Translations under genes and position numbers: made by a program
Assembly (NCBI GenBank): GCA_039583875.1
Contig: CM077166.1
Location: 81,032,564 to 81,096,563 of the forward strand
From: Platanthera guangdongensis
Lineage: Eukaryota; Streptophyta; Magnoliopsida; Asparagales; Orchidaceae
Direction: 5' to 3'
DNA length: 64,000 nucleotides
In this document: one piece after another, positions 1 through 64,000 of the stretch
Position numbering within the stretch: position 1 is the first letter of the stretch
How the letters are laid out: the number at the start of each line of letters is the position of its first letter
Notes under the pieces: generated by a model
Database searches by the model: none
What the model saw: only the letters and a program-made list of their open reading frames with translations
What the model was told of the DNA's origin: nothing

Positions 1-180
1 TCTTTTGTTTTCTTGCTGTGGCTGTGATTGGTAGTTAGTTGTTGCTGGGTTTTTTATTTTAATCTATTTCTTACAGCACTAGGACTAATCTGCATTATCC
101 AGCAGAGAATTTTATAAAACTCTGAATACTCTATTCACCCCCCCCCCTCTAGAGTATTCCTGTCTAACAGCTCACTTTCA
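1..180 (+). repeat. Copia-1 5' LTR, last 180 bases
   Basis: This stretch matches 11027-11202 apart from scattered substitutions and a shorter C run, and it ends in CTTTCA directly before the primer site. It holds the U5 motif TATTCACC(C)n TCTAGAG that ends all four copia LTRs here. The C run is 11-12 bases in this copy and is broken by an A in the 3' LTR. Confidence 0.9.
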
Positions 181-200
181 ATTGGTATCAGAGCAGGTTC
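181..200 (+). other. Copia-1 primer binding site (initiator Met tRNA)
   Basis: ATTGGTATCAGAGC follows the LTR end directly. TGGTATCAGAGC is complementary to the 3' end of plant initiator tRNA-Met, the usual primer for Ty1/copia minus-strand DNA synthesis. Confidence 0.92.
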
Positions 201-290
201 CTTTGGTTGTACATGCTAACCCTTGAACCAAAGATCCTTTGTTAGATCTAAATCTTATTTTTATTTCCATTTAGATTTATATACACAGCT

Positions 291-2398
291 ATGGCATCAA
301 ACAAAGATTATGCAAGCACCAAACCTCCAGTTTGCAACCTTAACAGGTTTGCCATCTAGAAGGCAAGAATTAAATTGTATATGAATGTTATTGATGAGGA
401 TATATACAATTCTATTTTGACAGGTCCCCCTCAAGCTTCAACCTCTGCAACATCTACAAGCACTACTGCAGTTCCACCACCTGAGTGGACTGAATCCTAG
501 AAGAATGCAAAGATAGCTGATGCCAAGGCTATGAACATACTGGCACAGATTATGTCAGATGACATCTTTCAGAAGGTGGCTGAGTGTACCTCTGCAAAAG
601 CAATCTGGGATTCACTCAACCAAATGGTTGCTGGCTCAGCAGATGAGAGGAAAGATAGAAGATCAAACCTCATAACACAATATGAAAACTTCAAAAAGGA
701 TGAAACAGAAACAGTTGAAGTGATGTACAACAGGCTTAGCTCCATCATCAATGAGCTACGAACCTTAGATAAAGAAATCACCTTGACTGAAGTTAATGAC
801 AAGATCCTGATGTGCTTCCCAAGCTCATGGGATTCAAGGATCTGGCCTGTCAAGGAGGCCAGAAGCCTAACTGAGATATCTACAGAATCTCTATTGGACA
901 TGTTAAAGTCTTATGAACAATTGATCAAGTCCAGGGAGGCAGCAGAGCAAAGGACACTTCCACCAGCCAGAAAAGAGCAAAGTATAGCTTTCAAGGCTGC
1001 TGAGGAGATAGAGACATCAACATCAAATGAAGAGCTCATGAGTATATTTGTCAGATGATTCTACAAGATGGCAAGAAAGGACTTCAGAAGAAAGTCATCT
1101 ACGCAATATGACAAACCCAGGTATGATAAAACACCAACTAAAGAAGTGGTGTGTTTTGGGTGCAGGAAACCTGGTCACTTCCTCTTTGAGTATCCAGAGA
1201 ACCAGAAGAAAGAGAAGAGAAGAGAGAAAACACCAAGAAACAGCACACCAGCAAATCTTCTTCCAGCAAATACAAGAGGAAGGAAAACGGTTTTGTCGCT
1301 TAATCCTGGAGTGAAACTGAGGATGAATCAACATCTTCTAACTCCAGTGAAGATGAGGAAGAAGCGAGGGCTAATGAGGTTTGCCTTCTGGCAATTGATG
1401 CTTCCAGGAGCAATTCAGAAGAAGAGGAATCAGACAATGAAGAAGCTTCAGATTCAGAAACTGATAATGTACTAACTTCTTTTGATTACACTTCAGATTC
1501 TTTTAAAATTGAATTTAAATCACTGTGTATATACTTAATAAATTCAAAAAAAGAGATTAAAACCCTTAGGGAAAATTAGGAAATTTAGAAAACATTAACT
1601 CTGAAAATAATAGGTTAAAAGATGAATTATGCTTAGCTAATGAGCAAATAACATTGTTAAAAACTGAGCTTTGTGATGCTAAACAACTTGAGGAAACTCT
1701 TAATGGGAGAAGCCTCAAGCTGATGGACATCACAAGCACTGTGAATGCCAGACTTAATGGCAAGCTAGGCTTGGGTACTTCATCAGGTTTGTTCCCCATT
1801 CTCAGGAAGAACATCTTAACAACCCCCATAAAATTTGTCACTGCTAAGGGAAAAGAAAAAGTAATCAATAAACAAACAACAGGAAATGTTTCTAAATAAA
1901 TAGGTCAAAAAACCAACAAATAGAAAACCATAGGTAACAAGGTTCAGTAGAATTTGTCGAACTTAGATCGACTAAATATAGTCAGTTCGTCGAACCCAGA
2001 TCGACGAACTCTGAACGCAAACTATAGTTATAGTTATTCGTCTAACTGCGATCGACGAACTCTGTATGATTTGTCGAGCAGAGGTCGACAAACAAGGGGC
2101 ACAAAAATGAATATATTCATTTTTGGGCAGAGATCGACGACCTCAACCCTATTCGTCGAACTCTGGTCGACGAACTCACTGAAATTCGTTCAACCAAGAA
2201 AGACTTAACCAAAACTTTAGTTATAATAGAAACTTAAATAATTCTAGGAAAGCTTTTAATCTACTAGCTAATTGGGTCATACCACCTAGGAGATATCACC
2301 CTCTAGGATATAAATCCCAACCAGAATATTCTGTTATTTCCAACTTTTCATACCAGGAAAATAAAGTACCCAAGGTAACCTGGGTCAAGAACATTTAA
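291..2398 (+). pseudogene. gag: Copia-1 gag (capsid/nucleocapsid), broken
   Basis: Gag forms the virus-like particle and packages the RNA. The ATG at 291 was chosen because the following codons align with Copia-2 gag. The frame holds a UBN2-type capsid region (about 531-960) and a zinc knuckle near 1150 (CFGCRKPGHFLFEY) whose last Cys is Tyr. An acidic, Ser-rich linker follows, then a predicted coiled coil (around 1570-1720) and a repeat-coded tail. Breaks are TAG at 357 (codon 23, Trp in the ancestral frame), TAG at 498, TGA at 1056 and a frameshift near 1290. The frame ends in a tail (PKVTWVKN) shared with Copia-2, with TAA at 2396. It cannot make a working Gag as it stands. Confidence 0.88.
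1954..2200 (+). repeat. Palindrome array inside Copia-1 gag (TTCGTCGA-N7-TCGACGAA)
   Basis: Inverted repeats of TTCGTCGA and TCGACGAA, usually 7 bases apart, recur about five times. The best copy has 10-base arms at 1984-1993 and 2001-2010. Read in the gag frame the unit encodes S-S-N-x-D-R-R-T, so the array adds a basic/polar peptide repeat to the gag C-terminal linker. The same array lies at the same place in Copia-2 (47838-48100), but Copia-3 lacks it. Confidence 0.85.
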
Positions 2399-2414
2399 CT
2401 GTTTTCCATTATAG
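2396..2414 (+). promoter_or_regulatory. Gag stop followed by 3' splice-site-like sequence, Copia-1
   Basis: The gag stop TAA lies in TTTAACT, a plausible branch point, followed by a pyrimidine-rich run and TAG just ahead of the protease. The same order occurs in Copia-2 (48291-48308) and Copia-3 (59548-59562). Splicing here is inferred, not shown. Confidence 0.4.
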
Positions 2415-5400
2415 TTGAAGAGCTGTCCAAGTGTGAATCAGACCTGGTACCTGGACAGTGGTTGCTCCAAACATATGACAGGCAGTAAGGATAATCTAAC
2501 TAATTATAAGTCCAAGCAAGGACCAAAGGTCATCTTTGGTGATTCCAAATGTGGCCAGTCAAAAGGTTTTGGAGAAGTGAAGATTGGAGCTGTCACATTC
2601 AAGAAAGTGACATATGTCAGAGGACTAGAGCATAACCTCATCTCCATAAGTCAATTATATGATGAAGGTTATCAGGTACATTTTAGTTCATCTTCATGTA
2701 TTATCTCCAATAAAGAAAGCCAAACAGTTTTAATTGGGAATAGACAAGACAATATATATTTAGTTGATTTCTTATCTGCCAATTCTGATATCTGTTTACT
2801 TAGCTTAATTAGTAACTAGAATGATTTATGGCATAAAATACTAGGTCATGTAAATCTGAAAAACATTGCTAGGCTATCAAAAGAAAACCTTGTTAGAGGT
2901 TTACCTTCTGGTCCCTATAAGAAGGAAGGCCTCTACGGGGCTTGTCAATTAGGCAAGCAAACTAAATCTAGTTTCAAATCCATTAATAAAGGTGATTCAC
3001 CTAGGATTTTGTATTTGCTACACATGGATCTATTTGGACCCATTGGTGTACAAAGCCTAGGAGGGAAATCCTACACTTTGGTTATTGTAGATGACTTCTC
3101 TAGGTTCACTTAGGTATCCTTTATGAGATCTAAGTCAGATACCTTCAAGGTTCTTACAGATTTTCTCAGGACCATACAGATTGAGTTCTCTACTCATGTT
3201 GCATTGATCAGAAGTGATCATGGCATAGAGTTTGAGTCTCTTCTTATGCATGAGTTCTGTGAGAAGGAAGGTATCAGGCATTGCTTCTCAGCTCCTAGAA
3301 CTCCTCGACAAAATGGGGTAGCTGAAAGGAAAAATAGGACACTCATTGAAGCTGCAGGTACATTACTTGCATATGCTTACATGCCACTATCCTTTTGTGC
3401 AGAGGCTATGAACACTGCAAACTATGTCCTGAACAGAAGCCTGATACATAAGCTAAAGAATAGGACTCCCTATGAATTACTAAAAGGGAAGAAACCTAAA
3501 ATAAACTATTTTAAAGTCTTTGGTTGTATATGTTATATTCACACAAACAACAAAAGATATATTAGAAAGTTTGAGGCAAAAGCTGAAGAGGGAATTTTTC
3601 TAGGATATTCCCAAGTAAGCAAAACCTATAGGGTTTATAACAAATCAACCTTAAAAATTGAGGAGTCTATCCATGTTACTTTTGATGAAGCTAACATGTC
3701 TTGCAAGGAGAAAGAAATTTCTACCAGCAGCAACTTGTAGGTACATCACATGCGTAAGTGTTTATATGGACTAAACCATACCCAAGAGGTTCCAAATCAT
3801 CCTTCTCCACAAGTCATTGAAGAAAGTGAAGATAAAGGCATTGAAGGGAGTGATATTCCCCCAACAGCAAACATAATTCCACAGGAGTAATTAATTCCAA
3901 ATGTTGTTGCAGAACTAACTCCACCAACTGATCTTGTCACACTTAGGGATCACCCCAGATCTCAAGTTATTGGAGACATATCAGCAGGTGTACAGACAAG
4001 ACATCAACTCAATCAAGATGTGATGTATGCCTATTTTCTCTCTCAGATTGAACCTCTATCCATCCATGATTCTGAGCAAGATGCCCACTGGATCATTGCA
4101 ATGTAGGAGGAATTAAATCAGTTTGATAGATGTAGAGTTTGGGATTTGGTTCCAAGGACTCAAGACTACCCAGTCATTGGAACCAAATGGGTCTACAGAA
4201 ACAAGCTGGATGCACAAGGAGTAATAGTGAGGAATAAAGCCAGGCTTGTTGCACAAGGATATAGGTAAGAAGAAGGAATACATTATGACCAGACCTTTGC
4301 ACATGTTGCAAGGTTGGAAGCAATCAGAATATTCCTTGCCTTTGCAGCTCACAAGAGATTCAAGGTCTATCAAATGGATGTGAAAAGTGCATTCTTGAAT
4401 GGAGTACTCAAGGAAGAGGTTTATGTTGAACAACCTCTAGGTTTTGTTTCTCCAACTCATCCCTCTTATGTTTACAACTGCATAAAGCTCTCTATGGTCT
4501 AAAGCAAGCTCCAAGAGCTTGGTATGAGACACTAGTCAGCTTTTTGTTAGAGCATAAATTCATTAAAGGCATTGTAGATAGAACACTCTTCACTAGACAT
4601 CATAAGGATCAAATATTGTTAGTACAAATATATGTAGATGACATAATATTTGGGTCTACTGATTCAAAATTGTGCAAGAGATTCTCTGATCTCATGCATT
4701 CTAAATTTGAAATGAGTACCATGGGTGAGCTTTCCTACTTCCTTGGTCTCCAAGTGAAGCAGCTCCCTGATGGCATCTTCATCTCCCAAGCTAAGTATGC
4801 TAAAGAGCTTATCAAAAAGTTTGGGATGGGTGATGCCTAAACAAAGAAGACACCTATGACTACAAATGCTGTAATTGATTCATATGCATATGGGAAACCT
4901 GTGGATCAGAAACTATATAGGGCCATTGTTGGTTCCCAATTATACCTTACAGCAAACAGACCTGATATCATGTTTGCCACATGCCTTTGTGCTAGGTTCC
5001 AGGTGAACCCAAAAGAATCTCACCTTTTTTTCCTAAAAAGAATTTTGAGATATATAAAGGGTTGTCCTAATCTAGGCCTATGGTATCCCACAGAATCAAA
5101 ATTTGAGTTAACTGGATACTCAGATGCTGATTTTGCTGGATGCAGGGTGGATAGAAAAAGTACTTCAGGAACTTGCCAGTTCCTGGGTATGAGATTAGTA
5201 TCCTGGCTTTGTAAGAAACAGTCATCTGTATCTGCCTCAACTGCTGAGGCAGAATACATTGCAGTAGGTAGTTGTTGTTCCCAGATGCTGTGAATACAAA
5301 ATCAATTACTAGACTATGGTATCAACTTAAATAATTCAACTCTAGTTTGTGATAACACAAGTGTTATAGCCATAGTACAGAATCTAGTCCATCACAGCAG

Positions 5401-5584
5401 GACAAAGCATATAGACATTAGGCATCATTTCATAAGAGAGTGTATAGACAAAAACAAAATTAAGCTTGTCTATATCTACACTGATTTACAAAGGGCTGAT
5501 ATATTCACCAAACCTCTGGATGAGAGAAATCATCTCTTCTTTATAAATTAGCTGGGAATGATCAATGGAGAAGACTTAAATTAG
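2399..5584 (+). pseudogene. pol: Copia-1 pol (protease, integrase, RT, RNase H), broken
   Basis: The domains run in Ty1/copia order. Protease comes first, with WYLDSGCSKHMTG near 2445. Next are the GAG-pre-integrase segment (LWHKILGHVNLKNI) and the integrase core with HMDLFGP, RSDHG and ERKNRT supplying the D, D and E residues. RT follows, with the catalytic YVDDIIFGS near 4630, and then RNase H (DADFAG, STAEAEY, ADIFTKPLD). The protease is in a different frame from the gag tail. Breaks include TAG near 3113 (Trp in Copia-2), TAG near 4106, TAA near 4266, a frameshift around 4480, TAA at 4838, TGA near 5291 and TAG near 5549. Most match CAA/CAG or TGG codons in the sister copies. The enzyme would copy element RNA and insert the DNA, but this copy is inactive. 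Confidence 0.92.
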
Positions 5585-5595
5585 TTTATGTCTGC

Positions 5596-5880
5596 ACTCG
5601 ATGAATTTGCCAAAGTTCGTCAAATGGAGCTCGACGTATAGAAAGTTTGTGAGATATTCGTCGAACGCAAGACGACGAACTCTCTGTGAGTGAAGTTGTT
5701 TTCGTCAAACGGAGATCGACGAATTCACTTCAGACAACTTTCGCCGAACGGAGCTCGGCGAAATGTCTTCAAATCTTCAGACAGAGTTCGACGAATTATT
5801 TGACTATTGATTTTTTTGTCGATCTCAGGTCGAAGAATTTTTTAATTTTTCTCGTGCAACGGAGTTTGTCGATTCATATT
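5596..5880 (+). repeat. Palindrome array between pol and ORF3, Copia-1
   Basis: Repeats of TTCGTCGAACGGAGATCGAC-type units (arms TTCGTCGA and TCGACGAA) fill the space between the pol stop and the TATA-like box of ORF3. This is the same motif as in gag (1954-2200) and the 3' LTR (9268-10110). No ORF with support lies here. Confidence 0.85.
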
Positions 5881-5887
5881 CTGGAAA

Positions 5888-5906
5888 CCCTTATATCTAG
5901 GTTTTT
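5888..5906 (+). promoter_or_regulatory. Candidate ORF3 promoter, TATA-like box, Copia-1
   Basis: CTTATATCTAGGTTTTTC aligns with CTTATAACTAGGTTTTC in Copia-2 (51775) and GGTATAAATAGGTTTTCG in Copia-3 (63123). All three sit after a palindrome array and 85-107 bases before the ORF3 ATG. A leader with CTTTCTGTTCCC follows in Copia-1 and -2. TCTCTTGCAG just before the ATG could also be a splice acceptor, so a spliced RNA is an alternative. Confidence 0.5.
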
Positions 5907-5979
5907 CTTCGACCTCCGTCCCACGCTTTCTGTTCCCTTTGCACTTGATCTTCGTTTGTCTCTCTTGCAGGTGATTCAA

Positions 5980-8914
5980 ATGGCTATTCCAGCAGGTGCC
6001 CTAACCGGAATGAAGTTTTACACGGGATTTGACGTTGACTTCGAATCCTTTCAACATTCAGATCCAATCTTTCTGCATATACTGTAACTTCTAGAGGAAC
6101 AGAAACTGAAAAATCTGATGTCAACCAGGATAAAGCTATCTGCAACTGAAATCAGAGAGTGGGTTTATACATCTACATCAGAGGAGAACACTATGATCAG
6201 AACAATTACGGGTAACTCTGTATCTTTATCTCTCGCTATACTTACTGAGATTTTTGGATTGATTAATGGTGAAGAACAGTTAGAAATCGATTCAGACGAA
6301 TATGATATGATGTTGAGTTTAATGGGATATACTGGAGATAATCCAAATAAGTTGTTAAAGAAACATCTGTCTGCCGAATTTAAGTTCTTGGCAGATATTG
6401 TAGGAAAGGTCTTACTGGGCAAGCATACTGCCCATGACTACATTACCAGACACCAGTTTCTGGTTATGTGTGCAGTGATTAATAAGAAGGAAGTGGATTG
6501 GGCTCAAATCATATTTGATTTGATAAAGAAAAAGAACAACAAGAAGGAAGTATGCTTTGGAAGGATCCTAGGGATCTTTCTGAAGGAGAACGCTGTTGAA
6601 TCCCTGGTCTCACAGACCATATTCATTAATACCAGCAAGCGGCTCACATGCACCTTGTTTGGCAGGTGGGAGAGGATCATAACTAAGCCATCCAAGGCTT
6701 CAACCTCTTCCACCCCAGCTTTTGAAAGCACCAGGGCTGTAAGAGCCACTCCCCACCCTACTAAAGAGATCATCCCCACATCTCCATCTCTTCCAACAAC
6801 TCAACAACCAACACCCTCTGTTGATATTTCCACTACATTTACATCTTCTGCCACCTCTCCACCCCTAAGATCTTTCCAACAACCCCTCATCTCCTATTCA
6901 GGAATACCATCAACCCACTCTATCCCCCCAATCCCCCACAGATTTACCAGATCCAACACCACCTTCATCTCCTCTTCCACCTCACCTATCCTCCATTCCA
7001 ACTTTTGATCTTCTGACTTCCCCCCTCCATTATCCTCCTCCTCCACACCCATCCACTAAGGATGTCCCCATACTAGATGCTACTCCTCCATCTCCACCAT
7101 CATCTATCATTCCTCCACATGTTTCTACACACACAACATCTGCAACATTCACTGCTCCAACATTGGACCCCTCCACCATATATTTCATCATTGCTATCAT
7201 CACACCCCTCATAAAATTAATAATAACAGAGGCCATTCTACCTCTTGCTACCTCTATATCTACTCTATCTGCTCAACTTTCTGCCTTCACTGTTTCCCCC
7301 TCTTCATTCAGGGGCATGGCTCCAATATATACTGAAACCAGGCAGGGGGAGATGCTTAATGAAGAAGCTGCAGTACTTCCAGCAGAAGCAGAAATCTCAG
7401 CTCCAGTAACAGCAGAGGCAGAAGCACCACTAGCAGATACAAATTTAATTTTAGGGGATGTAGATTTTATTCCTGATGATAGAGATTTAATTGATTTGAT
7501 TCATTTCATTAATACTGACATGGACTTTGATGAGTCAGTTATTGAAGAAATTCTTTATGTTTCTGAATTCCACATTAATCCCATAGTAGACTTAGTTGTT
7601 TTATTGAAAAGTTTTGATACTGCATTTTTGAAAGTTACTCCAGCAGTATATACTAATCCATCCTTGGCTATTGTAACATATACTTCTCTAATCTCTCCAA
7701 AAGTTGCTAAGCAACTTAGAGATAGTTTTGTTATTTCAATGCCAGCAGTCATGCTATCTCAAGAAGAAGTTATTTCTGTTCCAATATTTGTAATGGATGA
7801 CTCGCCCATACCAAATCTGGATGATTTGATTTTGGCTAATATAGAAGAAGAAAGTAAGGCAGCTGCTGAAAGCACTGTCAGAACCAGTTCTCCAGTCTCT
7901 CTTATTGTTTCTTCTCCTTGTCCTGTTGAAGTTCCTGCTCAAGCTATATCTCTACCTCCAACTCCTGAAAAGCCTATCATTTCTGCTGAGGCTTTGAAAG
8001 CTCTAAATGACTTATATAATAACCCTCAGGGATCAGATAATGATAATGATGATGATGAGGATGAGGAAGATGATTCTGATGATGAACCCAAGTAGAAGAA
8101 AGTATCCAAGAAAAGAAAAGCCCCTCCTCCTCCTGCTCCAAAGCCAAATCCAAATAATGACACTCCATATTATATTCTTCAAAAGATAACTCCATAGAAA
8201 GGGATGTCAGCCTAGATATGGCTATCTAAAAACTAGCAGAAGGAGAGGAAGAAAATCAGAAGATACTCTCCTCCTCCAGCTCAGAAGTATAGAAGAGATC
8301 CACCTCCTTCAGCTACTGGTGCTTCAAGCACATCTTCTCAAGGATCTGCCGCACTTCAAACATATCAAAGACACCAAGGGAGATCACATGGAAGCATCCA
8401 ACACTGGCAATATTCTTCGGGAAAGCAACATCAACAGCAGCAACAAAATCAACAGCAGCAACAACATCAGCAACAACAACAACAATCCAATGAACATCAA
8501 ACAGCTGAAGGCTCTAAAAGACCATCTTCTCCTCCTGTTCCTTTTGAAGATCCTGAAACAGCTACTACTGCTAGAATGACCAGGTTCTGGGAACTAGTAG
8601 GCCTTTCATTGATTAACAAAGCCAAATCTGAAGGAAAGGATACTACAGAATATTCAACAATGTTAAAGTACAGGAAAGAAGAACTTAAGAGATTTGATAA
8701 AGCTAACAAGATTTTCAATGTGGATGATTACATGAAGTTGCACCCAGAAGCAGTTGTCCCTAGAGCTACATCTTTGAAGATTATAGGGGCTGCTGATATG
8801 ACTATGACAAAATGCAAGCTTCAAATCCAAAAAGAGAAATTGTGTTTACAAAGTATGGAGAGAAGGGCAAGCAAGAAATGCCAAAGGAAAAGAAACAGAA
8901 GAAGTAAATTTTGA
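5980..8914 (+). pseudogene. Copia-1 ORF3, large accessory protein of unknown function, broken
   Basis: The ATG at 5980 follows a conserved leader. The frame is open except for TAA at 6085, then shifts within the Pro/Ser/Thr-rich part near 7000-7160 and continues to 8914 with a few stops (8093, about 8194, 8212, 8227). Ignoring breaks it would be about 980 residues. Domains in order: an N-terminal alpha-helical region with FLADIVGKVLLGKHTAHDYI and GRILGIFL; a Pro/Ser/Thr-rich stretch; a hydrophobic/amphipathic segment near 7180-7300; an acidic run (DDEDEEDDSDDE); a basic and Gln-rich run; and a conserved C-terminal module (NVDDYMKLHPEAVV, IIGAADMT). Copia-2 and -3 carry homologues. SIRE elements are known for an env-like third ORF, but I see no clear signal peptide or fusion peptide, so the function is open. 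Confidence 0.75.
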
Positions 8915-9070
8915 ACTCTTTTGTTTTCTACAAATTGTCTATAACTACTATATATTTTATGTATATATATATATCTGCTGCATGTGTTAGTGATCTCTGT
9001 CAGATATATGTTTTTTTATGCTTGTTTATTTTTCAATGTTGATTTGAGTATATAATTAGTGACCTCACCC
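8915..9070 (+). other. Spacer between ORF3 and polypurine tract, Copia-1
   Basis: This is AT-rich DNA with a short (TA)n run near 8960. I see no gene. Copia-2 lacks most of this spacer and its polypurine tract. Confidence 0.6.
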
Positions 9071-9084
9071 AAATAGGGGGAGAT
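9071..9084 (+). other. Copia-1 polypurine tract
   Basis: AAATAGGGGGAGAT lies directly before the TGTTGG start of the 3' LTR. It is the expected plus-strand DNA primer. Confidence 0.88.
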
Positions 9085-9267
9085 TGTTGGATACCTAGTA
9101 AGATTTGGGCTAGGTTCACTAAGTTAGGATCATATGACCCACAATGTATAGCCAGGGTCATAGTTATGTCCTAGAGTCTAGGCCAAGTCCTTAGCGTCAA
9201 CATCACATGGACCAGCCATCAACAAGACTTCCAGAGACTCAAGACTTAGAAGATTTCAACTCTGTAA

Positions 9268-10110
9268 AGTGAGTTCGATGTTTTTAGAACCCAGGTCGAC
9301 GATTTTCATGCTCAGCTCGACGACCTCGGAGAAAATTCTCTGAGCTGAGCTCAATGAACTCTATTCTTTGGTCGACGAAAACTTGGATTACAACCACACT
9401 TCAAGTTCAGGAAAGCTCAAGATATCCAAGTCCTTAGAATCAGACTTTGGTCAACGAACTCTATTATTTGGTTGACGAATCTTTGGACTACTACAGCATT
9501 CTGTCAAGACTATGTTCTCTAGTCTCAGGTCGATGAACTTAGTTCTCTACCCGATGAATTCTGGATTATCTACTTCAGCAACTTAGAACCAGAAGACTTG
9601 TGTAGACACTCAGAGTATATGTCGACACCAACTGAGTCAACACTAGAAGCACTTATGTCGACACACAGATCATCAGTCGACACTTTGGAAAGGTTGTGTC
9701 GACACCATATAGAAAACTTGTGTCGACACACATGATATCAGTCGACACCACCTGTGTTGACACCAGGAGTAATTGTGTCGCCACACAAAATATTTGACAA
9801 CTCCAGAAACTCAGCTCGACGAAATCAAATCTTAGGTCGACAGATTCTGGAGACTTTAACTTTCATTTCAGATACAACTGTGAATATTCTAAGTCCAGAA
9901 TAGTTGCTGAACTCCAGTCGACGAACAAAGTTATCAGCTCGACGAACTTCAGATGCAGAAAAGGCAAAGTTTCAGAAGCATACAGTTCTGTTATCAAATT
10001 GATGATATTGGAACTTAGCTCGACGAACAGAAGTTATATGATCGACGAACACAGCAACTCAGCTCGACGAATGGTGGACTCAGCTCGATGAATTCTGTCA
10101 TCAATTCGAT
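9268..10110 (+). repeat. Mixed palindrome array in Copia-1 3' LTR U3
   Basis: TCGACGA/TTCGTCGA units flank a central block, about 9600-9790, of TGTGTCGACAC units. The latter are the type found in the Copia-3 and Copia-4 LTRs. The array therefore mixes the motifs of two copia groups. It ends about 250 bases before the TATA box. Confidence 0.82.
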
Positions 10111-10359
10111 GATTCCAGACTTAGCATTTATTCCTTCTGTCCTCAGTCTGTGACAATAATTTCTAAATGATTAATGATAAAATATTCTCTGAATATTACC
10201 ATTGGACGGTACATTAATCACGGCTTTCATCTGAATTATTGTTTTCCATTATTCCAACGGACAGTTGGGGAAAGGAATCAATGCAGTTTATTTTCAAGGA
10301 CCGCCAACATTGATTGCCGAATAAGGATTCAAATTTTGAATGGAAATTCACTCAGCAAA

Positions 10360-10368
10360 TATAAAAAG
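10360..10368 (+). promoter_or_regulatory. Copia-1 3' LTR TATA box
   Basis: TATAAAAAG lies downstream of the U3 palindrome array and upstream of a pyrimidine-rich stretch, the normal place for the LTR promoter. Confidence 0.6.
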
Positions 10369-11202
10369 AGATTTTTCTCTCTTTCCACGGAGATGCTAGA
10401 CACAAGAAAGTAAGAACAATCAGAGTACCAGAGAAATTACAGTGACAACATACACAGACACAGAGATTTTCAATCAGTCTATCTTCAACAGCTTCTCTGA
10501 TCCTTTCACAAAAGCTCTGATACATAAAGAAGATATACTCTTAGAAGAAGAAGAACAATCATACAAAATCAAGAGTCTTCTTACTTCAACACTTCAGGAT
10601 TTACAAGGACAACAACTGTAAAATCTGTCAAGAAGATCCTTTAGATAAAGGCTAAAAGCTTGAAGGACTATCACCCTACAGCAAGGCTTCCATATTTCCC
10701 TGAACCACTCAATATATTAGTGGGAGCCATTTGCTACCATCAATAATCCACAAGCCTTCTCTCTAATTGTTGATAGAGAAGACAAAATCAACTCACTCAC
10801 CCACACTGTGTAAAGGGTTGTCATCTCCCTTCAAAAGTGATTCCTGGTTACAAGTCACCTGATCAAAAGACTTGGGGATTTGGTTTTTGAGCAGCTGATC
10901 AAAAGCTCATTTGTGTCAGGCATCAGATCAAAAACCTGACTGGATTCCTACCATGGTGGTAGAAGAGTGGATGTACCCAGGTTGGGGAACCACTACAAAG
11001 TTCTTGTGTCGACTGGTTTCCCTATTTCTTTTGTTTTCTTACTGTGGTTGTGATTGGTAGTTAGTTGTTGCTGTGTTATTTCTTTTAATCTATTTCTTAC
11101 AGCAATAGGACTAATCTGCATTATTCAGCAGAGAATTTTATAAAACTCTGAATACTCTATTCACCCACCCTAGAGTATTCCTGATCTAACAGCTCAATTT
11201 CA

Positions 11203-13560
11203 TGTTTGTCATCATATTTATTGATGGCATCCTCATATACTTGAGGACAGAGGAGGAGCACACACGGCATCTGATGCTGACCCTAGAGAGACTATGGGAG
11301 CACCAATTTTATGCGAAGTTCAGCAAATGCCAGTTCTGTCTAGAGGAGGTGGCTTTCCTAGGCCATATCATTAGTGGTGCTGGGTTGGCAGTGGACCCAG
11401 CCAAGATTCAGGCAGTTCGGGGTTGGCCGCAACTGAAGTCGGCCTCAGATGTGCGGAGGTTTCTAGGACTTGCCGATTACTACCGGAAGTTCATGGAAGG
11501 ATTTTCTCGTATTGCCCTACCACTCACATCCTTGACGAGGAAAGATGAGCCCATTGTATGGACCCCGCTGTGCGAGGTGGCCTTCCAGGAGCTAAAGGAT
11601 CGACTCACCTCAGCTCCTATACTAGCCCTTCCTTCGGGAAAGGAAGGATTCCAGGTCTACACCGACGCTTCCTACCAGGGCATGGGTGCGGTGCTGATGC
11701 AGAATGGTTACGTGATAGCATACGCTTCTCGGCAGCTGAAGAAGCATGAGCAGAACTACCCAGTTCATGACTTAGAAATGGGGGAGGTCATATTTGCACT
11801 AAAAGTCTGGCGACACTATCTGTATGGTGTCCACTGCGACATTTACTCTGCTCACAAGAACATGAGGTATGTGGACATGTAGAAAGAGTTGAACATTAGG
11901 CAGAGACGATGGGTGGAGTTTCTAGCAGATTATCAGTACGAGATGCACTACCACCCAGGGAAGGCAAATGTGGTGGCCAATGCGCTGAGCCAGAAGGCTG
12001 CAGACCCTGGAGCAGGAAGGCAATTGATGGCCTTGGAGTTGGTCCAGATGTTAGAGAAGATGCATATATCCTTGGTGTACGAGTATCACCCTGAGTTGTA
12101 CATGGAGTACCTAGCGTAGTTGATTGCCCCAGATGACATTCAAGACCGAGTCAGAGATGGGCAGAGGTAGGATGCCCAGCTAGAGCCAATACTCCGGGCC
12201 ATAGAAGCAGGTACAGCTGGAGATTACTCACTGAGGGACGGTCTAGTGTGTTTCATATGATGGATTTACATACCAGAGGGAGGCCAGGTCCGAGAGGATA
12301 TCATGACGGAGGCTCATTGCAGTCGGTATTCAGTACACCCGGGTGTTACGAAGATGACTGCGGACCTGAAGAAGACCATGTACTGGCCAGGCATGAAGAA
12401 GGATATCACCTACTACGTGACCTACTGCGAAGCATGCCAGCTGGTGAAGGCAGAGTGCAGGAACCCCGCAGGATTGTGGCAGCTACCTCTAGTACCAGAG
12501 TGGAAGTTTGATGATATCGCGATGGACTTCATACATGGGCTTCCTCGATCACGGACGGGGAACGATTCGATCTAGGTGATCATTGACCGGCTGACGAAGG
12601 TAGCCAGATTTATCCCGATCAGGAAGGATGACTCGGTTGGTGTGCTGGTTCGGAAATTCGTGGAGCAGTTTGTCCGTTATCATGGCATAACCAGGATGAT
12701 TGTATCGGATCGGGATGGACGATTTACGTCCAGGGAGCAGAGATCAGTACAGACTAACTTGGGCACTCGGATAAAATTCAGTACAGCGTTTCATCCCCAG
12801 ACTGATGGGCAGACGGAACACACTAATTAGACCTTGGAAGATTTGTTGCAACTCTGTATATTGGATCGTGGCGAGCCCTGGGAGAAGCTGCTGCCACTGA
12901 TCGAGTTCTCATCTAAAACCAGATACCAGTCTAGCATAAGGATGGCTCCTTATGAGGCCCTGTACTGTCAGAGGTGTAGGACTCCGCTGTCATGGATACA
13001 AGATGAGGATCTGAAGGCTTTGGGTTCGGGGTTTGTCGAGGACACCAAGGCTCGGATAAGATTGATACGGGACAGGATGCTAGAGGCACAGAGCCGACAA
13101 GCTAAGTATTACAACGCTCGACATCGTCAGGTGGAGTTCCAAGTGGGGGACCAGGTATTCTTGAAGATCCGACCAATGCATGGGGTTTCACCGGTGCGCG
13201 GTCTGAAGAAGAAGCTCAACCCAAGATATTTGGGGCCTTATAGGATCCACGAGCGGATCGGTCCCTTGGCATACAGGCTGGAGCTGCCACTGAAGCTGGC
13301 AAGCCTGCACAACATATTCCATGTATCCTCTCTCAAGAGGGCTCCACTACGCCAGGAGCAGCAGATTATGGTCACAGATAGGCCAGTAGCCTCTGATCGG
13401 TAAGTTCACCTGGAACCGGTCCGGATTGACAACAGGGGAATACGAGTCTTGCGCCGCAAGAAGGTTCCATTGGTCAAGTTCCTGTGGAGGAATCACGGGC
13501 GAGAGTAGTACACATGGGAGCCTCAGGACTTGATGCAACAAAGGTACCCTGAGCTTTTCA
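11203..13560 (+). pseudogene. pol: Gypsy-1 pol remnant (RT, RNase H, integrase, chromodomain-like tail)
   Basis: The whole remnant stays in one frame. It begins at the RT catalytic region FIDGIL, where the second catalytic Asp of the usual FIDDIL is Gly. RNase H follows (VYTDASYQGMGAVLMQ, then YHPGKANVVANALS). The integrase zinc region is near 12320-12450 (H..H..CEAC), and the core has MDFIHGLP, SDRDGRF and a Glu near TDGQTEHTN. The tail (VLRRKKVPLVKFLW, TWEPQDLM, RYPELF) resembles the Tekay/Del chromodomain, which in related elements steers integration to heterochromatin. Stop codons at 11880, 12117, 12168, 12573, 12831, 13401 and 13506 kill the gene; several fit CAG or TGG codons changed by C-to-T. 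Confidence 0.9.
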
Positions 13561-13673
13561 GTCAGGTATTACTCACAACCTCTCGGGATGTTATAATTTT
13601 CCTTACATATTTAAAACCTCGTAGGCCTAACTAGAATTTCAAAGACGAAATTTTTTTATTATATATTGGGATT
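13561..13673 (+). other. Gypsy-1 spacer before 3' LTR
   Basis: It holds AAAGACGAAATTT, the conserved pre-LTR motif of Del-type elements, but the purine tract that should follow is degraded to T-rich sequence. Confidence 0.5.
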
Positions 13674-13904
13674 TCTAACATCCCTCAGACCACTAGACCA
13701 CTAGGACTGGTTTTGTCATGAGTTGGTCATGACAAAACCCTAGGAAGCCCAAGAAGTCCAAGTAAACCTAGGGCTGTAGGTGAGACCACTATGGTCTGCA
13801 AATAGTAGATTTATGAACCCTAGTTTAAGATTATCATGGGGCTTCACCAAGACTTCAAGACCCAACCATGGCCTCACCAATCCATTGTAAGCTTCATCTG
13901 AACC

Positions 13905-14260
13905 CTAAGTGTCCATTGGAGTCAACTTAGGGTGACCAAGTTGACCTAGAACCACTCAAGGCCTAAACTGGGCAAGGTGCCCTAACTAAAGGCATTGTGC
14001 CCTAGTAAAAGCCCAACTGACCCTACCCGGGGTCTTTCTAAACCTAAGCTGGGGTCAATGGGTGACCAAGGACCCATTGGGGTCAACCTTAGAGGCTAAG
14101 TTGACCTAAGTCAACTCTAGCCCCGAAGTGGTCAAAGTGCCCTTACCAAGGGACAAGTGACCTCCAAGGTGCCAAGTCAGCCCTACCCAACCCTACCTAG
14201 TTCTTAGGGGAGATCAATGGGTCACCAAGGATCCATTGGGAGCAACCCAAAAGGTCAAAA
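13905..14260 (+). repeat. Degenerate ~150-base repeats in Gypsy-1 LTR
   Basis: A CCATTGGAGTCAAC-like phrase with nearby GGTGACCAAG recurs at about 13912, 14078 and 14240, and GTTGACCTA phrases recur between. The unit is about 150 bases and poorly kept. Confidence 0.45.
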
Positions 14261-17234
14261 AGACCAAAGTCTACCCAAGCCTACTTTGGGTCAACCTAAC
14301 CCAAATGTGCTAGCCCAAGCTCAAGACTCCTCATGTGGCTTCTTTAGGGAATAATGTGCATGGATGGGCTGCAAATAGTCCTCCAGGTTGACCAAGTCAA
14401 CTTGGTGACTAGGAGAGAGGGTGAGCTCCATTCCATGTTAATGGAGGAGAGAGAAAAGAAGAAAGAGGAGTGAATGAAGGGGCTCGACCATGGGGAGGCC
14501 AAAGGCCACCTTTAATGGTTGAATTCAACTCCCCTAAAGAAGAGGAGAAGTTTCCAGCCATTTACCCGACCACCAAATGCCTGGTTCAGCCCCCTCCTCC
14601 ATGGCCGAGCCGAGCCATTAATGGCTTTAATGGACATTGATAATCCATCTCCTCCTCTCCCTAACTGAGGCTTTAAACACCATTAGTGGGTCGAGAGAAG
14701 TCTTTCCCAATCCTTACCTGAAGAAATCGAGCTTCCCCACTATACAGTTGCAGAAATTGAGCGGCGGCGCCTTCAAAAATGGTTTCCCGGCGATCTTCTC
14801 GACTTCAGGCCGCCGGCAAGGTCCTCATCCTCTCCTTGCCTCATAGTTAGATCATAGCAATGCTTAGGTTCAAGGTTCAGACTCAATTGAGCAGAAACCA
14901 ATTCCTACTTTTCATAGTTTCGGGCCGAGGAATCTTCTTGGTAGAACCGCCGGAATCCGCACCTACGGCGGTTGTGTCGTAGTCAGTCGATAGCCACCAC
15001 CTCGATGGAGGTCTTGGTGGCGGTGGCCGGCCGGGGAAGTGCCGGGATGGGTAGCAGCAGCAATTTGGAGTGGATCTAGGCTCGGGCTATCTCAACCATT
15101 GGTTGGAGGTAGACGATGAGCCCGGGCCATTGGATCTGCGCCAAAATTCGTGCGCCAGATTTGATAATAATCATTTTAATTTCATTTTTATTTCATTTCT
15201 GTCACACTATTTGCAGTAGATGGTTTTAATTTTTAAAAATACTTATACTCCTCTACTGAAAAAGTCACCAACATGATTTTTGTAGCCCTAAGGGTCTATC
15301 TTTATTCAAAATTGATTGGAACCAATTTGGACCTCTGGTTGGACTAGGGCACCGATTTTGGTGGGACCTATACCTAGGGCTATCCTGAGAATAAAATGGG
15401 TGCCCACTCTTCATCCCTTGTCCAACTAACCTGAAATTCGGGCAGGCAGTCACCTTTTGCTATGCCTAGGGCCTGTCCAAAAATGGGAATTTTTGGAGAT
15501 ACTTTTCTATGGTTTTATGTTTTATTTCATAATACTAGGGTAATTTAATTAGGTGGTCTAATTAACTCTAAACCCTCCCAAATTTTGATGAGTGGTCTCT
15601 GGCCTCATGATATGTCTCTGTATAACTTTTCACCTCATTTGGATGTGGTTTGGATAGGTAATGACCTAACCCTAATTTTACCTTAATGAGGGGTTCTTAA
15701 GTAAAAAGTGCACTTTGAGGTTGAGTGGTCAAAGCACCTCAACAGAGGCTGAGATTTTGACCACTGACTTGGCATAACCTTTAACACCCTCATAGGGATT
15801 ATGGGGTGGTCTAGGGTAGTTTTGCCCTACGATCCAAACTCAAACCCAAAGGAGGGGCTTTTGAGTGTTGTGAAGGGCATGGGGTCAAATGCACTTGTGT
15901 GATCTTGCAACTTGGTAAAAATGATGCTATTGTAGCCCAAGTCCTCTGGTATGAATCTTAGAGGATTTGGAGATGGATAGACATCTCAAATCCCTCACCC
16001 TAGTTTAGGGCATAACCACTTTTTGTGTAGAATAAGCCACCAAAACTTACTAAAAAGGTGTGAAACTTAGGTACCATGGACTGTAAGTTATATAGGACCT
16101 CCTGTGAATTTATTGGAATTTTATCTGTAATATTACTAGCACCCCCTTTGTTATAAATAATGTGGCCATAAATGGTATTTTATTTATTATGATCATACTA
16201 TACATTATAGACTCATGAAATTTGGGCAAAAGATGTTTTAAGTCAAAATGATTATTCCTGAATTTTGTTATAAATTTTAGTTGAATAACTTTAGTACTTT
16301 CTTCACAAGTTTTAAAATGTGCAAATACGGTCAATAAATTATTTAGAGCTATTTACTTATTGCAAAAATTATGAAATTAGCTCTCTTATAATTTTAGATC
16401 AATAACCACTTGGAGAAATTAATTCATGATTTTTAGATGATTATTTGCAGTATATACTTTACAAACCCAAAATTTTGGGGATCTGACGTATAATTTATTC
16501 AGAGATAATTTCCTGCTGAAAACTTGGGAGAGACTGGTTTTTATGTTAAATAGTCATATTGAATTTATCATGAAGTTTGTAGAGCATTTTCTTGTCTGAA
16601 ATGAGTACTTCATATTCAAACTTGGTTTTTTGGATTACTAGAATAAATAAATAAATAATCAGATAAATTAGGAAAATTATGAATTTTTGGATTTAGTCTA
16701 CAAATGTCATTATAGCCCTCCAATAATTATTATAGGGGTACTGGGTGATTATTTTGTCTACCTCCCATTATACACTTCATATAGCTTAGGTTGGTCTGCA
16801 TTTAGTAAAATCGCAGAAATTGAGTTGGAATAAGAATTTGGGCACACGAGTTAGGGTTAGAGATTATGCAGTTTGGATAAACAATTGGGGGCATCTCTGG
16901 ACGACAGGTTGAGTGAAGTGTGGAGTTGACTAGTGTTAGGCGGTGCTCGAGATCGTTGAAAGATCGTCTTTCCCGTGGGGAGGAAGTGTCAAATACACTA
17001 AGGTTAGACTCAATACAACATCTAAGGAACTAGGAGTTGGGTATCAACCAATATAAAATAAGTGCATTGCGAAAGGGAGCTTTGGGCGTAATCCCATCGT
17101 AATTCCTAGTGCCTTCGAGAGCCCTTCACGGGGTATACCTTGGGCAGTCCTGGGCTAACCTAAATAGTAGGTAAAACTGAAATGCAAGAGTAACTATAAA
17201 TAATCTAGGTTGCACTCACACTCCCCGGGGTTAT

Positions 17235-17420
17235 GGGAGTTAGGTTAGGTCACTCGGGCAGTAAGCTCGGTGGATTGGGCGATGGGCAGGTTAGCCCGAC
17301 GAGCTTTGGCTCGGTTGATGTTTGTGATGGTCAGGTTGGCCCGACGAGGTTTGACTCGGTTGTTGTTTGTGCCGGATGGGATGGTCTGGGGAGCTTTGGC
17401 TCGGTGGTTATACATCAAGG
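17235..17420 (+). repeat. GC-rich short repeats (CCCGACGAG / GCTCGGTTG)
   Basis: The phrase TTAGCCCGACGAGCTTTGG near 17291 returns as TTGGCCCGACGAGGTTTGA near 17335 and again partly near 17385. The unit is about 45-50 bases. It lies in GC-rich DNA near the right end of the Gypsy-1 LTR. Confidence 0.55.
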
Positions 17421-17894
17421 TTGCATGTTCATAAAGTAAAGGTGGTGGGTCTTCGGTATTGGAGAGTCGATGCACCGACGCCAATACGTTGACTCGGCAA
17501 GTGTGGTTTAGCACTTGGCCAAGTAAAGTCCGGTGCGACAGCCGGCAAGAGTATGAAGGAGCTACACGTAGTGAACCAACGTTGAGGCCTATGATAGGTC
17601 TGACTGGTAGTGCAATTACCGGTTTAGAGGTGGGCGGGGCCCAACCCACCACTTCTGTTTGCCACTATGGAGGTATCCTGGGAGGTTCGGCTCTAGAAAG
17701 GGGAAACTAAAGTTCCGTGTACACAGAGTCAAGTGGGTGTGTTGCACCTGCATGTTTGTTGGGTACATTAGAAAATGTGTACCAGATTTGGAGAAGCCTA
17801 ACATAGCTCAATGATATTCATCAAGGTGTATTTGATGTTGTTTTGAGTTTATATGTGCAGGTTAAGAATATACAGGAAAAGTTTCTAAGTCCAT

Positions 17895-18420
17895 GAGTCG
17901 ACACCAGAAGAAGCTGTGTCGACACTTGTGAATACTTGTGTCGATACTTGAGAAAAGCTGTGTCGACAGCTGGAGTCAATTGTGTCGACACTTGGAGAAG
18001 CAGTGTCGACACACAGAAAGTTCAGTCGACACACAGAAAGTTCAGTCGACACATAGAAAGTTCAGTCGACATCAATTGTGTCGACACACAGGCCTTGTGT
18101 CGACACACAGAAAGCTGTGTCGATATCAAATGTGTCGACACACAGGACTTGTGTCAATATACAGAAAGTTCGGTCGACATCAACTATGTCGACACACAGG
18201 ACTTGTGTCGACACACACAGCAGAATTTCTTTTAAGTTAATTGTGTCAAGACAAGAAGTGACTGTGTCGACACACAGGACTTGTGTCGACACATTCTTAC
18301 AGAAGCTATGTCAAGAATCAGTGTCGACACCATGAGAGCTGTGTCGACATCACCAAGGATTATGTCGACACTTAGTCTACTTGTGTAGACACATGTGAAG
18401 TTCAGACTCGACATTTTTCT
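17895..18420 (+). repeat. GTGTCGACAC palindrome array, Copia-4 U3
   Basis: More than 20 copies or near-copies of the self-complementary 10-mer GTGTCGACAC (core GTCGAC) are spaced 10-40 bases apart with AGAAAG- or AGGACTT-like spacers. Many decayed copies differ by C-to-T or G-to-A in the CG. Confidence 0.9.
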
Positions 18421-18548
18421 GACAGAGACAAAGTTTCAAGAAGTGACAGGAAGACTTGACAACTGCCATAACCAACAGGTCTACTGCAACTGTCAGAACT
18501 GTTAGAAGTTGGTTAGCAACCGAATCAGCCGGTAACCTTGGATGAAAT

Positions 18549-18558
18549 CTATATAAAG
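18549..18558 (+). promoter_or_regulatory. Copia-4 LTR TATA box
   Basis: CTATATAAAG lies about 130 bases after the array, matching CTATATAAAGG in the Copia-3 LTR (56560). Confidence 0.75.
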
Positions 18559-19076
18559 ACAGATTCTATCAACAATATGATAGAAGTAAGATGAGAAGGA
18601 AAAAGAAGACGAAGTACTCAACACACAATTACAACAGAAGATCAAACATAAACAAGAAAATCCAGTCAGAGATTTTCAAGTGTATCTAAGTGAAGAATTT
18701 CAAAAGTTCTTCAGAAGAATTTGTAGAGAGAGAGAAAGATCCAACAATTCAAGTGAAGAAAGAGACTATCATCAACTAGTCTCTTAAGAGCAGATCCTGA
18801 ACTATCTGCAAAGAAGAATTCAGATTGATTTCTGGATTTAAGAAGGAAGCTCATTGAAGATCATCTTCAAGAAATTCAACCTTATTGTGTTCAGATTCAA
18901 GAAGCTTTGAAGAAATCCAAAGACAGGTTAATTTCTGGGTAATTAGATTCTTCAAGAACTGATCAAGAAAACTTTCTACTCATTATCTCTCAACTTGGGT
19001 GGAAGATAAAACATATTTTATATTTTTGCTCTGTAATATCATTATTAATCTGAGTTGTAAGCCTAGTTTATAAACG

Positions 19077-19300
19077 CTGAGGTAGGAGATTTTCATCTCT
19101 GAGTTGTAGGCCTTGGGAAGGCTGAGGTAGGGCTGAGTTCCTGAGGTAGGAGATTTTCATCTCTGAGTTGTAGGCCTTGGGAAGGCTGATGTAGGGCTAT
19201 GTTCCTGAGGTAGGAGATTTGATTCTCTGAGTTGTAGGCCTGGGTGTAGGCTGAGGTAGGGCTTAATTGCCTGAGTTGTAGGAGTGTGGACTCACTCTGA
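19077..19300 (+). repeat. 64-base minisatellite in Copia-4 LTR
   Basis: The unit starting CTGAGGTAGGAGATT and containing GAGTTGTAGGCC repeats at 19077, 19141 and 19205; the third copy is slightly divergent and is followed by partial units. Copia-3 has a shorter relative at 56985-57150. Confidence 0.85.
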
Positions 19301-19615
19301 GTTGTAGGAACCTCGACTGGGTTCTAAGATGTAAGATCTGTTGATTTGAGAAGGAAGGAAGAAGTTAGGCCGAATCTAGCACACTGCTAGATAGGCGAAG
19401 GGGGAAAGTGGATGTACCCATCATTTGGGGAACCACTATAAATCTGTGTGCCATCTGTGATTGTGTATAATTTTGTGATTTCTGTGATGTGGTAGCTGTA
19501 GATCTGATTGATTCTATTTGATTATCTGAATTAGTATTCTGCCTTAGAGTAAAAAAGTAATTACACCTATTCACCCCCTCTAGGTGTTTAGGTGATCTTG
19601 AAACCAATTCTTTCA

Positions 19616-19636
19616 AGTGGTATCAGAGCCAGGTTA
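19616..19636 (+). other. Copia-4 primer binding site (initiator Met tRNA)
   Basis: AGTGGTATCAGAGCCAGGTT follows the LTR directly, with the TGGTATCAGAGC core. Confidence 0.9.
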
Positions 19637-19693
19637 CTCAAAGATAGACTTAACAGTCTGAGTAAGTTCTGTGAGGAAGAATAAATTTGAACA

Positions 19694-19771
19694 GATGGTT
19701 CAGGAGAAAATCATAAGGAACTTGGTTCCATGAAGTTGCATATATGCCGGAAGGAAATCTCTAGAATTTGG
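19694..19771 (+). pseudogene. gag: Copia-4 gag start, truncated
   Basis: The ATG at 19694 matches the position of the Copia-3 gag ATG, but a small indel puts it out of frame. From 19730 the frame reads MKLHICRKEISRIW, matching MKLPICRKEIFDIW of Copia-3. The reading frame is lost at the junction with fragment X. Confidence 0.8.
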
Positions 19772-20260
19772 CAGGGGGCACACGGCCTGGGACACGGGCG
19801 TGTCCCAGGGCATGTCAAGCTTGAGTCGACGATTTGGCCGCTAGGTCGACGTTTTTCGCTCGACGAAATATCGAGACAGGGCACACGGCCTGAGACACGG
19901 GCGTGTCTCAGGGAGTGTCGAGCCCGTGTCGACGATCGGCCCGGGGAGTCGACGAATTCCGCTCGACGATGTGTCGAGACAAGGCACACGGCCTAGGACA
20001 CGGGCGTGTCCAAGGCCTTGTCGTGTGGTCAACGAACTTCGCTCGACGAAGTGTCTAGACTTTGAACACGTCCTGAAGCCCAGGCGTGTTCGGTGTGACA
20101 CGGGCGTGTCCAATAACCATGTGAGTCTCGGGTTATTTTCGGGGCTGTGTCGATGGAGGCACACGGCCGACCACATGGCCGTGTCAGTTGGAACACGGGC
20201 GTGTCAGGTCGAATACGGGCGTGTCGGATGCTCGTGTGTTGTTCCAGGTACGTCAATTTT
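19772..20260. repeat. Fragment X, left part: LTR-like with ACACGGGCGTGT and TCGACGA repeats
   Basis: Three roughly 110-base repeats run through 19772-20060. Each has CACACGGCC, GACACGGGCGTGTC and a pair of TCGACGA-type motifs. Further ACACGGGCGTGT and CACACGGCC phrases run to about 20225. The same phrases resume right of the Athila element (31520-31560), so the two parts are one fragment. Small ORFs here follow the repeat and are not supported as genes. Confidence 0.75.
20256..20260 (+). repeat. Left target site duplication (ATTTT) of Athila-like element
   Basis: ATTTT directly before the 5' LTR matches ATTTT directly after the 3' LTR (31510-31514). Five bases is normal for Ty3/gypsy. Confidence 0.85.
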
Positions 20261-22129
20261 TGATGACTACTTTTAGTCATCGTTTTTGGTATAGTTTATA
20301 AACCTAAATTCCTAAGTTTAGTTATAATTTTGTTTTTTTATGTCTGTTTTTTTTATTTCTCGTATGTTATGATAATTTCTAAATTTATTATGTGTTTTAT
20401 ATTTTATGTTGTGTTATGTTTAGTTTAGTTTTAATGTTAAATATGTTTGTTGCTATGTTTAGTCTTATTAATATATATATATATTATATTATGTGATGTT
20501 TAGTTTTATTTGTTATAATTATTATGTTCATGAATAATATTTTATTCTAATGTTTATTTTGTGTTGTTATTTGTAGGTTCATGCAGCCCTCTTTATTGGA
20601 GCAGCCCACCAGTGCATGGCCGGCCTCCTCCCCGCTTCAAGATGCAGCCCTTGATGTGTTGGTGCAGCCCCTACCCGAGCTCAAGTCCAACATGCATGCA
20701 GCCCACTTCAAGCAAGCAGGCCGGCCCTCTCCTTGGTCCAACTCGGCCACCCATCTACTTCAATAATGCAGCCCACTTGAATGATGCAAGCAGCCCGAGC
20801 TCCTCTTCAAGCCCAAAACAGAGCCCATGCATCCAACCACCTTTGCATGGCTCCCCATTTAATGCATGACCGGTTCCCTCCACTTTTTCATCAATTTATT
20901 TCCATATTTCTCTCCCCACTCATGCATGGCCGGCCACCTCATGCCCTCTCTCCCCTCCTCATTAATTTCCACATGCATGAGTCCCCCACTTCCCATGGCC
21001 GGCCACACTCTTTCCTCCTCTTTTATTTCTTTTTTTATTCTACATTCATCCCCTCTCTCTCTCTCATTAATTTCTCCATGCATGCACCTTGCCACCATGC
21101 ATTGAACTCCACCTCTTTCTTCCCCCTCATTAAATGAAATGCATTCCCCCTCTCCCTACACATGGACGACCACCCCCTTGCCATTTTCAATTTATTCCCA
21201 TCTAGAATCTTCCCTCCTCATCTATAAAAGGCACCATGGTCTCATGCTTTGGAGGTTGGATTGGAAAGAGAGCAAGTCAGATAGCTAGTTCAAGTGCAAG
21301 TTTTTCCTTGTTGTTAAGTAGATTTCTTTTTTCTTGTTATTGTAATTTCTTTTATTATCATAATTGTCTCTCTTTCATTATTCTTGTACACCTTTTTATA
21401 TCTCAATGAAAATGAATTTCTTTTATCTTTTTGTGCTTTCTTTCTTAACCATGCGTAGCTAATCTTCTTTTAGCATTTGATCATGAGGATCCATGATTTG
21501 AGATAGGAATTCTTTTTACTACGTAATTTTATTTTTGCTAACTTTCGCTCGATCCCTCTTTGATTTATTTCGAGCTGACTCCGTATTTCCAGTATACGGT
21601 AGTAGGCCTTTGATCTCAATTCATAATAGTCGAGAGACTCATTGATTTGAAAGATCATTCAAAGAAGGAAGGAGTTGCACGCAATCCTATAGATAGGACG
21701 ACGTAAATCCTCCGAATTGGAGTCAAATCCAATAGTGCTGATCACCTCGATAATGCAACTTTAGACCTCTTTGATCTGTAAAGAGATTTTGATCAAAGCG
21801 TCTATAAGTTAGGAGACTTAATGCTCTAGCGAGATTTTGTCTTATTTTCGGATCCATCACGGTCGAGTTAAGTCGCAATTATAAAATTATATTTTTATTT
21901 CTCCTATCTCTTTTCATGGTGAATCATCGATCAAGTGCTATCTTTTAATCCATAGTTTTGTTTTAAATTTCGTTTCAGTTTAATTTTAAAAAAATTCTCA
22001 AAACCTACTTTCTTTCGGTAGGATAATAGTTCAAGCGTGAGTAGCAGTACTTGACAACCCCGTGTTTAAATACAACCTTGGTACTATAATTCGACAGGTA
22101 CACTTGCCTGTTCGGGTTTTAGCCCATCA
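20261..22129 (+). repeat. Athila-like 5' LTR
   Basis: It starts TGATGACTACTTTTAGTC and ends TTTTAGCCCATCA, and matches 29637-31509 end to end. It is AT-rich at the start, then holds repeated GCAGCCC and GGCCGGCC phrases (20580-21010) and a TATAAAAGG box near 21223. Chance ORFs across 20561-21137 have counterparts in the other LTR and are not genes. Confidence 0.95.
21221..21231 (+). promoter_or_regulatory. Athila-like LTR TATA box
   Basis: CTATAAAAGGCACC in the 5' LTR; the 3' LTR has CTATACAAGGCACC near 30601, a one-base decay of the box. Confidence 0.65.
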
Positions 22130-22135
22130 AAGTTT

Positions 22136-22155
22136 TGGCTCCGTTGCCGGGGACG
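22136..22155 (+). other. Primer binding site, tRNA-Asp type
   Basis: TGGCTCCGTTGCCGGGGA lies just after the LTR. It is one base from TGGCGCCGTTGCCGGGGA, the complement of the plant tRNA-Asp 3' end used by Athila and Tat elements. Confidence 0.85.
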
Positions 22156-22304
22156 CTTTTTCGTCAATATTAGGAAAACGCTTTCGCTATTACTTCTGCA
22201 AAAAAATCAAAAAAAAAAAATCCTTTCTCTATTTTCTTCTCCAAGTTTCTATTTCTGGTTTTCTCTTTTTCTTTCCTTCATTCTCCTTCTAATTTTCTTA
22301 GTGC

Positions 22305-23840
22305 ATGACTCGCATGAATCCGTCGCTACTTGTTGAATTGGACCCAGAAATCGAACGCTCCTTTCGGAGAAACATACAATTCAGTGGTTCCACTTCTCAA
22401 ACAGCGGTTCAGGATTCCGACGGTGATTGTAACTTCAACTCCGAAATGGGAGACCCTAACCCAGCGTTTGCCCAGCAAAGGACGATGTCCGATTATGCTC
22501 GGCCCAACCTGGAGGGTATAGAATCAAGTATTGTTCGACCTACAATTGCGAACAATAACTTCGAGCTTAAGCCTAGCATCATACAAATGGTGCATCAATA
22601 TGTACTGTTTGATGGATTACAAGATGAAGATCCGAACTTGCATATTGCCAATTTTCTTGAAATCTGCGACACCTTCAAAATAAATGGTGTCTCAGACGAT
22701 GCTATAAGGCTAAGACTCTTCCCCTTCTCCTTAAGAACTAAAGCCAAACAGTGGTTGAGTTCTCTTCCAAGAGGATCAATCACTACTTGGAACATTTTAA
22801 CTGAAAGGTTTCACTCTCGTTATTCCCCCCCCCCCCCCGCCAAAACTGCTAAGTTAAGAAATGATATAACTTCTTATTCTCAAATTGCTTCTGAGACACT
22901 CTATGATACTTGGGAGAGGTTCAAAGAAATTTTGAGAAGATGCCCTCATCATGCTCTGCCTGTATGGTTACAGGTTCAGACATTTTATAATGGGCTAAAT
23001 CAAGAAACTAAGCAAATGATAGATGCCGCTTCCGCTGGTTCTTTGGACCGCAAAACTCCGGAAGCCGCTCTTGAGCTAATCGAGGACATGGAGATGAACA
23101 CTTATCAGTGCAATTTGTCTAGGACTCGCCCATATAAACCTGCAGGTATCTATGAAGTGGACTCTGTTTCGAAACTGGCACTGTAAGTGGAAATGCTGAA
23201 CAAGAAGATTTCAGAGATGACTGCTTCCTCCTCCGCTCAGGTATATGATAATTCAAATGCTGCTGCTGCCGAGCAGGGGGATTATTTGGGGAACATACCC
23301 AGGCCTGCTCAAAATAATGCTTCAAACTTTTCTGCTTTTTCTAATTTTTCTGCTCCGCCTGGTTTTAATTCCTTTTCAAACTCATATCACCCTGGATGGC
23401 GTAACCATCCAAATTTTTCTTGGAGTAATCCCGCGAATGCCGCACATCCACCGCATGATTTCACTCCACCACCACCACCACAACAAAATCAACATTTTCA
23501 AAAACCTTCCTCTTTGGAGGAAATGCTTTCAAAATACATATGCACCAATGAAGCGACCATTAGAAATCTAACATGCTCAATAAAAAATTTAGAGAATACG
23601 GTCGGTCAATTAGCAAAGATGGTTTCCGATAGGCCACCTGGGACTCTTCCCTCAAATACCGAGCCAAACCCAAGGGAGCACGCGAAAGCGATTTCCCTTC
23701 GGAGCGGCAAGGTAATTCACGAGCCCACCACAAGGGAAGAGCCAAAGGTGATTGCCTCTCCTACTGCTACACGAATTAGTGACGAAGAAATAACTGATAA
23801 AAATTTTGGAAAAGAAAACTCTATTTTTGAAAATGAATAA
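22305..23840 (+). pseudogene. gag: Athila-like gag, nearly intact
   Basis: The ATG at 22305 is the first after the leader and opens a frame that continues into pol. The capsid domain, residues about 90-260, has the Retrotrans_gag signature (QWLSSLPRGSITTW, LRRCPHHALP, FYNGLNQETK). The second half is Asn/Pro-rich with a poly-Pro run (PPPPPPQQNQ) and a coiled-coil part near 23500-23620. I see no CCHC knuckle, which fits Athila. TAA at 23184 and TAA at 23838 interrupt a frame that otherwise runs straight into the protease; both fit single-base changes. A run of 13 C at about 22826-22838 encodes Pro codons and is a slippage-prone site. Confidence 0.88.
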
Positions 23841-26800
23841 GAAACATCTATTTTGGAAAAAGAAAAAGATGGTTTTAAAAATAATGATCTCGATATTTTA
23901 AAAGAATTTCCACCACCTCCCTACCCCGCTAAGCTTAGGAAAGATAAGCTAGATGATCAATACCAACGCTTTCTTGAAATGTTTAAACAAATTCATATCA
24001 ATTTGCCATTTCATGAAGCGATTAGCCAAATGCCAAAATATGCCAAATATCTTAAGGACCTGTTAACGAACAAAAAGAAATTAGAAAATTTATCTCTTGT
24101 AACATTAAATGAAGAATGCTCGACGGTCATAAAAAATTCCAATCTTCCTACAAAGATAAATGATCCGGGTAGTTTTTCGATTACTTACGTTTTTGGTGAT
24201 CTTTTTGTAAAGCACGCGCTAGAGGATTTAGGTGCGATCATCAACTTGACGCCTTTTTCATTGTTTAAAAAGCTAGGATTGGGCACTCTCAGCCCTACGC
24301 GTATGAGCATTCAATTGGATGATCGATCGATTAAGTATCCGTTAGGTATTGTTGAGGATGCGCTAGTGAAGGTCAACAAATTCATCTTCCCGGTGGATTT
24401 TGTAATTCTTGATATTGAAGAAGACATCGAGGTCCCCCTTATCCTTGGTCGTCCCTTCCTAGCCACCTCTCGCGCGGTCATCGATGTAAGTAACGAAAAA
24501 CTTTTGCTTCGCGTGGGAGATGATGAGGGGACGTTTTCAATAAATCAATCCATGAAAAATTCTATAGACAATGACGACTCATGTTTCTTCCTTGATGTTT
24601 TAAATGAAGACGCCTCTCTTTCTCTTTCAAATGTTTCTTCCAATAATTTTTCTTCCTCTTTTTCTGATTTTTTTGCAAATGTTTTTGAAGACACTGTTAT
24701 GTTCGCACAAGCCAACTTTGCAAATGAACCGGTGTTTAGACAAAAAAATTATGAAAATATTGTCTTTGAAAATGAAAAGATTTTAAAGAACTCTTACGAT
24801 GAACCACCCAATTTAGAACTAAAACTCCTTCCCGAACATCTCAAATATGCCTTTCTTGAACAAAATTCTATATTGCCCGTTATAATCTCGGCTTTGCTTT
24901 CTCAATCCGAAAATGATAAATTGATCGAACTACTACAAAAGCATCGCCGAGCTATAGCGTGGCAAATTTCTGATATTCCTGGCATAAGCCCCTCCTTTTG
25001 CACCCACAAAATATTTTTTGAAAATAATTCTAAGGATGTAGTCCAACCTCAACGTCATCTTAATCCTAATATTAAAGAGGTTGTGAAGGGAGAGGTTCTT
25101 AAGTTATTAGATACGGGGATAATCTATCCTATTTCCGATAGTAAGTGGGTAAGTCCGGTTCACGTTGTACCTAAGAAGGGTGGGATCACGGTAGTAACAA
25201 ATGAAAATAATGATATAATTCCAACTAGGACGGTAACGGGATCGAGGATGTGCATCGATTACCGTAAATTAAATGATGCCACTCGTAAAGATCACTTCCC
25301 CCTTCCATTTATCGATCAAATTTTAGAACGCTTATCCGGGCATAGTTTTTATTATTTTCTCGACGGTCTTTCGGGAAACTTCCAAATCCCTATCGCACCC
25401 GAGGACCAAGAGAAGGCAACATTCACTTGCCCTTTCGGAACGTTTGCCTACCGTAGGATGCCTTTCGGGCTATGCAACGCACCAGCTACCTTTCAGCGGT
25501 GCATGCTGGCCATTTTCGATAAATATGTAGAAAACATTATGGAAGTGTTTATGGACGACTTCTCGATTTTTGGCGACTCTCGTTTGAGTTATGTTTAAAG
25601 AATTTAGGAAAAGTTTTAAAACGTTGTGAAGAAATAAATCTAGTTTTAAATTGGGAAAAGTGCAACTTTATGGTACGTGAAGGCTTAGTCCTTGGCAACA
25701 AAATTTCCTGTAAGGGAATTGAAGTGGATAAGGCAAAAATTGAAGTAATTGAAAAGTTACCACGGCCTACGAATATTAAAGCGATAAGAAGTTTTTTAGG
25801 GCATGCGGGTTTTTATCGAAGATTTATTAAGGACCTTTCCAAAATTACTAAGCCTCTCACCCACGTTCTCGAGAAAGACGCACCTTTTATTTTTGACGAT
25901 TCTTGTTTAACGGCATTCGATTTAATTAAATCCAAACTTATAAATGCTCCGATTATGATCGCCCCAGTTTGGGATTTACCTTTTGAAATTATGTGCGACG
26001 CAAGTGGTTTTGCGGTCGGTGCAGTACTAGGACAACGTATAGCTAAGAATTTCCACCCAATCTATTACGCTAGCAAAACGCTTAATTCAACGCAAGAAAA
26101 TTACACTACAACTGAAAAGGAACTCTTAGCTATCATTTTTGCTTTTGATAAATTCCGACCTTATATCACTCTTTCTAAGGTTATCGTTTTTACGGATCAT
26201 TTCGCTTTGAAGTACCTCCTTTCTAAACCGGATGCCAATCCACGTCTTATTCGTTGGATCCTATTACTTCAAGAATTCGACTTAGAGATCCGGGATAAGA
26301 AAGGAGCGGAAAATTTAGCGGCTGATAATCTTTCACGCGTAGAAAATCCTGAAATTGATATTTTTGATGAAAATTTACCTATTGATTCTTTTCCGGATGA
26401 AAAAATGTTTAACGTTTCTTTTTCTACCCCTTGATTTTCTTATTTGGCCAATTATCTGGTGGCCCGCATCCTCCCAAAAGAATACTCCTATCAGCAAAAG
26501 AAGAAATTCTTTTCTGAGTTGAAGTATTATTTTTGGGAGGATCCGTTTCTATTTGGCATTTGTGCGGACCAGGTGGTAAGAAGATGTGTCTCCCGGGAAG
26601 AAGGTCAACAAATTTTAAAACATGTTCATGAAGGTCCGACTGGCTGGCACTTTCAAGCAAACCGCACCGCACACAAAGTACTTAGTGCTGGCTTCTATTG
26701 GCCAAGCATATTTAAAGATGCATAAATATTTGTGGGTGGGTGCGATCGGTGCCAGCGGACTGGAAACATCTCTAATAAAAATGAAATGGAGCAATATTAC

Positions 26801-27712
26801 TTTCTCGAATGCGAAGTTTTTGATCTGTGGGGCATAGACGTTGTAGGACCATTTCCCTCAAGTTTCGGAGATAAATACATTTTAGTCACCGTAGATTACG
26901 TCTCTAGGTGGTCGGAGGCCCAAGCTTTACCAAGTAATGACGCTCGCATAGTCATGAATTTCTTTAAAAAATTATTTTCTCGTTTTGGATTTCCTCGCGC
27001 GATCATTAGTGATAGGGGGAGCCACTTTTGTAACTCCCAACTAGCTAAGGTTTTTACTAAATATGGCGTTACACATAAATTATCCACCGCTTATCACCCC
27101 TAAACTAATGGTCAGGTCGAGGTAGTCAATCGAGAACTAAAGAGAATTTTGGAAAAAACCGTTTCTACTTCTCGTAAAGATTGGTCCCTAAAATTAGACG
27201 ATGCTCTTTGGGCCTATCGGACAGCGTACAAGACCTCCATCGGTTGTACTCCTTTCCGATTGGTCTATGGAAAATCGTGTCATCTTCCGGTAGAAGTAGA
27301 ACACCGAGCGTATTGGGCGATAAATTTTTTTAATTTCGATCCGCACTCAGTCGGCGAGCATAGGAAAAATCAATTGAATGAACTCGATGAATGGAGAGCG
27401 TACGCTTATGAAAATAACAAGCTGTATAAAAAACGCACGAAACTTTATCACGATAAGAACCTGCGCCACCCTAAAATGTTTAAACCAGGCGATCAGGTTC
27501 TTCTTTTTAATTCGCATTTATGTCTCTTCCCTGGAAAACTGAAATCTCGTTGGTCTGGACCTTTTACGGTCAAACAGGTTTTTCCTTATGGCACTGTGCT
27601 ACTCTCGCACCCGGATAAGGGTGATTTTAATGTAAATGACCATCTCTTAAAGTTATACTTTTCAAACGATTTTATATCTCCTGCTGCAGAACAACTTTTA
27701 TTTATATCGTAA
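23841..27712 (+). pseudogene. pol: Athila-like pol (protease, RT, RNase H, integrase), one frameshift
   Basis: Protease is near 24190-24480 (EDLGAIINLTPFSL, VPLILGRPFLAT; the DLG triad supplies the catalytic Asp). RT spans about 24900-25800, with MCIDYRKLNDATRKDHFPLP and the catalytic FMDDFSIFG. RNase H is near 25960-26330 ([35 protein letters not shown]). Integrase runs from 26450: a zinc region ([11 protein letters not shown]), then the core with [17 protein letters not shown] and VEVVNRELKRIL as the D, D, E residues, and the GPFTVKQVFPYG tail. A frameshift near 25574 splits RT, and TAA at 26723, TAA at 27101 and a stop at 26432 break integrase. I see no chromodomain, as expected for the non-chromovirus Athila group. 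Confidence 0.92.
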
Positions 27713-29636
27713 TGTTTTCTTTGATGAAACTTTCTTTTATGTTGGACATTTCGTTTTATTCTAAGACTTTTATTAATATTATTCGAACTTTAAATTATTG
27801 TAATAAAGAACAATATTGGGCACCTGCCCACGGACTCTATTTTTTTCTGCTTTTATTTTGCTCTTCCTTCCGGAGGCCCACCAAGCAAGTTTGTGACCGT
27901 TGCTCCAACATTACTGATATAAATATGGATCAAGTCAAACCTGCTGGCGATCAAGTGCCTTAAAAAGCAAGCATGGGGGAGCGACATCCGCCTTCATCTC
28001 ACAAACCCGGGGAAGACCTGTTTTTTATTATTATTTACTTTCTGCATTTTCTCTCCTTCTCAGTCTCCTTCTCGTTTTTTTGTTTGTTTATTTCATTGAG
28101 GACAATGAAAAATCTAAGCTTGGGGGACGGTTTAGTTAGTTTCTCTTTTTCCTTTTTCTTTCAAAAAAAAATTCTAAAAAAATTAGCATAGTTTTGTTAA
28201 GCATCTTTAGTATTGCTTTTATTTTAGCATTTTCAAAAATCAAAAAAAGAAAAAAAATCTATAAAAAAAGAAAAATCCAAAACAATTGCTAAAATCTATT
28301 TGAAAAACAAAATTTAAAATTACTTCCATCTTTATTTTTATGTTTCTTCTAGTGATGTGTAGGCCCGTGCGGTTCCTTAGTTCTATTTAGATTTCTTTGA
28401 AACAGTTTCCTAAATTTATCAGTTTAACATAGCTTAGTTTTACTAGTTTCTTTTTCTTAAATATAGGTATCCGTTTTTTATGTTATAAGTTAGCAATTTG
28501 TAGTTATGTCTTTTTATTCGGTTAGTTGCTTACGAATGATTGCTAGGTAATATTAGCTCTTTTTCATTTGTGGGGCAGTCTTTCTTGGTGTCTAGAACTT
28601 GTCCCTAGCGACTCTCGAAACATTTGCGTCATTTTTACGTACTTTAGAAATGATTTAGGTCACCCTTTGACTAGTTTGAGCTTTTCTTGCCCACCAACAA
28701 ATTTACCATTGCAAAACAATTTTTGAGCCTTTTTCCATATTTCTTTGTTTTTAGCTCCACCTTTCATTTCATCATTTCACCAAAGCCAAAATGTCTTTCC
28801 TATTTCACACTAAACATTGAGCTTAAATATCATTTTTTAAGGGTTATATCTTTGAAATGAAAAGGAGTGTTTAAAGCTTATATTTGGAGCTTTCCTTAAA
28901 AAGTTATTAAAGAAGAAAAAATTATTATTATCAAAAAAAATGTGAAATCAATCAAAAAGAAAAAAATGAAGTTTATTTGTGGCCAATTTATGAAAAGAAA
29001 AAAAAAGTTCATGTCCTTTGTTTGTTAGTTTGAATTGAAAAATGATTTACTTGTCATTTCTCATTTCTTTTCATGTTTTTATTTTTTGAGCTCAACCTAG
29101 GTTTAGTGTTTAAGCCCTCATGTTTATCCTTGTTTTAATTTCCTAATCATTTACCTAAGCCAAGTTTTAACGCCTATAAAAGTCCTATTAATCTTTAGAA
29201 CGTAAATTCGCGTAGTGGAGAGAGTGTGAACGGACAAGCCTATGGCCACCATCATTGATGGATTTCTTTGGAGGTTATCTTGAGGTGATTTAGGGTTAAT
29301 TGTTATTCTAGCAACCTAGTAGTTCGTTAATGCGCCGTTTATTTAGAACTTCTACTTTTGCTTTTCTTATTTTCATTAATTTTGGATGCCTTGTTTTAGG
29401 ATTTTTGAAATTTGAAAATCTTCTTTATGTTTTAATGATATTTTTAGGTCTCCACTTCCAAGTTTTTTATTGTGCACTTCTCACCCCACTAGTTGTTAGC
29501 ATAGGAATTAGGATAGTTTAATTTTTCATGTTTTATTTTTCTTAATTATGCAACCTAAATCTTCTTTGTTTTCTTTCCCTAGTTCTTTAAGTTTTGTTTG
29601 CTTGAGGGCAAGCAAATACTCTAGCATGGGGGAATT
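27713..29636 (+). other. Athila-like 3' non-coding region, no env-like ORF
   Basis: About 1.9 kb of AT-rich DNA with A-runs near 28150-28330 and 28910-29010. The 83-codon ORF right after pol has no recognisable domain. Many Athila elements carry an env-like ORF here; none is visible. Three purine motifs with the same core occur: AGCATGGGGGA at 27970, AGCTTGGGGGA at 28117 and AGCATGGGGGA at 29623. Confidence 0.75.
29623..29636 (+). other. Athila-like polypurine tract
   Basis: AGCATGGGGGAATT lies directly before the 3' LTR start TGATAACTAC. Confidence 0.8.
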
Positions 29637-31509
29637 TGATAACTACTTTTAGTCATCGTTTTTGGTATAGATTATAAACCTAAATTTCTAAGTTTAGTTA
29701 TAATTTTGTTTATTTTATGTCTGTTTTGTTTTATTTCTCCTATGTTATGATAATTTCTAAATTTATTATGTGTTTTATATTTTATGTTGTGTTATGTTTA
29801 GTTTAGTTTTAATGTTTAATATGTTTGTTGCTATGTTTAGTATTATTAATATATATATTATATTATGCGATGTTTAGTTTTATTTGTTATAATTATTATG
29901 TTCATGAATAATATTTTATTTCAAATATTTATTTTGTGTTGTTATTTGTAGGTTCATGCAGCCCTATTTATTGGAGCAGCCCACTAGTGCATGGCTGGCC
30001 TCCTCCCCGCTTCAAGATGCAGCCCTTGATGTGTTGGTGCAGCCCCTACCCGAGCTCAAGTCCAACATGCATGCAGCCCACTTCAAGCAAGCAGCCCGGC
30101 CCTCTCCTAGGTGCAGCCCGGCCACCCATCTACTTCAATAATGCAGCCCACTTCAAAGATGCAAGCAGCCCGAGCTCCTCTTGAAGCCCAAAACCGAGCC
30201 CATGCATCCAACCACCTTTGCATGGCTCCCCATTTAATGCATGACCGATTCCATCCACTTTTTCATAAATTTATTTCCATATTTCTCTCCCCATTCATGC
30301 ATGGTCGGCCACCTCATGCCCTCTCTCTCCCCTCCTCATTAATTTCCACATGCATGAGTCCCCCACTTCCCATGGCCGGCCACACTCTTTCCTCCTCTTT
30401 TATTTCTTTTTTTTTATTCTACATTCATCCCCTCTCTCTCTCTCATTAATTTCTCCATGCATGCACCTTGCCAACATGCATTGAACTCCACCTCTTTCTT
30501 CCCCCTCATTAAATGAAATGCATTCCCCCTCTCCCTACCCATGGCCGACCACCCATTTGCCATTTTCAATTTATTCCCATCTAGAATCTTTCCTCCTCAT
30601 CTATACAAGGCACCATGGTCTCATCCTTTGGAGGTTGGATTGGAAAGAGAGCAAGTGAGATAGCTAGTTCAAGTGCAAGTTTTTCCTTGTTGCTAAGTAG
30701 ATTTCTTTTTTCTTATTATTGTAATTTCTTTTATTAGCATAATCGTGTCTCTTTCATTATTCTTGTACACCTTTTTATATCTCAATGAAAATGAATTTCT
30801 TTTATCTTTTCATGCTTTCTTTCTTAACCATGCGTAGCTAATCTTCTTTTAGCATTTGATCATGAGGATCCATGATTTGAGATAGGAATTCTTTTTTACT
30901 TCGTAATTTTATTTTTGCTAACTTTAGCTCGATCCCTCTTTGATTTATTTCAAGCCGACTCCGTATTTCCGGTATACGGTAGTAGGCCTTTGATCTCATT
31001 TCATAGTAGTCGAGTGACTCGTTGATTTGAAAGATCACTCAAAGAAGGAAGGAGTTGCACGCAATCCTAGAGATAGGATGACGTAAATCCTCCGGATTGG
31101 AGTCAAATCCAATAGTGCGGATCGCCTCGATAATGCAACTTTAGACCTCTTTGATCTGTAAAGAGATTTTGATCAAAGCGTCTATAAGTTAGGAGACTTA
31201 ATGCTCTAGCGAGATTTTGTCTTATTTTCGGATCTGTCACGGTCGAGTTAAGTCGTAATTATAAAATTATGTTTTTATTTTACCTATCTCTTTTCATGGT
31301 GAATCATCGATCAAGTGCTATCTTTTAATCCGTAGTTTTGTTTTAAATTTCTTTTCAGTTTAATTATAAAAAAATTCTCAAAACCCACTTTCTTTCGGTA
31401 GGATAATAGTTCAAGCGTGAGTAGCAGTACTTGACAACCCCGTGTTTAAATACGATCTTGGTACTACAATTCGACAGCTACACTTGCCTGTTCGGGTTTT
31501 AGCCCATCT
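29637..31509 (+). repeat. Athila-like 3' LTR
   Basis: It matches 20261-22129 throughout, about 95% by eye. It ends CCCATCT where the 5' copy ends CCCATCA, so the final A has mutated. Confidence 0.94.
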
Positions 31510-31514
31510 ATTTT
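31510..31514 (+). repeat. Right target site duplication (ATTTT)
   Basis: It matches 20256-20260. Fragment X continues at 31515 with GACAGCGAATGG. Confidence 0.85.
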
Positions 31515-33139
31515 GACAGCGAATGGGGGACACGGCCCTGGACACGGGCGTGTTGTAGGCTGTGTTCGGCCCAGTTTTAGCATTTGAGATCTGGATCGTG
31601 GCCGTTCGTTTCTTTAATTCGGGATCCAACGGCTGGGGCTTGTTCCTGATGGGATATACACGGGATTGGACCATTGAAACCCTCATTTATTTTGAGTGGT
31701 TCTCTTTCTAAGTCAAGAGAGAGAGGAGAGCAAAGGAGGAAGAAGAAGCTTAGATCCGGCCATTGGAGGAGCTTCGAAGCTCCAAAGTCGCAAGCCGACT
31801 TCGGATCTACGGAGGCAAAGAGAGTGCGGTGCTTTTCATCCGCTTACATTTCCATGGCGCCGAGGAAGAACGCTAGGGTAACGATTCACTTCTTGAGCAT
31901 GTGAAGCTCTCCTTCTTTCCATAGGAAGCCCGCTCTCGCGAGTTTGCGGTGAGTGGAGGCGTTCCTTCGGGTATATATGTAAACTCCCCGTTGTTTAGAG
32001 TCCGTATTCGAGAACGGACATAGGCATGATGTGTGAAACCTACCCGGACATGTTGGTCCGGATCGGTGATGTTGCATTGCATAAATGCCGGTGAAGACCC
32101 CGTGCGATTATTTGTTTTTCGGGTTTTCTACGTGGTAGATTGCAATAGGGAGCCTTGGGGATTAACCCAAAGTTGCACCCAGAAAACTGGGCAGATGCGT
32201 GATCTTGCCAACTTGGTGGCCTGAGAGCCAACTTGAACATAACCGAGTTATGTGATTTTGTGATGGAAACGGGACTCGGGAGAAGTTTGACCTGCGCATA
32301 TGGTTTAAATTACTGCTATGATGTGAGCACGTGTTAGATGGAACTGTACCCGTTCTATGTCGTTCGGTTAAAGATACCTAAGGTTACGTGGCACTTGTCG
32401 TTGGCATAGATGAGGGTCTTCGGCGGTCTATGGTTTTAATTACCGTGACCCATGCCGGGAAGACAAATTGCTCATTGTTTGGCCGTCCAAAGGGATGGTG
32501 GTGAGTCGACAGACTTAGACTGTGATCACCGAGAATGTGCCCTGAGAGCATGGGTTGTGTGGCCGTGTGAGCCTACACCTGTGATGAAATGTATATTTTA
32601 TACACTTCTTGTTATGCTAATAAATGCAGGGAAGGAGCATCACCGCCCCGAGTTGGGGGATGGATCGTTATAATTTGGTTAGCATTGCTGACCGTTGCTT
32701 TTGTTTGCCACCGTGCGGTGGTTTGTTGCTTGCAGGTGCTGCTGGACCAAGGGGTCAATAGCGGGCTAAAGCCCAAATTGCGAAGCCGACCCTTGAAGGC
32801 CTAATTGAAGTGTTTACTTTCTTTTGTTCATGTATGACCGGCCTGCGTGTCGTGGTTTGTAAAACATGTAATTTGAAGTAAACCATATGTAAGGCCTTAA
32901 GGCCTGTACTTGTGTATGTACTACATTACTCTTTGGTGTATTAGTGGACATTCGTGCTCTTTGTGCTCGGTTCTTTATTTGTAACTTATAAAATTGCTTC
33001 CGCTAGAATGCTCTTTGTAGGACGTTGGATTAGTTGGATGGTGTCCATTGAGCAACCACCCGGTCTGTCTGTAGTATATAGCGCCGGGCCCCGGCCGGAC
33101 CTACTCCTATATGCTATGCGACGGATAGGGGGTGTTACA
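31515..33139. repeat. Fragment X, right part: end of an LTR, probably chromovirus type
   Basis: It continues the GACACGGGCGTGT repeats, then runs through purine-rich leader-like sequence (31720-31770) to an end GGGGGTGTTACA at 33139. TGTAACACC/GGTGTTACA termini are typical of Tekay/Del LTRs. The direction is uncertain; the leader-like part favours plus. Short ORFs such as 31674-31904 show no domain. It abuts the truncated Gypsy-2 LTR, so it may be an LTR inserted there. Confidence 0.55.
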
Positions 33140-33957
33140 CTTTGGGGGAGACTTGTACACTCCACTAATCACCGCAAGATGTCCAACTACCGATAGTGTT
33201 TCACAGACCACTAATAAAGGAAACAAACCTTGCGGTCGGTGGATTTGCCCACAAACACCCACAAGAACGAAACACCTGGAAATAAATCTCAGGACTTGGC
33301 AGATCGGATTCTACTCGACATTTTCTAGGTTAAAGACACGGTTGATCAACCTCTAGGAATGATTTGCAGTCCCCAAATAATCCCTAACACGCTCTACAAC
33401 AATATCTAGGAGCGGTAAAAGCCAACAACATAACATTTCGCTAAATCTCTACACGTTACAAGGTTGAGTTATCATGACAAGAACTTGCAAAATTAAATGG
33501 TCTTCTAGGAAGATTAAACATGTCTACTAATTAGCATAACCAAGTGCACAAAATTAAAGAAAGAAAACTTAACCGTTACCATCAAAATTGGACAAGGTGG
33601 AAAGAGGGTAAAGCACCACTTGTCTTGGTTTTACCGGAAAAGTCCTTTGATTCACTCCACGTCGTAGATCGGGGCAAAAGAACACGGGAGGAGTTGAAAT
33701 CTAAACAAAAATGGTCGAAAGGGGGGGGGTAGTGCCGAAAAAACCTATTGAGAAAACTCAAGGAATGGGGAAAAATTTACCACGATAGCGTAGCCCTCGG
33801 CGAGAGCTTTCCGGATCTATGTTCGGTTGAAGATTTTGAGCACCGGAGCACCATCGGCGGCCATCAAAAGATTCCCGAAAAAGAAACTCTCTCTCGCTTG
33901 CTGCTCTGGTTCGGGAGAAAAATATCGGAGAAGTTGAAGTTCGGTTCTAAAACATAA

Positions 33958-33960
<3 letters not shown>

Positions 33961-34014
<54 letters not shown>
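33961..34014. repeat. (TA)27 microsatellite in Gypsy-2 3' LTR
   Basis: There are about 54 bases of pure TA. The other LTR has only a 14-base AT run at the matching place (42560-42573). Confidence 0.97.
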
Positions 34015-34020
<6 letters not shown>

Positions 34021-34214
34021 GTTTTGTCAAAAACGGGTTATTACGAGCGGTTTCGAGGGAACTAAAAATAGAGGTCTAGGATGACTCCAAATCGAAAAGT
34101 TCCAACATGAAAGTTGTAGATCTCGTCGAGACGAACAAATTTCATGTTGACCATTGTTTTGTACGACACTGTTTTGACCCTCAAAACGGTGCCCGAACTC
34201 AGACTGTACAGACT

Positions 34215-34745
34215 ACTCAAGAGGAAATATGTTTACTCGAGATGGAGGGGTTTACTCGAGATGGAGACTCGAGATGGAGACTTTTGGAACTCGAGATAAT
34301 CATAGGAACTCGAGATAATAGGCATAGAACTCGAGTGGATCAGGTCTACTTGAGATAGTAGGCATAGAACTCGAGATAATCAATCCAACGGGCTATTTAT
34401 GAGCAGTTTCGGGAAACTCGATAGTAGAGGTCTAAGATTGCTTCAAATCGAAAAGTGTCCAACATAAGAGTTTTAGATCTCGTCGAGACAAATAAATTTC
34501 ATGTTGACCAGTTTTCCATACAACACAATTTTGACCCTAAACATAGCGCCTGAACGCTGACTGAATAGAACAACTCGAGTGGAATAGGTCTACTCGAGAT
34601 GGAGACTTTGGGCACTGGAGACAACCAACCCAACTCGAGAAAAAATAAGGCAGATCTCGAGAGAAATCCGATCTCTCGAGATCCAAGGCTGAAACTACTC
34701 GAGAAGTTGAAGGGAGGACTCGAGACTAAGCCATTCACTCGAGAT
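34215..34745. repeat. CTCGAG array, Gypsy-2 3' LTR
   Basis: About 18 copies or near-copies of ACTCGAGATGGAGAC- and ACTCGAGATAATCA-like units share the palindrome CTCGAG. It is matched by 42780-43350. Confidence 0.88.
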
Positions 34746-35246
34746 AAACAGGGGGATCACTCAAGATAACAAGGCAAAATTTTACAATTGTAGATATTGA
34801 ACAAGGAAACACGAGTTCGAAACAGAGGCTCATATGTGCGCTGAATTAAACGAAACTCACACTGTATGCGAACAATGACGCTACGATTAAAATGGCGAAG
34901 CCAAAACCTAAATCCGATGAGTCATTCCCGAGATATTAATTTTCAATGTATATAATGAACATAAATTATTCAAAACTACAATCGCGTGCCGAGACTCCAA
35001 AAATTCTCGAATTGCGAAGATTTTTGACGAGCATGCCCAAAATTACACAACTTAAATCTCAAATGCAAAATTTCCAATTACCACAAAAATTCAAGAATTT
35101 GGCCGACTCGATGGAACGGACATGGAAATGCCTTAACGGTGTTGCGCCGTCAACTCGACGTTAAAAGTAACGCCAAGACATCATAAGTATGAGGATACCA
35201 AATCCAATAAAATCATCGGAAACAAAAAAAAATCGAGAGTGTTACA

Positions 35247-35263
35247 GTCACTTCTCCTAAAAA
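35247..35263 (-). other. Gypsy-2 polypurine tract
   Basis: On the minus strand, CTTTTTAGGAGAAGTGAC lies directly before the LTR start TGTAACACTC, preceded by the Del-type phrase GGGACAAAACTTC. Confidence 0.8.
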
Positions 35264-35353
35264 GAAGTTTTGTCCCGAAATTTATCACAACTCCAAAAGC
35301 AAACTAAAAACGGGAAAATCAAACACAACCTAAAACATAGAGACATACCAGAA

Positions 35354-38300
35354 CTATGAGAAGAGGTGTGGATGATATTCTCTCATTGCTGATTCCAATT
35401 CCCACGTCGCGCTCTCGACGTCCTGGTTTCTCCAAAGAACCATGACCATAGGAATGGTCTTTCTCCATAACACACACTCTTGAGAATCCAAAATACGAAC
35501 AGGTTCTTCCACATACATAAGGTTGGGCTGAATCTGGGGCATCAAGTCGAGGACCTGACGACCACTGCGAACACACTTCCGCAACTGGCTCACATGGAAC
35601 ACATCATGGACACCAGGGAAGGTAGCAGGCAATTCCAGCCTATACGCTGAAACTTCGACGCGTTCCAGAATCTAAAAAGGTCCCACGTACCGGGGGGTCT
35701 AACTTGCGGTTCCTTACAAATCTTTTAACGCCAGACATCGGAGAAACCTTCAGAAAGACCAAGTCTCCAACGACAAACTCCAGATCGACCCTTCATTGAT
35801 TAGCATACTTCTCATAGCGCTCTTGTGCCACTCAGAGCTTTTCCCGAATATGAGTCACAGTACAATTCATCTCCTCAAGGGCTTCCGGACCAAGCAACAG
35901 TCTCTCACCAACTTCAGCCTAAAACAATGGAGTTCTACAACGCCTCCCATATAAGGACTCAAGCGGGGCCATTTGCAGACTCTCTTGATAACTATTATTG
36001 TATGCAAACTCCATGAGTCTGAGACGTTCATCCCAAGCACTACCATGATCCAAAATATAACATCTGATCATGTCTTCTACGATCTGAATTACCATTTCCG
36101 TCTGACCATTCATCTGCGGATGATAGGCGGTGGAATACCTCAAATCGGTACACAACCCCTCCAGTAATCTCTTACAAAAGCGAGACGTAAATCTGGAGTC
36201 CCGATCTGATACAATGCTAACATGCACTCCATGTAACCTGATGACCTCTTCAAGATATAGCTCAGCTATCTTCTTCATCGAATACCCAATCTTAAATGGA
36301 ACAAAGTGAGCACACTTTGTCAATCTGTCGACTATCACCCAAACAGAGTCGTGCCCATGGGGAGAATTTGGTAGACCGGTGATAAAATCCATTGAAATAC
36401 TCTCCCATTTCCAACTTGGAATATCGAGCGGTGTCAATTTACCACCAGGCCTTCTATGATCAGCCTTAACACGCTGACACGTATAACATTCTGATACAGA
36501 CTTCGCGATATCACTCTTCGTCCCCGACCACCAAACAATTTACTTTAGATCTTTGTACATTTTTGTGGAACCAGGGTGGTAGGCTACACTGGAACCATGA
36601 CTTCAACACAGATCTTAGACCGAATGTTGCTAAAGGCGGGGACACAAAATCTACGCCGATACTTCAAGTTATCCAACTCGTCCAAGGAGAAACCAGGTAG
36701 CTCTCCCTTCACCTTTCTATTCCGGAGGTGTAACAAATCCAGATCATCCTTCTGATGTGCTCGAGTAAGGGAAATCCAAGAGGGTTCTTCTACTTCTAGA
36801 CTAGCCGACGCAGTACTACTCCCAACCTCAATATCCATCAATAGGAATTCTTCCACCAAGGACTGTACCGATTGATTAAAAATTTTAGTGGTCTTTCTAC
36901 TCAAAGCACCGGCTACTACATTAGCCTTTCCTAGATGATAAAAATTTCCACTTCATAATCAGCCACATATTCTAAGCACCGATGCTGGCGTAGGTTTAAT
37001 TCCTTCTAAGTGAAGATGTACTTCAAACTCTTATGGTCCACATAGATCTTGCACATCGCTCCATACAATAAGTGTCTCCAAAGCTTCAGCGCATAAATTA
37101 CAGCAGCAAACTCCAAATCATGTGTAGGATAGTTTCTCTCATGAATCTTTAGTTGCCTTGATCCAGACGCGATCACCTTACCATCTTGCATTAAAACACA
37201 ACCAATTCCGATGTGTGATGCATCAACATACACAGCATACTCAACTCCTTAAGTAGGTAAGGTTAAAATTGGAGTAGTACATAATCTCTTCTTCAGCTCT
37301 TGGAAAGCCTCTTCACACTTATCACTCCAAATGAATGCAGTATTCTTCTGAATAAGTCTAGTTAGAGGAGCAGACAACACCGAAAACCCTTCCACGAATC
37401 TTCTATAATACCCAGCTAGGCCTAAGAAGCTCCTAATCTCCTTAGGTGTAGAACGTCTCTCCCATTCCTTCACAGCTGAAATCTTGGTCGGATATACAGA
37501 AATACCATCATTGCATATAACATGACCCAGAAAGGACACCTAGGGTAGCCATAACTCACACTTGCTCAACTTCGCATATAACTTATACTCCCTCAGGGTC
37601 GACAAAATCAAACGCAAATGCTGAGTATGCTCCTCAACATTGCGGGAATACACCAAGACATCATCTATAAACACAATAACAAATCGGTCCAAGGAATCCT
37701 TAAACACCTTATTCATCAAATTCATGAAAGCAGAGGGTGTATTGGTTAAACCGAAAGACATCATCAAAAACTCATAATGTCCATGCCATGAACCGAAAGC
37801 GGTTCGTGGAATGTCTGCCTCACGAATTCTCAACTGGTGGTAGCCTGAGCGAAGATCGATCTTTAAAAATACCGAGCTACCACGCAACTGATCGAACAAA
37901 TCATCAATCCTTGGCAGAAGATATCTATTCTTAGTGGTTACCTTATTCAATTCCCTATAATCGATGCAAAGCCTCATCGATCCATCTTTCTTCTTGACGA
38001 ACAAAACAGGAGCACCCCACCGAGAAGAACTTGGTCTAATAAAACCACACCTCAACAACTCATCGAGCTGAGTACGCAACTCATCCAACTCACGTGGAGA
38101 CATATGGTATGGTGCCTTAGCAATCGGGCGAGTACCTGGATCGAGGTCTATCACAAACTCCACCTCTCTCTCAGGAGGAAGTCTTGGAAGATTATCAGGA
38201 AAGACATCTGAAAACTCTTGCACCACAGAGACATCCTCAAGATGTGGCGTAACAAAAGATGTCTCCAGAGCAGAAATAGAAACTAAAAATGCCTCGCAAC

Positions 38301-38847
38301 CAGACTCTAAAACACAACAACCACGTACTGCGGAAATAATTGGGGAAACCCTGTCCCGAAATCCATAGACGCACATAGGTTGGCCGTTGTCCATCCTGAA
38401 ATCCAGTCGCTTAGCCTTGCACTGGATGACCGCATCATACCTGGATAGCCAGTCCATGCCCAAAATCACATCAAAATCAGCCAGATCCAAAATCATCAGA
38501 TCCTCAAAGGCCATAAAATTGCCAAGATAAATAGGGCATCTCATAACTTCTTGATTAGATATCACTAAAACACCGGAGGGAAGATTGAAATTGAAGGAGT
38601 CTCCTAATTGATCAAAATCCAGGCGATGTTTATCAACAAACCTCCGAGCCACAGAAAAATGAGTGGCACCCGAATCACAAAGAACGCGCACCCACCTATT
38701 CCGAACCTTAAACTCCCCTAAAACCGTAACATTCACAACTAAACGAACGATAACTAGGGCAAAAATGATAAATAATAAAGATAAATTAAACTGGGGCTAA
38801 CCTGATATCACTTGCGTAGAGGTTTAAGCTTCCTCGCTGGACAACAC
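35354..38847 (-). pseudogene. pol: Gypsy-2 pol (protease, RT, RNase H, integrase, chromodomain-like), broken
   Basis: Protease has [13 protein letters not shown] and ends [16 protein letters not shown] has [28 protein letters not shown] and the catalytic [10 protein letters not shown] near 37670. RNase H has [16 protein letters not shown] and [10 protein letters not shown]. Integrase has a CYTCQRVKADHRRPGG zinc end, and a core with SMDFITGLP, SDRDSRFTS and NGQTEMV as D, D, E. The tail (PVRILD, WRKTIPMVMVLWRNQ, TWELESAMREYHPHLF) is a Tekay-type chromodomain region. Protease to RNase H is one frame (37006-38736) broken by two stops, and the integrase half has several frameshifts. Upstream of the protease the same frame reads NVLSSEEA and TSTQVISG, then a stop inside a candidate 63-base intron. 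Confidence 0.92.
38739..38801 (-). other. Candidate 63-base intron at Gypsy-2 gag-pol junction
   Basis: On the minus strand the segment begins GTTAGCCCCAG after TCAG and ends TTCGTTTAG. It is T-rich and contains an in-frame TAG. Its removal joins VIS to [10 protein letters not shown] in the same frame. It is short for a plant intron, and no transcript evidence is available. Confidence 0.4.
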
Positions 38848-40028
38848 ATTCAGCTTTCCTTTTCCTTATCCTGGGTTGGTGGCGGCGACAGAGCTCGAAG
38901 TCGGGAAGGCTGCAGTGGGGGCTGAGACTGGTGGCATGTAGACTTCTGGTGCCCCTTCTTCCTGCATTGAAAGCATGTCCTTTCTTTTATCCAGCAATGA
39001 CTCACTTCATGTCCCTTCTTTGAATAGAATGAGCACACGAGCTGTCCCTTGTGTACCACTTGGATGGCGAGCACCTGTTGCTGCTTCAGGGAAGCAGTCC
39101 TCTTGAAACACCTTTCGTAAGGGTGGCCAGATCGACCACAGAAGCTACAAATCTCTCCGCGTTTATTTTTTGAAGAAGGGCCTGATGCCCTGGAGCTCCC
39201 ATCCTCAACACCTTTCCTCTTATCTTTCATCGTCGTAGCACCTCGATTCTTGGCATTTTCAATCGCCTCAACTTTCAGTGTGGCTCCCACTGCCTCAGCA
39301 AAGTTCTCTGCTATATAAGCGCATGCCAACTGCTGGGCATCACTTCTTAGTCCTCCAAGGAATCGCTTCACTCTACCCTCCTCCGAAGCTACCAAATCGG
39401 GGGCAAATCTGCTCAACTTGCTAAATTGAATCTCGTACTCGCTCACAGCGAGCTGTCTCTGCTTCAGATGTAGGAAGTTATTCATCAGGCGGTCCTGATC
39501 GACCGAGGGTAGAAACTTCTTCACCAGCATCTTCTTAAAAGATTCCCAAGAACAGCCTTCCTTCAGACTCTCTCTTTCCCAAATCCACCAACTCTTTGCA
39601 AGGACTTTTAACTGATAGGCTGCAATCATCACCTTCTGGGCTTCTAGAATTACAAAATACGAAAACATCTCCTCAATGGAGATGATCCAATCATCTAAAA
39701 TAAAAAAGTCGGCACACTTGTCATAGGTGGGAGGTCCCAACCGCTGGAAGTGCGATATGAAATTCATTTCTAGTGGTATCTCCATCGGGGGCACCAGAGG
39801 AGCAGGGGCATTGGGCACGACTTGGCCCAAGGCAGGCTCTTGCACTAAAGGTTACTGCGGAGGAGCGGCGGACAACAAAGACTGAATTTGTGATTGCATC
39901 GCAACTAACTGCCTTGATAGAGCCTCGTTACTCTGATGCAGACTCTCAATAATCGCATCACTTTGCGCACCTAATGACTCGCCCTCCGACCGGGGAGTCG
40001 ACCTCATCGCGGGACGCTTTGGCGACAT
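38848..40028 (-). pseudogene. gag: Gypsy-2 gag with three zinc-knuckle motifs
   Basis: The start is the ATG at 40028 (MSPKRPAM). A Gln/Ser-rich coiled-coil lead-in is followed by TAA at 39848-39846, then a Retrotrans_gag domain (residues about 70-230; WWIWERESLKEGCSWESFKKM, VSEYEIQFSKLSRFAPDLV). The C-terminus has three knuckle motifs in about 70 residues: CSFCGRSGHPYERC, CSFYSKKGHEVSHC with the second Cys changed to Tyr, and CFQCRKKGHQKSTC. The frame ends in TGA near 38848, and pol follows in another frame, probably through an indel. Gag would form the particle and bind RNA. Confidence 0.9.
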
Positions 40029-40681
40029 TTCTAAAAAAACAACAGACAACTCATCAAAATCCTAGCTTACAACAAAGTCACACGACTAGTTCAGACCATT
40101 CTTAAAAGACACTTGCTTACGTTACAACTTGCTCTGGGCTTTTATAATGATGTTATGTCCTACTTAGGATGATATCCTCTCATCCTATTGACTCTTGTGC
40201 CTATGATATGAATGCATGGGTTCTTTATTTATATTTAAAATCATGTGTGTACATATGTCATCATGTAAACCTTAACTTAGCGTGCGTGCTTATGCGATGA
40301 TATGCAATGTGTGCAGTGCTATGCATTCTTAAAAGGCCTTAATGCATGCATGAGCAGCGTACACATGAAATGTTATGCATCCCATACTACAAAACATTGC
40401 ATGCAACGGGAAAGGAAAACGTGCTAATGGGCACCCATGTGATGGTTGTTATGCATCCCATACTACATAACCGTCACATGTTTCCTGCTGTGGTGGATCC
40501 ATATACAAAAACATATTATGCATCCCATACTACATAATATGCCGCGTGTACTTCTTATCGTGCTATAAATGTAGTGACTATGCTTCGGTTAAGACATATT
40601 GATGACACATCGGTGTGTGTATGAAATGTCACTAAACAAGTAACACTAACATGGGAAGGTTGCTCGACCAGTTGTCAAGCA
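40029..40681 (-). other. Gypsy-2 leader with three copies of a 20-base repeat
   Basis: There is no gene. TATGCATCCCATACTACA occurs at about 40374, 40450 and 40517 (plus-strand reading), spaced 76 and 67 bases, within 330 bases of the primer site. Confidence 0.8.
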
Positions 40682-40700
40682 ACCTGGCTCTGATACCAAC
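40682..40700 (-). other. Gypsy-2 primer binding site (initiator Met tRNA)
   Basis: On the minus strand GTTGGTATCAGAGCCAGGTT follows the LTR end GGGTCGTGACA. Confidence 0.92.
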
Positions 40701-43700
40701 TGTCACGACCCGCATTTTCCCAATAATTTAATTATATCAGAGTAAGGTAAAAATATGTGCCTTGATGCCACACCGTGCAGAGGATAACTACAGGCATTCA
40801 GGAAAGACTCCAAACTCTACAGTTTTAAAAGAAAACATAAATTATTATGAATGAAATCCAGTTTAAGTTATGATGATAGTCGTATCCCTCGGCTTAGTGG
40901 ATCAACTAGTCCACGATTCAAAATATAATTATATGCTTGCGGAAGGTACTTGTTTTAAATTGACTCTAACCTCCTACAAGAGTATAAATGTCCCCGAGGA
41001 ACAACTCATGCTAAGCAGACTCTAGATTTATAACAAGTATAGGAAAATTCTTTGCGCCAATCAGGAAGATAGTGACTTCATTTTAAAAGTGATTGCATGG
41101 ATGCTTTACTAATAATAGGTTTTTTATAAGATTAAAAAATCTAACATGCAGTCCTAGCAATAAATCATCCCAGTGAGCAAGTAATCTAAACCAAACATGA
41201 GAAAACGACATCAGCTAGCAAGTGTGAAAAATAAACAATCCTGTGGGCGTCAACAACCTGACACGAACCCACAGTACTCAGTATGTCTGAACTAGGAAAG
41301 AAAACTAAAGCAACAAACTACCTCGCTACGGCAACACTGCTGTTCCGAGAGTCCAAAAACCAGCACCGCTGCCTGCTAAAGCTCCAAACCTGAGGCATTC
41401 CAAAGACAAAACACCTCAGCAAGAAGGTACAAATGGTGGAAGAAAAGTAAGCCAAAATAAGCAAAGGTCAAAAGGGGTACCAACCCCAGACCAAAAGTAC
41501 TGAAGTAAAGTACAGTAGTAAAGTAACGAAATAGAAAGAAAAGAAGTTACGTGAACCGCCATATACAACAAATCATGCCAGATACCCAAAGCAGAGGGAG
41601 AAAACAGGATTAAACCATAAGAAAGAATACTCCAAAACTTTATTAGTCATATGTGGTCAACTCTATCTAAACGGGCAGGGTGGTAACTAAAACCGGTCAC
41701 ACCCCTCACAGATGTTAAAATCTGTCTAACTGCGTGGGAGACTTGTACACTCCACTAATCGCCGCAAGATGCCCAATTACCGATAGAGTTTCACAGACCA
41801 CTAATAAAAGAAACAAAACTTGTGGTCGGTGGATTTACCCACAAACACCTGCAAGAACAAAACACCAGGAAATAAATCTCAGGACTTGGCGCATCGGATT
41901 CTACTCGACATTTTCTAGGTTAAAGACAGCTTGATCAACCTATAGGAATGATTTGTAGTCCCCAAATAATCCCTAACACGCTCTACAACAATATCAAAGG
42001 GCATTAAAAGCCAACAACATAACATTTTGCTAAATCGCTACACGCTACAAGGTTGAGTTATCATGACAAGAACTTGCAAAATTAAATGGACTTCTAGGAA
42101 GATTAAACATGTCTACTAATTAGCATAACCAAGTGCACAAAATTAAAGAAACAAAACTTAACCGTTACTATCAAAATCAGACAAGGAAGAAAGAGGGTAA
42201 ACCACCACTTGCCTTGGTTTTACCGGAAAAGTCCTCTGATTCACTCCATGACGTAGATCGGGGCAAAAGAACACGGGAGTAGTTGAAATCTAAACAAAAA
42301 TGGCCGAAGGGGGGGGGCAGTTAGGGCCAAAAAACCCTAACAAGAAAACTCAAGGAATGGAGAAAAATTTATCACGATAGCGTAGCGCTCGGCGAGAGCT
42401 TTCCGGATCTATGTTCAGTTGAAGATTTCGAGCACCTGAGTTCCGTCGGCGGCCACCGGAAGATTCAAGAAAAAGAAACTCTCTCTCTCGCTCGCTGCTC
42501 TGGTTCAGGAGAAAAATATCGGAGAAGATGAAGTTTGGTTCTAAAATCTAAGTCTAAGAATATATATATATATTTTTTATAAAAAGTTTTGTCAAAAACA
42601 GGTTATTACGAGCAGTTTTGCGGGAACCAAAAATAAAGGTCTAGGATGACTCTAAATCGAAACGTGACCAGCATGAAAGTTGTAGATCTCGTCGATATGA
42701 ACAAATTTCATGTTGACATTTTTTTGTATGACACCATTTTGACCCTGAAAACGGTGCCTAAACTCAGACTGTACAGACTTCTCGAGAGGAAATAGGTTAA
42801 CTCGAGATGGAGGGGTTTACTCGAGATGGAGACTCGAGATGGAGACTTTGGGAACTCGAGATAATCATAGGAACTCGAGATAATAGGAATAGAAGTCGAG
42901 TGGATCAGGTCTACTCGAGATAGTAGGCATAAAACTCGAGAGAATTAATAGAATGGGCTATTTATGAGCAGTTTCAGGAAAATCGATAATTGAGTTCTAA
43001 GATGGCTCTAAATCGAAAAGTGTCCAGCATGAAAGTTGTTGATCTCATCGAGACAAACAAATTTCATGTTGACAATTTTTCTATACGATACAGTTTTGTC
43101 CCTTTAAATGGCACCGAACGCCGATTGAACAGAACAACTCGAGTGGAATAGGTCTACTCGAGATTGAGAGGTTTAGTCGAGATGGAGACTTTGGGCACTC
43201 GAGACAACCAACCTAACTCGAGAAACAATAAAGCAGATCTCGAGAGAAATCCGATCTCTCGAGGTCCAAGGCTGAAACTACTCGAGAAGTTGAAGGGAGT
43301 ATTCGAGACTAAGCCATTCACTCAAGATAAACTGGGGCAGCCCTCGAGATAACAAGGCAAAATTTTACAATTGCAGATATTGAACAAGGAAACATGAGTT
43401 CGAAATGGAGGCTCATACGTGAGCCAAAATAAATGAAACTCACACCGTAGGTGAACACTGGCGCTACGATTCCAAAGGCGAAGCCAAAACCTAAATCCGA
43501 CGAGCCATTTCCGAGATATTAATTTTCAAAGTATACAATGAACATAAATTATTCAAAACTACAATCGCGCGCCGAGACTCCAAAAATGCTTGGATTGCGA
43601 AGAATTTTGACAAGCAAGACCAAAATTACAGCACTTAAATCTCAAATGCAAAATTTCCAATTACCACAAAAATTCAAGAATTTGGCCAACTGGACCGAAC

Positions 43701-43826
43701 GGACGTCGAAATGCCTTAACGACGTTGCGTCGTCAACTCGACGTTAAAAGTAACGCCAAGACGTCATAAGTATGACGATACCAAATCCAATAAAAACATC
43801 GGAAACAAAAAAATGGGGGCGTTACA
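40701..43826 (-). repeat. Gypsy-2 5' LTR, complete (3126 bases)
   Basis: On the minus strand it starts TGTAACGCCCCC and ends GGTCGTGACA next to the primer site. No gene is seen. It holds the CTCGAG array (42780-43350) and a short AT run (42560-42573). Confidence 0.93.
42780..43350. repeat. CTCGAG array, Gypsy-2 5' LTR
   Basis: It corresponds to 34215-34745, with the same CTCGAGATGGAGAC and CTCGAGATAAT units. Some CTCGAG sites are lost differently in the two LTRs. Confidence 0.88.
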
Positions 43827-44084
43827 AAGGGAGCGAAGCTGTTCTTCACTCTTTTAGATGTTGTTGAGCCAAAGATGAGTTTGAGTGACATTCTGATTGT
43901 ATCGGAGTACGTAGATGTGTTTCCGAAGGATCTTTCGAGGTTACCTCCCCATAGGGAAATAAACTTCGCTATCGAGTTGGTGCTAGGTGCGAAACCTGTT
44001 GCTCTCTCGTCATACCGAGTAGTGCCAAAGGAAATGGCGAAACTTAAGGTTCAATTGCAAGAGCTACTAGAGCACGGATATATA
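43827..44084 (+). pseudogene. Ty3/gypsy fragment, start of RT
   Basis: The plus-strand frame reads ILIVSEYVDVFPKDLSRLPP, HREINFAIELVLGAKP and VQLQELLEHGYI. This is the stretch just before the RT core in chromoviruses (DVFPEDL..LPP, LDLGYI). It stops at the TGTTGGG of the next element. Gypsy-2 abuts it on the left. It is too short to assign to Gypsy-1 or another family. Confidence 0.82.
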
Positions 44085-44485
44085 TGTTGGGTTTTGGGGA
44101 TGACACAACACTTGTGCACGCAATGAAAATAAGAACAAGAAAAATCTAAATGAGTTCGGATCTGACAATATTCATGAATCAAGAAGTAAAACATGATGTA
44201 ATAAAATTACCTTTGAGATATTAAGTATCAACTCAACCGAGATGCTCCCAAAGAATCGGGCAGGCCACACAACGGCTTGAGTCTTGAGCGCAGAAAGTAT
44301 ATCGGCACCTCTAATGTAATCCACAAGATCGGGAGAACCCGTAGCAACTTGTCACACAAGTTTTAGGTTGGGAGAGGACACTTAATGTCTCCACAGACTG
44401 CTAGATTTGTTACAGGAGAGGCGGAGGTGACACTCTCCGGGATCGGGATCGGTGAAAGGCGAAGACGGAATCACTTCCATCGGTC
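44085..44485. repeat. Unidentified LTR-like fragment
   Basis: It starts TGTTGGGTTTTGGGG inside the gypsy fragment and runs 401 bases to the Copia-2 LTR. It has no ORF. The TGTTGGG start suggests a copia LTR, but no second end was found. Confidence 0.4.
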
Positions 44486-46039
44486 TGTTGGAACCCCACC
44501 TGTTTTAGGGTTTATTTGGGTTAGGTTCACTATTAGGATTGCATAGATTGACCAATAATATATAGTCTAGGGTCATAGGTATTTATTGAATCTTAGGGTA
44601 GGTCAACAAGTCAGTTTGATTGGACCAACCCCTCAAAAGTCTTAGAAGTCTGAAGATTTCAGAACAAGACTGATTTTTCTATGTTGAAGAAGCCGTTCGA
44701 CGAAATCTGAATGGAGTTCAACGATCTTCGTTCTCAGTTCGACGATCTCAAAGTGTCTTCTCTGAAGTTGAGATCGGCGAAAGTTTAACTGAGTTCGACG
44801 AACTCTGATCACCTATCAGTTGTTGAGTTTGACGATCTTCTATCTCTGGTCGACGAACTTGGAGCCCATCTTTGACAGTTTATTTTTACAGATCAACTTA
44901 CTCTGATCTCAGCTCAATAAAGACGATTTCTCAGCTCGACGAACTTGGAGTTCAGGTCGACGAAATATATTCTGAGCTCGACGAAATCTGTAAGTTCATT
45001 ATTTTCTATTTTTTGCAGTTTAATTCTCCAGATTGACCAAGGCCTATATAATATATTATTACATATATTGCTCTGAGTAATTAATTGCATATATTCTTAT
45101 GAATATAGTTGTTCATTGGCAGCATTAATTACTGGATTTCACAGAGTTAATATTCGGCTTAATAACTGGGACAATTAAGGAATCAATTTATTGCCTTTCT
45201 AGCTGTTTGTCCAAGTTCCAAGATTTCTGCAGTTAATCATGTAGAAGAATTCAAATTCTGAGATAGAATTTCTACAAGAAAAATAAAAAGGAGAAGAGAA
45301 TTCACTAAGTGTAGCAGACACAGACAGACCGAGTAGTAATACATTCAGTCTGCATACTCATATAGTCTTCATCAATCTGCAACTCTTCACCAACCTTTCA
45401 AGAGACATCAAAACACAATCCATCTAAAAGCTTCTGTAGTTCATCAAAGAAGACCTACACCCTGTAAAGCTTCCAGCAAATTCCTGAACAATAATCATCT
45501 CAGGGGGAGCTTTGACAAGATCAAATCCGCTAGTGTTCTCAGTTGTTTGTTTGAGAAAGAGAAGACAATATCACATTTATTTTTCACCCCACTATACACA
45601 GGGTTTTAACTCCCTTCAAAAGTTAACCAACTTGTTCTTAAGTCTCCTTAACAAAAGACTTAGCTTTGTTTTTGGGCACCTGATCAAAATCCTAAAGGGT
45701 TGTGAGATCTCCCTTAAAATAGATCTTGTGGTGACAGGGCACCTGAGCAAAAACCTGTTGGTGGCAGGGCACCTGATCAAAAACCTGTAGTGGATTCCTA
45801 CCAGGGTGGTAGAAGAGTAGATGTACCCAAGTTTAGGGAAGCCACTATAAATTTCTTGTGTCATCTGATTGCTTCCTATTTTCTTATAGCTGTGTGTTGT
45901 GATTAGTTAGTTTTTCTTTCCTGCACTCTCTTAAGATATATATATCACTATTTTTAGTTTAGCTGTAAAAACCTATTAAGTATTTTTTAAAAAAATACTC
46001 TATTCACCCCCCTCTAGAGTTAAACAGATCTATCCCTCA
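44486..46039 (+). repeat. Copia-2 5' LTR (1554 bases)
   Basis: It starts TGTTGGAACCCC and ends CTATCCCTCA before the primer site. It holds a TCGACGA array (44695-44992), an AAATAAAAAGG TATA-like box near 45281, and the TATTCACCCCCCTCTAGAG motif. Confidence 0.9.
44695..44992 (+). repeat. TCGACGA palindrome array, Copia-2 5' LTR
   Basis: About ten units of TTCGACGA, TCGACGAACT and related half-sites occur. There is no GTGTCGACAC block, unlike the Copia-1 3' LTR. Confidence 0.83.
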
Positions 46040-46055
46040 ATTGGTATCAGAGCAT
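46040..46055 (+). other. Copia-2 primer binding site
   Basis: ATTGGTATCAGAGC directly follows the LTR. Confidence 0.9.
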
Positions 46056-46073
46056 ATCCGATATCTCTTTTAG

Positions 46074-46085
46074 TTGGTATCAGAG
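46074..46085 (+). other. Second primer-site-like motif, Copia-2
   Basis: TTGGTATCAGAG recurs 33 bases after the first copy, before GTGTTAAGG. It is probably a local duplication; Copia-1 and Copia-3 have only one. Confidence 0.75.
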
Positions 46086-46171
46086 TGTTAAGGTTTCTTT
46101 AGTTTCACAGACTTACATCTGAACGAAGATCCTTTGATAGATCTTTTTCTCTCTAGCCTCTTGTTTACAGC

Positions 46172-48293
46172 ATGGCACAGAATAAGGAATTTTCTAGCAC
46201 CAAACCTCTTGTGTGCAACTTGAATAAATTTGCACTCTGAAAGTCAAGAATCAAACTCTATATGAATTTTTTTGATGAGGACATTTTCAACTCCATCTTG
46301 ACAGGTCCCCCTACTCCCTCTACATCAACTTCAACAAGTACTTCAGCAGTTCCACTACCTGAGTGTACTGATGCACAAAAGAAAGCCAAGATGGCTGATG
46401 CTAAAGCAATGAATATTCTGGCACAGACAATGTCAGATGACATCTTTCAAAAGGTGGCTGAGTGCACCTCTACAAAGGCTATTTGAGACTCAATGAACCA
46501 AATTGTTGCTGCCTCATTAGATGAAAGAAAAGACAGGAGATCCCTCCTCATATCACAGTATGAGAATTTCAAGAAGGGGGAATCAAAGACAGTTGCTGAG
46601 ATGTATAGCAGACTCAGTGTCATAATAAATGAACTGAGAACCCTGGACAAGGATATCTCATAAACTGAGATAAATGACAAAATGCAAATGTGCTTCTCCA
46701 ACACTTGGGATTTCAGGATATGGCCAATTAAGGAGGCCAGAAGTCCAAATGAGATTTCTACAGAATCTCTCCTTGGCAAGCTCAAGTCTTATGAGCAGTT
46801 GATCAAGACAAGGGAGGCTGCTGGATAGAAGGCTTCCACATCTTCAAGGAAGGAGCACAATATTGCTTAAAAGAAATAGAAGAATCAGAAGCTCTTCTAG
46901 CTAATTAAGAACTACTCAGCTTGTTGGCTAAAAGATTTTATAAAATGGCCAAGAAAGACTTTAGAAGAAGGTCATCCAAGAATGATGACAAGCCAAGATA
47001 TGACAAGACTCCTACCAAGCAGATTGTTTATTTTGGATGCAGACAACCTGGGCACATTCTACCTGAATGCCCAAAGGCACAGATGAAAGATAGAAGAAAA
47101 GAAAAGGAGAATAAAAGGAAATCAAGCAAGCAATATAGCAAGCACTCCTCCAACAAACACAAGAGAAATGAGAAAGGCTTTATTGCTGTGACCTGGAGTG
47201 ACACAAATGAAGAATCCTCATCTTCCAGCTCTATTGAATATGAAGAGGAGGCAAAGGCAAGGGAAGTTTATCTTATGGCTGTTAATTCCTCCAGCAGCAA
47301 ATCTGAAGCTGAGGAACAAGCTGAAGAATCAGAAGAGGAATCTGAATCTGAAGAAGATCAGGTAATCTCTTCATTTGATTTCAATTCAGAAGATTTTAAA
47401 ACTGAATTTAAATTCTTGTGCAATGATTTAATCAAGTCAGAGAAGGAAATAAAAATTCTTAGAGATAGATAGTTTGAATTTGATAACCTATTTGCTGAAA
47501 ATATCAAACTGAAAAATGATTTAGACTTAGCTAATGAACAAATCATTTCACTAAAAACTAAATTATGTGAGGCTAAGCAACTTGAGGAATCTCTCAATGG
47601 GAGAAGCCTTAAGCTGATGGACATCACAAATACAGTCAATGCTAGATTAAATGGCAAGCTGTGCTTAGGTGCTTCATCAAGCTTACCCCCCATATTAAAG
47701 AAAAATATTCTTTCAACACCAATTAAATTTATCTTTGAAAAAGGCAAAGAAAAATTATAAAGACTACTCAACCAAATATCTCTTAGAAATCTATAATTAA
47801 GAAGAAAAAGAATAAGAATCTGAATAAAAACTATGTTCAATAGATTTCATCGAACTCAGATCGACGAAATGTGTATAGTTCATCGAACCAAGATCGATGA
47901 TCTATGAACGCAAATTATAGCTATAATAATTCTTCTTACTGCGTTCGACGAACTATATATGGTTCTTTGAGCAGCGATCAACAAACTTGGGGCATAAAAA
48001 CTGACTATGTTCATTCTCTGAGCAGAGTTCGACGAACTCATCCCTATTCGTCGAACACAGATCGACGAACTTATAGTAATTCGTCGAACACAGTCAGGTT
48101 TAATAAAAACTATAACTCTGTTAGAAACTTCAATTAATTCAGAGAATCTACTAATCCTTTTACTTAATGGGAAATACCATCTAGAAGATATCATCCCTTA
48201 GGATATAAAAATCAACCTGAATTTTTTGTTATTTTCAGTTTCTCTGATCAAAAGAAACAAGGACCGAAGGTAACTTGGGTCAAGAACACCTAA
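46172..48293 (+). pseudogene. gag: Copia-2 gag, broken
   Basis: The ATG at 46172 matches the Copia-1 start. The UBN2-type region spans 46380-46800, the zinc knuckle is near 47030 (YFGCRQPGHILPEC, first Cys changed to Tyr), and a Ser/Glu-rich acidic linker follows (47215-47370). After it come a coiled coil (47460-47610) and the SSNxDRRT repeat tail. TGA at 46238 is at codon 23, the same codon that is TAG in Copia-1. Other breaks are TGA near 46484, TAA near 46661, TAG near 46826, a frameshift around 46880-46920, TAG near 47470 and a further shift near 47750. The frame ends PKVTWVKNT with TAA at 48291. Confidence 0.87.
47838..48100 (+). repeat. Palindrome array inside Copia-2 gag
   Basis: TTCGTCGA-N7-TCGACGAA units occur, the best at 48047-48069. 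In frame they read SSNSDRRN, SSNQDR, VRRT and SSNTDRRT. The position matches 1954-2200 of Copia-1. Confidence 0.85.
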
Positions 48294-48308
48294 TTTCTTT
48301 CTATGTAG
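48291..48308 (+). promoter_or_regulatory. Gag stop followed by 3' splice-site-like sequence, Copia-2
   Basis: CCTAATTTCTTTCTATGTAG runs from the gag TAA to an AG, then GTGAAG. The branch-point/pyrimidine/AG order is shared with Copia-1 and Copia-3. Confidence 0.4.
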
Positions 48309-51300
48309 GTGAAGGACTATTCAGTCTTTAATCAATAATAGTATCTGAACAGTGGATGCTCAAAGCATATGACTGGCTGTAAGGATAATCTAACAAACTA
48401 CAGGTCCAAGCTAAGTCCAAAGGTGATTTTTGGTTACTCCAACTGTGGCCAAACTAAAGGCTATGGAGATGTTAAATTTAGAGGAGTCACCTTCAGGAAA
48501 GTTGCCTATGTGAGTGGCTTAAAGCATAACCTAATATCCATAAGTCAATTATGTGATGAAGGTTATCAGGTATCATTTAACTCATCTTTTTGTATTATTT
48601 CTTGTAAAGAAAACAAACCTGTTTTAACTGAACTTAGACAATGTAATATATATGTAGTAAATTTTCAAACAACTAGTTCAAAATTTTGTCTATTTAATAA
48701 AGTTAGCAATCAAAATGAACTTTGGCGTAAGAGATTAGGACAAGTAAATCTTAAAAATATTGCTAAGTTATCTAGGGACAACCTTGTTAGAGAATTGTCT
48801 TCTAGACCTACAAGAAGGAAGGCCTCTGCAGGGCTTTTCAGTTAGGCAAGCAAACTAAAAATAGCTTTAAATCTGTAAATAAAAATGACTCACCTAGGAT
48901 GTTGTACTTGCTACATATGGACCTTTTTGGCCCTATTGTTGTAGAAAGCCTAAGAGGGAAATCCTATACATTAGTGATTATAGATGACTTCTCATGATTC
49001 AATTGGGTATTCTTTCTGAGATCTAAGTCAGATAACTTCAAGGTTCTTACAGATTTTCTCAAGAACATACAGATTGAGTACTCTACTCCAGTTGCATTGA
49101 TCAGAAGTGATCATGATACTGTGTTTGAGACTCTTCTTATGTAATAGTTCTTTGAGAAGGAAAGTATCAGACACTGCTTCTCAGCTCCTAGAACTCCTCA
49201 ACAAAATGGGACTGCTGAAAGGAAAAATAGAACCCTAATTGAATCTGCAGGCACATTACTTGCAGATGCTTACATGCCCCTATCTTTTTGGGAAGAGGCT
49301 GTGAGCACATCAAACTATGTACTGAACAGAAGTTTGATACACAAGCTTAAGAATAAGACTCCTTATGAGTTACTTAAAGGGAAGAAACCTAAAATCACCT
49401 ATTTTAAAGTATTTGGATGCCTATGTTATATTCACAATAATGATAAGAAATACACTAGAAAGTTTGAAGCAAAAGCTGTAGTGGGAATTTTTCTAGGATA
49501 TTCCCAAGTCAGCAAAGCTTATAGGGTATTTAATAAATCTACTTTAAAAATTGAGGAATATGTTCATGTTACATTTGACGAGGCTAACATGTTTTATAAG
49601 GAGAAAGAAGTTTCTACCAATAACATTTTGCAGGTACCTCAGTTGTGTGAGACATTGGATGATCTAAACCTCACCCAAGAGGTTCCATCACATCCTTCTC
49701 AACAAGTTGAAGAATAAAGTGAAGAAGAAAGTTTGGAAGCGGCTGAACTTCCTCCAACAGCTAACATAATTCCACAAGAGGAATAAATTCCACAAGTTGT
49801 TGCTCAACCAACACCTTCCACTGATCTTGTCACACTTAGAGATAACCCTATATCTCATGTGATTGGAGACATTTCAGTTGGTGTGCAAATAAGACATCAA
49901 CTCAACAATGATGTGATGCATGCTTATTTCATTTCTCAACTTAAGCCCCACTTCATCAAAGATGCAGAGCAAGATCCCAACTGGATCATTGCAATGCAAG
50001 AGGAGCTCAATCAATTTGGGAGGTGTAGTGTTTAGGATTTGTTTCCTAGACCCATAGACTATCCAGTCATTGGAACCAAATGGGTCTTCAGAAACAAACT
50101 GGATGCTGAAGGAAATATTTTAAGGAACAGAGCAAGGCTAATAACTCAAGGCTATTCACAGGAGGAAAGAATAGACTATGATCATACCTTTGCTCCAGTG
50201 GCAAGGCTTGAGGCTATAAGGATTTTCTTAGCTTTTGCAACCTATAAAAGATTCAAAGTCTATCAGATGGATGTAAAGAGTGCTTTCCTAAATAGAGAAT
50301 TGAAAGAGGAAGTGTATATGGAGCAACCACCAGGTTTTATCTCTCCAACTCATCCTTCTTATGTCTTTAGATTTCATAAAGCTCTATATGGTTTAAAGCA
50401 AGCTCCAAAAGCTTGGTATGAGACCTTAGCTAGCTTTCTTTTAGAGCATAAGTTTTCTATGGGCATAGTAGATAGGACTCTTTTTATCAGGCATCATAAA
50501 AACAAAATTTTGTTAGTTCAAATATATGTAGATGATATTATTTTTGGTTCTACTGATCCCAAACTATGAAAAGGATTTTCTGACCTAATGCATTCAAAGT
50601 TTGAGATGAGTAGCATGGGTGAACTTTCATACTTCCTTGATCGCCAAGTGAAGCAATCAACTGATGGTGTCTTTATCTCCCAATCCAAGTATGCTGAGGA
50701 GCTTATTAAAAGGTTTGGGATGTGTGATGCCCCAGCAATGAAAATACCTATGGCCGCTAATGTTGCGATTGATTCTAATGAACATGGCAAGCTTGTTGAT
50801 TAGAAAACTTATAGGGTTATTATTGGGTCTCTATTATATCTCACAGCAAGTAGGCCTGACATAATGTTTGCCACATGTATTTGTGCTAGGTTCCAAGTGA
50901 ACCCTAAAGAATCTCACTATATTTTATTAAAAAGGATTTTGAGATATATAAATGGTTGTCCAAATGTAGGACTCCTATATCCATCAGAATTTGATTTAAC
51001 TGGATTTTGTGATGATGACTATGTTGGATGTAGAGTGGACAGGAAGAGCACATCAGGAACTTGCCAGTTTCTTGGTGATAGTCTTGTGTCCTGGTTTTGT
51101 AAGAAGCAAACCTCTGTGTCCACATCAACTGCTGAAGCTGAATACATAGCTGCAGGCAGCTGATGTTCACAGATTTTGTGGATACAAAATCAATTGTTGG
51201 ATTATGGTACCAACTTAAATAATTCAACTATGTTTTCTGATAGTACTAGTGCAATATATATTGCACAAAATCCAGTGCATCATAATAGAATTAAGTATAT

Positions 51301-51466
51301 AGAGATAAGACATCATTTCTTTAGAGATTGTGTGGACAAAATGAGAATTAATCTTATCTTTTTCTCTACTGATTTGCAAAGAGAAGATATCTTCACTAAA
51401 CCTTTAGATGAGAAGAAACATCTGTTCTTTTTGAATCAGCTAGGTATGATTAATGGAGAAGTTTAA
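48294..51466 (+). pseudogene. pol: Copia-2 pol, broken
   Basis: Protease is YLNSGCSKHMTG, with the catalytic Asp of DSG changed to Asn. GAG-pre-integrase (LWRKRLGQVNLKNI) and the integrase core follow, with HMDLFGP, RSDHD and ERKNRT. RT has [25 protein letters not shown] and the catalytic [11 protein letters not shown] near 50525. RNase H has DDDYVGCRVDRKSTSGT and STAEAEYIAAGS, and the end is KPLDEKKHLFFLNQLGMI. Stops include TAA TAG near 48341, TAATAG near 49142, TAG near 50033 (Trp in Copia-1), TGA near 50567, TAG near 50801 and TGA near 51161. It is inactive. Confidence 0.92.
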
Positions 51467-51478
51467 TTTGATTTTGGT

Positions 51479-51725
51479 CCAAGGTCGAAGAATTGATCAC
51501 ATTTCGTCGAACAGAGATCGACGACCTGAGAACTATTCTTGAGATTTTTCGTTGACCTGAGATCGACGAACTCTCTGCGTGAAGTTATTTTTGTTGAGCG
51601 GAGATCGATGATTTTGCCTCAGAAAAATTTTCGTCGACCTGAGAATGACGAAAATTTTTCCCCTCTTCTGACTAAGATCGACGATATTATTTCTTCATGA
51701 AATTTTTCGTCGACCTGAGAATGAA
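51479..51725 (+). repeat. Palindrome array between pol and ORF3, Copia-2
   Basis: Repeats of TTCGTCGAACAGAGATCGAC and TTCGTCGACCTGAGA-type units occur, at the same place as 5596-5880 of Copia-1. Confidence 0.85.
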
Positions 51726-51774
51726 GATTGTCTATTTTTCGCAGGACAGAGCCCAACGCTTAATATTGTGAAAA

Positions 51775-51791
51775 CCTTATAACTAGGTTTT
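51775..51791 (+). promoter_or_regulatory. Candidate ORF3 promoter, TATA-like box, Copia-2
   Basis: CCTTATAACTAGGTTTTC lies 85 bases before the ORF3 ATG and about 50 bases after the array. ACTTTCTGTTCCCTTG follows, as in Copia-1. CTCCTTAGTTTTTACAG before the ATG also resembles a splice acceptor. Confidence 0.5.
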
Positions 51792-51860
51792 CATCGTGCT
51801 CCATCCCGCACTTTCTGTTCCCTTGCTCTTTCTCTCTCCTTAGTTTTTACAGAAAAACCT

Positions 51861-54626
51861 ATGGCGATTCCGACGCTCTCTCTCTCTCTCAAGCATGAAA
51901 TTCGACACCGGCATCGATATCGATTTTGATTCCTTCACCCACATTGATCAAATCTTCATTGACATCCTATAGTTGTGTGAGGAACAGAAACTAAAGAATC
52001 TCATGACCACAAGAATCAAGATACCCGGAAATGAAATCAGAGAATGAGTTTTTTACTTCAACAGCTCCTAACGCAAACATGATGACTGGCACCATCGGCG
52101 GCAATCATGTCACTTTTACTCCTATAGTTTTAACTGAGATTTTTGATTTGGCTACGGGAGAAGATGATATTGAATTAGATAATGTTGAATATGAGAATAT
52201 GCTGAGTATAATGGGTCACTCCAAAGGAAAACCCAATAAACTTCTGAAGAAAAATTTATCTCTTCAATAAGTTTCTGGCAAATAATTTTGGAAAAGTTTT
52301 ACTTGGAAAACATACCGCCCATGATTATATAACTAGGCACTAGTTTCTGGTGATGAGTGTTCTAGTAGAGATGAAATCAGTTAACTGGAGAAAGATCTTG
52401 TTTGAGCTGATAAAGAAGAAAAATAGTAAGAGAGAGGTGTGCTTTGGGAGGATTCTAGGAATTTTCCTCCAGGAAAAGGCACCAGAATTATTGGTTTCAC
52501 AGCCAATATTCATAAATGCCTCAAAGAGGATCACCTCTGCTTTATTTGGCAGATGGGAGAGGACCATTCCAAAGCCCTCCAGGGCCTCCTCTTCCTTCAG
52601 GAGTTCTTAGAACACAAGGGCAGTTACAGCCTCTCCTCCACCTCCAGAAAAAATTCCTCAATCCACCAGCATTCCTTCTCCTTCTCAACAACAACAACAA
52701 CTTTGACCTCTTTATAAACCATCACCTCCACATTCTCCCACCATCATTCATGAGGATATTCCATCTCCACCTCCTCAATCTCCACCTCAAACACATGTAT
52801 CTTACATTCCATCTACCTCCTCACAGCCTACTTTCAATCTACTATCTCCTCAACCATCTCCACATCCCCCTCTAGTTCAGGAACCCACCTCAACACCCAC
52901 TACCACAGTTCCCACTTCTACTACTGAAATTCCAACCAACCCTCCTTCCACATTTCCAGAATACACCCACACAGAGTTCTCTCATGCCTTCTCTGTGTTC
53001 AAAATGTGGACATCACACACCTTACACCACTTCTACTCCTGAACCTCCCTACCTCAATTTCTCTGACATGGCCCATGATCTTCTTGCTTTCATCTCTCCC
53101 ACTATTGAGAAACTAATAGAAAATGCTATTGCTCCTATCTCTACCAGTCTTGCTGCTCTCTCTTCTATTCCTTCTTCTGGAGGACTGGCTTCAGGACCCT
53201 CTGAACCCAGCCAGGGAGAGATGTTCGATTAAGAAGCTCCAATTCCTCCTCCTGCAGTAGCAGCAGCAGCAGCAAATTCTGCAATGTTTGATGATTCAGT
53301 AGAGGTAGCTCCTCCAACTGAAATAATAGATTTAATTGATTCTGATACTGGCATGGCTGATACAATTGCAAAAATAATCATTGCTGGTGATTTCATTATA
53401 AATCTCACAATTGATCTAGATTCTTTCAATTTTGCTTACAAAAATATTCTACCAGTTTTGTTACTCAGTATTCTAAAGCTATTGTAGTGTATTCTGCTCC
53501 AATAAGCTCTAAACTTACAGAATAACTAAAGACAAGTTTTGTTGTTGAAAATATTACTGAACCAGCTTTTGAGCCCAAGGCATTCTCTTCACCAACCTTT
53601 GGCTGGTGTGAAAATCCTATGCCAGACCTGGATGACATTTTATTTACTGACATGGAAGAAGAATCAGGAAATATTCAGACTGCTACAGAAATCTCTGCAG
53701 AGCCAATAAGCCTAGCACAACCACAGATTCCTGGAATCTCAATTGATTTGCTAAAGCAACTGGATGCTCTTTATGACAATCCTGAAAATTCTTCTCAAAA
53801 TGATGATATTGATACTGAGTCAGATGACTCTGATAATAAAAGTTCAAAGAAAAAAAAGGCTCCTGTTAAATCTGCTCCTGCCAAGGCTCTTCCTAAGCCA
53901 AATCCTTCTGCTGACGTTCCATAATACATCCTACATAATATTACACTCACTCCAGATACCCCAAACTGGATGTGGTATTCCAAGAATAAGCAAAACTCCA
54001 GGAAGAAGAGCAGGAGGTACTCTCCCCCTCCTAAATTCAGGAGAGGTCCTCCTCCTCCTCCTCCCCCTGCAGCAGGATCCTCTTGAAGTATTTCTCCGGT
54101 TCAAAACGCTACATCTTCCCATCAGTCAAAATCCTCCAGCAGCAGACATCAATAGTATTCTTTAAGCAGCAGTAGGCAGCAACAACAATACCATAAGCAC
54201 AACAGACAACATAAAATATCTGAAGATGATCAACCTGATAAAGCATCTCCTGAAAGACCTTACTCTCCACCAGTTCATTTTGTTGACCCAGAACAGGAAA
54301 ATATTTCTAGAATGGCTAGATTTCATGAGCTGGTTGGACTCTCTCAGAAAAATAAAGCTAAAGAAGAAGGCAAAGATGCTACTCAATATACTACAATGTC
54401 TTCTTACAAAAGAGAAGAATTAAAAAGGTATGACAAAGCTAAACACTTTTTTAATGTTGATGCTTATATGAGTTTACATCCAAAGGCAGTTGTTCGAAGA
54501 GAAACTTCAGGTAATATCATTGGAGCAGCTGATATGACTATGTCTAAAAGAGAAGCAGCAAATCCCAACAGGGAAATCATCTTCAGGAAACAATCAGAGA
54601 AAGACAAGTCTAAGAAGTCTAAATAG
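51861..54626 (+). pseudogene. Copia-2 ORF3, broken
   Basis: The ATG at 51861 (ATGGCGATTCC) matches the Copia-1 ORF3 start, but a CT-repeat run (about 51877-51890) shifts the frame before MKFDTGIDIDFDSF. TAG at 51970 occupies the same codon as TAA in Copia-1. Readable parts match Copia-1: LMTTRIKI, GKVLLGKHTAHDYIT, REVCFGRILGIFLQEK and FGRWERTI. A long Pro/Ser/Thr-rich part follows (52620-53000), then an amphipathic stretch (53060-53180), acidic and Lys-rich runs (53800-53900), and the conserved C-terminal module (FNVDAYMSLHPKAVVRR, NIIGAADMTMSKRE). Several frameshifts and stops occur. The conserved ends suggest past selection on the protein. Confidence 0.78.
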
Positions 54627-54642
54627 TTTTCTGATTAGCTTA

Positions 54643-55459
54643 TGTTAGATCCCTAGTTAGATTTGGGCTAGGTTCACTAAAGTAGGATGTTTGACCAAAC
54701 ATGTATAGCCACGGTCATGTTTGTCTCCTAGAGTCTAGGCCATGTCCTTAGAGTCAACACTACATGGTCCAGCCATCAACAGACTACAAAAGACTCAGGA
54801 CTTAGAGAAATTTCAAAGACTCAGGAAATGAGTTCGACGTTCGTCGAACTTAGCTCGATGAAAGGCGTGCTCAGCTCACCGAACTCAAAGACAACTCTCT
54901 GAGCTGAGCTCGACGAATTTGGTTCTCAGGTCGACGATCTCTGGATGCTCTACCTCAACATTCTAAAGTCCAGAAACATCTAAATATTCTAAGTCCACAA
55001 TCATACTCCAGTCGATGAATTCATGTTCTCCGCTCGATGAACTTGGACCACAATCTTGACAAGTTTTATCAAGTAGCTGTTAGCAGTTCTCAGGTCGACG
55101 TACTTAATTCTCAAGTTAATGATTTTTTGACACTTTACTTCTACATTCTTAAGTCCAAGAAACATTTCACTGAACTCCAGTCGATGAAGTTAGAATCTCA
55201 GCTCGACGATCTTGATCCAAAGAATTGGCAAGATTCTAGAGAAAGCAGTTATCTGTTCTTAGGTCGACAATCAACAATTATCTGGTCGACGAACAATAAT
55301 TATTTGGTCGACGAACATAATTTCTCAGGTCGACGAACTCAGGACACAGGTCGACGAATTCAGTTCTTCACTCGATGATTTCTATGCAGTTCCAGACATG
55401 GAATTTTCCTCCCCTGTTCCTTATTTTAATGCAGTAATTCCTGTATAATCAATGCTTAA
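54643..55459 (+). repeat. Copia-2 3' LTR, left part only
   Basis: It starts TGTTAGATCCCTAG and reads like the Copia-1 LTR start (GGGCTAGGTTCACTAAAG). TCGACGA units fill 54830-55380. It stops at 55459 where Copia-3 begins; the rest lies beyond the window. The start is nearer in sequence to Copia-1 than to the Copia-2 5' LTR. Confidence 0.82.
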
Positions 55460-55604
55460 TGTTGGGTACATTGGAAAATATGTACCTGATTTGAAGAAGC
55501 CTCCCCCTACTCAATGATATACATCAAGGTGTATTTGATGTTTTTTGAGTTACCTTGTGCAGGTTAAGTAATTGCAGGGAAAGCTTAAAAGTTTCTAAGT
55601 CCAT

Positions 55605-56430
55605 GTGTCGACACCTAGAAAAAAAGTGTCGACACTTAAGAAGACTTGTGTCGACACCCAGAGAAGCTGTGTCGACACTTGGAGTAATTGTGTTGACACC
55701 AGGAATGCAGAGTCGACACTAGAAGGAAAGTGTCGACACATACAGGCTGTGTCGACGCTCAATGAAGAAATGTCTAAAGAATGAGTGTCGACACTTAGAA
55801 GCAATGTCGACACCCAGAGGAACTTTGTCGACATCAAAAGTGTCGACATTAGGAGGCTGTGTCGACACTCAGCAAAATATCAACAAAGTTCAAGTACAAG
55901 TGTCGACACTAGGAGGTTGTGTCGACAGTCAGCAAACTTCAACAGAGTTTAACTACAAGTGTCGATATAATGAAGAATGTGTCGACACACAGAAAAAGTC
56001 TCAACACATGAAGAAAGTGTCGACACTAGGAGGCTGTGTCGACACTCAGAAAATTTCAATAAAGTCTAAGTACAAGTGTCGATACAAAGGAGATGTGTCG
56101 ACACTAAACAAAAGTATCAACACAGAAGGCATGTGTCGACACTAAGAAAATGTGTCGACACTTAGCAAGTATCAACACAAGAAGATGTGTCGACAAAAAG
56201 GAGTTGTGTCGACACTTACAAGAAATCAACTAAGTATCAAAGAAGAAGGACTTGTGTCGACACACAATATCAGTGTCGACACATTCTGAAGAAGCAGTGT
56301 CGAGAAGTAATTTCTACAACACAAGGAGTTGTGTCGACACCATGAAGACTAGTGTCGACACTTAGCCTACTTGTGTCGACACTTAGTCTATCAGTGTCGA
56401 CACTTAAAGACTAACTGTCTCGACACTTTC
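55605..56430 (+). repeat. GTGTCGACAC palindrome array, Copia-3 U3
   Basis: About 35 copies or near-copies of GTGTCGACAC occur with spacers such as ACTAGGAGGCT and ACTCAGCAAA. Within it, a longer unit near 100 bases (CTAGGAGGCTGTGTCGACAC ... CAACAAAGT ... AAGTACAA) repeats about three times between 55845 and 56090. Confidence 0.9.
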
Positions 56431-56560
56431 AGATAGTTACAGAAAATTCAAGAAGTGACTGGATGTCTTGACAGCTGTCATTCCAGCCGGTCTACTGCAA
56501 CTGTCAGTGCTGTCAGAAAGTTGTTAGAAACCGGATCAGCCGGTCACCATGAAGAAAGCC

Positions 56561-56570
56561 TATATAAAGG
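56561..56570 (+). promoter_or_regulatory. Copia-3 LTR TATA box
   Basis: TATATAAAGG lies about 130 bases after the array, matching Copia-4. Confidence 0.75.
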
Positions 56571-56984
56571 CTTATTCTGTCAACAGAAGAAGAAGATTAA
56601 CAACAATCAATTGAGATGATCGATCAAGCAATTCATTGAAGAATCAACTGAAGTGATCAGAAGATCTAAGAAGTTGGGGAGAGAGAGCTCCTTCTAAGAA
56701 GACAGCTGTTGAACCAGGCTGTGAAGAAAGTTTCAAATTGTGATCTGATTCTTAAGTCAGCAGTGATTGAAGATCATCTGCATAGAGACTCAACCCTACT
56801 GTGTTCTAAATTCAAGAAGCTTTGAAGGAAGCCAAGGGAGGTTGATCTCAGCAAAGTTCTTCCAAGAACTCATAAAGAAACCTGTCAACTCTTCTCTCTC
56901 ATTCTGTGTTGTTGGTATATGCTTTGTAATTTTAATTTCTTGTAGGATCCTAAGGGATCTGGGTTGTAAGCCTGAAATTATAAA

Positions 56985-57150
56985 GGCTGAGTGGTAGGGC
57001 CTGTGTGCCTGAGTGTAGGAGATTCATTTCTCTGAGTGTAGGCCTTGTTGAGGGCTGAGTGTAGGCCTTGTTGAAGGCTGAGTGTAGGTCTTTGTGAAGA
57101 CTGAGTGTTAGGGCTTTTGAGCCTGAGTTGTAAGAGTGGGATCACTCCGA
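56985..57150 (+). repeat. Short GGCTGAGTGTAGGCC repeats, Copia-3 LTR
   Basis: GGCTGAGTGTAGGCCTTGTT-like units of about 25 bases occur in tandem near 57050-57110. They are related to the 64-base minisatellite of Copia-4. Confidence 0.7.
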
Positions 57151-57450
57151 GCTGTAGGAACCTATTTGGGGTTCTGAGTGTAAGATCTGAGGATCGGAGG
57201 CATAGTGGAGAAGTTGGGCCGAATCTAGTACACTACTAGATAGGCGAAGGGGGAAAGTGGATGTACCCAGTCCTTGGGGAACCACTATAAAATCTGTGTG
57301 TTCTCTGTGTGTGCTTTATTCTGTGATTGTTGTGCTGTATTGCTGTGAAGAATTGTTTATAATTTTGAGTTTCTGCCTTTAAAGTTTAAAAAGATTAAGT
57401 GCACCTATTCACCCCCCCCCCCTCTAGGTGTTTAGGCACTAGTTCTTTCA

Positions 57451-57471
57451 AGTGGTATCAGAGGGAGGTTA
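57451..57471 (+). other. Copia-3 primer binding site
   Basis: AGTGGTATCAGAGGGAGGTT follows the LTR. It is two bases off the GAGCCAGG seen in Copia-4. Confidence 0.85.
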
Positions 57472-57540
57472 CTCAAAAAGGACATAACAGTCTGAGTAAA
57501 GATCTTGTTGGCAGATTCACCATAATCAAGAATCAAGAAA

Positions 57541-59550
57541 ATGGGTTCAACAGAGAATCACAAAGAGCTTGGATCCATGAAGTTGCCAATCTGTAGAAAG
57601 GAAATTTTTGACATTTGGAAAGAAAGGGTTAGACTATTTATGGAGGCTCTGACCCTAGAATCTATATCACAGTCAAAAGGGTCATATGTGGCAATGAAAG
57701 TATCAGTTCTGGATGCAAACCAGAGAACTCCTAAGGACTATTCTGAAATGACCAAGGATGAGATTATTCTGGCCACTATGGACAAGAGGGCCCAGAATAT
57801 AATTGTAAGTGCAATAGATGATGCCACATTCCAGAATTTAATTCACTGTAAAACATCAACGGAAATGTGGGACACACTGATAGTGTACATGGAGGGCTCT
57901 GAAGAAGTTAGACATGACAGAAAGTTTTTATTAAACCAAGAGTATGAGAGCTTCAGACAAGGAAGGTCTAATAGTATAACTGAGTACTACAAGAAATTCT
58001 ATAGGATAGTTAATGAGTTAATGTCCTATGGAAGAGAATTCAGCAATTATGAGCTGAATGATAAGTTCTTGAGATCCCTAAGTAAAGACTGGGATACTAA
58101 GATTTGTGTCATAAGGGAAATGGCCAAATTAGCAGACATTCCTCCTCCAACATTGTTTGGAAAACTGTTATCATATGAGATGCAGCTAATGGTTAGGAAG
58201 GAGGAAGAAAAGACTACCAGAGTTAAGCACAAAGAAAGAGCTGTGACTTTCAAGACAGAAGCCACTAGGAAATATAAAAGTAAGTCTCCATCTCCACCTC
58301 CAAAAGTTGCTGAGACTGAGACAAATGAGTTAGAAAGTAAGAATTCTGAAAGCAGTGAGAGTGATGAAGATTTTGCAGCTTTCACTAGACATTTTCAGAA
58401 GTTTCTAAAGAAGAAACAGTGGAGGTCTAAGCCATCCACTTAACAGAAGTCATCAAAGAATGACAGGAGAAAGCCCAAGTCAAGTAAAATTATATCTTCA
58501 AAGATAGTTTGTTATTGTTATAACAGACAGGTACATGTTGTTGCTGACTGTCCAGAGAAGAGGAAAGAGTCAACTGATAAGAAGAAGACTCAAATCAAGG
58601 GCAAAAAGGAAAGGTCCTTTGTTGCTAAGAAGGACAAAAGTCTGTCTGATATGTCTTCTTCAGAAACTGATTCAGAAGCTGAAGCTTATATTGGACTGTT
58701 TGCTGAAGAAGAGGAAGAGGAGTTCATCCAGTTAATGAACTCTATATATGAGCATGAGGACAATCAGTGCCAGGGACTGATGGCCTTATCAGAAGGAGAC
58801 AAAATCCAGGATCAGCCTGGACCAAGTCAGGTACAAAATTGTTCTGATAGTTCAATTTCTAGTACTGAGTCAGATTCAGATACATCATCATCAAGTGATG
58901 AGAGTGGATCTGAATCTGAAGGAGACATTCATCAATTATTTGATGAATATAGAGTAGTGTTGCAAGCTTTGAAGAAAAACAAATCCTTGTCCAAGAGTTA
59001 GGCTAAGGAGATTGCTAATCTCAAAGTGGCTGCAACAGATTTTGATAAGCTGCTTGATCAGAAACTAAATGAAATAGCCAGACTGAAGAACATTACTGTT
59101 ATTCAGATGGGGACTATTACATTCAAGAATGATCAAATCAGAAATCTGGAGATTAGTCTTCAGAAAGAGAGAGATATAGTAGCAAGGTTTTCTAAACCAA
59201 AGTTTGTTCTACCTTTGATAGATGAGTTCATTTCTCAGAAAGGTAAAACTAGATTGGGGTTTACTAAACCTGCCAGGACTGTACAGTCCAAGTCTAAGGG
59301 CAAAGCCCCAGTACTCAACAAGGAGCCTGCTGTAAACAAAACAGCCAGGGTTATACCTAAACAAAGGTACAACAGATTTGAGTGCTGGTGTTGTGGCAAG
59401 GTAGGCCACTTTACCATAGACTGTTGGCACAATTCAAGTGCCAAGGTGAGTAGCAATCTGCCTGCTAGAAAAGCTACAGGTAGTTTTGTTAAGAGGCAAA
59501 CTAACCAGCACCAAGGACCCAAGAATTCTTTGGGTTCTAAGGTTAACTAA
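57541..59550 (+). pseudogene. gag: Copia-3 gag, single frame with two internal stops
   Basis: The ATG at 57541 opens a frame of about 300 codons before the first stop. The UBN2/DUF4219-type capsid region has KEIFDIWKERVRLFME, TSTEMWDTLIVYMEGSEEV and YYKKFYRIVNELMSYG. Then come a Lys/Pro/Ser region, a first knuckle-like motif near 58510 (CYCYNRQVHVVADC; the Gly before His is Val), acidic Ser/Glu runs (58640-58930), and a coiled coil (58930-59190). A full CCHC knuckle is at about 59385 (CWCCGKVGHFTIDC). TAA at 58441 and TAG at 58999 interrupt it, and the gag end is TAA at 59548. There is no palindrome array in the tail, unlike Copia-1 and -2. Confidence 0.9.
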
Positions 59551-59562
59551 TCTGTTTTGCAG
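59548..59562 (+). promoter_or_regulatory. Gag stop followed by 3' splice-site-like sequence, Copia-3
   Basis: TTAACTAATCTGTTTTGCAG ends in an AG 12 bases after the gag TAA and is followed at once by GTGAGT, a perfect donor consensus. This is the clearest of the three copies. Confidence 0.45.
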
Positions 59563-62500
59563 GTGAGTCCAAGTAACCATGCCCCAATATGGTACTTGGA
59601 CAGTGGATGTTCCAGGCACATGACTGGAACTAGGGGATTGCTGAAGGACTACACACCAATCAAGGATGGTCCTAAAGTCACCTTTGGTGGTTCTGAAAAA
59701 GGAATCATCAAAGGCTTTGGTAACATTTCTAGCAACCTTATTACAATTACTCAAGTGGCTTATGTTAAAGGTTTGAAACACAACCTCATTAGTATAAGTC
59801 AGCTGAGTGATTTAGGATATGACATCTCATTTGTCAAAGACGGTTGTCATATCAGGAGGTCAAATGATCAAAAGATCATTCTGACATGTTATAGGAAGAG
59901 AAATGTCTATTGTCTAGACATTTTGTGTGAGAACAATGTTTCTCCTGTGTGTCTTGTAGCTGATGAGAAAGTCTCTCATTGTGTCAAATGGCACAAGAGG
60001 CTAGCCCATCTTAACTATAAGACAATTGGTCAACTCTATAGTAAAGAGTTAGTGAGGAATGGTCCTCAAGTTAAGTGTAAAAAGGTTGGGATATGCTCAG
60101 CTTGTCAAAAGAGCAAGCAGAACAAATCCACCTTTAATAGCATTGAGAAAAAAGATGTTGTGAGGTGCCTATACCTCTTGCATATGGATCTTTTTGGTCC
60201 TATGCCAGTTCACAGCCTAGGTAGGAAGGTCTACACATTTGTAGTTGTAGATGACTACTCAAGATTTTCCTGGGTGTTCTTCCTTAGATAGAAATCTGAA
60301 ACTCCAAGTATCTTATACAGTTTTGTTAAACAAATTCAGAATGAGTTGTACAGTACAGTGGTCAAAATCAGAAGTGACCATGGTACTGAATTTTAGTCTG
60401 ACAGTATGACAAAACTGTGTGAAGAATTTGGAATTTTTTAGGAATTTTCTTCACCAAGAACACCTCAGCAAAATGGCATTGCTGAAAGGAAAAATAGAAC
60501 CTTGATTGAGGCTGGTAGAACCCTATTAAGTGACACGTCTCTCCTTGAATATTTCTGGGTTAAGGCAGTTAATAATGCGTGTCATGTGATTAATAGGGCT
60601 ACTATCACCAAAAGCCACAATAAGACCCCCTATGAGATTGTGAAAGGCAGAAAACCAAATCTATCCTACTTCAGGATCTTTGGTTGTAAATGTTATATAC
60701 TTAACAATGGTAAGTCTTACTTAACCAAGTTTGCTGCAAAATCCCAAGAGGGGATCTTTGTTGGGTACAGCAACAACAGTAAGGCTTATAGGGTCTACAA
60801 CTTGACTACTCAAGTTGTAGAAGAGTCAGTACATGTAGTATTTGATGAATCTAGACACATTAACAATGAATTGTCTAGAAGTATTTGCAGCTCCACAAGT
60901 GTGACTGAGAAGATGGACAAGCTCATTATTGAAGAAGGTTCTAGTGCAAGACAACAAGTAGATGATAGTGGCTGTTGTCCAGGGGGAGTACTAGATGCAC
61001 CTGATGCAGAAGAAGACCAAGGAGTGCAGCAAGTTGAAGAAGCTGAAGGTGTACAACCAGAAAATAGGATGCCTCCAGCAAATAGGCATCTAAAAGATCA
61101 TCCAGCCAATCAAATCATTGGTGATCTCAGACAAAGGGTACAAACAAGGAGCAGAAATCTAAGTTCAGTTCTCTACTCCAGCTTTCTATCCCAAGTAGAG
61201 CCAAAGAAATTTGAAGAAGTTATCCTAGACCCTCGTTGGATTGAGGCAATGCAAGAGGAGCTGAACCAGTTCAAAAGATGCAATGTCTGGGAGCTAGTTC
61301 CTAAACCCAAGGACCACAATATTATAGAAACTAAGTGGATCTTTAGGAACAAGATGGATGAACATGGAGTTATTGTGAAGAACAAAGCTAGACTGGTTGT
61401 TATGGGATATAGGCAGGAAGAAGGTATTGACTTTGATCAAACCTTTGCTCCAGTAGCCAGACTGGAGGCTATAAGGATGTTCCTGGCTTATGCAACCTAT
61501 CAAGGGTTTAAAGTATACCAAATGGATGTTAACTCAGCTTTTCTGAATGGAAATCTGAAAGAAGAAGTCTATGTGGAACAGCCATCAGGTTTTGTTGATT
61601 CTATCAAACCTAATTATGTTTATAGACTTAGGAAGGCTTTGTTTAGGTTAAAACAAGCCCCTAGGGCTTGGTATGAAACCCTGTCTAGTTTCCTCATTGA
61701 GAATAAATTCACAAGGGGGAAAATAGACAAGACTCTATTCCTTAGGGAATCTAGAGGCAAGATAATCTTAGTCCAAATATATGTAGATGACATTATATTT
61801 GGGTCTACAGAAAGTGGTCTTTGCAGAAAGTTTGCAAAACTTATGCAAGGACAATTTGAAATGAGCAGTATGGGGGAACTTAAGTTCTTCTTGGGTCTCC
61901 AAGTTAGACAGACTGAGGATGGTTTATCCATATGCCAGTCTAAGTTCACCCTAGAATTGATAAGGAAGTATGGTATGGAATCATCCAGTATCATGAAAAC
62001 TCCTATGGGGTCAAGTATGTCTCTTAGCAAAGATGATGCAGGGAAACCTGTAGATGAGACTTTGTATAGAGGGATAGTTGGCTCCCTACTATATTTGACT
62101 GCAAGTAGACCAGATATCATGTATGCTACATGTATCTGTGCTAGGTACCAAGCTTGCCATAAAGAATCTCATTTGACAGCAGTCAAAAGAATTCTGAGAT
62201 ATCTTAAGGGCACTCCTTATCTAGACCTTTGGTACCCTAGGAATGGAGATTTTGAACTGACAGGTTATTCAGATGCAGATTTTGCAAGCTGCAAGGAAGA
62301 TAGGGAAAGTATAATAGGTACCTGACAATTCCTAGGTGGAAGGCTGATATCATGGAGTAGCAAGAAACAAACAAGTGTGGCTATCTCCACAGCAGAATCA
62401 GAGTGTGTGGCTGCAGGAAGTTGCTGTGCTCAACTTCTTTGGATACAACACCAGCTAGAAGACTATGGTATTCAAGTAAGTAGAACACCTATATTTTGTG

Positions 62501-62724
62501 ATTCTACTAGTGCTATTTCTATTGCAAACAATCCTGTCTCCCATAGTAGGACTAAGCATATAGAAATAAAATACCATTTTCTAAGAGAACATGTGGAAAA
62601 ATGAGATATTTCACTAGAGTATATTAATACAGATAATCAGCTAGCTGACATGTATACTAAGCCCTTAGATGAAACCAAATTCAATAAATTCAAAATTGAA
62701 TTATGGATGATAAACTTAGAATAG
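59551..62724 (+). pseudogene. pol: Copia-3 pol, in frame with five stop codons
   Basis: Protease is WYLDSGCSRHMTG. The GAG-pre-integrase segment (WHKRLAHLNYKTIGQL) ends in ICSACQKSKQ. The integrase core has HMDLFGP, RSDHGTEF and ERKNRT. RT has [24 protein letters not shown] and the catalytic [11 protein letters not shown] near 61780. RNase H has [12 protein letters not shown] and STAESECVAAGS, and the end is LADMYTKPLDETKF. Stops are TAG at 60289, TAG at 60394, TAG near 60439, TGA at 62323 and TGA at 62602; no frameshift is seen. Gag, pol and the gag stop share one frame, so stop read-through or splicing would be needed to make Pol. Confidence 0.94.
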
Positions 62725-62747
62725 TTTACAAAAATTGGCTAAGTAAA

Positions 62748-63090
62748 AAGGTGTCGACACACAGAGTTGTCTGTGTCGACACAGAAAAGTGGTGTCGACA
62801 TTTCAGAGAAATGGTGTTGACACATCTAGGAAGTCTGTGTCGACACTTCAGAGAATCAGTGTCGACACAAGCAGTGTAGGTGTCAACACATCCAAGGTGG
62901 TGTCGACACTTAGGCTTTACTCAGAATTAGTCTAGTAAAGTCTCGACTAAGTGTCGAGCTAAGTGGTGTCGACACATAAACAAGTGTCGACACATATATT
63001 CTGTCGACTATACTTGTGTCGACACATAGTTGTCGAGACATAGCAGTAAGTGTCGACACTTTTCAACAGTGTCGACACAATTTAAGTATT
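62748..63090 (+). repeat. GTGTCGACAC array between pol and ORF3, Copia-3
   Basis: About 17 copies or near-copies of GTGTCGACAC fill the space between pol and the ORF3 TATA box. This is the same motif as in the Copia-3 LTR, and the array ends about 30 bases before the box. Confidence 0.9.
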
Positions 63091-63122
63091 TTGACGCGCC
63101 CTTTCATCTTCGATTCTAGAAA

Positions 63123-63134
63123 GGTATAAATAGG
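63123..63134 (+). promoter_or_regulatory. Candidate ORF3 promoter, TATA box, Copia-3
   Basis: GGTATAAATAGG is a near-perfect plant TATA box 107 bases before the ORF3 ATG. It aligns with 5888-5906 and 51775-51791 through the shared TAGGTTTTC context. Confidence 0.62.
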
Positions 63135-63231
63135 TTTTCGCCATTGTTTGTCGACACGCTCACCAAAGTTTCGAGAGCAAACTTGTGTGTCGACATCTCT
63201 CTTCTCTAAATTCAAATTTCTTCAAACCCTA

Positions 63232-64000
63232 ATGGCGCCCAAGCTAGAAGAGAATGTGAATGAAGGATATGAACTCGTACGACACGCATTTGATGACACA
63301 GAATCTGAGATCAAAGGCGTGATAACCCTAATAGCAGAGACTGGGTTAGAATTTCTTGTTTCAAAACCGATCAAGATATGGAAGAAGGAAGTCCTCGAAT
63401 TTCTGAATGGAGCAACACTAGATGAATCAGGACTCAAGATTAGGTCAAGAGTTCACGGGGAAAAGGTGAAGGTCTCTCCTAAAAGTATAAGAAAGATACT
63501 TCAGCTACCAAGATCTAAAGAGGAAGAAGATGTTTCAGCTTCTAAGACTAGAGAAGCATTGATATGGTGTGGACTGGACTCCAACATGAAAATAGGATCT
63601 GTATTCAACAGAAAAGGAATGAACATGTAAGGCAAATTCTTATCTGAAATTGTTGGCAAGGTCATCCTGAGCAAACCTGGAGGACATGATAGAATATCTG
63701 CTCATATGTTCAATCTAATGACAAGAATTATCTTCAAACTAGATACTGATTGGTCTACAGTTATGTTTGAAAAGATAAAAGAGAGTATGAAGAAGCCCAA
63801 TTTGGGTAGAATACTGAGTCTATACCTAGCTGGTAGTATACCAGAAGTGATGAATCAAGTAGCTGGAACTAAGATTAACCACATGAGGATAATGGATTTG
63901 AGAATCTTCTCTAGGTGGGATAGAGTACTGACCAAAGAACTTCCATCTCCAGTGAAGGAAACACCCCAGAAAAAGAAGAAGAAGACAGCCCCTGTGGCTC
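63232..64000 (+). pseudogene. Copia-3 ORF3, N-terminal part, one stop, runs off window
   Basis: The ATG at 63232 (MAPKLEENVNEG) was chosen because it is the first ATG after the TATA box and leader. TAA at 63628 (a probable Gln codon) is the only break before the window end. The first 130 residues share little with Copia-1, but after the stop FLSEIVGKVILSKPGGHDRI, GRILSLYL and FSRWDRVLTK match FLADIVGKVLLGKHTAHDYI, GRILGIFL and FGRWERIITK of Copia-1. A Lys-rich run (QKKKKKTAP) begins the disordered part. The function is unknown; it is predicted soluble and helical by eye. Confidence 0.75.

Follow-up and report, generated by a model that had tools for sequence, protein, structure and literature searches.

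The window, the whole 64-kb stretch of DNA analysed here, contains portions of three copia-type elements that have an open reading frame (ORF3) after pol, other pieces, and two Gypsy-type LTR pairs, the latter label being given from layout with no family search. The copia features located below lie on the plus strand. Copia-1 ends in a 3' LTR (9085..11202) with the polypurine tract (PPT) AGGGGGAGAT immediately 5' of it at 9075..9084, and the end of this LTR shows a 91.7% match (181 columns) to the truncated 5' LTR at 1-180. Copia-2 has a 5' LTR at 44486..46039, including a motif array at 44690-44990, and a second, partial LTR at 54643..55459 (array 54840-55370) that is cut by Copia-3. The two LTRs are just 54% alike over the first ~200 bp, the second is nearer to Copia-1 (80% alike in the first 193 columns, vs 54% to the Copia-2 5' LTR), and no PPT is found ahead of 54643; Copia-2 is therefore taken to be a composite or recombinant. 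Copia-3 begins with a 5' LTR at 55460..57451 (end approximate), which holds an array of GTGTCGACAC sites at 55605-56426 and a TATA box at 56561, and its 3' end lies outside the window.

These elements carry several features of Sireviruses. At the 3' LTR the PPT AGGGGGAG is present with AT/TG after it, in Copia-1 as AGGGGGAGATTG at 9075. Sireviruses have multiple PPT copies 5' of the 3' LTR, to which one extra AGGGGGAG at 7344 in Copia-1 and one extra AGGGGGAGAT each in two related loci (L131 and L149) may correspond. The 5' LTR/PBS junction reads GGTATCAGAGC at 184 in Copia-1, at 46043 in Copia-2 and at 19619 in a Copia-3-like LTR, and GGTATCAGAGG in Copia-3; presumably the junctions in the window fit the conserved Sirevirus junction motif. 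The poly-C integrase signal TTCACCCCC, also a Sirevirus feature, is found near the LTR 3' end at 134, 19570, 46003, and 57408. ORF3, placed by position, lies between pol and the 3' LTR, where Sireviruses have their ENV-like ORF.

Motif arrays in the window

Ahead of ORF3 in Copia-1, at 5596..5880, is an array of inverted pairs, TTCGTCGA-N7-TCGACGAA, with about 40 bp between units and including one unit with both arms altered (TTCGCCGA..TCGGCGAA). This array, reported in the initial annotation, is real: with up to one mismatch, 16 matches to TCGACGAA/TTCGTCGA are found at 5590-5900, compared with a mean of 1.74 and a maximum of 6 in 300 dinucleotide shuffles, the number used for every region. 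The Copia-2 pre-ORF3 array (approximately 51503..51760) is the same array by descent, with 9 such matches (shuffle mean 1.32, maximum 7). The pre-ORF3 array of Copia-3 consists of GTGTCGACAC and occupies 62751..63078, with two more sites at 63148 and 63187, past the TATA box. At up to one mismatch, 15 GTGTCGACAC-type sites are counted in this internal array (shuffle mean 0.08, maximum 2) and 30 in the Copia-3 LTR (mean 0.19, maximum 3). Outside the copia arrays the window holds three exact TCGACGAA/TTCGTCGA sites and one GTGTCGACAC site (up to one mismatch), all of them within another repeat at 19.8-20.1 kb. The stretch 19776-20250, outside the copia arrays and just 5' of a Gypsy-type LTR, contains a ~103-bp repeat that carries GACACGGGCGTGTCC and TCGACGA sites. 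The Gypsy-type LTR pair at 33146-35230 and 41736-43813 has a CTCGAG palindrome array of its own, with spacing mostly 19-23 bp.

Four motif families are referred to below: A (TCGACGAA/TTCGTCGA, as in Copia-1), A' (ATCGTCGA), B (GTGTCGACAC, the Copia-3 type), and C (TACTCGAGTA). Palindrome arrays had been described at both the LTR and the internal place, and this holds for Copia-3 and for the internal arrays of Copia-1 and -2, which are built of inverted pairs around a 7-bp loop, but not for the LTRs of Copia-1 and -2, which carry mostly one-way half-sites. The Copia-1 LTR array (9285..10110) is built of one-way TCGACGAA half-sites, and exact TCGACGAA:TTCGTCGA counts in the LTR arrays of Copia-1 and -2 are 7:0, 6:0, and 5:1. 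Six more A-type LTRs are also one-way (8:1, 7:0, 6:0, 5:0, 10:1, and 7:0), with A'-type LTRs being less one-sided (59:25 over 9 loci). In Copia-1 and -2 the match between places extends past the 8-mer, with C at -6 of TCGACGAA in 26/34 LTR and 41/50 internal half-sites and G at -2 in 31/34 and 39/50, respectively. The internal motif is that of the element's own LTR in Copia-1, -2, and -3, as had been claimed, with the qualification that the Copia-1 LTR is mixed: its array includes a block at 9600..9784 with seven GTGTCGACAC-type sites (up to one mismatch), and no sites of this type are found in the Copia-1 internal arrays.

Successive sites are often about 21 bp apart. Among successive distances of 11-70 bp, those of 19-23 bp make up 116/212 in B LTRs, 58/92 in B pre-ORF3 arrays, 32/46 in C LTRs, 15/15 in C pre-ORF3 arrays, 44/63 in A LTRs, and 28/63 in A' LTRs. 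Such spacing, about two helical turns and seen in four motif families, suits proteins that would sit on one face of the DNA. The ~20-bp period, like the repeated codons described below, could be a relic of tandem duplication, and slippage might produce an equal spacing.

Agreement between LTR and internal arrays across the genome

The host genome of the window, 4.25 Gb in size, allows the pairing of motifs to be followed in many copies. With up to two mismatches allowed, the unit TCGTCGAACGGAGCTCGACGA matches the genome at 120267 places on one strand and 119914 on the other, and its backward control at 0. Twenty 10-kb loci around exact TCGTCGAACGGAGCTCGACGA matches (20 of 100 places listed) form a motif-chosen sample and fall into two families, A (TTCGTCGA) and A' (ATCGTCGA), that differ in an outer base absent from the search pattern. 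The A' motif is found in both LTR and gag in 9 of the 20 loci and in all three arrays, gag included, in four of these (L134, L137, L143, and L146). The proportion of A' sites is correlated between places (LTR vs pre-ORF3, rho 0.72 over 14 loci; LTR vs gag, 0.79 over 16; gag vs pre-ORF3, 0.74 over 14), the loci not being independent of one another. In A-type LTRs the share of A' sites reaches 40%, with few in the internal arrays of these elements, and one locus, L135, is an exception with A' in gag, A before ORF3 and a mixed LTR. A-type LTRs mixed with GTGTCGACAC sites are found in the window (Copia-1) and in L135, L140, L142, and L149, with none such in internal arrays. The mixed A-type LTRs are possibly a snapshot of motif turnover by exchange.

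A second sample is independent of the motifs. It is anchored on the PPT/LTR junction AGGGGGAGATTGTTGG, which has 32504 and 32228 genome matches (backward control 1 and 0), and comprises 20 of the first 25 plus-strand places, for each of which the internal stretch and the LTR start were fetched. The internal stretch includes RNase H, the end of pol, in 11 of these 20 elements, and in 11/11 the pre-ORF3 motif is the LTR motif: seven carry GTGTCGACAC (B), two TACTCGAGTA (C), one TCGACGAA (A), and one ATCGTCGA (A'). When a cluster is defined as three or more copies, four further pairs beyond the 11 list clusters, one of them mismatched. In the mismatched pair (L187/L188) the clusters are CAGTCCGC and E-type (GATTCTCGCCGA), respectively, and the internal one lies in another, nested element, as judged from PPT position and pol similarity. 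Among the nine anchors without the end of pol in the internal stretch, the A motif matches in L163/L164. The match is weak in L167/L168, with 6 degenerate E-type half-sites (up to two mismatches) internally and 15 in the LTR, the internal count comparing with a mean of 0.08 and a maximum of 1 in mononucleotide shuffles. No internal cluster is listed in the anchors L157, L171, L173, and L179. Two anchors were set aside: L175 has E-type sites at its very start, but by eye this stretch resembles an E-type LTR, and L159/L160 both carry CAGTCCGC, but L159 contains gag. Among the 10-kb loci, the CTCGAG array of L147, at first sight a counterexample, belongs to a nested Gypsy-type LTR. Two more LTR motif types, ACTCAACG (D-type) and ATTCTCGCCGA, occur in L158 and in L168, L172, L176, and L188, with internal arrays absent from the stretch or weak (L167).

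On a tree of RNase H with 28 rows (anchors, 10-kb loci, and window elements), the four motif groups require three changes, which is the minimum, and 0/200 label shuffles reach three; A (72/78) and B (79/41) are weakly supported as groups. Each motif change on this tree is common to LTR and pre-ORF3 array, with the mixed LTRs as a blemish. The proposal that the paired motifs switch together between families is thereby borne out in 11/11 anchored elements, four motifs and three tree changes, albeit not absolutely, given the mixed LTRs and L135.

How the two places came to agree may be judged from the spacers between sites. With the motifs masked, the spacers of LTR and internal array within one family are unrelated in Copia-3 (z 0.3), in C-type elements (0.8 and 1.0), in Copia-2 (1.3 and -0.2), and in the first half of the Copia-1 LTR array (1.5), whereas those of same-place arrays in Copia-1 and -2 are plainly common (z 19.7 and 37.5). 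The match therefore lies at the level of the motif and not of a recently copied block, and copying of the array as a block was rejected as an explanation, the spacers being unrelated in most comparisons. Two comparisons run contrary to this, that of the Copia-1 pre-ORF3 array with the second half of its LTR array (z 6.4), where the unmasked alignment is one 43-column stretch around the motif, and that of the Copia-3-like LTR with the Copia-3 internal array (z 3.2).

Arrays with no function at all, spread by replication slippage and exchange so that the match is simply inherited history, would account for the tandem-repeat structure and for the mixed LTRs. The spacers of the GTGTCGACAC block in the Copia-1 LTR also resemble those of the LTR at 17757-19600 (z 5.3, 0/100 shuffles as high), vs a z of only 1.0 against the Copia-3 LTR. 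Joint switching without shared spacers, a codon bias in gag, a fixed loop length, and a fixed distance from array to TATA box speak against this explanation, which is the least probable of those considered and very improbable in itself.

The gag array and the candidate ORF3 promoter

A third array, absent from the earlier description of these elements, lies inside gag. In Copia-1 it spans 1953..2174, in the portion that related copies read as gag (SSNxDRRT-type repeats), and in Copia-2 it spans 47846..48069 with six units at periods of 33/51/33/51/33. Its units are the same as the pre-ORF3 units in both elements, and 6/6 units in Copia-2 and 4/5 in Copia-1 share one codon phase, the window copies having stops nearby. 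A TAG stop stands at the same place in Copia-1 (1948-1950) and Copia-2 (47841-47843), directly 5' of the gag array and in its frame. Related copies are open across this region; the frame of L126, for example, extends for 591 residues across the array, with Ser/Arg-rich repeats of the SSNGARRS type. When the array stretch is compared with the remainder in five open gag frames (L124, L126, L127, L129, and L130), serine is encoded by TCG in 45/70 codons vs 1/185 elsewhere, and arginine by CGA in 44/53 vs 5/73. This bias suggests that the motif is kept as nucleic acid inside coding sequence, and would thus be constrained, against codon preference, not only as protein. Part of the bias could come from codons copied by tandem duplication. 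No GTCGAC site is seen in the gag-pol part of Copia-3, and a protein search with the gag array gave no candidate.

Alternatively, the arrays could be RNA hairpins with roles in packaging, dimerisation, gag/pol recoding, or as small-RNA sources or decoys. Compared with shuffled sequences, the internal arrays fold better (z -6.70, -2.87, -4.20, and -4.37 in Copia-1 and -2; -10.62 in Copia-3), as do the gag array of L134 (z -5.17), part of the Copia-3 LTR (-8.98), and the L134 LTR (-5.72). Where a left arm has a partner, the loop length is 7 in 21/21 A pre-ORF3, 30/30 A' pre-ORF3, and 43/54 A' gag cases, and arms pair slightly better within their units than when re-dealt (134/160 vs a mean of 128.2; 74/5000 as high). 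Palindromes in maize Sirevirus LTRs have been termed small-RNA hot spots in one report (PMC5311732). Palindromic DNA sites fold as RNA regardless, however, and 4/4 A-type LTR arrays examined fold no better than shuffles (z -0.02, -0.62, -0.77, and -1.00) despite having the same extended motif. What all sites share is therefore the DNA motif, and an RNA role appears quite improbable.

The candidate promoter of ORF3 comprises the internal array, the TATA box that follows, and a short leader. In Copia-1 a TATA-like box, TATATCTAGG, lies at 5892..5901 and the ORF3 ATG at 5980..5982, 9 nt past the splice-acceptor-like TCTCTCTTGCAG; in Copia-2 the box is TATAACTAGG at 51778..51787 with the ATG at 51861, and in Copia-3 TATAAATAGG at 63125..63134 with the ATG at 63232. 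The LTR TATA box of Copia-1, TATAAAAA, lies at 10360..10367. Arrays had been said to end 30-250 bases before a TATA box in both places, and boxes are indeed found at about 20-250 bp; those before ORF3 in Copia-1 and -2 are, however, non-consensus (TTATATCTAG and TTATAACTAG), and the Copia-2 LTR box is ambiguous, at about 60 or 295 bp from the array. Plus-strand TATAWAW is in any case present in 20% of 250-bp stretches.

The box has a fixed position in Copia-3-type elements. In 8/8 pre-ORF3 regions of this type (seven fetched B-type copies and Copia-3 itself) TATAAATAG starts 55-57 bp past the start of the preceding motif site and lies about 106 bp 5' of the ORF3 ATG, the distance to the first ATG being 105-110 bp in the seven fetched copies. 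Elsewhere it is rare, with one plus-strand copy in the window, that of Copia-3, and five in the 200 kb of L131-L150. In 6/7 B-type LTR starts TATAAATAG follows 143-162 bp past the last motif, the seventh having none within 1.25 kb. Few independent events stand behind counts such as 8/8 here or 11/11 above, because common descent gives all copies within a family shared features.

Among A-type copies, TTATA(T/A)CTAG lies 26-71 bp past a site in 7/8, the other, L142, having TATATGTAG by eye; the TATA pattern had no match in L142 or any of the eight A' copies, and AATATAAAA was read by eye in the seven A' copies inspected. Between Copia-1 and -2, the sequence from the TATA-like box to ~45 bp beyond keeps 75-90% identity per 20 columns, vs 25-60% in the leader after it. 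The similarity of the TATA region between Copia-2 and Copia-3 (6/1000 shuffles as high) is stronger than that between Copia-1 and Copia-3, which alone is not significant (191/1000).

ORF3 of the Copia-1 and A' lineages could also be expressed from spliced full-length RNA, the pre-ORF3 array then serving another purpose. A pyrimidine-rich TTGCAG/TTACAG lies 5-9 nt 5' of the ORF3 ATG in Copia-1 and -2 of the window, L131, L142, and seven A' copies, and splicing in place of an internal promoter is therefore an alternative in these lineages, if rather an improbable one: no such acceptor-like site is seen before the ATG in the seven Copia-3-type copies inspected, and a TATA-like box stands between array and ATG in both lineages. 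The Copia-1 ORF3 piece has six relatives found, four of them named as proteins of the orchid Platanthera zijinensis (best, 68% over 71% of the piece), which makes an orchid host probable.

Candidate function and known systems

Starting from the observed arrays, the agreement of their motifs, joint switching on the tree, the gag codon bias, the fixed TATA position in Copia-3-type copies, and the spacing, a role in DNA binding may be proposed. The arrays are on balance probably binding sites for one family-specific DNA-binding factor that would act at the LTR promoter and at the ORF3 promoter. In such a mechanism, clustered sites of one specificity per retrotransposon family would be bound by a sequence-specific factor, the same protein at all places, with sites located at the LTR promoter, ahead of the internal ORF3 promoter, and in the Copia-1/-2 lineage also within gag. 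The internal array, with the TATA box and short leader behind it, would drive a separate ORF3 mRNA. A change of specificity in a family would be followed by joint change of its arrays via tandem duplication, loss, and exchange of sites, and the same factor, beyond activating transcription, might protect the element from silencing. Binding sites for one factor per family are favored because the DNA motif is common to all arrays and RNA folding is not. The gag array counts against a purely promoter-based model, as it sits in coding sequence and no promoter was found 3' of it. An arrangement of three arrays with one promoter per ORF was considered and rejected, since pol overlaps gag in another frame and no ATG precedes the protease motif of pol in 10/11 loci; the gag and pol pieces of Copia-3 are in one frame, and in A' loci pol is in a different frame from gag.

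In a further alternative, the arrays would be targets of a VANC-like anti-silencing protein that binds dense motifs, strips DNA methylation, and co-evolves with its motif. Arrays at several places that are family-specific and switch jointly resemble VANC targets, a site in gag suits a role that needs no promoter, and several arrays of Copia-1 and -2 have a CpG observed/expected ratio of 1.2-1.8. That of the Copia-3 LTR array, however, is only 0.5-1.0, and CpG decay at 19/53 Copia-1-type and 4/26 Copia-3-type one-mismatch sites indicates that the sites have not escaped methylation. The candidate ORF3 piece matches only PF20167, below the cut-off of that family, and its AlphaFold model is poor (mean pLDDT 47.5). 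An LTR related to the Gypsy-type pair at 33146-35230 and 41736-43813, nested in L147, carries TACTCGAGTA, the palindrome of copia family C, and its spacers are not shared; a host factor is therefore favored over an element-encoded one. Anti-silencing of this kind is thus unlikely, although less so than splicing or an RNA role. The same low probability attaches to a broader proposal, in which the element would label its LTR, gag, and ORF3 promoter with a DNA address of its own, recognized by a single co-evolving factor, for VANC-like anti-silencing or for activation, the address overriding codon choice in gag and each family changing it everywhere at once.

The preferred reading, one DNA-binding factor per family, gives an observation from 2010 without known function a testable form. 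A single genome in which such PPT/LTR junctions number in the tens of thousands and four or more motifs occur provides natural site swaps at two or three positions, and a candidate ORF3 promoter is offered where Bousios et al. (2010; PMC2829016) could not conclusively identify one.

Arrays of this kind have counterparts in other transposable elements. VANC targets are dense short motifs, often in tandem repeats, mainly non-coding, and different between related elements, according to the report by Hosaka (2017; PMC5735166), with further precedent in that of Sasaki (2023; PMC10398659). The arrays here are similar to these targets in VANDAL in being dense, family-specific, and present at several places per element. 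VANDAL differs in being another type of transposon, which encodes a transposase and for which the binding protein is known. Scans of viral contigs gave no relative in one case, 2 stretches in another, and at least 120 stretches in a third.

The palindrome-rich LTR region of maize Sireviruses reportedly attracts small RNAs (Bousios, 2016, as cited in PMC5311732). The LTR region is palindrome-rich here too.

The nearest known system is that of the RM boxes of Sireviruses, and nothing nearer was found among titles and abstracts of open-licence papers. Bousios et al. (2010; PMC2829016) describe these as palindromic, high-copy motifs in LTRs, 5' of the TATA box, with the motif also upstream of ENV in the nine ENV-carrying elements of the 13 with RMs. 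CpG islands were reported as well, and an internal ENV promoter was proposed on that occasion. The paired internal copy, which the initial annotation singled out as noteworthy, had therefore already been published. One motif in the LTR and before the ORF3 position is found here in 11/11 elements with the end of pol in the stretch, again in high copy and with a TATA box after the array. The cores are different, being TCGA in all four motifs (TTCGTCGA, ATCGTCGA, GTGTCGACAC, and TACTCGAGTA) vs the published CGG-CCG, to which Tnd-1 is the exception (Bousios et al., 2010). CpG islands beyond LTR and ENV are described there only in pol of two elements, and the same text, in its available part, makes no mention of a gag array, of the distance from TATAAATAG to the ORF3 ATG, or of the ~21-bp spacing. 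Thus the pairing of LTR and pre-ENV motifs has been known since 2010, and the gag array, the fixed TATA, and the spacing are new features. Beyond what is described for RM boxes, the elements studied here have a gag array, LTRs that in some cases carry one-way half-sites, and a TATA box at a fixed distance before ORF3, and their families allow joint switching of motifs to be followed within one genome.
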